From contig MU270044.1 of assembly GCA_021432635.1 (NCBI GenBank), positions 136,898 through 178,687 of the forward strand: DNA of 41,790 bases. The letters run 5' to 3'. Of this stretch, positions 1 to 41,790 are shown in pieces (the stretch's first letter is position 1; the number at the start of each line of letters is the position of its first letter). A program made the translations under genes and the position numbers. Below the pieces are notes generated by a model, which ran no database searches, was not told the DNA's origin, and saw nothing but the letters and a program-made list of their open reading frames with translations. This DNA comes from Thozetella sp. PMI_491 (lineage: Eukaryota; Ascomycota; Sordariomycetes; Chaetosphaeriales; Chaetosphaeriaceae).

Positions 1-1221
1 CTTTAAATATAGATTTATAAGTACTAATAAGCAATAGAAACTCATAGAAACTCCTAGAAGCTTCTATATTTCTCTTAAGCTTTTTCTAATAATTAATACT
101 ATATAAGTTATATAAAGCTTTAAATATTAAATAAATAATATATTAAGATCGATTTATTAATTATATATATAATATATATCCTTAGTCTTTTTTCTTAGTC
201 CTTAGTTAGTCTTAGTCTAGACTAAGACTAAGCTTAGTTAGTCTAGCTTTAAACTAAGACTAGTTTAGTCTTTAAAATTACTGACTAAAACTAACTAACT
301 AAGGACTAACTAAGACTAAGACTAAAGATTAAGGACTAAAATCACAACCCTGGATACAAGACTTGTCTGCTTTTTTACTAACTCACAATAGCCAACAAAT
401 AGAGTGGAACTTTGTTCTGAGATAACTATGCCTAAAGCTAGGTGTGTAACCTAGCAAAGCTTGATTATCGTGCGTAGTTGGGCAATCCTCGTTATAGTTC
501 TTCTAAATAAAGTATATCTATCTTAGGTCTCCCCCGGTACTGCAAACAGAATGAGTGAGTTTCCATGCCTGATACAGTCGTGCTTGTATACAACGGATGG
601 CTTAGCTGCACCTATCGTAGACGAGGGCATAATATATATCGTGCAACCAAGTTAATTTCATACGGCGCGAGCGAAGTCTTCCTCCCTCTGGATTCTTCTT
701 CCTTGCTTTGCATATTCCCCCGTTCTACATTAAGTTCAAACTACTTGAGTTTTATGCTTCCTTTCACTCTCGATGGCTGACTAGGAGCGACCACGCTAAA
801 GCTTCCCGTTGCCACGAAGGCGTCTAGCGAAGGTTTCTCACCTAGATTGCAGGGTGTCATAACGCTGCTTAGCGCATGCATGTTTCGATGACTTCCACGT
901 TTGTCAGATGATGCTATACATGTGACAAGCGATGCTCCCAATCCGATCTGGGTGCTTGTTGAGGGTTCCTCGGATCGTTGGCTACTCAAGAGCCTACCGA
1001 CTACAAACCTTGGCAAATGTGTAGCGGAGGCTGAGGCTTGAATTTGAACTATGATAACGACAAAGGTCTCCTTCGTTAAGAGAATGAACTGACTCGTTCT
1101 GGAGTCGATAAGCTTATCAGTCAGGATTTAAATCGCCTCACGGTCCATTCCTCAAAGAGCAAGTTCAAATTTGCGACTTGGAACCATACGTCGCGTTACT
1201 TGCACTCACCGCTGGCCCGAG
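1..1221. other. AT-rich gene-free stretch with inverted repeat
   Basis: No gene is recognisable here. The first 350 bases are strongly AT-rich and made largely of CTTAGTC/GACTAAG words in both orientations. The rest is unique sequence with only short accidental open frames. Its composition suggests a degraded repeat, possibly mutated by RIP, but that is inference. Confidence 0.6.
185..345. repeat. Imperfect inverted repeat of CTTAGTC words
   Basis: Left-arm text such as CCTTAGTTAGTCTTAGTC (about 210-230) returns in reverse complement around 300-325 as GGACTAACTAAGACTAAGAC. A second internal palindrome lies around TCTAGA. Together they could form a long hairpin. No terminal target duplication was identified. 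Confidence 0.6.
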
Positions 1222-1680
1222 ATGGTAAGGGAAATCTCTTATCTAATCATAACTAAGCTTATCTAGGACTAGGCGCATTTGTCCTTCGACTTGTCTACTA
1301 TCGTAAGAGTCAATCTTGCCTCGCCGCCAGAGAGGCCACCGGAATGTTCCCTTTGTAGGAAGCTCGGCACCAGAGGGGTAACACGAAAATCAAACCGCAA
1401 GGGCAACGCAGGACGTCCGTACTACAAGTATTATCCGTGCGATAATTTTTTGGGTTTCGTGGACAGCCGCGGCAATGACCCGAACAACCCGCCCTGCCAC
1501 TGTGGGTTTTCTAGCAAGAGACAGGTTGCCGGTCCGGAGAAGAAGATTGCTCGCGGCATACACTTCGTGTGTAGGATGGGTACATGTGACTTTTACGCCC
1601 CATTAAAAAACAGCGAGGGTGAACATGTTGCGATTGAAGCCGACCTAGTACCACTGTTAAGTGCGCTTAGTATAATTTGA
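1222..1680 (+). CDS. Small protein with tandem GRF-type zinc-finger motifs
   Basis: Proposed exons are 1222-1224 (the ATG alone, directly followed by a GTAAGG donor) and 1273-1680, giving 136 residues. The second exon has no ATG near its start and its frame runs back to an AG acceptor, so a short first exon is needed. The protein has two cysteine-rich blocks. The first is CSLC, then a GRPYY..YPCDNF segment. The second is PPCHCGF, then a GIHFVCRMGTCDFY segment. Both resemble the CxC...GR.Y..C....C.FF pattern of GRF zinc fingers, which bind single-stranded nucleic acid in several DNA-repair and topoisomerase proteins. No catalytic domain is present, so this is a stand-alone finger protein or a fragment of a larger one. 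The exon-1 assignment is the weakest part. Confidence 0.5.
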
Positions 1681-2660
1681 CAGCAGCGGCAGAGAGTGTT
1701 AAGATATGGCCCAATAAGACATACGCTGCCTACTTTGTCTTCCCAGACCATCTCAAGGTTGCCGCAAGTCTGTGTCTCTGCTTCTTATCCCTTTTCATAG
1801 GGCGTATCTAGTTCCAGAGCTACATCCCACGTTGCTTCCACTGTCGTGATACACTAGCGGCCTAGATTCGTCCCTCTCCCGGTTAGTAACTTCTGCTTGC
1901 GTATCCGATAGATGTTTTCCAAGTAGTGCGCTACAGTCTCCAAAATTAAATAGGTGAATAGTTCGGAAATGTAATCTAACTGTGGCCCGATATATTGTCA
2001 TGGCTCTCGGAAACTGCAGAGACTCCCGAATCAAGGCCTTGTGGGTTTAGGTAGTTATACTAAATAATCATGTTTTCATAGCATAAGCAACGAGAATCAA
2101 TAATGTATCAATTTATTGCCTCGAACTATAACCACTTGGGTCAACCAATGTTCGAGTGTCTCGGGGCGCCCTATAAGCTATGGACCCGAGGCCATGGCAA
2201 GCAATCTCCAAGACACAAGGCCCGTGACGATTTGCCGATTAGTGGCCCCGCTCTGGCCGGGGAGTGTCGGATCTTGACAGCGTCTCATTCAACAAATGAA
2301 CGGGCGGGCTGTTTAGTGCGGTTCGCTGACTGGATCCCGGCGACCCTTTAGTCCCAAGTAGCGCCACTGAGAAAAGAATGCCCACAATACAGGTTCCACT
2401 TCAACGTGGAGAGCTTCCGCCAAAGCCCTGACTCTGAATCGCGCAGCCGGTCGCGAATGTGATAAGGGCAAAGAAACGTGTCAACTCGGAGCACCGATTT
2501 GTCCTTAAGGTCACCTGTTCAGAATTATTTCGAAGGAGCCAAACAAAACCCTAGTTCGTCACCTCAGACAGCCTTCGACGTCCAGCTCCTACAACCCCGC
2601 CGCGCCTTGGAAAACTGCTAAGCTTCGGCTCTAATCACACCCCAACCTCCGCCCCGCACC
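1681..2660. other. Intergenic region, no gene seen
   Basis: Only short open frames without family features occur here, on both strands. The last part, upstream of 2661, is C-rich and probably contains the promoter of the UPF0303-like gene. Confidence 0.5.
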
Positions 2661-3337
2661 ATGGCATCATCAGTGTGGACGCGCCGCCACCCCGTCGGGT
2701 ATGGTTTGGAGAAGAGCCTAGAAGCTATCCGGGGTCAGGCGAGCCCTGCCCCAATCTCACAGCCCCCGTCAACCGTGAGTGTGCTAGCCTCCTGTGTATG
2801 GCCTGTGTTTGTGAAGGCGCTGGAATTAACGCGTCCCCGGCGCCTCTATAGGTCGAAGAACTGAGGCAGCTGGGTGAGTCGTTCACCCTGGCCTCCTTCA
2901 CTATCGAGGATGCAATGGAGCTGGGCCATCTCCTTTACGCGAGGCTGCACCCCTACGCCGCAGCCAACGGCACGCCTTGCACCATCTCCATCGCGCTGGC
3001 GAACAGCAGCCAGGTTCTCTTCCAGGCGGCCGTCGGCCCCGGCACGCTGCCGGATCAGGAGACCTGGATCCAGCGGAAGCGAAACTCGGTGCTCCGCTGG
3101 GGTGCCAGCACGTGGTTCCTGCGCGCCAAGCAGAACGGCGACGCAGCAAAGCTCGACGAGTTTCTGGCGAAGCACACGGATCAGCCGGGGCTATATGCTC
3201 TTCATGGCGGCGGCGTTCCTATCAGAGTGAAGGGAGTGGAGGGCGTCGTGGCGGTGGTCGTAGTGAGCGGGCTCAAGCAGCATGAAGACCACGGCGTGAT
3301 CGTCGAGGTCATCACCCAAAATTGGGAATCGTCTTAG
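2661..3337 (+). CDS. UPF0303 / HbpS-like (DUF336) protein
   Basis: Exons 2661-2774 and 2852-3337 (donor GTGAGT, acceptor CTATAG) give 199 residues. From about residue 39 the protein matches the UPF0303 group of the haem-degrading HbpS-like fold (PF03928): an EELRQLGESFTL start, SFTIEDAMELG, a GTPCTISIAL strand, a W.QRKRNSV..WG segment, the GGGVPI loop and a final GVVAVVVVSGL strand. Members are small cytosolic proteins of poorly known role. Some bacterial relatives bind haem or corrinoids. The first exon encodes a 38-residue low-conservation leader, and its many Arg and Ser residues might act as a mitochondrial presequence, which is speculative. Confidence 0.85.
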
Positions 3338-3839
3338 TCTGTCGTCATAATGGAGACCTAAAATCGAATTTCCACATTACTGAGAAACAAACGCGCAAAT
3401 GCTGCTTGCCATGTCCTCCTTTTGGGGTAGCCCCCCTTTCACTTCCCCCGCGCGTAGACGAGGCCTAGCTAGGCCTTCCTTACCCCAACACCGTCTGGAG
3501 CTACAGAAGAGCTAGGGTACCTTACCTATCCCGCGACTCCCCGAAGCCCCGTCAGACCTAGAGCTAGGTGGCCATCGGGGATGGCTTCGCCGATATGCCG
3601 CCACTGGAACCAATTGGCCTATAAACTGGCCCCTGGCTAGGTCGCGACCAATACTCCGGGGCGGTGTCGTCGACTTGGAGGTATCATGCGCCATCTTTAA
3701 TCATCTCTCCAGCTTATAGTTCCCTTCGCTCTGCTCTCTAGTACTTAGATCTCTATTTCACTTCATCTGCGTTACAAGCTTCCGTTTGAGCCTCTCGCGA
3801 CGTTTCTAGACTATTCATCGCACGACATAGCCTCCAAAT
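3338..3839. promoter_or_regulatory. Intergenic promoter region of the 3840 oxidoreductase
   Basis: Several CTAGCTAGG/AGAGCTAGG words occur at 3460-3570, and a pyrimidine-rich tract (CTCTCTAGTACTTAGATCTC) lies just upstream of the start codon. No coding region was recognised. Confidence 0.35.
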
Positions 3840-4967
3840 ATGGCAGAGTCGCGTGTGCTGCGCGTGGGCATCATTGGATGCGGCGAGATCACCCAGGTCG
3901 TCCACATCCCGACCATCAACCTGCTCGCTCACCGGTTCCGGACCACCTACCTCTGCGACATCTCCCAGAAGTCTCTTGACCACTGCGCGACGCGGACGCT
4001 GGGCGGAACGCCCAAGACTACACGGGATGCTGAGGAGCTGTGCGCGTCCCCCGACGTTGATGTCGTGCTCATCGCTAATGCGGACGCTTACCACGTCGCC
4101 CACGGGCTCCTCGCCCTCAAGCACGACAAGTATTGCTTGGTTGAAAAGCCCTTGTCTATCTGCTTCCGCGACATCGATCGCCTGCTTGAGGCCGAGAAGA
4201 CTTCCAAGGGCAAGGTCATGGTGGGTACCATGCGCCGGTACGCCTCAGCCTTTGCCGAGGCTGTGCGGGAGGTCGGCGGGATGGAGAAGATCACGTACGC
4301 CCGCGTGCGGGACATCATCGGCCCCAATGCCACCGCAGTGGCCCAGTCGGGTACTTTCCCGCAGAAGTTCGACGACTTCAGCGCGGCAGATTCCCAGGAG
4401 CGCGTTGAGCGCGAGGAGGACATCTACACCCAGGCACTCTCTACTGAGTTTGGCGTGCCTGTGACGGCGGGATCCAAGCGAATGCTCAGGGTCCTCGGGG
4501 CACTCGGGACACACGACTTGTCAGCCATGAGGGAGATTATCGGCATGCCGAAGAGCGTGACAGGAGCGAACCTCATGCTCCCGACGTCCGGCATGTTCAG
4601 CGTGCTCTTCCGGTACGAGAATTTTGGCGTCACATACGAATCTGGGCTGTCAGGCGTCCCGGACTTTGATGCCCACATCGAGGTGTACTCGCCCACCAAG
4701 ATCGTGCGCGTGCAAATCGACAACCCCTACATCAAGGGTCTGCCTGTGACCATGACGGTGCGGGAGCTGGTCGGCGAGGGCGGCTTCCAGGAGCGCAAGG
4801 TCAGGACGACTTTCGAGGACCCGTACACGCTGGAGATGTTGCATTTCTACGAGTGCGTCACGGAAGGGAAAACGCCCAAGACGAGCGCGCTGGACGCGCG
4901 GAACGACGTCGAGCTCTTCCGGATGATCCTTAAGGTGGACGAGGCTCGTTTTGCGGCTGAGGCATAA
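3840..4967 (+). CDS. Gfo/Idh/MocA family NAD(P)-dependent oxidoreductase
   Basis: A single-exon gene of 375 residues with a good start context (AAATATGG). The N-terminal Rossmann fold opens with VGIIGCGEITQ (about residues 9-19), the dinucleotide-binding GxGxx(A/T) pattern. The family motif EKPLS lies near residue 101, and a C-terminal alpha/beta substrate domain follows (GTHDLSAM and ALDARNDVELF segments). Such enzymes oxidise or reduce sugars, inositols and related polyols in the cytosol. The exact substrate cannot be read from the sequence. It is convergent with the next gene, another member of the same superfamily, 211 bases away, so the two may act on related substrates. Confidence 0.9.
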   Translation: MAESRVLRVGIIGCGEITQVVHIPTINLLAHRFRTTYLCDISQKSLDHCATRTLGGTPKTTRDAEELCASPDVDVVLIANADAYHVAHGLLALKHDKYCLVEKPLSICFRDIDRLLEAEKTSKGKVMVGTMRRYASAFAEAVREVGGMEKITYARVRDIIGPNATAVAQSGTFPQKFDDFSAADSQERVEREEDIYTQALSTEFGVPVTAGSKRMLRVLGALGTHDLSAMREIIGMPKSVTGANLMLPTSGMFSVLFRYENFGVTYESGLSGVPDFDAHIEVYSPTKIVRVQIDNPYIKGLPVTMTVRELVGEGGFQERKVRTTFEDPYTLEMLHFYECVTEGKTPKTSALDARNDVELFRMILKVDEARFAAEA

Positions 4968-5178
4968 ATACGGTCCATAGTAGATGAAATAAAATCCCTC
5001 TATACTCAGTTTGACGCTTGTTTCTGCTTTAAAAATGAGATGCCTTGGGGAGTCTATTCTTTCTCTAGTAACATGCCGGCTACCACTCACTCACATTTCG
5101 TACTCACATATTGGAGCGGTGGTTATCCACAGAGTGCTACAGAATCTCTTAGGAACGATTATCGTGGTATTGATATAC

Positions 5179-6279
5179 CTAAGCCTCGTCCTGTGGGAAC
5201 TTGGCCCCTCCCTGTCTCCGAATCTCGTCCATAATCTCCATCACGCGGATCGTCTCTGCCCAGGGCATGATGTCATTCTCCTTCTTACCAGCTGCAATGT
5301 CAACAGCGACCGCATCCGCCTCCCAGAAGAAACCCTTCCCCTCTTTCTGCACAGTGTACTGCGTCTTCTTGTGCCCGGCGACCTCGGCGTCTTCCCACTC
5401 GGGCCCTGAGGCCTTTTTAGAGTAAACGGTGAAGGAAGAGGGCACCGAGGGGGCAAGACCTTCTACCACGACATATCCGTCCGTCCCTTCGATCTTGCAG
5501 AATGCGGTAGGCGACCGGGTGTGCATGGCCGAGGTGACCACACCCTGGGCTCCATCGGGGTAGAGGAGCAGGGCGGAGGACGCGACGTCAATGCCGTCGG
5601 AGAGCGTCTGTGCCGCCAAGATCTTGGGCTTCTGGGCCTTCTCTCCCAGTCCCGGATCCAGTCCGAGGAGTGTCCAGGTGAGACTATAGATGCCGATGTC
5701 CAGCAAACTTCCGGCGCCGAGCGCGGGGTTCTTTAGCCTCGATTCTGGGCCCAGGGAGGCAATGTCCATGTCCAGGCTGAAGTCACAGAAGACACGCAGG
5801 ATCTTGCCAATGACCTTTTTCGAGTGCAGCTGATCCTGGAGGTTCGTCACGACAGGGGAAAAGCGCGTCCACATGGCTTCCATGACGAACACACCCTTGG
5901 CCCGTGCTGCTTCGAAGACTTGCCTGGCGTCGCGCGCGTTGAGGGTGAATGCCTTCTCGCAGAGAACATGCTTGCCGGCGTTGATGGCATCGAGGCAGTT
6001 CTGCTTGTGGAAGGCGTGCGGCGTGCCGATGTAGACGGCATCGACGTTCGGGTCCGCGTATACTTCCTCGTAGCTCCCGTAGACGGTCGGGCTCTTGCCC
6101 GGCAGGTTCTTTTCGACGAAGGCGGCGCCCTTCTCTACGGAGGAAGAGCCGATGGCTTGGATGATATGCTGGGCTTTTGCGTCCTTGCGCTCGATGGTCA
6201 GGTCCTGGACGAACCAGGACGAGATGAGGCCGGTGGCGATGATGCCCCAGCGGACGGTAGGGAGCTCGGAAGTCGACAT
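5179..6279 (-). CDS. Dihydrodiol dehydrogenase / NADP-xylose dehydrogenase-like oxidoreductase
   Basis: A single exon of 366 residues. The ATG at 6279 is chosen because the Rossmann motif (VRWGIIATGLIS) follows within ten residues. The open frame extends 46 codons further upstream, but without conservation. Diagnostic segments are YIGTPHAFH, CEKAFTLN (in place of the usual EKP) and the MEAMWTRFSP block typical of the dimeric dihydrodiol dehydrogenase and D-xylose 1-dehydrogenase branch of Gfo/Idh/MocA. The likely reaction is NADP-linked oxidation of a sugar or of trans-dihydrodiols. The Pro to Ala change in the EKP motif is a small oddity; the preceding catalytic-face Lys is kept. It is convergent with the 3840 oxidoreductase. 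Confidence 0.88.
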   Translation of the reverse strand: MSTSELPTVRWGIIATGLISSWFVQDLTIERKDAKAQHIIQAIGSSSVEKGAAFVEKNLPGKSPTVYGSYEEVYADPNVDAVYIGTPHAFHKQNCLDAINAGKHVLCEKAFTLNARDARQVFEAARAKGVFVMEAMWTRFSPVVTNLQDQLHSKKVIGKILRVFCDFSLDMDIASLGPESRLKNPALGAGSLLDIGIYSLTWTLLGLDPGLGEKAQKPKILAAQTLSDGIDVASSALLLYPDGAQGVVTSAMHTRSPTAFCKIEGTDGYVVVEGLAPSVPSSFTVYSKKASGPEWEDAEVAGHKKTQYTVQKEGKGFFWEADAVAVDIAAGKKENDIMPWAETIRVMEIMDEIRRQGGAKFPQDEA

Positions 6280-7146
6280 GTTTTTTCTGGATGGTTCGAA
6301 TGAGATTGGCTTGAGTTGGGACGCAGCCCTTCTCGCGCGAGCAGCGTCAAGATATGGGAGACGGCCCAGCGCCGATGCAGGGGGGCCCCTCCGACGCAGC
6401 CAAGTTGGGGCCGGCATGACACGCAGCCCAGGATTCCCCGCAGCCAGTTAGCCCGCGTCGCTTATTGCCAGCGGCCGGGTCGCCCGAGCACGGAGTGGAG
6501 CTTCCGGGCGTCACCTCGCCTCTGCTCCAACCACGAGTGGGTCTCTACACGGGGGCTTCCGGCCTAGCATGGCAAAGTTTAGGGTCCGGGCTAGTGCCGA
6601 TTGCTTTAAGCCCGCTACTCCCCGGGAGGGCCCCATTGCCAGCTTGCCGAAATTCGCTGGGCCCACTCCCACACTGGGACGCCAAGATACCTGCTGGGCA
6701 CAGATCCAGACCGTTCGGGATTGCAGCCGCCGAGTACGAGGCTGCGGTCACGGGCCGCCTGCGAGTCCTGCCGTGTGCCCAAGACAGGGTAGGATAGCAT
6801 CTGTCCGTGCTGCGGCATCCGCCAAGTGAGGGGTCCATTGCAGCACTATCCATTCGCTGCCTCGCTACTGGGTTAAGTGGGCTGAGGTAGGCAGGCTCAT
6901 CGCGGCTGGAGAGGACTTGTTACTACTTTGTAGTAAATTCTCTTGGCTTGACCAGTTAGACAATACGAGATCTAGCTGGGGAATGACCTTGCTCTCCTAT
7001 ACTCCTGGGAGCAAATTCTATCAGAACATGCCAAGGATCTCTAGATGGCGTAGATTGACTAAGAGCCGCAGGCGAGCAATCACTATCGAGGGCTGCTGCG
7101 TGTCAACCCAGAACTGCCAAGCTAACAATCTCTAGTAAGACTTGGG
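6280..7146. other. Intergenic region upstream of the dihydrodiol dehydrogenase-like gene
   Basis: GC-rich with several overlapping short open frames and no recognised protein. It lies between the 3' end of the Zn2Cys6 gene and the 5' end of the oxidoreductase, so it should contain the oxidoreductase promoter. Confidence 0.4.
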
Positions 7147-8433
7147 TCACATAGCAAACGGCTCTAATCTACTCTTGCTTCTCTCGATCCAGCCCTGGAG
7201 CTTGTCCCCCACGCTGATAATCGTCCATATATGGCATACGAACTCATCGACATCCCCGATCTGCTCCTTAGAGATCGAGTCTTGCCCGCAGATCGAGGAC
7301 ACCATCCAGGGATCGTGGGATCGACACAGTTCGAGCCAGCGCGGTGCCGAGGGCGCTTCCCATAGGCCCTTGCGGGCGGTCAGCATCACACCCCCCGAGC
7401 ACTCGGTCCATCCGATTCTGAGAAACTCATACACGCCGAGCGTGAACCCAACAACAATAAACGTACGCCTCGCACTCTCTGTCAGCAACCATGCGTTCCA
7501 CAACGCCGTGTCGCTACTATACGTCGTTGTGGACTTATCAAGTATTCCTTTGTCGATGCAAAGCGCGGCTTGGTACTCGATGGCTGCGCTCAGCATCTGG
7601 CGGCTCCAGTCGTAGAGCACTGGCACGAGGCTCTCGGCGAGCGCGCGGTGGCGAACGCACCCATCCAACAGCCGGATAACCTCAAAAGCTAATAAGGCTT
7701 GCACGCGAGCGAGATGAGCGACTAGGTTCGACCGTAAATCGTCGCTCGGTGGTATCGACTGAGAGACCAGCTCTGTCGTCCGGTCTTCGGCAATCATGAG
7801 AACTAGGTCCTCAGTGTCCGGGGTGCGCAAGGCGTACGCGGAGATGGTCGAGAAAGCGTCCTGAAGACAGCGGGGCAGGCCCGCGGGATACAAACTGGCA
7901 TGAATATACCCATTGCTTCCTCTGGTGGCCCATTCCCGAAGCATAGCCCTGACGCCTTTCAAAAACGCCTTATGGATTGTGGTGGTCGTGGCGCGCTCGC
8001 GGTGATAGCCATGCTCTATGATCCATATCTGCGGCTCGAGAAACCAGGATGGATCTCCCTTCTTACCCAGCAAGAGCTGCTTTTCGGCGTCGGTGTTGGT
8101 GCTCTGTGCCAGCAGTGTCTGGGGGGGCACCAGCGGGGGTGGCAGGTTGGAGAGCGAGAATCCCTTGGTCAATTCTGCAGTGCCTAGTCCGCTCCAGCCA
8201 GCTAGGTCTAAACTGGGCCATGCATTCAGCTCCTGGGATGGTTGTCCGCTCGTCCTGGGGCTTTCTATCGGAATCGCCTGCGGGTGGCCCACTTGCCGTT
8301 TCTTCATAGGTTGTGGGTAGACGCAGTCCACGTCCCTGTCCAAGCATCGCTGACATTCAGGAAGCCGCTTGTCGCATCGCCGCTTCGAGATTGTGCAGGC
8401 CGTGCACGCTTTCTGTCGGCGCGAGGCGGGCAT
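7147..8433 (-). CDS. Zn2Cys6 fungal transcription factor
   Basis: A 428-residue protein from the ATG at 8433, which lies just before the DNA-binding domain. The open frame continues 23 codons upstream. The binuclear zinc cluster begins about eight residues in, with perfect spacing C-x2-C-x6-C-x6-C-x2-C-x6-C (CTAC, RRC, PEC, QRC, VDC). A basic linker (PMKKRQVGH) follows, then a long region with the helical Trp/Leu pattern of the fungal regulatory middle domain, including LLYDWSRQML-like and TARKGLWEAPS segments. It acts in the nucleus. It is divergent from the short-chain dehydrogenase at 9123 with a 689-base shared promoter, which suggests it regulates that gene, itself or both. Confidence 0.9.
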   Translation of the reverse strand: MPASRRQKACTACTISKRRCDKRLPECQRCLDRDVDCVYPQPMKKRQVGHPQAIPIESPRTSGQPSQELNAWPSLDLAGWSGLGTAELTKGFSLSNLPPPLVPPQTLLAQSTNTDAEKQLLLGKKGDPSWFLEPQIWIIEHGYHRERATTTTIHKAFLKGVRAMLREWATRGSNGYIHASLYPAGLPRCLQDAFSTISAYALRTPDTEDLVLMIAEDRTTELVSQSIPPSDDLRSNLVAHLARVQALLAFEVIRLLDGCVRHRALAESLVPVLYDWSRQMLSAAIEYQAALCIDKGILDKSTTTYSSDTALWNAWLLTESARRTFIVVGFTLGVYEFLRIGWTECSGGVMLTARKGLWEAPSAPRWLELCRSHDPWMVSSICGQDSISKEQIGDVDEFVCHIWTIISVGDKLQGWIERSKSRLEPFAM

Positions 8434-8718
8434 GGTAGTTTCCAGGGGCAGGTGGTCAGCGTGGAGTGAGAAATGGAACGACATCCATCGCGAGGCGTGC
8501 AATGTCTGGCATAGGACTTTTGGCGATACGCTTTGGGCTGGATTTGTCAGACACGGCTTTCAGGTAGGTCGCTGCATTCAATTCCGAGTCATTGCTAAAT
8601 TGCTACTTGCTAAATGGGTAGTCCAGCCACCAAGTTGCGAGGTACAGAGGTAATCCACTGTACGGCCGTGCCACCCCCCAAATCCCGGTAGCTGTGGGCC
8701 TGAGTGACCAGCCGATCT

Positions 8719-8840
8719 GCGGGTTTGAGCGGAAACAGAACGGTAGTGCCCTAATACTCGTTCTCCCTACCGCGCCATTTTATTCGCTAAGAATCCGTGC
8801 CGCGGAAGTTTTGCGGGTTTCACGCGGAAAGCCTGCGGAA
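8719..8840. promoter_or_regulatory. Duplicated composite CGG motif in a divergent promoter
   Basis: TGCGGGTTT-GA-GCGGAAAC (8718-8736) recurs as TGCGGGTTT-CAC-GCGGAAAG (8812-8831). Further GCGGAA copies lie at 8802-8807 and 8835-8840. CGG half-sites are the known recognition words of Zn2Cys6 proteins, and the neighbouring gene encodes one. Operator function is inference. Confidence 0.5.
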
Positions 8841-8995
8841 AACACCTTGTTTAGGGACATTCACACTCAAGATATTGAGTACGGAACAAACGGGATTACG
8901 CTCCATCGCGAGTCAACATGCATAGCTCCCCATTAGGCTGTGCCAATACGGAGGGTTTGTCATGCTCATTCCCCTCCAGTGGGCCCGAAGCCCGG

Positions 8996-9004
8996 TATAT
9001 ATAT
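8996..9004 (+). promoter_or_regulatory. TATA-like element of the short-chain dehydrogenase
   Basis: TATATATAT lies about 120 bases before the ATG at 9123, a usual distance for a fungal TATA box. Confidence 0.4.
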
Positions 9005-9122
9005 CTGTATTAGATCTTGGTAGCGGAGAGGAGGATATCTTGAACCAGCTATTTCTTCGCCTTTGTATCGCAACTGAGTCCTATTGAACATCGTTTTTTA
9101 GTCTTCCCAAGAAACAGCAGCC

Positions 9123-10434
9123 ATGGCAGATGAGAAAGGAAAGATTGTCATGGGTGGTGTTGCCTTGACAATGACCAAGACCATTCACACCGAGCCCAGT
9201 GACACGATCTCTCCCTTGAGGCCGGAGCTTTCGCAGAAAGGCAAGACGGTACTCATAACTGGAGGAGCAACTGGTCTCGGATATCCCATGTGTCGTGCGT
9301 TCGCCCAGGCTGGCGTTTCTACTATCGTTATTTGCAACCGTCGGGCCATCACCATGGCCACTGCAGCCTCGAAGCTCATGGGCGAGTTCGCCGACAAGGG
9401 TTTGCGGGTCATTTGCCTCGCCTGCGATGTTGGCAAAGGGAATGAAGTCGAATCGCTCTGGGAGAATCTCGAGAATGGCGGGATTGTTGTCGACATCTTG
9501 GTTCTGAATGCCGGGGTGAATACCGTGTCGGTGCCAATTCTCAAACTTGGCATCGACCAATCGTGGAGAGAATTCGAGACCAACGTCCGCGGCCACATCC
9601 ACTTTGCCCAGAAATTTTATAACCAAAAGCATCGTGATGCTTCCAAGCAACTAGTATGGCTACGTCTTGCGCTCTTGTCTCTGCAGTTCAAATGTCTGAC
9701 GCTCAATAGACACTCGTCAATGTCTCAAGCGGTGCAATCCACGGTTTTCAAGCGTCCGGGAGGGTGCCTCATTGTAGGTCATAATTCTTTCTATTGCCCT
9801 CACCCTTCGGAGCCTCCAGAGATGTCTGTCTGACAAATGGATATCCGTGTGGCTGCCCTGCTACACATCTTCCACGAATTCCTGCCTCATCGCCGGCCAC
9901 TATTGCTAATATGAATGATAGACAGCTTGACGAAGAACTCTGGGACACTTGCGATACAGCAGATTGCAAAAGACGTTGATCCAGAGGACATGCAAGTCGT
10001 CAGCTTCCATCCAGGGCTGGTTTTCACCCCCATGTTAGTATTTCTTAAAGCATTATCCCTGCCTTGAGCACGGTGGGCCGCGCGCGACTTTGCTTCATAG
10101 TTCAAACTCGCCCCAACGGTCCTATTTAATTCATTTTGGATATGGCTAATGCAGGAAACTTACAGGGGCGAGGGTCTTGGTGTTAGCAAGGACGCATATC
10201 CTTGGGACTCGGGTAAGCACCATTAAGCCCTAATGCGCAGAGCTGTGCTAATATGAGGTTTCAGAGGATCTCCCTGGACATTTCTCGGTGTGGGCTGCTT
10301 CTAACGAGGCTAAGTTCCTGCACGGTCGGTTCGTGTGGGCTACATGGGATGTCGATGAGATGAAGGGTGTCGAGTTCCGTCAAAGGCTGGAAGAAGATCC
10401 GAGCTTCTTGAAGATTGGCGTGCATGGCTTATGA
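9123..10434 (+). CDS. Short-chain dehydrogenase/reductase (SDR)
   Basis: Five exons (9123-9653, 9710-9773, 9922-10037, 10155-10212, 10265-10434) give 312 residues in one frame. The Rossmann motif ITGGATGLG is near residue 46, LNAGVNT follows in the middle, and NVSSGAIHG provides the catalytic Ser. The YSLTK segment supplies Tyr and Lys of YxxxK, with the Tyr codon formed exactly across the exon 2/3 junction. HPGLVFTPM follows. The unspliced frame appears broken after residue 180, but splicing restores every expected motif. The donor of intron 3 (GTATTT) is unusual. The family catalyses NAD(P)H-dependent oxidation or reduction of small alcohols and ketones in the cytosol. It is divergent from the Zn2Cys6 gene. 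Confidence 0.85.
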
Positions 10435-10761
10435 ATGTGAGATCGCTCCCTAAAAGGAATCTTGTACGCTTCTCAGGGACAGTTCCTAACTATATTTTGA
10501 GTACTTAACAGAACCACAGATTCGTAGAAGAATATATTGACCTAGATATTGGTAGCTTCAAATCATGCTTTATTTATCAAGATAGGTCGAGAAAAGGGCC
10601 CAGAAGAGCCCAGATTCGAGTGATCAAGCAAGGCTCTTACGGTGGACGGCAGAAAATTCGTACATGAGAGTTACTAATCACGAAAAGAAACAAGGGCATC
10701 GTTCATCATCCAAGAACACTGAACGTTAGTTTGGTCGTGGGAAGAGATGCGGTACCACGTG

Positions 10762-12976
10762 TCATAGTTTCCACCTAAAGGCAGGGTTCTTCCAGTCCAG
10801 ATCTTCAATCTGGCCCTGATCCAAACCGGCCAGCTCAGCATCAACGTCTTTGGCATCTCTTCGTTTGTTGTCTGTTTTCATCCACCACCACGTTGCCGTA
10901 GCCACCAATAGCCATGCGGAAGACGTAGCTAAGTTGAGCCCATTGCCAATAGGATAGTCCGGGCCATCCCACGACAGAAAGGACCACTATGGCCGAGGAT
11001 TCCAGCTGTCAGTATTTCTTGTGCGATAGAGACCTCCATCGTGGAGCGGAATGGATACCCACAGTTGCTATCAGGCTGCCGATATTTGCGAAGAACATGT
11101 TTGTCCCTATCGCCATAGTCCGGGCGCTATCGCTGACCACATTGGCACTGACCTGCGAGTGCGTCAAGGCGCCGGCAGTGAAAGCAGTGCTTGCAATAAA
11201 GAACATTGCTACATAGCGCGCGGTTGCATCGCGAGTTGAAAGGAATACTGCGCCAGGACATGGTTAGAACTATCATGCCATACAGTGGGGAATTGCAGTA
11301 CGCACTAATATAACCAATCATCACCATTGGGGCCCCTATGATCAAGTACACCTGCCTCGAATCGGTTTTCCAGCTGGCGAAGCACATGATCAGCATACAA
11401 ACCGCACCAACCCTAGAAGAAATAATGTCAGTTAGCCACTAAAGAAACAAGCAGAAGCGCTCTAAAGGGTCCTACAAGTATGGTGGCACTGTGTAGAGCT
11501 GCTGCTGTACTACAGTTTTACCCGGATATATCGTCCTCACTATTGTAGGAGCAAAATATGCCAGCCCGTTGACGGTTATCGTCTCCAGCAAGAAGGTCAA
11601 GGCAGTCATGAGGACGACCGGATTTGCGACTCCACTCCAGAGCTTTTTCGCGTCAGGCTTATCCAGAACGGATGCCACGGATATACGCTCGGATTTGATG
11701 CGGGCAATGGCAAGGTCCTTTTCCTCCTGCGAGAGCCAGCGTGCCGTTTCCGGCCGATCCGTAAGGAAAGCAAGGCATAACAGGCCCACGCAGACCGAAA
11801 TAATACCCTCGATCACGAAGATAATGCGCCAGGAGCCTCCAGGCAGGTTGCCGAAGTGCGAGATCGAGAGAATACCGGAGGCGAGCAAGCCTCCAAAAGC
11901 CCCAGCTAGAGGTGCCATGGCGACAAAGATGGACATCCGGAACGTAAGCCTCCACATAGCACTCCAGTCAGCACTCCGCTTCTGTCCTTTGCCCGGGTTA
12001 TGATTCCTAGAACAGAGGAAAGGGGAGAAGGACTCACTCAGATCGCCGATACCATCGTGACAAATAATACTTGCAAATGTTAGCATGCGCAGGCTCTTAC
12101 TTTCAGACCCGCCTAGATGCTCTGACGGAGCACGATCCAGATTCCAGCCTAGTTGTTCAAATGACTAGAATGAGACAATATAGAGAACTCACAGCTATGC
12201 CAGGCATCATGCCGGCCTCGAACATCCCTAGGACAAACCTGACGCCGGCAAGCTCGCTAAATGAATGAACATAGGCAGTGCCAACTGAGGTAGCCCCGAA
12301 GCCTATAATGAGGATCGGGAGATACCAGCCGGGTCCGACCACCTTGCAAACATAATTTGACGGAATTTCGAACACAATATACGGGATGTAGAAGATGCTG
12401 TTCACGGCGTTGTAGTCGTTGCCCTGGAGACCTAGGTCTTTCTCGAGCCCAGCCAAGCGAGCATTGCCTAATACGCGTCGTTAGAGATCACTCCACTAGT
12501 AGTGAACACTGAGATATACATCTACATACCTATGTTTGCGCGGTCGATAAAAGCAAACTACGTCTGAACGTTAGCATATTCTTCTGGGAGGGAACTCAGA
12601 GTAGGTCGGGGGGGCAGAAATGAGTCTCCAGATATGCGCCATCCGCTGCCTGAAATTACAATCGAAAGTAGATTCGAGGAAGAGGAGCCGCATATGTTGA
12701 TACTGACCAAGAACAAGAGAGCCGCTAGAGGCACGACCGCGAAATCGATCTTGAGACGCAGACGGGCCTCTGCTTTGGAATCAAAACTCGCAAGTGCAAC
12801 ACCATATCTAGTAATTTGTTCGTCAGAGACGTGCATTGCGCAAATTATCTTGGGCGTTTTCACTTGTCTGTTGCCGCGCGCCCCTCCTGAGCAAGACCTT
12901 GGGCGTCGAGGTCCAAGGTTTTCGACCTGGCCTCGGTGCCAGTGTCATCCGTCACGATTGCGACTGGCTTCTCCAT
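10762..12976 (-). CDS. MFS transporter, Dal5/allantoate permease (anion:cation symporter) type
   Basis: Nine exons read from high to low coordinates: 12976-12864, 12807-12708, 12557-12530, 12467-12193, 12069-12038, 11949-11476, 11412-11306, 11247-11063, 10986-10762. The sum is 1539 bases and 512 residues. Family landmarks cross the junctions: KYG...RLRLKIDFAVVPL, then FIDRANIGNARLAG before helix 2, FEIPSNYV, the GMFEAGMMPGIAYYLSRWYRR segment built from three exons, and TDRPETARWLSQEE in the central loop. About 12 membrane helices are expected, in the plasma membrane. Relatives carry allantoate, nicotinate, tartrate, pantothenate and similar acids; the substrate here is unknown. The 32-base and 28-base exons are unusually small. 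It is convergent with the SDR gene. Confidence 0.9.
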
Positions 12977-14483
12977 GGCGTGTGCGTCCGTAACCATTGA
13001 TTAGCGATGGTCAGATTGGAAGCAGGGATGCTCCGTAGCTGCTGGGGGATGGTTGATTTATGCTAAAACCCGTGGCTATTATTTACCAACACATGTTCCC
13101 CGTAAGGTGCGGCCGCCAAATGCAGCGGCCCTTGTTCGTGCCCATGCATATGCAATGCACGCACAACGTCCCGGAACAGGACATATTCAGCTGTCACGAA
13201 AATTAGAGGAGAGTCTTGGTCGCCTATACGTGGTCAATCAATGTTAGGGTCCTCCACTTAACGGGCCTTGGCAAGTTGAATTGGATTCGCTCACGAGGGC
13301 ACGGTCTACCATGGGCCAGTAAAGTCTGCGTCGTTATCGCACATTGGGTTGCATTCGGCGGGTGCTGATTCAGCGATCATCTCCCGATACTTCTGGGGTA
13401 CAATACTACCGTATCCTAGAAAAAAGCCTATATTCAGAGACGGCCGTGCTGACACGCAACCCGCAACTAGCCCCAATTGTCCGCGTAGCCGTGCTATTCG
13501 TCGGTAGGGGCTTCAGTTGCCCATTATGTCTTTGCGCCGTGTTAGCGAGCAAGATTTGCTTACTATTCCGTGGCCTCAATGGGACGTATGGCGCCTAGAT
13601 GTTCGTCACCGATACAACTCATAACTATATATGTATGCCAAGGGACGGTTGGGCACCTACCATCTTCCCCCATTAGGAAAATTATCCTATTATACCAGGA
13701 CACATAGCGGACTCGTTCGGTCAGGGATAGCAGATATCTCACGCGACTTGTAGATCCTCCGTTGATAGGGTCTAAATAACGGAACCATATTTTGGCAGGG
13801 ATCTTGCTCTCTGCATTGTCGTCGATTTACCCCTACCAAAACGGCTGTAGGTCGGGGTGTTCCCACGAGCAAGACATCACAATAAAAAGCCTGCTCGAAC
13901 ATAATCATAACAAAAGAAACCTATCAATCACAAACATGGGAAGGGCGAAGAGACAAGGGTTCCAACAACCCGGTGAATTTAAGATGAATGCCAATTCTAG
14001 TAAAATAGAGAGACAGGGGAAGAAAGTAACGTGCTCTCGGACCTTGACCTCTACGGTAGTAGTCAAGTATGTCCACCCCGGTAGACTAGCGGGAGAGGTA
14101 CAGAATATAGGCTGACAAAATGGAGGGGGAGCTAGTGGCGAGTGTGGCCTCAATGCTGCCCCACGCTGACACAGCGTCGCTCGCCACGCCATAACAAGAC
14201 CATACTCCATAGTATCATCTAGCAGGTCCAGGTCCATATGTCCCGTACTGAACCGACCTCAATCAGCCGGACCAGTGATCCCTCGAGATATCCATGCTTT
14301 GTCTGGGGAAGGTGGATATGAATAATATCACAATAAGCGTCACAATAAGGGTTAGGGTTGGCTACGGCCGAATCAGCTAGGCCAATTGGTTTCGGGGCTA
14401 GGTGATGTTGTCACTCCAATTCCAAAAATGGATAGTTCATTTAAAAAGCTAAAATTACATGTCAGTAATAAATACCTACGATT
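12977..14483. other. Intergenic region, no gene seen
   Basis: Only short frames with no family similarity occur. A short stretch at 14347-14361 reads AAGGGTTAGGGTTGG, which contains one telomere-like TTAGGG unit plus part of another. That is too little to call an interstitial telomeric repeat. Confidence 0.5.
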
Positions 14484-14564
14484 GGCCAGATGGCGGAGTG
14501 GTTAACGCGACAGACTAGAAATCTGTTTCCTTCGGGAGCGCAGGTTCAAATCCTGCTCTGGTCG
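14484..14564 (+). tRNA. tRNA-Ser (anticodon AGA)
   Basis: An 81-base cloverleaf. The acceptor stem GGCCAGA pairs with TCTGGTC (one G-U pair) and the discriminator is G. The D stem is GCG/CGC. The anticodon stem ACAGA/TCTGT closes loop CTAGAAA with AGA at positions 34-36. A long variable arm (TTCCTTCGGGAGC) is typical of class II serine tRNAs, and the T arm is GCAGG-TTCAAAT-CCTGC. There is no intron. Confidence 0.95.
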
Positions 14565-14570
14565 AGTTTC

Positions 14571-14578
14571 TTTTTTTT
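14571..14578 (+). terminator. RNA polymerase III terminator of the tRNA
   Basis: A run of eight T residues starts seven bases after the tRNA 3' end. Confidence 0.85.
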
Positions 14579-15318
14579 ACTTCTATTATAGAAGCTTAAT
14601 CCCCTTCTTTCTAACCCCGAGTCATTCTTTTTGAACCGATAAATTGTGGTCTGTATACGCTGAATAATATTGTTGGAATAATATTTTCTGTAATTTCCTT
14701 ATATGCCTTCGTGCCCAAATTGGATATTACGGAGGTAAACGCCTGACTCCGAGCACCCAATTCACTACTGCGTAGTCTTCAATCCAGCCCCTACGGAAGA
14801 CCAGGATCTAGAGATTGGCTCGTTTTACCTCTTTTTAATTCCGCCCAGTTTCTGACAGCGTATGGCTTCGAGGCTGGTTTGGAGCTTAGTGGAGCGGTTC
14901 TAGTGGGGGCTTAGCCCCCAGTTCCCCGCCACAGGCAGTGTTTAGTCACGATAGCAGCGCCGACAATTTGAGGTCTGGCTGCAGTGTAGCAATAGGAATA
15001 GCACTAAAGATGTAGGGCCAAGGCGGACAGCAGTCTATAAGGAGTGACTATGGTAGGCAGTTCTACTGAGCAAGAACAAATCTCTGCCTCCCATCTGGGC
15101 CTCTTTAAGTTGGTGTGGACTGGAAAGATCCGCGACTTGTTTTAGTTACTCCCATGATGGAAAGTTTGTTGAGCCAGGCTGATGGTAGCCGAACGGTAAG
15201 GCTAGCTGCAATGTAGAAATCCGAGAATTCTGCATGGACTGCCTGTTAGGTTTCTTTGCTTTTCTTTTCGAGGGAGGGACTTGCTCCCACAGACGTGAAG
15301 ATGAGGTGTATGAACTTA
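14579..15318. other. Intergenic region downstream of precursor 1
   Basis: No coding sequence recognised. It should contain the 3' untranslated region of the minus-strand repeat precursor, including a possible 3'-UTR intron beginning at 15315 and read downwards. Confidence 0.4.
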
Positions 15319-15672
15319 CTAGTTCAGGTCAACAGCACGCTTCTCCTCTGGCGAGCGCTTGTCCCAGCGCTTCTCTTCCTCTGGCGAGCGCTTGTCCCAG
15401 CGCTTCTCTTCCTCCGGCCAGCGCTTATCCCAGCGCTTCTCTTCCTCCGGCCAGCGCTTATCCCAACGCTTCTCCTCCTCCGGCCAGCGCTTATCCCAGC
15501 GCTTCTCCTCCTCCGGCCAGCGCTTATCCCAGCGCCTCTCTTCCTCTGGCCAACGCTTATCCCAGCGTTTCTCCTCTTCCGGCCAGCGCTTATCCCAGCG
15601 TTTGTCAGCCGATGGCCAAGCAACGGCAGAACTAGCGAGAACAGCCAGGATGACTCCAGCGGCGAATTTCAT
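15319..15672 (-). CDS. Secreted Kex2-processed repeat precursor 1 (candidate RiPP precursor)
   Basis: A 117-residue protein. Residues 1-18 form a clean signal peptide (MKF start, hydrophobic core, AVA cleavage site). Residues 19-25 are WPSADKR. Eight tandem units of WDKRWPEEEKR then fill residues 26-112; unit 2 ends ERR, units 7 and 8 have Ser for the second Trp, and unit 8 lacks one Glu. The tail is AVDLN. Every unit carries two dibasic Kex2 sites (KR or RR), so the protein should be cut in the Golgi into many short Trp- and Glu-rich peptides. This is the layout of dikaritin-type RiPP precursors and other Kex2-processed repeat proteins. The gene is divergent from a UstYa gene (start 16660), which supports a RiPP role. 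The usual Tyr-containing core is absent. Alternatives are a secreted signalling or pheromone-like peptide. Confidence 0.85.
   Translation of the reverse strand: MKFAAGVILAVLASSAVAWPSADKRWDKRWPEEEKRWDKRWPEEERRWDKRWPEEEKRWDKRWPEEEKRWDKRWPEEEKRWDKRWPEEEKRWDKRSPEEEKRWDKRSPEEKRAVDLN
15337..15597 (-). repeat. Eight tandem 33-base coding repeats
   Basis: Seven 33-base units and one 30-base unit encode the WDKRWPEEEKR repeats. The units are almost identical at the nucleotide level, and the changes are mostly synonymous or Trp to Ser in the last two units. Because the unit length is a multiple of three, several other frames also stay open here; these are artefacts. Confidence 0.95.
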
Positions 15673-16659
15673 AATGTAATATATCGCTAACGCGGATGAA
15701 TTTAACGAGGTTTGGTTATGTAAAAAATGGAGTTGAAGTGTAGCCTCAGGTAGCGTTTTCTTGAATCTGCGGTGACAAGATAAAATTCATATTCCTTTCA
15801 GGAAAGTTGGAGGGTATTTATACACTTCTTCTCGGATGGTCTAGACCGTCGGACAAAGGCTTCGTGGAGTAGATGATCGTCTAATTACCGATTAGGTGAC
15901 CTTGGACTACTACATCAGGAGATATGAAATCAGCCAGTCGGGTGTCTTCGGACGTAGTTGTCGGGCATGCACTAGTCCGAGTGCTGACGACTTTGGTGCC
16001 AAGATGCGAGCTTCCGAACAACAAACATACAATTTATGGAAATTAATCTTCAACTGGTCATAAATTTCGTAGCATTTTGGAGCTGTTTGTCTGTGTACCG
16101 AAGCTAGACATTGCGGGGGCGGATACTCGGCACATCGTCGAGTTGTCTGACGTTATCGACGCCCAAGTCGGGCCTGCTTATATTGAACGGCGACTCGCCA
16201 TCCCAGTAGACTTTGAATATCCCCTATCGAACGACCAACCGGCTCGATGCCGGCGCCTCCCCTGTCGTGTATCACTTAGAAATGTTAGCTACATAAGGAA
16301 AGAATTACAGACATGTTGATGTTGTGCGAGGTTCTTGACCAGCATGAAACATCTCGAATCGGCAGGTAGTCAGATAATTTTTGGGGCGTTCAAGTGTAGG
16401 CGGCGCGTGGATCTATCTACTACCCTAAATGTTGCGAGAATGGAGCGAGACATTATCCCTTCCTAAAACTTCAGAGGGAGCTCATGCCCCGCCCCCCAAG
16501 AAAACACGCGCCTTTCCGTATCACTTTTGCTTTCTATATTATCCCTCTTCATATTCTCAACAGTCTCACCTTGTGTGTCCTTTAACCAAACCTGTGTGTT
16601 CTGTCTTGGCCCAGATCTTCCTGCGATTCGGATGACCTACACTTAGAGCCACTGTTTCA
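15673..16659. promoter_or_regulatory. Divergent promoter between precursor 1 and UstYa-A
   Basis: About one kilobase separates the two divergent starts. It holds a TATA-like element for precursor 1 and a pyrimidine-rich tract (about 16520-16600) before the UstYa-A ATG. No gene was recognised. Shared control of precursor and modifying enzyme is plausible. Confidence 0.4.
15815..15822 (-). promoter_or_regulatory. TATA-like element of precursor 1
   Basis: TATAAATA on the minus strand lies about 145 bases before the ATG at 15672. Confidence 0.45.
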
Positions 16660-17796
16660 ATGTTTTCTAAGGACAAACGCCGCGTGGCAATGGTGTCTCC
16701 GAGAGATACCGTGTATGAGGAGCTTCTCCAAGCCGAAGAACCTTTGCCAGGACATTTTGATCGAAAAACTCTCCACTTCGGGCTCTCGCCATTCGAGAAT
16801 ATCCGCGCGTTGGTTTGGATCACCATCAACCTGGTAATACTCTTGGTACTTGGATTTGCAGTGTTAGTCTTGTACCATTATCCTCGTGACTTGTCTATGA
16901 AGCTATATTGTAAGTCCAAGATACGATATTTAGTTGGTGACTAGGCACTCATTAACATATACTGTAGCGCCTGCCCAAGACGTCGTCAAGTATTTTGTTA
17001 CGCAACCGCATGACTCGGTTCATAATAAGAATATTTATATGAACCTCCTGCCGGATGGGTCGCGGAATCCTGACGTCGATGAACGTTGGGAAGCCCTCTA
17101 CGCCCGTAAGATACTTTACCTGCACCAAATCTGCGTGCACATGTTGTCTGACTCGCAGTTCTGAAATAGCGTACATGGCCGCGGCCATCACGCCGGAAGA
17201 GGCGAACCGCCTCCCATCTAAGACAATGCGCCTCCCTGGTAGCGACAATGCCTACGTTATTGAACTTGAGATCTTCCATCAGCTCCATTGCCTCGACTCC
17301 ATTCGACGCTCGCTATTCCCTGCGACCGGCCATAGTGGCGGCGTGAAAAGTCACTTCGGGGACGGAGACAAAGATGCACATTTGCCGAGCCATCTTGGTA
17401 TGTTCTACTTTTGCCTTGTATCCATATACCTAACGTACATTTACCATCTCATCTTCCTTCGACATTGATTCACCTATCTCGTCCTTCCTCATTCTCTCGC
17501 GATCCAAGCCGGTGGGATGTGATACCACGGCGACCACATGGCAATTGGAGCTAACCCAAGTGCTCTGATCAGATCATTGCCTTGATTGGATCCGCCAAGG
17601 TCTTATGTGCTGGGTGGACGTCACCCCAGTCACTTGGGAGTTCGATCCGGAGCTGGGATATCCGGAGACACAGATCCCTCACCAACGTACGTGCCGTAAT
17701 TGGGATAGGGTGACAGCCTGGGCTGAGACCCGAAGTGTCCCTGAGCCACCGTTTAAGAAGCTTGGGCCGTTCACACCGCCCACAGAGGACTACTGA
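16660..17796 (+). CDS. UstYa-like (DUF3328) oxidase A
   Basis: Exons 16660-16909, 16968-17105, 17170-17397 and 17573-17796 give 279 residues. A cytoplasmic N-terminus is followed by one membrane helix (about residues 49-72, VWITINLVILLVLGF core). The lumenal domain carries the two family motifs HQLHC (166-170) and HLDHC (204-208); the second HxxHC is assembled across the exon 3/4 junction. CLDWIRQ, VTPVTWEF and the RTCRNWD segment complete the family pattern. UstYa and related DUF3328 proteins act in fungal peptide pathways in oxidative macrocyclisation, chlorination or other C-H functionalisation, probably with a metal held by the HxxHC motifs. Divergence from precursor 1 makes that peptide the first candidate substrate. 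Confidence 0.9.
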
Positions 17797-18677
17797 TCCT
17801 TGATCACCTGGAACATGCGAAATGGATAATGCGAGATAGTATTACGCCTAGTCATTTAGCTACCTAATCTTCTTTGGAGGTTGACTCTTAGTTTATGGTA
17901 AATCACGAGGTGTTGTCTACCTAGCTATTACGATACCGAATGGTTCTTTTAATAGCAGATACAAGAGTGTAACTTTGAACTGGTAGGCCGACTCTAAGAC
18001 GGTTCGGTCAGATGAGGAAATACATAACTGAGGTTATATTGATCCGCACTCCTAGGACGAGATTGCCGACGAGACCGGCGGAACTTTACTCAACTACTAA
18101 ACCTACCGACACTATCGTTAACAAGGTAACTTCATGGGGCGGCATCTATTAGAGCAGCGTCGTTGGTATTACTAGCTTTATGCCTTTAAAGACTTTCTAG
18201 GTTAATCTCTCGTTCGACAGTTATTACCATTTTGATCGCCGGGGGTATATAGATGTTACTTCTCCCGTGTTGATTGTAGATGCTCCTGAGATCGTATCAA
18301 AAGTCATCCGGACCTCAACTGACCATCAGTTGTCAAGAGTGTTTTGTGCGCGGTCCAACCCCAAAACCCTCGAGTCTCACCCCACGTCAGCAGCTGCCAT
18401 GGCTGTGGTTCGGTTGGAGAGCGGGGCGAATGAGACGCGACGACCCCGCGCACCTCGAACTTCAGCGCAGACTATCGGGACAGTTTGCAGTAGAGCCGCG
18501 TAGGTGTGAAAATAGTATCTATAAAAGATAAAACAGCATGTGAAAGAGGAATCTAGGCGGTCGGAGCCGTGATCGTCTTGTGTTCACCCCCAAGGGTTGT
18601 GGGTCTCTTGCAGGGCAATAAACGCTGTGACAGCACGCCCATCACATTTCGGACCGCCCCACGATACCCCGGTACAC
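17797..18677. other. Intergenic region between UstYa-A and the DUF218 gene
   Basis: Two convergent genes end on either side. An 80-codon plus-strand open frame near 18280 has no recognisable features. Nothing else was seen. Confidence 0.45.
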
Positions 18678-19711
18678 CTACGACCGCACTCTCTCCTCTT
18701 TGCCTTTCTCTACAAGGGCGTCCAGTTGCTTCCAGGCAGCCTCCGCCACGCTGGGCACGTCAACGTGCGCTATAAACCCCTTGCCGTTTGGCCCATAGCC
18801 ATCCTCGTCGTCTCTTAGCCTTGGGATCTCGCCCATAAGCAAATCCACAAATCGGGACATGCTCCAGAGTGATGCGCCTTGAGAGTCGAAGCTCGCGAAT
18901 TCGAGCGACGACCATATGTCGGTAGCCTCGGGAGATTCTCCTCGAACCGCTACCCTTGGGACAAAGGTCGGCCAGCTGACGAAGCGGGGGGGCGAGGCGT
19001 GGTCCTCGTACACTTTTTCGAACGACGCCACAGTCCGCCTGCACATGGTGGGATCTTGAACCACGATGACGGATCGTGGGGAGTGAATCCCGAACGTCTC
19101 TAGTACCTTTCGTGACTCGGATGCATTGGCTCCGCAATTGGTCGATCGATCCTCTACCACGATCCTCAGGCCGCTCTGGCTCTGAGGCTCTTGCGGCGGG
19201 GCGTCTAGCACCTTGAGTCCGAACCACTGTTCTGCTATCTTCTGAATCACCCGAGATTCTGGCAGCCCCTGGGCGGCATCGGCGATTTCCTTGTATCGCG
19301 GATGCTTTGCGACTGCCTCGTAGAGGAAGGAAGTAGAGTGCCCAACGCCGCCGCAGAGTACCAGCACAAGATTCCTCTCTCGTCTACCGGAGCCCGGCAT
19401 GTTAGCGAGGTTTCCTCGGTAAGGTATTCAACTTACAGGGAAATTTTGGCCGGGTCAGAGGACCCATCGGGTCCCGTAGTATCACTAAGGGCCGTAAAGA
19501 CCGTATCGGCGATGCTGAGGACTGCCGAGGCGCAAAACACAATGACATCGGTGGGTGTCGAGGCACCTTCGCTGACTTCCGGAGGCGGCAGCCCGTCTAG
19601 GAACCGATCGACATCTGAAGCGATGCGGATCTGCTCGTACGCCAAGAACGCAGACAAGTAATTGATAGCGTCGGCAGCTTCCTCCATGGCATCATTGGAC
19701 GGCGGGGTCAT
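18678..19711 (-). CDS. DUF218 (YdcF/SanA-like) domain protein
   Basis: Exons 19711-19437 and 19383-18678 (donor GTAAGT, branch GCTAAC, acceptor GGTAG) give 326 residues. The DUF218 core starts with TDVIVFCASAVLSIADTVF. After the junction come LVLVLCGGVGHST and VEDRSTNCGANA, where the acidic and Asn residues are typical of the family, followed by RSVIVVQDPTMCRRT and a WPTFVP segment. The length is slightly above bacterial YdcF proteins of about 266 residues. YdcF binds S-adenosylmethionine in vitro and other members affect envelope properties; the fungal role is unknown. It has no membrane helix. It lies inside the UstYa region but nothing links it biochemically. Confidence 0.82.
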
Positions 19712-20044
19712 CCTGATGTGTAGGCACGGCGGCTGGCCTGGGAGTGCTCGTCTGTTGGGGCTTCTGGCCGTGTTCTTTTCAGCTTGTCTCAGGGGCCCCG
19801 CATAGCCGAAAGATGTGGCGACCAAACTCAACTACACGTGATACAAGTTCGTTTAGCGTGAAGGATTGTGTCGCACGATTGCTGACACTAGCAAGACACC
19901 ATGGGTTGGGCGGCAGTGTAATCCCGATAGTCAAAAAGGGAATGCGGAGAAAAATAATGGTGTAGTTATTGGATAGCGTAGCTCTCGTTAAGGGACACCA
20001 GAAAAAGTCCAAGTCATTCCCCTCTCTGGGAACAGGCTAGACGC
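19712..20044. other. Gap upstream of the DUF218 gene
   Basis: Nothing recognised. It probably includes the DUF218 promoter. Confidence 0.4.
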
Positions 20045-20242
20045 TCAGTCACCTTTGAGAATAGAATCAGCGATCTTCTCGGCCAGCGCATACAGGGTCG
20101 CCTGTGGATGCCCCGGCAAGGAAAATAGTTGTATCGAGGCATCAACGACTCGCAAGCCATTCACGCCGAAGACCTTCGCCATCCAGTCCACCACAGCCCC
20201 GACGCTCGCATTAGTGCCCATCGCATTAGTTGAACATGCGTG
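20045..20242 (-). pseudogene. GMC oxidoreductase C-terminal remnant
   Basis: The minus strand encodes 65 residues beginning HACSTNAMGT, then a VVDWMAKVFGVNGLRVVDAS segment and GHPQATLYALAEKIAD before a stop at 20045. These are the signature end of the GMC flavin oxidoreductase family, including the catalytic His of the HPQ/HxN region and the last helix. An intron acceptor-like TTTAG sits just before the His codon, so this would be the last exon. The FAD-binding domain, 400 or more residues, should lie upstream (above 20242 on the minus strand), but that space is occupied by an unrelated plus-strand gene fragment. It is therefore a truncated relic. Confidence 0.8.
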
Positions 20243-20271
20243 CTAAATCTGAATGATATTATTCCTGATGA

Positions 20272-20919
20272 AGCTTAATATCTCTCCGTCTGTATGCACC
20301 GGTATTTATCGGTCGTGAACGCCCTCTCCAATTGCCGTTCGACACTCTCCCTACTCCCGAAGCCAACATAGCAGACGCCATGGACGACCAGAGATTTCTT
20401 AAGATTCGCGGAGTACGGGATTTGCAGGCACGGGAGCGCAAATCGTACCACGTGGGTAAGTACGGCATGACCACGGGCCTCACCTTCGGCATCGTCGGTG
20501 AAATTGAAGCGATTCTCCGCGAGCCATGCGCTGGGGCCGGAGAGGTTATCTCTTGGGCGTTGCTCATCGTGTCGGCTAGCCGCAAGACATATCCCGGCCA
20601 GCCCTTTTCTGCGCATGGAGACTCTGGCTCAGGCATTTTCGACCTCTCTGGGAATCTTGTTGGCGTTTTGGACGCTGGACAAGAATCGCACGAGGTTCGC
20701 AGGTGTGGCAAAGCATACACAGAGGAGGAACCGAAATTGCCACCCATAGGCACTCCAGTGACTGCAGCGCCCACAGATTTCACAGGATTTGACGAGTCGT
20801 ATGGACTTTCGAGGCAAGAGACTGAGAAACCCGCTGTTGACGTGACCTTCGCGACGCCCATGGAATGGCTGCTGGAAGACGTCGAGGACTTCACCGGCTT
20901 GAAACCCGAGATAATCTAA
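20272..20919 (+). pseudogene. C-terminal part of a trypsin-like serine peptidase
   Basis: The frame is open from just after a stop at 20269-20271 to 20919, 215 residues. The first in-frame ATG is at 20380. The segment HGDSGSGIFDLSGNLVGVLDAG contains the GDSG nucleophile motif of chymotrypsin-fold peptidases and their fungal relatives, followed by the expected hydrophobic strand. The catalytic His and Asp regions, normally some 100-150 residues earlier, are missing, and the upstream DNA belongs to the GMC remnant on the other strand. It is likely a 5'-truncated copy. A short expressed protein from the ATG at 20380 cannot be excluded. Confidence 0.6.
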
Positions 20920-20950
20920 TTTGACGGAAAGTAGTGGCGCGAGCGGATGG

Positions 20951-21080
20951 ACGAGATCGATGCCTGCCCTTTACGGTGGCAAGCCCCAAGGGGTGGCATG
21001 AGGTGGTGTTGTGTGCCCAGGAAAAGAGAGGAGAGTTCGATGCCCTGCCCACAGTGGTGGTAAGCCCAAGGGGGTGGCAT
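20951..21080. repeat. Imperfect 50-base direct duplication
   Basis: A block at 20951-21000 (ATCGATGCCTGCCC ... GGGGTGGCAT) recurs at 21031-21080 (TTCGATGCCCTGCCC ... GGGGGTGGCAT), spaced 80 bases apart, with scattered mismatches. Confidence 0.7.
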
Positions 21081-22823
21081 TAAATATTTGACTTCGGAAT
21101 TGCCTTGCTTGGGATTTGGAATCATCTTTGGATGAAGAAAGAGGTGGGAGCTCGTCCTTGAGACTGGCCTTGACGTGGCGATGGGCGTTAGTAGTCGCTC
21201 GAGCGGTGAAACCAACGAGTCTCAGTCGTGGATATAGTATAAGCAAACAAATTTGGCTGTTGCAGACGTTTCCTCTTTCTCTGTGGTCTGTACACGGCGG
21301 TGCCTTATCCTGTGCTAGGGTTCAACGCATCATGGCATGTAAACTGATCGGGGCATCTGAACTTTTGGAAAATTTTAAACATTAACCGGGATTGTATCAA
21401 GAGTAGGCGAAAGTCTCCATATTTTCGGTAAATTCGCATGGGGTGCCTTGATGTACGTGCTACATACAAATGCCCATAACGTATAGCCTAGGTCGTCGGC
21501 ATCGTCGATACGGAGGCAAAGCATCCGAAGGCCACGTGCAGACCACTTCTCCTCCCAATGGTTATCACTGTTCCCACCTATTTCTGTTTCTTGGAAAGAC
21601 CTGGGCGATGATATCGAGTCTTGTTAGACTGCCATATCTCCATGACCTCAATATCTCAGACGACCCGACTTGTAAGATACTACATTGATAAATCCTACTA
21701 GGTCGCGTATTTTATTGGCTCATTGAATCGTATTCGGTTGAAATCGAATGCATCGGTCGCTAATTAACTCTCTCACAAAGGGCATGTCGTTGATACTTGT
21801 ATTTGGCCAATCGCGGAACTCGGATCCGCCATCACTCTATGCAGCGTTCCCGCCATCCGTCCCATTGTCTCATATGCCTTCCCATCTCTAGGATCGAAGA
21901 ACAGGAGTCAAAGGACACCCAGGGTCAATCAAGGATCAGCACAGACCGCGAGTGGCTCCGGCCACAGCAAGCTCAACGACTCTGCGCAGCGTAGCAACGA
22001 ATCCGGTCCGAGTTGGTTCCCGTACACTGAGCTAGATGATATTGACAAGGAATCTCAGAAGACGGCACGTGATGATGGCCTGTCGAGCAGAGACCGCATT
22101 ATTTGGCCAGAAGGTTCTCAACTTCCGATTGCTCATCTGTACATGGGCGGAAACGCCGCATAGTGTTCTAGCAAGACAGACAATAACATTCATTTACTCT
22201 ACTGCAAGATTTTGCGCCACTTGTCACCTTTCCTAATCTGTTTGGCGTTGATAACATGTTATCGGTATGCCAAAGGAAAACTTTGAAGCAAGGAAATAAT
22301 GCTAGTCGAGTAAGGTCGCTAAGCTTACAGGGCTCTGGAAGCTGACACACCAATCCCCAGCAGTGCTAATTGTCACGACCACATTGGAAGCATTTACGCA
22401 AAAGGATTCTGCGCCTAGACCTCCAAAGGTAAGAATCCAGAAATCTATCACACTTCCTGGCGTAGAAGCGGTCATGGGCTCGGCTTTTGTGGAGTCCTAC
22501 ACACATGACCTGATTCAGGCCGCCGCTTCTATCCGTTACGGAGACTCACTTCTGTTAGCCTACAGTCACGAGTCCTACGTAATCACAGTGTGTCGCCACC
22601 GTAGTCGTTTATTCTTCTATAAGCGGCGAGGTCTGCAGACTAGCCATGAGGCTCACATCATCATATTTTATTGTTACGCAGTCGGATATTCTTCCCTAAA
22701 AGGTAAAGCCGAACAATAAGAGGCTTAGCCATAGCTGTACCATGAGAAGCCGAGCGTCTATACTCCTATAATCGGCTAATTACACCAATAGCGAGCAACT
22801 TACGAGGGGATAATGCTCTCGTG

Positions 22824-22829
22824 TATAAA
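22824..22829 (+). promoter_or_regulatory. TATA box of the NTF2-like gene
   Basis: TATAAA about 120 bases before the ATG at 22948. Confidence 0.45.
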
Positions 22830-22947
22830 GGGGGAGATCAAGGACAACTAACAGCGAGTTATTTTCTAGTCATTCGCAATTTGCAGATCTACAAAAGTAA
22901 ACCCACATCAACAGTCTCCGTTTCACATAAAGTATATACCTGCCATA

Positions 22948-23500
22948 ATGTCGGCATCGAACAAGGAGCAACGGCATGAGACAGCGGTCGACCCAATCCT
23001 CTTCCCACCGATCAAAGGGCCAACGGAAGCTCTGAGGGCATTTGTTGATGACGTTTTCAACACTGTACTTATCCAGCAAAGCACCGTCGTGTTAAACGCC
23101 GCCATCAAGGAGTATATGAGCCCTCTTTACACTGAAACGTATGGTATTCTTTTGATCGTACATTTTAATTCTAAGAGGCATCGTTACTGACTGATTCCCT
23201 GCCCGCAGAGCAAACGGCGAATTCGTAACACACAACGAATGGCTAAAGATTATTATGCTGCAGCGGAAGACGCTTTCCAACCTTTATGTGATCGAAAAGA
23301 AGATCATTGTAGTACCAGCCGATGAGAAGGGCCTCACGGGACAAGTGGTTCACATTGCAAAGATTTCTGGGGACGAGGAGGGAGTAGGAAAATTCACGGG
23401 CGACTGCGTGGGCAACTATCGAGTTGGCCTTAAAAAGAATGGGAAGATGCAAATTGAGGATGCTAATGGGATTGCAGCCATTTATCTTGTTAAAGACTAA
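22948..23500 (+). CDS. Putative NTF2/SnoaL-like small protein
   Basis: Exons 22948-23138 and 23209-23500 (donor GTATGG, acceptor CCCGCAG) give 160 residues. No signal peptide or membrane helix is seen. The pattern is a helical N-terminus (ALRAFVDDVFNTVL), then YMSPLYTE, a THNEWLKIIM helix and alternating strands with VVHIAKISG and GKMQIEDANGIAAIYLV. This order resembles the cone-shaped NTF2/SnoaL fold, in which small fungal proteins act as cyclases or dehydratases in secondary metabolism. No catalytic residues can be assigned. It is convergent with UstYa-B, so a tailoring role in a peptide pathway is possible but unproven. Confidence 0.5.
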
Positions 23501-23772
23501 AGGGCCTTCGTACGCAGCAAAGATGGCGGGACAGGAGGAAGGGATTTATATATTTGAATGTGATTTCTTGTTGTCCTAATCGCGGCGCGAATACAGCTGT
23601 GGTGTAACCCTTAACCCACTTAGCCTTATTTGACCCGAAGCTAGAAGTACGAAGCCAGCGGCATGAAACATAAGTCACCACTACGGGGTAAGTACCTTTT
23701 CATATGGTATATTTTGCTAAGTAAATGTTTCTAACCACCCCCTACTTCCTACTCAGGTATCAATATCCGCTT

Positions 23773-24793
23773 TCAAAACACAGATGCTGGCATCTTAATC
23801 GCGCCTGGAGGGGCTCGCAGCCCAAAGAATTCCGCATCTGTATGCTGAGTCGGAGGGATCCATTCATTCATGTCATGGTCATAGTTGAGACACTTGCGGC
23901 TGACGTTGAAGTCAACCACCGGAAAATCTTGGCCTTCGACCCAGGAGGCGAGATAGACATCCACACTAGCCTTGCACTGGAGCGATTGCACCAGCGAGTG
24001 CAGACAGTGTAGGAAATGTTGCTCGACGGGCCATTCCATCGCACCGTCGAAGTAGGCATCCGGATACATGGCCTTGCGTACCATATTTAGGCAGTGAAGG
24101 TCATGTTGGGCTTGGGTCATGGCGAAATATCTCTCTTCGCCATGTTCTAATACAAGTCAGCATGGACAGTAGGGTATCCCAGCCTGTGCAACTCACGCCA
24201 CTTCTCTGGTGCAGCCACAGCTATTTCTGGATCTTTCCCAAGCCGTCGAACTTCATCTTCTGTGATGAGGAATATTCGACCGTTTTTATGAATATATTCC
24301 CATGCTGCGTCGACATCACTTGAGGGGCTTTGCCTATATACCGATGGCGGCGTATTGTGGGAATTTGCGAAGGCGCTCTTCAGCCATCGCTCTTCGAAAT
24401 GCATTTCTCGGCGTTCAAGCAGTGGTGCTGTAGTTTACGTTAGTCTCTAGTCCGGATGTCTTCTTATATCTCTTCCTCACACCACGCATTTGTCGCCACG
24501 ACGAGCTCATGATCTGAAGGCCGCCGTTGGATCCCGCACCACGAGGTCCAGATGAAGAATAGGCAGGTTGGGATGACAAGAATCTGGCAGAGGAATACCA
24601 AACATGTCCCTTTTGGGATAGGAAGGATATTATCTACACGGCTCTCTCCTTCCTAGCCGTTGTCAGTATAGCCTGGTTGCCCACCGTAGGAAAAGCCGAG
24701 GACTGCTGGTGCCATATCACTTACTTCCAAGGTTCCATTGCCTTCTTCAATACCGATATCTCGGTGTTTCTTCATTTCGAAAAATCTTGCCAT
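23773..24793 (-). CDS. UstYa-like (DUF3328) oxidase B
   Basis: Exons, read downwards: 24793-24725, 24652-24481, 24427-24197, 24146-23773. Total 846 bases, 281 residues. The ATG at 24793 begins MARFFEMKKH; the frame is open upstream, so an earlier start is possible. A membrane helix spans about residues 38-60 (CLVFLCQILVIPTCLFFIW). DHELVVATNAW is followed by SPLLERREMHFEERW, and ITEDEVRRLGKDPE precedes the HxxHC motifs HDLHC (172-176) and HFLHC (201-205). The C-terminus RAPPGAIKMPASVF strongly resembles that of UstYa-C, the neighbouring gene. B and C form a subtype distinct from A and D. The likely role is metal-dependent oxidation of a peptide in the secretory lumen. Confidence 0.9.
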
Positions 24794-25601
24794 ATAGCCT
24801 TGATTTGGAGAGCGTCGAAGGCTTCCTGTCGTCCAAGGGTAGACCGGCAATAGAGCATCTAAAGCCTTTGCAGGTGCCGCATCACTATGGAGTAAACGAT
24901 AGAACTGTTTGCTAGAATCTTGTTTGACTCGAGCTCGGCTTACTACTGCGTGTTGACGTGAGAATTTCAGCGACCTCGGTGCAAGCCAGCGTACAATCCC
25001 ACCTTCCGCTACTGGATCCAAGGATCTTGTACGCAGATAGTTACCTACTTAATCCAGAGCAGTGCGTGGCAAATCGGCAAGTAATTTCCATTTCGATCGA
25101 AGGCATACTGAGTACATCTCTAGAATATTCCCGCGGGAATGCTGGCCGCACCTATGGTGGTACTCGGATATTTGACGCAGCTTACCGAAGGATCTAGGCC
25201 GTGCTTCGCGTTGGCAGCCGCCACCTGCCTAACACGCGATAGCCAGAATCAAGCATAAAACAATTACAAATGGCTGTGCCACCTTTGAGCGCTTTCCGCC
25301 ATTTCTCACCGTTGCATTCTCTCTAGCGACCTGGTGATTCTCGTTTATAGTGGGTGGGGGACACAAGCGCCCAGGGGCATGCAGAGAGCTAGAAGCTCCA
25401 CAACAACTCATCGATCCTATGGTCCTCATATTATACATACACTCCTAGCGTACCCCTTTCATATCTTCACGCCCTGGCTCCTCAGTAGTTGTAGAGGAGA
25501 GAAGTACTTGGCCTTGTGATACGCTCCTCCGCCTCTTAGCTGTCCTTTGATCATATGCTGCAGTAGCAGAATATCGCTTCACCTAAAACAAAACCGTGGA
25601 C
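24794..25601. promoter_or_regulatory. Divergent promoter between UstYa-B and UstYa-C
   Basis: About 800 bases separate two divergent UstYa starts. No coding gene was recognised. Head-to-head placement of two similar paralogues suggests a tail-out duplication with shared control. Confidence 0.4.
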
Positions 25602-26680
25602 ATGAGCTCCCGAGGGGACTACGCGCCGCTTGCAAAGGGTGATCTCGCACTCACAAGCCATGAAGATGAGCGCACTAACAGCACAGATTCGGTAGGCCTA
25701 GCTCTACGTATATTTCTGCCTATCGAAATAGTCAATGCTGAAATTCACAATCTCTTAGACTCAATTCGAATACCCAGGCAGCCGTACTCGCCCTTCTTGG
25801 ATACCCTCTCCATGGCTTCTTCAATCCATGAGATGGCTCGCCATTGTGGACGCAGCCCTTATTATCGCAACCTTTTTCATTTACACCTACTCGATCTTTG
25901 GCGTGATGGGATTGACCGATCATGAACTAATTGTGGCTACCAACTCGTACTGTGAGTGAGAGGCCCCGTGCCCCCCCACGAGAGTTTCGTATCTCATAAC
26001 TGCTAGCGCCTCTTCTCAGTCGTACCAAAATTGAAATGCGGGACGAGATGATCAAAACTGCCTTGATTAATAGGCATAACGAGGGCGGGCCTTCCCTTCT
26101 GCGTGAACCTCCATCCCCCGAGGTCGACGAAGCATGGCGCCGCTTACACAAAGGAGACCGACTGTATGTAATCAGCGAAGAGGAGGTACGCAAAATGGGA
26201 AAGGATCCCAGTGTTGTAATCAAGGCACCTCTCGAGTGGGGTAGGTTTTCTTTCATCGAGCATCCTTCTCCATGAGATTTGGAAAGAAATCGGCTAACAA
26301 GAATACACCTAGGCTACGGTGACGGTCAATATTTAGCTGTCAATCAGGGACAGCACGATATCCACTGCCTCAATAACATAAGAATGTGGATATATGCGGA
26401 ACATTATTATGGGAACAGGACGAAATACTACGAGATCCATGCACAGCATTGCCTTCACACGCTGCTGCAAACATTTCAATGCAAATATTCTACCGACGTA
26501 TATACGGCCTTTTGGGTGGAAGGATCTCTGCCGCCGGTGGTGGACTTTAATCTGAAGCGAAAGTGTCAGAACTACGACAATATTTTGCATTGGAACCCTG
26601 AAAAGCCGTATACGGAGGACCAATTTGCGGCCCTGAGACCACCGGCGGGACAAAAGAGAATTCCTGCAAATGTGTACTAA
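25602..26680 (+). CDS. UstYa-like (DUF3328) oxidase C
   Basis: Exons 25602-25691, 25759-25951, 26007-26240 and 26313-26680 give 885 bases and 294 residues. A hydrophilic N-terminus is followed by a membrane helix (about residues 58-78, AIVDAALIIATFFIYTYSIF). LTDHELIVATNSYSPLLSR is nearly the same as in UstYa-B. The HxxHC motifs are HDIHC (187-191) and HAQHC (215-219), and each spans the position expected for the family. The C-terminus is RPPAGQKRIPANVY. Four-exon structure and intron phases match UstYa-B, so the two are paralogues. An oxidative peptide-tailoring function is known for the family; the substrate is inferred to be a precursor of this locus. Confidence 0.92.
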
Positions 26681-26946
26681 GCCTGAACGAATCAAGTGAC
26701 AGGTTAAAGGAGATCACATATAATGCGAAGACCGCTAAATGCTTCTATGAGTTAGGAGAGAAATAGAATAGAGGTTTCTATATTAAATTGGGTAGGTGCT
26801 TTCACACAACTCGTGTAGCACATTTTTGATAATACGAACCACGTAAAGAGCCATCCAACTTTTATGTAGTTATCATTAGAATGTAATTTCCTATCTCTTT
26901 GCCTAACAATAAGCCCGGAGGCATCTATTAAGAAGCTTTCTCTGAC

Positions 26947-28114
26947 TTAGTGGGAATGCGCGTCGACGAACTGCGGAGAGGCTTCGATACTATCAGCTTT
27001 TCTAGCCTGCCATTCGGCCCAAAAAGAGCGGCCCTCAGAAGTTTCATTCCACCCAACCTGCCACTGTTTAAAGTACTTGTTGCCCGGAAATTGTGGCCAA
27101 AATTCGGAGAGATCCTCCCATGCGGATTGGTCAAACGGCGGGTTTTCAAGCAGCTCTCTCCTCTCTTCGGGGGTTAATACTTGGCGAAGACCGACGGCCT
27201 CATGCTCACGAGCCCACTCTACAATCTTTGTGAAATTGCGGCAGGTGTGCGTTGTTTCGAGATGAGGTCCAAGAACTTCTCCCACAGGAACGTTGAAACG
27301 CCAGGAAATGGGCGTGACGTCGGCGTTGCACATGATGGTTCCCCGAAGGATATCAATACAGTGTTCTATCGATGAATTAAGTTAGTATCTCCCAGAGAAT
27401 GCGTAGATTCAGAGTGTATTCATTACCCCAATGCCGCCACTGCATGTCGTTCCGGTTAATAGACCCATCTTTATTGTGTGGCCATTTCTTAGGCCAGCGC
27501 TCCGGATAAAAGGCCTTGCGGATGTCGTTCAGGCAGTGAAGCTGGTGAAATACCTCGAGCTGGATGATGTAATTGTCTGTACCTGGCTGGTTGATAGTAG
27601 GGTAAGCTAGCCGGTTGGCCTCTTCCTCGGTGATAAAGCTGTCACCGACTAACAACTGAATGAGCTAATGTAACACTTACTGCCGTATCTGGGGTAGCGA
27701 TTCGTTACTCACATTGGTATAGATCTTCCCACAGCTGATCGGTTTCATTTGTTGGGAACCCCATATAAGGGGTTTTCGTCATGAAGGCGGTAGTAATGTT
27801 GGTCGTATAATACTCGACTAAGTGGCTCGCAGGTGCTGGGTCGCGTTTAGCTTATGCGTGTAAGAACGACGGAATACCTCGAGGTGGAACTTACAATAGA
27901 CCCCAAGCGACAGATCTGTCGGTCTGCGAGTCGTAACGACTATGAGCGCCAGTGCAAAGACGACATTCGCGCTCAAGGACCCTGCCAACAGCCAATTGGC
28001 CCATCCACCCCGCCGACGGCTCTTGACAACGGGATGTCCAGTTAACAAGGCATCTTGAGAATCTCCATCTTCTGAGGATCTAGTGCTCTCGTCTTTGGCC
28101 CAAGAGGCATCCAT
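26947..28114 (-). CDS. UstYa-like (DUF3328) oxidase D
   Basis: Exons, read downwards: 28114-27895, 27835-27713, 27648-27427, 27365-26947. Total 984 bases, 327 residues from MDASWAKDES. Several in-frame ATGs lie upstream, up to 28435, but encode no conserved sequence. A membrane helix is at about residues 39-61 (ANWLLAGSLSANVVFALALIVV). LSLGVYSPA and a TNETDQLWEDLYQFGDSFI segment lead to HQLHC (149-153) and HWEHC (187-191), the latter formed across the exon 3/4 junction. CIDILRGTIMC, DVTPISWRF and THTCRNF match UstYa-A, so A and D are one subtype. The C-terminal tail is about 50 residues longer than in A. It is convergent with UstYa-C. Confidence 0.9.
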
Positions 28115-29448
28115 CCTCGGTTCATTGGGCCTTGCAAAGAAGCTTGTCTTCCGCGCGGAGCTTTGGAAAGATACGAATCGATCGGGCCCCGTGGAAAATG
28201 AGTCGACGCACACTGTTTTCAGGGAAGCTAGAAAATCGGGCAGGGTATAGGGCACAGGACACATGTGTCTATCTGCTTGCTCCAGGTCTCCAAAGGTAAG
28301 GCACGGAATAGGAAGAGGGGCGGCATCTGTCAGGGGTGTGGTTCTAGGGTATATCATATAATTTGGTACTATCATGTAGCAACGCATGACACAATAACCC
28401 CTACGCCGTATGCACAGTAACATTGTACATTCCACAAAATCCTTTAAGGCACCCTGCGAGCCGTAGACTAATCCTATGTAGGAAATCCGACTGCACTTAA
28501 ACGAATAGCATTATCTTCGCTAGTGATGATTCATTAAGACGCCGAAAGTAGTCTGAGTGCACTGATTGGCTTGTTCTCCGAGTTCTTGCGGAATCCTAAA
28601 CTACACTGAAGTTTTCCAATGCTTAAGACGAGACCCCACTTATTGTCGCCATTCCTTTGTCAACCTTTGGTCCAAAGACTCAAAGTAACGGTTCCTACAC
28701 GGTGTATTCGCTAGTGCAGTTATATCCCACTGACAATCCAGAGACATACACGCATTCCTGGTACCTGTTTATAACCTCCGCTCTCGCCGGACCATCATAT
28801 TTGTTCTGTGGTGCAAAGTCCGAGTGGATGCTACTCCTCGGACTGTAAGCTGATAAATCCCCCTTCCCGCACCCTCCAAAAGAAAAATACTACCGGCTGT
28901 GCCTCCTCGTCAAAAGTACTACCCCACGTTGGTTTATTCGAAACTCTTATTCCTGAAGTAGGATTAGGAGCTCTCGTTACATCATGTACTTGGCCGCCAT
29001 GACCCCCTGCGGGAGCCTAGGAGCATTGGTTCTCGAGAGTCGCACATCGGTAACCGAAAGAAGCCTTGCGGCCTTCCCTAAGATGGCAGGTGCCGCCATT
29101 TATCACGAAGGCAGAGTGTCAAGTGTTGTACAGTATTGTAAACTATTGATCTATTGCATCGGAATTCTCGCGGATTTATGACCAGGACTTCGGGGATCGA
29201 GGCTCCGAGAACCCGCCGCAAACACGCTTTTCGGTTGCTCCAAAAGGAAAAGAAAATCAAGGAAGAAGTTGAAAGGCCAGGCAGAGAACGATCAGATCAA
29301 CAGAAGACCCCTGGCTCAGAATCACACCGCCCTATTCTAGACTCACATATAAGTGGTCTAATGTTCGATCCTAAGTCACGGGCTAGGAAGGTCTTCAACT
29401 AACCTAGCTGCACACCTATTCTGCTTTTACCTACCAACCGGAACAATA
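28115..29448. other. Intergenic region between UstYa-D and precursor 2
   Basis: No recognised gene. Both flanking genes start from it, so it is a divergent promoter region of 1.3 kb. Short frames near 28657 and 29154 show no family features and lack ATG starts. Confidence 0.45.
29348..29353 (+). promoter_or_regulatory. TATA-like element of precursor 2
   Basis: TATAAG about 100 bases before the ATG at 29449. Confidence 0.4.
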
Positions 29449-29955
29449 ATGAAGTTTCTAACCGTCTGCGCCGCCCTGGTTGCCGTGGCCGCTGCTGCTC
29501 CGTACGTTTTCATGCATTTCTTCCTACCAATCTCTAAAGAAGCAACTAACATTATCAGCAGTACGCAGCCCGGTCCAAGCAATCAGGCCTTGGAAGGGAA
29601 GAGAAACCTCGATGCTGACGAGATTATTCTATACACTTGTGCAGGCATCGACAGTGCTGATGAGAAGATGAAGAAGCGTTGCGCCGCTGCTTGGATTGAG
29701 AAGCAGAAGCGGGACGAGAAACGCAACCTCGATGCTGACGAGATTATCCTATACACCTGCGCCGGCATCGACAGTGCTGACGAAAAGATGAAGAAGCGTT
29801 GCGCCGCTGCTTGGATTGAGAAGCAGAAGCGGGACGAGAAACGCAACCTCGATGCCGACGAGATTATCCTGTACACCTGCGCCGGCATTGACCCTGCCAC
29901 TGCCGATGAGAAGATTAAGAAGCGCTGCGCCGCTGCTTGGATTGAGAAGAAGTGA
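29449..29955 (+). CDS. Secreted Kex2-processed repeat precursor 2 (candidate RiPP or disulfide peptide precursor)
   Basis: Exons 29449-29501 and 29562-29955 (donor GTACGT, branch ACTAAC, acceptor CAGCAG) give 148 residues; without splicing a spurious insert would separate signal and repeats. A signal peptide (MKFLTVCAALVAVAAAA) is followed by a short spacer ending GKR. Three tandem units start NLDADEIILYTCAGID, pass a KKR site, continue CAAAWIE and end at KR sites; the last unit ends in EKK and stop. Kex2 cutting would yield a chain of about 22 residues with one Cys and a chain of about 9 residues with one Cys from each unit. It is adjacent to the UstYa genes and divergent from UstYa-D. Tyr and Trp beside Cys are plausible crosslinking sites. 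Confidence 0.88.
   Translation: MKFLTVCAALVAVAAAAPYVFMHFFLPISKEATNIISSTQPGPSNQALEGKRNLDADEIILYTCAGIDSADEKMKKRCAAAWIEKQKRDEKRNLDADEIILYTCAGIDSADEKMKKRCAAAWIEKQKRDEKRNLDADEIILYTCAGIDPATADEKIKKRCAAAWIEKK
29605..29952 (+). repeat. Three tandem 120/120/108-base coding repeats
   Basis: Units are 29605-29724, 29725-29844 and 29845-29952. The first two differ by a handful of synonymous bases. Unit 3 carries a two-residue insertion (PAT for S at the GIDSADE position) and ends early at the stop codon. Confidence 0.95.
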
Positions 29956-30594
29956 AGAAAAATTACGGCAAGACCGACAGGCCCTATCAACTATTTTAGA
30001 TTCGCGATATTTCCGTGTTTTCGGAGCGGCTTGTCTCGGACTGTAAATAGGTAGTAACTAGCTACTAGGTAGCCGCCCACCTGATTCCACTCGCCCGGTT
30101 CGAACAGCCCAAGCACAAAAAGGAGTTGGCTGCTGGGTCGAGAATGTGGTGTGACATATTCCCTTTGCCATGTCAGACCCAATTTATATTTTATGGAGTC
30201 AAAACTCATTTTCATCATGCGGGTCAAAGAACTCAGTCCGTAGAGGACTCGATTGCAGATATGCGGGAAAGCTGAGAGAGCGGCCTCAGCTAGAACGCCA
30301 CAGACTCTGTGACCCAATAGGTGGATCGAATCTCGCATATTCTGCCGATTCTTACCGCCTAGGGAGGCTTCCGATTCCGTTGTCAACCTGTTGATGATTC
30401 CGTCCTGGGCATTCTCTGGTCGTTGTTGGGTATTGACAAGTCCTAAGCAGCGCATGGTTCCGACCTGGCGAAACTGCAGAGAAAGTTGAGTGAATTGCCA
30501 CCACTGAGTGCTACGCGTGCCACTGGGCCCGTCTTCGCCATTGCCGCACTGTGGGCCCGCCCCGTCTCCGTCTCTTTGTCCCCCACTTGACGCT
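29956..30594. other. Intergenic region between precursor 2 and the HET gene
   Basis: Nothing recognised beyond the likely 3' end of precursor 2 and a C-rich tract upstream of the HET start. Confidence 0.45.
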
Positions 30595-32534
30595 ATGCGA
30601 CTCTTGCAGCAGAAGGGCGATAACGACTTTGGCCTGACCGACGACTTGGCCCGCCCTAATATCCCCTTCTATGCTATTCTCTCGCATACTTGGGGCACGG
30701 GATCCGAGGAAGTCACCTTCCAAGACATAACAAACGGCACCGGGAAGCACAAGGCTGGCTACGATAAGCTTCGCTTCTGTGCCGAGCAAGCGCGCCGTGA
30801 TGGCCTGATATACTTTTGGATCGATACTTGCTGCATCGACAAGACAAATAGTGCCGAGCTCTCTGAGGCAATCAATTCTATGTTCCGCTGGTACCGAGAG
30901 GCCTTACGATGTTATGTGTACCTGCCCGACGTCTCGGCGGATGGATACGGATACGGTCAGGCGTCTAGCCGCCCCTGGGAGCCCGCTTTCCGTGTAAGTA
31001 GGTGGTTCACCAGAGGCTGGACCCTTCAGGAGCTCCTGGCGCCCGCATCTGTTCAATTTTTTGCACGGGAAGGTATATTTCTCGGCGATAAGACGTCTTT
31101 ACAGCGTCAAATTCACGAGACAACCGGCGTCGCCATCTCGGCGCTCTGCGGAGATCCGCTCAGTCGCTTCAGCGTTGAGGAACGCTTTCAGTGGGCCGAG
31201 TCCCGCCAAACGAGCCGAGAGGAGGACTCAGCATACTGTCTGTTGGGGATCTTCGGCGTCTTTATTCCAGCCATATACGGCGAGGGAAAGACGCACGCCC
31301 TCCGACGGCTCAGGAAAGAGATTAAAGATGCTGTACACAGCGAAGATCAGCCTATCCATCGGCAGAGTAAGTCGCTGTTCCTAGTTTGTGCATCTTCACG
31401 CTGCTAACCCCAGTCAAAAAGCAACCGGTTCAAAGGACCAACAAGATAGCCAGATCATTAGTTCACAATACGTCTTGAATTCAACAATAGCAAGTCAGCC
31501 TACCCGTGAGCAAGGTATGTCGCCATCTGTATTTCGTACATCTCGGCGCCGCTAACCCACATCGTTAAGAAATTGCCTCTCCACTGGATAAGCAAGGCAG
31601 CCAAGTCAATACCTCACCCCGTGTCTTCAATACGACAGCAGCAAAATGTCTACATACTCTCACAGGACACAAGGATGAAATTTATTCAGTAGCCTTCTCG
31701 CCCGATTCGCGACTCCTTGCATCAGGATCAGGCGACAGGTGTATCAAACTTTGGAATCCAGCAACGGGGAAATACTTAGGTACAATTAGAGGCCATCGTA
31801 ACCGGATTTCCTCGATAGCCTTCTCGCCCGATTCACAGCTCATCGCATCAGCATCATACGATAAGAGTGTCAAACTCTGGAGTCCAGAAACAGGAGAGTG
31901 CCTACATACACTTCAAGGCCATGATAGCTATGTTTGCTCAGTGGTTTTCTCGCCCGATTCAAAACTGCTTGCATCGGCATTAGGCGATAAGACCATCAAG
32001 CTCTGGGACTTAGCAACAAAGGAGTGCATACATACGTTTAGAGGCCATGAAGGATATGTATCTGCAGCTGCCTTCTCATCTGATTCAAAACTCCTTGCAT
32101 CAGGATCAGGCGACAAATCTATCAAACTCTGGGATCCAGTAACAAAAATGTATCTCGGTACTCTGAATGGCCATGAGGGATATGTTTCTTCTGTGGCCTT
32201 CTCGCTTGATTCGCGGTTCCTTGCATCCGGATCAGGCGACAAGTCTGTCAAACTCTGGAATCTAGCAACATCACAGTGCGTATACACCGGTGGAGGTCAT
32301 CGTATGTATATTTCTTCTGTGGCCTTTTTGTCTGATTCAAGACTGCTTGTATCGGCATCACGCGATATGTCTATCAAATTCTGGGATCCAACAGCAGGAG
32401 AGTGCCTACGTACACTTGAAGGCCATAAAGGTGGAGTTTGTTCGGTTGCTATCTCACCCGATGCAACGCTCCTCGCCTCAGCATCACATGATATGTCTGT
32501 TAAACTTTGGGGTCAGAAAGCGGATAGACAGTAG
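30595..32534 (+). CDS. HET-domain protein fused to a seven-repeat WD40 propeller
   Basis: Exons 30595-31366, 31422-31514 and 31570-32534 give 609 residues. The ATG at 30595 gives the canonical MRLL...F.LT start. HET-domain blocks are PFYAILSHTWG, FWIDTCCIDK with MFRWYREA, and FTRGWTLQELLAP (residues about 20-150), followed by the AYCLLGIFGV segment. A linker of about 85 residues, part of it Ser/Gln-rich, follows. Seven WD40 units of exactly 42 residues then end near the C-terminus. HET domains trigger heterokaryon-incompatibility cell death, and WD40 domains recognise partners. In HNWD proteins a NACHT ATPase lies between the two, but none is present here, with no P-loop in the linker. It may be a NACHT-less derivative or another HET architecture. 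Confidence 0.9.
31635..32516 (+). repeat. Seven tandem 126-base WD40-coding repeats
   Basis: Period is exactly 126 bases (unit starts 31635, 31761 and every 126 thereafter). The core text TTCTCGCCCGATTC...CTTGCATC recurs with few changes. Units end in KLW followed by the ATGEC-like start of the next. High internal identity with variation at a few positions resembles the hypervariable WD40 repeats of fungal HNWD genes. Confidence 0.92.
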
Positions 32535-34003
32535 CTATCCTTTACAACTATCTGTTGAACTAGGAGTGTATTCAAGATGCTAGATAGCCATAGTAGTTGA
32601 GGTACGTAGCCCGAGGACCACTACCCAACCGAATCTCGCTATTATAGCGTGCATGGGCAGTGCCGGAGTTCTCATAAAGGGATCTTTGGGACTGGCATGC
32701 CCTTTCATTTGATTTGAGCTCTTTGCACCTGTAGTGGTATCATTTTGTAATCGATAGCCTACGCACAATTCCGATAAACTTTTGACCAGTGGTCACCGTG
32801 CTGCTTAAAAAAAAATATCACCACAAGACATTTTAAAACCGAGTTAGTAGGAATGGAGTGCTGAGAAACCTTGTCGCTTTCTGGAGTTCCAGGTGCTCTT
32901 AACAGGATCCAGGATAAAATTTAACAAAAACGACATGGTACCAGACCATACCGGCTTAACCGAGGTTATTAGGAAGTCAGGTTACGTGATATATCGAGCC
33001 ATAGTCAAATTCACTGGCATGCCACCTCGTCGTGGGCACCTTGATCGGTAATCATAGTGGTTTGAACTCCTCTCCACGTTCGTGGGGGACAGATGGGGGA
33101 CCGTGACCTTACATAAAGTTGGTAGAATACCGAGAATATCCATATGGGTGGGGGTGCTTATGACCTTAACAGGGTTGAGGGCAGTGCACACTGAGTGGGT
33201 TGTAGGTTTTCGTTATCCTAGACCATATATTTTAGGCTTAGCAAGTGCCTTACCTTTTCGTCAAGGAATAATTCCTGTAATCATATTATCTAGGAACGAC
33301 CTTGCCTGGGAGATGCCGCTGAGCCCAAATGGTTGGAAGGGAGCTTGCGGTGGAGGAGCTGCCTGTCTTTTGGCCGAGGAGATGGGGGGTAATGGAATAG
33401 CTTGATCTGGGGCTTCACCGTTACCCCCGGATTCTTGACTCGCGTCCTCTGCTTCCCCACATGGAGCCACCAAAGCTAGTCATTTTTGGGGTCCCCATCG
33501 TGAAGCTCCCCAGATGTGGAGAGGAACCATCCTCTGGAAACCCTCAGCGATACCCACAACGGTGGGGGTCCTACACTTGGCGCTCGTTCCATACCTTCCG
33601 GATGGCTTGGGGGAATCTTGCTAAAGGAGACTAACTTGACGGCTGAAGGAGGGGGCCAGGTTTCCATAGAGCGCTGCCCCGGGTTTCTTGACTCGCGTCA
33701 AGACACCCCCGCGCAACGAGACCCCCACTCTTGTGGAGATCGCTGAACTCCTGACCCCTTCGTCGTGCCTCCTCTCTTCGACTCTGCGGGCAGAGAGAGC
33801 TTGTGAGAAGATGCTGGTCGGTGGGTGAGCCGATCACTGAGGAGCTCGGGCTCCCGATTCCCTACTAGCGGGCTACATTAACTGGGGCATCTGTGGCTTA
33901 TAAGTAGATCAAGTTCGCCCCCGTCTCCCAAGGGTGAGCTGCTAATCCGTGCGGAATTATCCCCCTTTTCCCGCTGGCCAAATAAACAGGCAGATTACTT
34001 CCC
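32535..34003. other. Gene-free stretch, possible degraded element
   Basis: No recognised protein. Minus-strand frames between 33261 and 33837 are proline-rich but broken by stops and frame changes, which might be relics of a repeat or gag-like sequence. No terminal repeats were found. The final 200 bases should hold the promoter of the next gene. Confidence 0.4.
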
Positions 34004-35814
34004 ATGGCAGAAAACGAGTCCAACAAGATGGCTCTCGAAGCCAACCCTCAGTCTGAGGAGTTTGAGCTTCCCCTGAAAGTGCAGCCTCCTGTTCACGATG
34101 GTAAAGGAGATCGCGCCGCCGAGCTGATCGGTAACCAGCAAGTTGAACTGACAGAAGAGGACGTATGTTTTCCCTCCACCGTGAAGCATCTCTTTGGCTT
34201 TAAAAACGCTCACACAGGGGCTGGAACAGAACAAACGTATCCTTCGAAAGACAGACCGCAACATCCTCGTCGTCCTCGTCTGGGTTTATTTCCTCCAGAT
34301 ACTCGACAGTCAGTATTCCCTTTTTCTTCATTGCTCTTTTCGTCGAATATTCGGGGGAGCAATAGAGCTCCCACTCTCGTGATATACCCTAGCAACTACA
34401 TAAATACCCGTTCTGGGAAGTTGCTAACACTTTGGCATGAACAGAGTCTGTGTTAGGCTACGGCGCCATCTTTGGCCTTCGCACCGATACCAACCTCGTC
34501 GGCAACCAATACTCCATGGTCAGCTCCATTTCGGCCATTGCCCAGCTTGCATGGCAGCCGTTTTCCTCATACCTCATCGTGCGCGTCCCACACCGCATCC
34601 TCATGCCTGTACTTTGCTTCGGCTGGGGCGTCGCTCAGGTTTGTATGGCCGCTTGCACCAACTACAGCGGCTTGCTGGCCGCGCGCTTCTTCCTCGGTCT
34701 ATTCGAGGCCGGCTGTCTACCTCTTTTCTCCGTCATCACCGCCCAGTGGTACCGCCGTGCGGAGCAGCCCATCCGCATTGCCGCTTGGTATGGCACGAAT
34801 GGCGTGGCTAGCATGTTCGCTGCCGCGACGTCGTACGGTTTGGGTCAGATCAAGACCGACAAGATGCACTCATGGCAGATCCAGTTCATTTTCGTCGGAC
34901 TCCTCACCGTCGTCTCGGTTCCGCTCGTCTGGATGCTCCTGGACAACGACATACCGTCGGCGCGCTTCCTCACTGAGCATGAGAAGCTCCAGGCCATCGA
35001 GCGCCTCCGAGCCAACCAAACTGGCACAGGTTCGCGCAACTTCAAATGGAAGCATGTCTGGGAGGTAATGGTGGAGCCCAAGACATGGCTTTTCGTGGCC
35101 ATGGGAGTCACCCTCAATGTCACCTCGGCCGTCACTAACACGTTCGGTCCGATTGTCGTGTCAGGCTTTGGCTTCAACAGCGAGACTACCTCGCTGCTCA
35201 ACATTCCCTTCGGCTTCGTCCAGCTCATAGTTATCTTCCCCACCGCTTGGCTGGCGTACCGGCTTCGACTGAAGTCTCCGGTCTTGGTAACGCTGCTGCT
35301 TCCCGTTCTGGCGGGCGCTGTCATGCTCTATGTGCTCGACCGCTCCTATAACCCCCCTCTGCTTGCCGCATACTACATGTTGGCCTTCCTCTTTGGCGGA
35401 AATCCCATCATCATGAGCTGGATGACGTCCAACACGGGCGGTACGACCAAAAAGTCGGTCGTCATGAGTCTCTACAATGCTGGCGCCTCGGCCGGAAACA
35501 TTATTGGACCGCTGCTTTTCGACGCTTCCGACGCACCGCGGTATCTACCAGGTCTTTCCCGCGTTATGGCTATCACCTGCACACTAATGGCGGTCATCGG
35601 ACTGCAGGTGCTGAACCTGTGGTTCCTCAACCGCCTGCAGGAGCGCCGGCGTGAGCAGAACGGCAAGCCGCGTAAGATTAAGGACCGGAGTATGGACCTT
35701 CGCTTTGTAGCGGAGCCCCCTGTTGATGACGAAGTGGTTACCAATGCACTAGGCGAGAACGCGTTCTTGGATATGACCGACAGGGAGAACGACGAATTTG
35801 TTTATGTCTACTGA
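34004..35814 (+). CDS. MFS transporter, Dal5/allantoate permease type
   Basis: Exons 34004-34162, 34218-34308 and 34445-35814 give 539 residues. A cytoplasmic tail of about 60 residues precedes LRKTDRNILVVLVWVYFLQILDKSVLGYG, where the Asp-Lys-Ser junction is created by the second splice. AARFFLGLFEAGCLPLFSVITAQWYRR is the typical loop 4/5 motif, and a long central loop with AIERLRANQTGTG divides helices 6 and 7. The second half ends with a charged cytoplasmic tail. The subfamily moves allantoate, ureidosuccinate, small peptides and other organic anions with protons at the plasma membrane. It is convergent with the nitrilase, so nitrogen-compound uptake would fit. Confidence 0.9.
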
Positions 35815-36454
35815 GGCGGGTGGACTTTGTAAGGATCTAGCAACAACTCTATGCAGCCTCCTACTGGTTTTGAGTCTGCCGCAAAGCCCCCCTCAATCCT
35901 GAGTGGGTAACGCTGCGTGAACCGTGACAGCTAGCACCAGGCTGGGGCTGGGCTTGCGGATCCTCGATTTATGTTGTATAGAGAGTTGAGACATTAAGAA
36001 AAGCGGGGAGACGCAGTTAAAGCGCTTGAGTGCAACCCAACCCGATTGAAGGCCCAAGGCAGCGGGCGTACCCACGTGGCATGTGCAGACTCCCCGGTGG
36101 CTTGCGAGGCAGCACACTGTGAGGTACATCAGCTTTTGCTGTTTTGGTGTTTTTGGCGCAGCGGTGAGTCAACTCGGGCGTCAAATACTTTCTTGTGAAA
36201 CGTAAAAATTACTGGTCAAAGAGGCCCATCCCTACCAAGTTGAACGCGTCCTAAAGTTCGGAATCGGAAAATTCGGAACTGAGAACGCGTTACGACACGG
36301 CTTGGGATTGTCTTACATTAGGCTCGCGAAGTTTCAGTTTTGGCTTCTGCACCGGCGAGATGCTCTTCGAATTTCCCCGGGCTCCACACTATGGACAAGA
36401 CAACTCCAAGCTTTGGTAACGTACAGCAGACAATTAGCTCCCATCGCTTCCACT
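35815..36454. other. Gap between two convergent genes
   Basis: Holds the 3' ends of the MFS gene and the nitrilase gene. No further gene was recognised. Confidence 0.5.
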
Positions 36455-37481
36455 TTACTTCTTCATTGTCGTCACATGTGTGTCGACGGTGGGATTCACC
36501 AGGAGGCTTAGCAGGTCCGGCCGAGCGTAGTGCCCAACCACATCGATGAAAGCCTTGGGCTTATCAATGTCTCGCAGGTCCACGTCGGCCTTGAGGATAA
36601 CCTCGGCGCCAGCGTCGACCGGCTCGCACAGAGGCTTGCCGTCGGGACCGAAGATCATGGAGAAGCCGCCGCCGGGCGTCTTGGTGACTGGGTTTCCGGT
36701 CAAGTTGTTCTTTTCGACGTTCTTCTCGGTCAGGATCTGGGACGCCACCAGGACGAACGCTTGGCCCTCAATGGCGAAGAATTGGCTAGCGCGGTACGAT
36801 GCCTCGCCCGTTTCGTGGTACAGCCATGCAATCTTGGCCGGGTCAGGCATCTCAAACTCGGCCGGCCAGCTGGCCACGTGGATCTGCACACCCTGAGAGT
36901 ACTCGTAGTACCGCAGCAGCGGCTGCAGGTGCTCCCAGCAATTGAGACCACCGACCTTGCCGAACGGCGAGTCTACGACGCACTTGAGGGACTCGGCCTG
37001 GCCCTCGCCCCAGATGGTGCGCTCGATGTGTGTGGGCTTGATCTTTCGCCGGTGGTGTACGATCTCACCCTCAGGGGAGATGAAGGACTGGCCCATGTAC
37101 AGCGATGCGCCGTCGCGCTCGCTGTAGCCCAGCACAACCATCATGTTGGCCTTCTTGACCGCCGCTTGAATGCGCCGCATTTCGTCCGAGTCTTTACGCA
37201 TAGAATTATTCATGTAGTCATGAATGATGTGAGCGTTGTTGATGACAGCTGACGTCCACATGCTCCTTTTGAGGTAAGCCAGGCAGCTCAAGCGCAGAAA
37301 GCGGGCGAGCAATTGGAACTTACCAGGGGTAGCCGGGGATCCAGACTTCGGGGAAGCCGAGGACGTTGACGCCATCGGCAGCTGCCTCCTCAATGAGAGC
37401 GATAGTCTTGTCGACGCTCCCCTGCAGGTCTAGCCACACGGGCTCAGCCTGAACGGCACCGACTCGGACGACTTTAGACAT
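36455..37481 (-). CDS. Nitrilase (aliphatic/cyanide-hydratase type)
   Basis: Exons 37481-37324 and 37265-36455 give 322 residues. The ATG at 37481 is followed at once by [14 protein letters not shown], the usual start of the carbon-nitrogen hydrolase fold. The catalytic triad is visible: Glu45 in [10 protein letters not shown], Lys129 in [11 protein letters not shown], and Cys162 in [17 protein letters not shown] and [11 protein letters not shown] follow. The enzyme hydrolyses nitriles to acid and ammonia, or cyanide to formamide in the hydratase subtype. The length is shorter than typical fungal cyanide hydratases of 350-370 residues, which lack nothing catalytic by comparison; the C-terminal tail is reduced. 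It is divergent from an APC permease with a 771-base shared promoter. Confidence 0.92.
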
Positions 37482-38252
37482 GGTGATGGAAGCGTTTCCT
37501 TGGGATGCGCGGTGCTGTCGACGAGACTCGACCAACACCGCGGTCAGGCCCGTCTATAAAGTACTAGTTATACAATTCCATTACCAATATAGTTGACGAC
37601 AGGTTTTCCCCTTTCTAGCTAGCTTGCTTTCCGCTGCGTACGCGCGCCCGAGCCCAGTTAGGCAATTCCGCAGACCAAGATCGCAAACTACTGCCGTACG
37701 CCTGGACTTTTGCGTGCGGAGATAAGCTCCCGCGGCGTCGTTGAGCCTCCAGCCCCTCTCTTGCTACACCAGGTCCCGATCCGGTGTTTGGGCCCAAATC
37801 CCGAATCTAAGTGCCGCTTGACACTGCACGTCGACCTGGATACGCGACTGCGAGCTAGCGACACCCGGTGAGGTCTGCGATACCATCATTGTAGAGGGCG
37901 TAAACGCGGTTGTGGGGCCCGGGCCCCTGGCTAGCGATCGGGAAGTAGTTTGCGATCATCCCCACAGACAGTGTGGATATCTTCCAGATCGACGGGAGTC
38001 TGCTTATCTAGGCAGATGGCCTGAGCTCCAACAACTTTCCAGTCGAGGGGCAGACCGCTCGAGGGCTGAGACATTGACATCGGGGGGAGAGACATGGCTT
38101 CCTCGTAGGGAGCCAACTGCGAGCATATAATGGCCCGCAGTCGCCTAGAAACCAGTTGACAAATCTCTTACACCTTTCTTACACAGTCGTGAGCCTGCCA
38201 CGGAAGTCTTGTGTGACTACCAGCGAGTGTCGCCCCCCCCCAAGACAACACC
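37482..38252. promoter_or_regulatory. Divergent promoter between nitrilase and APC permease
   Basis: The shared upstream region contains a minus-strand 61-codon frame (37931-38116, starting MAPYEEAMSLPP) with no known family. It may be chance or a relic. Confidence 0.4.
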
Positions 38253-40323
38253 ATGTCCGTCAGCCCAGAACACAATCCGCCGGAGGCGGGCCGGCTCAAG
38301 CCCCGCCTGTCGAGACTAACCATGATTGCTATGACATTCGCGATTCTCAAGTACGTGCTTGCCCTTTAGGCCCGCGCAACTTCGCGCTTTGCTCACCGTT
38401 TCCGCCCTGTGCGACAGCACGTGGATCGCACTTGCAGGTTCCATAGGCCTAGTTCTCCCCTCGGGTGGCTCTGTCGCCTTCCTGTATGGCTTCATCTTCT
38501 GCGTCCTCTGCAACTTGGCCCTGGCTGCGAGCCTGGGCGAGATGGCCGCCATCTGGCCGACCGCTGGGGGCCAATACCACTTCGTGTATGCACTGGCCAG
38601 CGACAAATGGAAGAACATCTTGGTACACCTCCACCACCTGCACTCCACCTCCCTTGGTGCGGTCCTCATCTGACCTCGGGCATGAACAGAGCTTCTGGGT
38701 GGGCTGGACCAATATTGCGGGTTGGTTGACGCTGGTTACAACAGAGGGATTCTTCGCTTGTGAGTGTGCCAACGCATCGAGTGGCGCCTGCCGGAAGACG
38801 CACGCGCTGATTTTTTTTTTCGCGTCGTACAGCACAATTCATCTCCGCCGCGGCTGTGATTGCTTCGGATGGCGCCTACGAAATCGAAGCCTGGAAGACG
38901 TATCTAATATTCATGGCGATCCTGACCTTCACGACTGTGGCCAACATATGGGGGAACAAAATCCTTGGCAGGTGGAACGATGCTGCTCGTAAGGGGTTCT
39001 AAGAGACACCTCCCAGTGTACACGTCACTGACCAAGCCTTGGCTTTAGTGTACTGGTCCATCTTCGCTGTGGTCATAATCAGCATTGTGCTACTCGCTAC
39101 TTCCAAGAAGACCGATGCCAGTTTCGTCTTTACTGAGTTCGAGAATGAGACAGGCTGGCCTGATGGGATCTCCTGGATCCTCGGCCTGCTTCAGTCGGCC
39201 CTGAGTCTCATTGGCTTCGACGCGGCATTGCACATGACGGAAGAGATGCCGAGGCCAGCCCAAGATGCCCCTCGTGCCGTCATGTACGCTATCATGGTTG
39301 GCGGCATTACGTACGTCTTATCTCTACTAGGGGGTTGAACTGTAACACAGCAGTACTAACATTTCTTTCCCAGCGGCACGGTTTTCCTACTCGTGATTCT
39401 CTTCTGCCTGGTGGATCCCGAGACAGTCCTCTCCACCCCCACTAACATGCCTATTGCCGAGCTGATCCTCCAGGCAACTGGCAGTCGGGCCGCGGCAACC
39501 ATCCTGACCCTTATGCTGGCCGTGTGTTTCATCAACGGTACTAGCGGGTGTGTGACAAGCTCCAGCCGCTTGATCTACTCCATGGCGCGTGATCGCGGAA
39601 TTGTGTTTTCAAACTATTTTGCGCATATCTCCCCGTCGCTCAGCGTACCCGTCCGGGCCTTGGTCTTGACCTTCGTTTTCAACACCCTGTTTGGACTGCT
39701 TTATCTTGGTCCAACGGTGGCGTTCAGTGCATACTCTGCATCGTGCACGATCTTCTTGAACGTATCGTACGCGTTCCCTGTCATCGTGCTGCTCGTTCGC
39801 GGTCGGGATGCACTCGCCGCTCATCAGACGGAAGACACTTCTTTCCAGTTGGGAAACAAGCTCGGCCCGGTGGCGAACTGGGTGTCAGCTATCTTTGTCG
39901 TTGTTACATCGGTGGTGAGTTCTGTAGATCATGGTTACCCATTCGTCTCGTCGTCTAATACTCTATCCTAGTTCTTCTGCTTCCCCACCTTCCTTCCGGT
40001 CTCTGGAACCGTAATGAGTAAGTTGCCCTGGGACATTAACTTGGGAGTTATCTCCTACAGGAGCCTATTTTCTAATCATGATATTAGACTATGTCTCCGC
40101 GGTGATTGGCATATTCCTGATTTTCATGACTACATATTGGGTCTTGTACGGAAAGCACTTTGAAGGTCCAGTAAGTTTTCGACCTTTTCCTGCTTCATCA
40201 AGTGGGAGGAATACTAATTCTTATCTTTCCTTTTAGAAATTTGATGTTATCATGGGGCATCAACCTGGTGAGGCTCAGGTCGTGGAATCTTCGGGGCAGG
40301 AAAGCATGGACGAGAAGCAATGA
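38253..40323 (+). CDS. APC-family amino acid/choline/GABA-type permease
   Basis: Nine exons: 38253-38350, 38418-38622, 38690-38759, 38833-38988, 39049-39310, 39374-39914, 39972-40017, 40088-40170, 40237-40323. They total 1548 bases and 515 residues. The helix 1 region begins LSRLTMIAMTFAILNTWIALAGS, with the Asn formed at the first junction. ASLGEMAAIWPTAGGQYHFVYAL and IGFDAALHMTEEMPRPAQDAPRA are the hallmark segments of the fungal Uga4/Hnm1 group of the amino acid-polyamine-organocation superfamily. About 12 helices are expected at the plasma membrane. The last exon encodes a short acidic tail. The substrate is not determinable. The gene shares a promoter with the nitrilase, so the pair may respond to the same nitrogen signal. 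Confidence 0.9.
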
Positions 40324-41790
40324 TCAAAGAGTGGGTTGATGCAATGAGGTCCCGTTCTAGACCGTTAGAATCCAACCCATTTGCTTTAATTATTTCACAG
40401 AACCGTACCGCGTCACTTTAGATTAAGGTAACTTCTGCGTTGTGCACAGCTTGCTCTAGATAAAACTTAATAGACGAAGACAGCACTACCATAATCAACG
40501 GGGACGTCAACTTTCAATCTGCTATATTTACTGGGGCGTAGTATAAATATATAAGGAAGAGTAGCTTGGATACGGTCTGGAGGCTATTCTCAAGAAAACA
40601 TCATTCTATTCGCTAAGTCATGGAGTGCTCGGGTGTTGCACACCGCCCTGCCATGATCCATTTCTTAGTGTGTAGTGTCTAACCCTTGAACCGTTCTTTA
40701 CTCTTCCGCTTCAAGGCCCTTTCTCGCCGCATTGGCAAGCGGATTCAACCCCGTGCCTCTAACCCTGTCTCACCAGGCTTCTTAACGATTGAAATGATGA
40801 ATATGAGAAGAGAGACTCACCCACCGGCTCCACACAAACAGTACCTATTGTGGTTTGAAATGATCCTTCAGCTGTCACATGCTCGGTAAGTGCTAGTCTG
40901 AGATCAGGGGGCTGCATCAATTGACCAAGGCAACGCTATGGAGAGGAAAGGGTTATCCTCTAGACTGCTCTTCTAGGGCGCGCGTGGGTGCAGCCTTCTG
41001 GTCGGCCGACGCACTAGTCATGCCAAACCTTAGCTTCTATCTGCCTAGCTACTGCCAGGCTTCAACCAGGGTATGGTAAAGGGGTAGCCGTTCTTCCTGG
41101 CTGAAGGGGTTGGTCTGGCCAACAGCGTCCACCGCCTCCACATCCCTGGCAGTAAGCGTGTTTCCGTAGGCCAAGAGTCAGGCCTGAAAGAGCAACCCAA
41201 CTGATCGAGACAGGCACAGCGCGTAGAATCTGCATAAGGGCTGCAGTCTTGAGCCAGTTAAGCGCAAAAGAAATACAGGAGCTCAACGCAGTCAAGGTGC
41301 CTTGGTCTGTGACTACGAGTATTCAGATAGGTCTTATCTATCTGCTGGTTCTATATACTTTACTGTATCGCTTTGCACTGCTGCCGACATCCTCTGCCAC
41401 GTTGTCCCTGGCTCTTGCTAGAGCTTTATCATCGTTCTCCCAACCTCTGATGAATGTTTTCATGCTCACGGCAGGTGATATATACGGCAGTGATAATTGC
41501 CTAGGCTTCTGAATATGTGGGCGAGTTCTTTAGTTTCCGGCTGATTCTTAGGGTCATGGTCCAACATCTTGACTATGACATGGAGAACGGGGTAATCTGA
41601 TTAATATAACCTCCTATCTAGCTCCTTCTTAATCCAAAGGAGTACCATGTTAGGATTCTTATGGTAGGTTCTCTTTTTCTCGTCATTGTTTACTGCACCA
41701 GAAGGCCTGGTATCGTCTCTCCCGTTATAACAACGATCATTTCTAGAAAAAAAACAGCCAAACAAAAAAAAAAAAAAAAAAAAGGGTTGG
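40324..41790. other. Terminal region, no gene recognised
   Basis: No supported gene. A plus-strand frame near 41249-41512 (IYLLVLYTLLYRF) and a minus-strand frame near 41062-41295 are hydrophobic but do not match a family. The window ends in an A-rich tract. Confidence 0.4.
41764..41783. repeat. Poly-A run
   Basis: About 20 consecutive A residues, preceded by a second, shorter A-rich stretch. It could be a retro-element tail or a simple repeat at the sequence end. Confidence 0.8.

Follow-up and report, generated by a model that had tools for sequence, protein, structure and literature searches.

The window analysed here, a stretch of 41,790 nucleotides from Thozetella sp. PMI_491, contains a 14.6 kb region (15319..29955) of six genes with a repeat precursor at each end. 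Along the region the genes are ordered pre1(-), A(+), B(-), C(+), D(-) and pre2(+), forming three divergent pairs: pre1/A, B/C and D/pre2. The interval of about 6 kb between A and B holds a DUF218 gene, two genes that matched no Pfam family and a GMC remnant; the DUF218 gene gave no match at E <= 1 in L040, a sister locus on contig C20. A Pfam scan also placed MFS genes in the flanks (11475-12164 and 34441-35811), which may or may not belong to the cluster. The gene at 22948-23500 was rejected as a member, because its sole relatives elsewhere (on C43 and C9) are weak and lie far from UstYa matches. Six short words were counted in the three divergent intergenic stretches in search of a shared promoter motif, and none was adopted: TCCGAG, with four occurrences between D and pre2 compared with 0.67 per kb window-wide, was discarded because this word had been selected after the fact.

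Four of the six genes encode UstYa-type (DUF3328) oxidases. Oxidase A (16660..17796, + strand; exons 16660-16909, 16968-17105, 17170-17397 and 17573-17796) carries the motifs HQLHC and HLDHC, and oxidase B (23773..24793, - strand; exons 24793-24725, 24652-24481, 24427-24197 and 24146-23773) carries HDLHC and HFLHC. In oxidase C (25602..26680, + strand; exons 25602-25691, 25759-25951, 26007-26240 and 26313-26680) the motifs are HDIHC and HAQHC, and in oxidase D (26947..28114, - strand; exons 28114-27895, 27835-27713, 27648-27427 and 27365-26947) they are HQLHC and HWEHC. Once spliced, each of the four gives an open frame that has a pair of HxxHC motifs and, in a Kyte-Doolittle analysis, a single hydrophobic stretch; all match PF11807 (E-values 9.4e-38 to 3.7e-54). 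The public model of B (P0001) is shorter and does not include the helix. A search of PDB sequences found no relative (best E 0.66). The gene models thus bear out the initial annotation, which had described two repeat proteins, apparently secreted and bearing KR/RR sites, at the ends of a region that holds four intact DUF3328 genes, all having a pair of HxxHC motifs and a single hydrophobic helix.

The precursor pre1 (15319..15672, - strand) is a single exon encoding 117 amino acids: an N-terminus that we judged hydrophobic by reading is followed by 11-residue units, WDKRWPEEEKR. The predicted Kex2 pieces are WD (eight copies), WPEEE (six), SPEEE (one) and SPEE (one), with computed linear [M+H]+ values of 320.124 for WD and 689.278 for WPEEE. 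Searches at E <= 0.01 found no homologue of pre1 in the protein database or elsewhere in the genome. The second precursor, pre2 (29449..29955, + strand), encodes 148 amino acids in exons 29449-29501 and 29562-29955; the intron at 29502-29561 is probable, and the unspliced frame is open too. It consists of three units of about 40 residues, NLDADEIILYTCAGIDSADEKMKKRCAAAWIEKQKRDEKR, of which the last is varied. For its pieces CAAAWIEKQ and NLDADEIILYTCAGIDSADEKM the computed linear [M+H]+ values are 1019.498 and 2400.095, respectively. Among the seven full units of pre1 (the shortened last unit was excluded), 7 of 9 variable sites fall at third codon positions, as do 9 of 9 between the two unit blocks of pre2 that were compared, where one of the nine alters a residue. 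This concentration of copy differences at third codon positions indicates that both repeat arrays are more than chance.

The two precursors had been described as unrelated, and we found the same in shuffle tests run in both directions (p = 0.16 and 0.07). Lower values were obtained for pre1 against the precursor on contig C36 (p = 0.0025) and for pre2 against locus L026 (p = 0.0155); because 18 tests were run, we treat both as unproven. Within the genome, pre2 has related precursors on two contigs, C20 and C36, and a third contig, C101, carries a broken copy. The initial annotation had counted precursor homologues lying away from UstYa genes against its reading, and the only such case seen in this genome is the broken C101 relic, on a contig without a UstYa match. 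Searches of protein databases with the precursors yielded 6076 candidates with none at E <= 0.01, and 101 candidates with none at E <= 1. Six strings taken from the repeats of pre1, pre2 and the C36 precursor gave no hit in the main texts of the papers searched.

The sister locus on C20 is collinear with B(-) C(+) D(-) pre2(+) in mirror image, reading precursor(-) D'(+) C'(-) B'(+). It is a four-gene unit: A and pre1 are both absent there. B, C and D are 75%, 78% and 71% identical in amino acids to their sisters (over 202, 223 and 139 codons), with dN of 0.16-0.20 and dS saturated beyond estimation, and B', C' and D' retain both HxxHC motifs. As judged by this codon comparison, B, C and D are under purifying selection. 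A UstYa tree of 25 rows paired C with C' (100/98) and D with D' (97/99); it did not resolve B with its kin, and it carried long-branch warnings. Outside this genome, B has relatives in Coniochaeta sp. 2T2.1 and Trichoderma gracile. BLAST alone gave no link between the pre2 and C20 precursors (best E 4.1). Alignment of their repeats, however, scored 73 against a shuffled mean of 20, a score reached in none of 2000 shuffles, and the first exon is 53 nt long in both genes. A single Tyr and a single Trp are among the residues that the two repeats share. The C20 repeat, PNTDASEVVAYNAAGTVAGWAEKR, differs in having neither the two cysteines of pre2 nor its internal Kex2 site, the pair and the cut having seemingly been gained or lost jointly; the computed linear [M+H]+ of its piece APNTDASEVVAYNAAGTVAGWAE is 2264.047.

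We consider it likely that the region comprises two adjacent UstYa-type RiPP units, unit I consisting of pre1 and A, and unit II of pre2 and the three oxidases D, C and B. Since the C20 sister holds a pre2-like precursor together with D', C' and B', and neither A nor pre1, pre2 belongs, on this comparison, with D, C and B. The same assignment leaves A for pre1; this pairing, made by adjacency only, is the weaker half of the two-unit reading. That this is a UstYa-type RiPP locus, as first proposed, is supported by the gene anatomy, the motifs and the collinear sister with its related precursor. The proposal had also offered a choice between two products and one merged locus: two units probably make two products, and the single-locus option is disfavoured by the C20 sister.

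By analogy with the family, the precursors would enter the secretory pathway, in which the single-pass oxidases are expected to carry, on the lumenal side, a binuclear copper site formed by their pair of HxxHC motifs. With O2, these enzymes may introduce side-chain crosslinks or hydroxylations into the repeated cores; Kex2 would cleave after KR/RR, and the peptides would then be trimmed by an exopeptidase and secreted. In unit II, the conserved Tyr and Trp, present in the repeats of pre2 and of the C20 precursor alike, would be the likeliest sites of modification. Because pre1 contains no Tyr, A would need to act on the WD or WPEEE cores, or else the pre1 peptide would remain linear.

The latter outcome, in which pre1 yields an unmodified linear repeat peptide of the pheromone or effector type of KEP and has no more than a positional link to unit II and A, is a serious possibility, though short of a probable one. 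It would fit the absence of Tyr and the very short cores, and 6120 of 7878 KEPs in a published survey have no DUF3328 neighbour (PMC7329392). Moreover, A has a relative on contig C71 (C71:27686-28211, 74-84%), and a genome search at E <= 0.01 found nothing similar to pre1 on that contig. On the other hand, A stands divergently only 987 bp from pre1, and the survey's type P-3, of which 4 of 7 members have DUF3328 neighbours, combines W and P as pre1 does (PMC7329392). The alpha-pheromone class in particular found no Pfam counterpart here, pre1 having no match and pre2 five sub-cut-off matches to unrelated families; it is disfavoured further by the DUF3328 neighbours, which are almost never seen for pheromone-type KEPs (PMC7329392).

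We think it unlikely that the six genes form one merged cluster, in which the four oxidases would act on both precursors under common control and give one product family or two cooperating peptides. Such a cluster would account for six genes in 14.6 kb arranged as three divergent pairs; five DUF3328 proteins serve the single pathway of phomopsin biosynthesis, and neighbouring precursors are reported for 767 KEPs without DUF3328 neighbours (PMC7329392). However, the C20 sister is a four-gene unit without A and pre1, and the DUF218 gene, the GMC remnant and the two Pfam-less genes separate A from B by about 6 kb.

The genome abounds in UstYa genes, so a single one nearby is weak evidence. With 150 of 203 candidates scored, and the counts therefore a lower bound, there are at least 149 matches, merged to at least 122 groups at at least 91 places. 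A KR-repeat frame was present at 5 of 17 UstYa places sampled regardless of content and absent from the other 12, and 3.5 kb loci at six further UstYa places contained none. Seven KR-repeat frames were found outside the window, each 972-2125 bp from a UstYa match, and these frames count in favour of the two-unit reading; the control for the precursor finder was small (about 43.5 kb). Signal peptides are evident in only some of these other frames. That the UstYa genes belong to another pathway and lie near the repeat proteins by accident is compatible with their abundance, with the places devoid of KR-repeat frames and with the action of DUF3328 enzymes in non-ribosomal pathways too (PMC12435403), but it is very improbable given that the four-gene order and a related precursor are kept on two contigs despite saturated synonymous sites.

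A further, speculative reading, which we regard as rather doubtful, is that pre2 and its C36 relative give rise to two-chain, cystine-linked RiPPs. A pair of cysteines 13 residues apart occurs in 6 of 6 units of the C36 precursor and in 2 of 3 units of pre2, the third pre2 unit having them 15 apart. In both precursors the pair straddles a Kex2 site, with the second Cys immediately after the site and followed by x3-Trp. A disulfide formed before Kex2 cleavage would tether the Tyr chain (NLDADEIILYTCAGID...) to the Trp chain (CAAAW...), in the fashion of insulin, and the three copper oxidases would modify the chains.

Which UstYa enzyme acts on which precursor can usually only be guessed. Under the favoured arrangement of two adjacent units, one genome contains two versions of a four-gene unit, in which the enzymes are nearly constant and the core peptides differ. 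Because the substrate has changed under a near-constant enzyme set, one can investigate the core-residue requirements of the three oxidases, with the kept Tyr and Trp as a first guess; the divergence of the cores relative to enzymes under purifying selection likewise becomes approachable. In addition, pre1 and pre2 provide an example of adjoining precursors whose history is partly readable, and such pairs were, by its own account, left unstudied in the KEP survey (PMC7329392).

The locus is probably of the UstYa type of fungal RiPP, that is, a dikaritin locus in the wide sense. In that sense the DUF3328 protein is the class-defining enzyme (PMC12048977), and here all four oxidases near the precursors have two HxxHC motifs, and both precursors have signal peptides (judged by reading) and Kex2-flanked repeats. 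The narrow definition comprises five genes, including a tyrosinase, a methyltransferase and a transporter or peptidase (PMC12048977). An exon-by-exon search gave 80 PF00264 (tyrosinase) matches genome-wide and none on this contig; S41 peptidases gave seven matches in the genome, again none on this contig, and none of 20 scanned proteins (one of them from C36) had a methyltransferase Pfam match. The novelty first suggested for the locus is modest: 1758 of the 7878 surveyed repeat precursors already lie near DUF3328 genes (mean 3.09 genes), an anatomy that pre1 and pre2 both fit (PMC7329392). In the same survey Tyr occurs in 65.6% of repeats near DUF3328 genes compared with 38.2% elsewhere, Trp showing no such difference (PMC7329392); this counts against a modified, Tyr-free pre1. 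The main text of that survey does not name Thozetella. Cluster 55 of T. reesei was set aside as a different kind of locus, with no DUF3328 among the genes in its figure legend (PMC7099791), and a literature search on phomopsin with two precursors gave nothing of use.

Among characterized systems, the asperipin-2a cluster of Aspergillus flavus (aprA, aprY, aprT, aprR) likewise combines a Kex2 repeat precursor with a DUF3328 oxidase and does not require a tyrosinase (PMC6514808, PMC7329392). It has one oxidase and the core FYYTGY, whereas here the units have one and three oxidases and no neighbouring reductase was recognised. Ustiloxin B and phomopsin similarly involve a signal peptide and repeated cores flanked by KR, together with more than one DUF3328 protein, namely two for the former and five for the latter (PMC7329392). 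They need a tyrosinase, for which this contig has no match, and their cores are Y(A/V)I(G/P) rather than the NLDADEIILYTCAGID.../CAAAW... and WD/WPEEE found here. The DUF3328 enzyme CctR is dependent on binuclear copper and O2; it is a cyclochlorotine hydroxylase with a non-ribosomal peptide as its substrate (PMC12435403). CctR has one N-terminal membrane helix and an HxxHC(x)nHxxHC arrangement that binds two copper ions (PMC12435403), and A-D keep both of these motifs.

Within the 72.3-Mb genome of Thozetella sp. PMI_491 (Chaetosphaeriales, Sordariomycetes), the window occupies positions 136898-178687 of contig C30. Using manual gene models based on splice sites, we found, as the initial annotation had proposed, two KR/RR repeat proteins, the precursors pre1 (15319-15672, minus strand) and pre2 (29449-29955, plus strand), flanking four UstYa (DUF3328) genes, A to D. 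Each oxidase model contains two HxxHC motifs, one hydrophobic stretch and a PF11807 match (E 9.4e-38 to 3.7e-54); B and C are 45% identical, and A and D 37%. For B, our model adds upstream exons to the public one (P0001, 210 aa), which lacks the helix. The genes form divergent pairs, separated from start codon to start codon in the models by 987 bp (pre1/A), 808 bp (B/C) and 1334 bp (D/pre2).

Other features share this region. A DUF218 protein (PF02698, E 3.2e-7) is encoded between oxidases A and B (18678-19831, minus strand). A GMC oxidoreductase C-terminal piece (20047-20270, minus strand; PF05199, E 6.5e-11) looks like a remnant, with no upstream part recognised. A 179-aa frame at 20380-20919 (plus strand) has no Pfam match and carries a GDSGSG stretch of the kind seen in serine proteases; a two-exon model at 22948-23500 (plus strand, 160 aa) also has no Pfam match, and its relatives elsewhere in the genome are weak. 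Directly after pre2, 30508-32531 holds a HET-domain frame and then a frame with seven WD40 repeats, and a tRNA-Ser (AGA) lies immediately left of pre1 (14483-14565, plus strand).

UstYa genes are common in this genome: we counted 149 matches, which fall into 122 groups at 91 places, and these are minimum figures because 150 of 203 candidates were scored. Having one close to a particular gene is thus no surprise, and linkage must come from other evidence. UstYa matches on contigs C38 (411322-413274) and C43 (586578-591949) lie 0.9 kb and 4.6 kb, respectively, from a tyrosinase match, and both sites are worth examining for ustiloxin-like clusters.

Searches with B and D placed the nearest kin of both together at 383-388 kb of contig C20. 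The 10-kb stretch taken from there (L040) contains, in order, a repeat precursor (minus strand), D' (plus), C' (minus) and B' (plus), which mirrors the window's B(-), C(+), D(-), pre2(+). Between B' and B, identity is 72% and 77% in the two main exons and 50% in the exon that encodes the helix; C' is 80% and 79% identical to C, with 46% in the helix exon; and D' is 70% identical to D over residues 186-327, 69% over 112-189, 67% over 74-115 and 43% over 3-76. All three retain both HxxHC motifs. A tree of 25 rows supported the pair C/C' at 100/98 and the pair D/D' at 97/99 but did not resolve B and its kin. The dN to the sister genes was 0.163 for B, 0.160 for C and 0.201 for D (blocks above 60% identity; last exon only for D), and dS was not estimable because it was saturated. 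Nothing corresponding to A, pre1, the 22948-23500 gene, the HET gene or the DUF218 gene was seen in L040, and the shared block thus comprises four genes. The observation of the initial annotation holds, and the picture of one four-oxidase locus gives way to two units: unit II, pre2 with three oxidases (D, C and B), is well supported, and unit I, pre1 with A, is only likely. Outside this genome, a protein-database search in which 6 of 265 candidates had E <= 1e-10 gave relatives of B in Coniochaeta sp. 2T2.1 (74%, covering 76% of B) and in Trichoderma gracile (63%, covering 86%).

The C20 precursor (L040 2319 down to 1746, minus strand) has a first exon of 53 nt that looks like a signal peptide. 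The first exon of pre2 has the same length, which puts the intron at the same place and in the same phase in both; in the C20 gene the unspliced frame hits a stop, so an intron is required there. The C20 precursor has six units of [SAE]PNTDASEVVAYNAAGTVAGWAEKR. BLAST gave no link between it and pre2 (best E 4.1). We also compared repeats as single doubled units against 2000 shuffles with KR sites kept fixed (18 tests run). The pre2 and C20 repeats scored 73, whereas shuffles averaged 20.3 and 0 of 2000 reached that score, with NLDADEIILYTCAG...AAAWIEKQKR opposite NTDASEVVAYNAAG...VAGWAEKR; relative to the C20 repeat, pre2 has an additional stretch carrying a Kex2 site and the second cysteine. 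The repeat of a precursor on contig C36 scored 72 against pre2 (shuffled 21.9, 0 of 2000), in an alignment that takes in the two cysteines, the KR preceding the second of them and the x3-Trp that follows. C36 and C20 gave no alignment above shuffles (21 vs 20.5, p 0.38), and we gave no weight to the other low p values, for pre1-C36 (0.0025) and for pre2 with a repeat from another UstYa place, L026 (0.0155). The boldest reading, of low probability, is that pre2 and the C36 precursor yield a two-chain, cystine-linked product.

Third codon positions made up 7 of the 9 variable sites among pre1 repeat copies (seven full units compared), 9 of 9 in pre2 (three copies compared over two blocks of the unit), where one site changes the residue, and 16 of 16 in the C20 precursor (six copies), all synonymous. 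This bias fits what would be expected from sequences under selection on the peptide in the modelled frame. A frame-broken pre2 copy on contig C101 (L032 7492-7669 and 8271-8513; 76.7% DNA identity over 133 bases, surroundings partly AT-rich) adjoins a HET remnant (54% over 81 aa), and pre2 in the window likewise lies beside a HET gene. C101 had no UstYa match among those scored in the genome (150 of 203 candidates). This one case, a decayed precursor copy without its oxidases, is consistent with dependence on them.

For unit I, a close relative of A lies at C71:27686-28211 in two pieces, 74% and 84% identical; stops within the six-frame match may reflect an intron or decay. A search of C71 at E <= 10 gave nothing resembling pre1, and the pairing of pre1 with A is thus based solely on adjacency and divergence. 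Pre1 contains no tyrosine. In the repeat counts of a published survey, tyrosine occurs in 65.6% of repeats near DUF3328 genes vs 38.2% elsewhere, and tryptophan shows no such contrast (20.5% and 24.5%, respectively); survey type P-3, near DUF3328 genes, combines W with P, as does pre1 (PMC7329392).

We also searched for repeated tetrapeptides adjoining KR/RR, with six duplicate loci excluded, in 10-kb stretches taken first in contig order, content-blind except for one taken for C101, that covered 17 UstYa places. KR-repeat frames were present at 5 of the 17 content-blind places: L025 (1956-2315), L026 (3170-3715), L027 (6873-7625), L030 (8992-9141) and L035 (5353-5736). Those of L027 and L035 have a signal-peptide-like start in frame with the repeat; no such start was seen for L025, where the frame adjoins a run of N, or for L026 and L030. 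C36 (L039 7323-7973, signal-peptide-like start present) and C20 are two further places, both fetched for cause. Repeats in the six of these frames other than that of C20 include WSDDFGAADGPASGYGQDKKR, AGIDYIKEGKR, DVSVNTPGDRTGIYWGKVDSEKR, YCGEDELKKR, SEAQSPDILYNNPAGWGKR and CPIPWTKNYGEYEKR. For the seven frames outside the window, the closest UstYa match is 972 to 2125 bp away. We found no KR-repeat frame in 3.5-kb loci at six further places (C84, C18, C76, C10, C15, C63), or in a small UstYa-free control of about 43.5 kb (window flanks, L010, L016, L032).

The DUF3328 protein CctR is described as a homodimer anchored in the membrane; it requires O2 and electrons, and two copper ions are bound by its HxxHC(x)nHxxHC motif (PMC12435403). 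A, B, C and D retain this motif. By analogy with ustiloxin, phomopsin and asperipin-2a, the precursors would be secreted, oxidised, cut by Kex2 either before or after the oxidation, and trimmed (PMC6514808, PMC7329392). DUF3328 proteins are the class-defining enzymes of dikaritins in the wide sense set out in PMC12048977, and, judged by sequence, units I and II both qualify. Of the 80 tyrosinase and 7 S41 peptidase matches in the genome, none lies on contig C30, which places both units outside the narrow five-gene dikaritins. In make-up, the nearest known system is asperipin-2a. A phomopsin cluster with two precursors is known. The locus described here is an addition to an already known kind of system.
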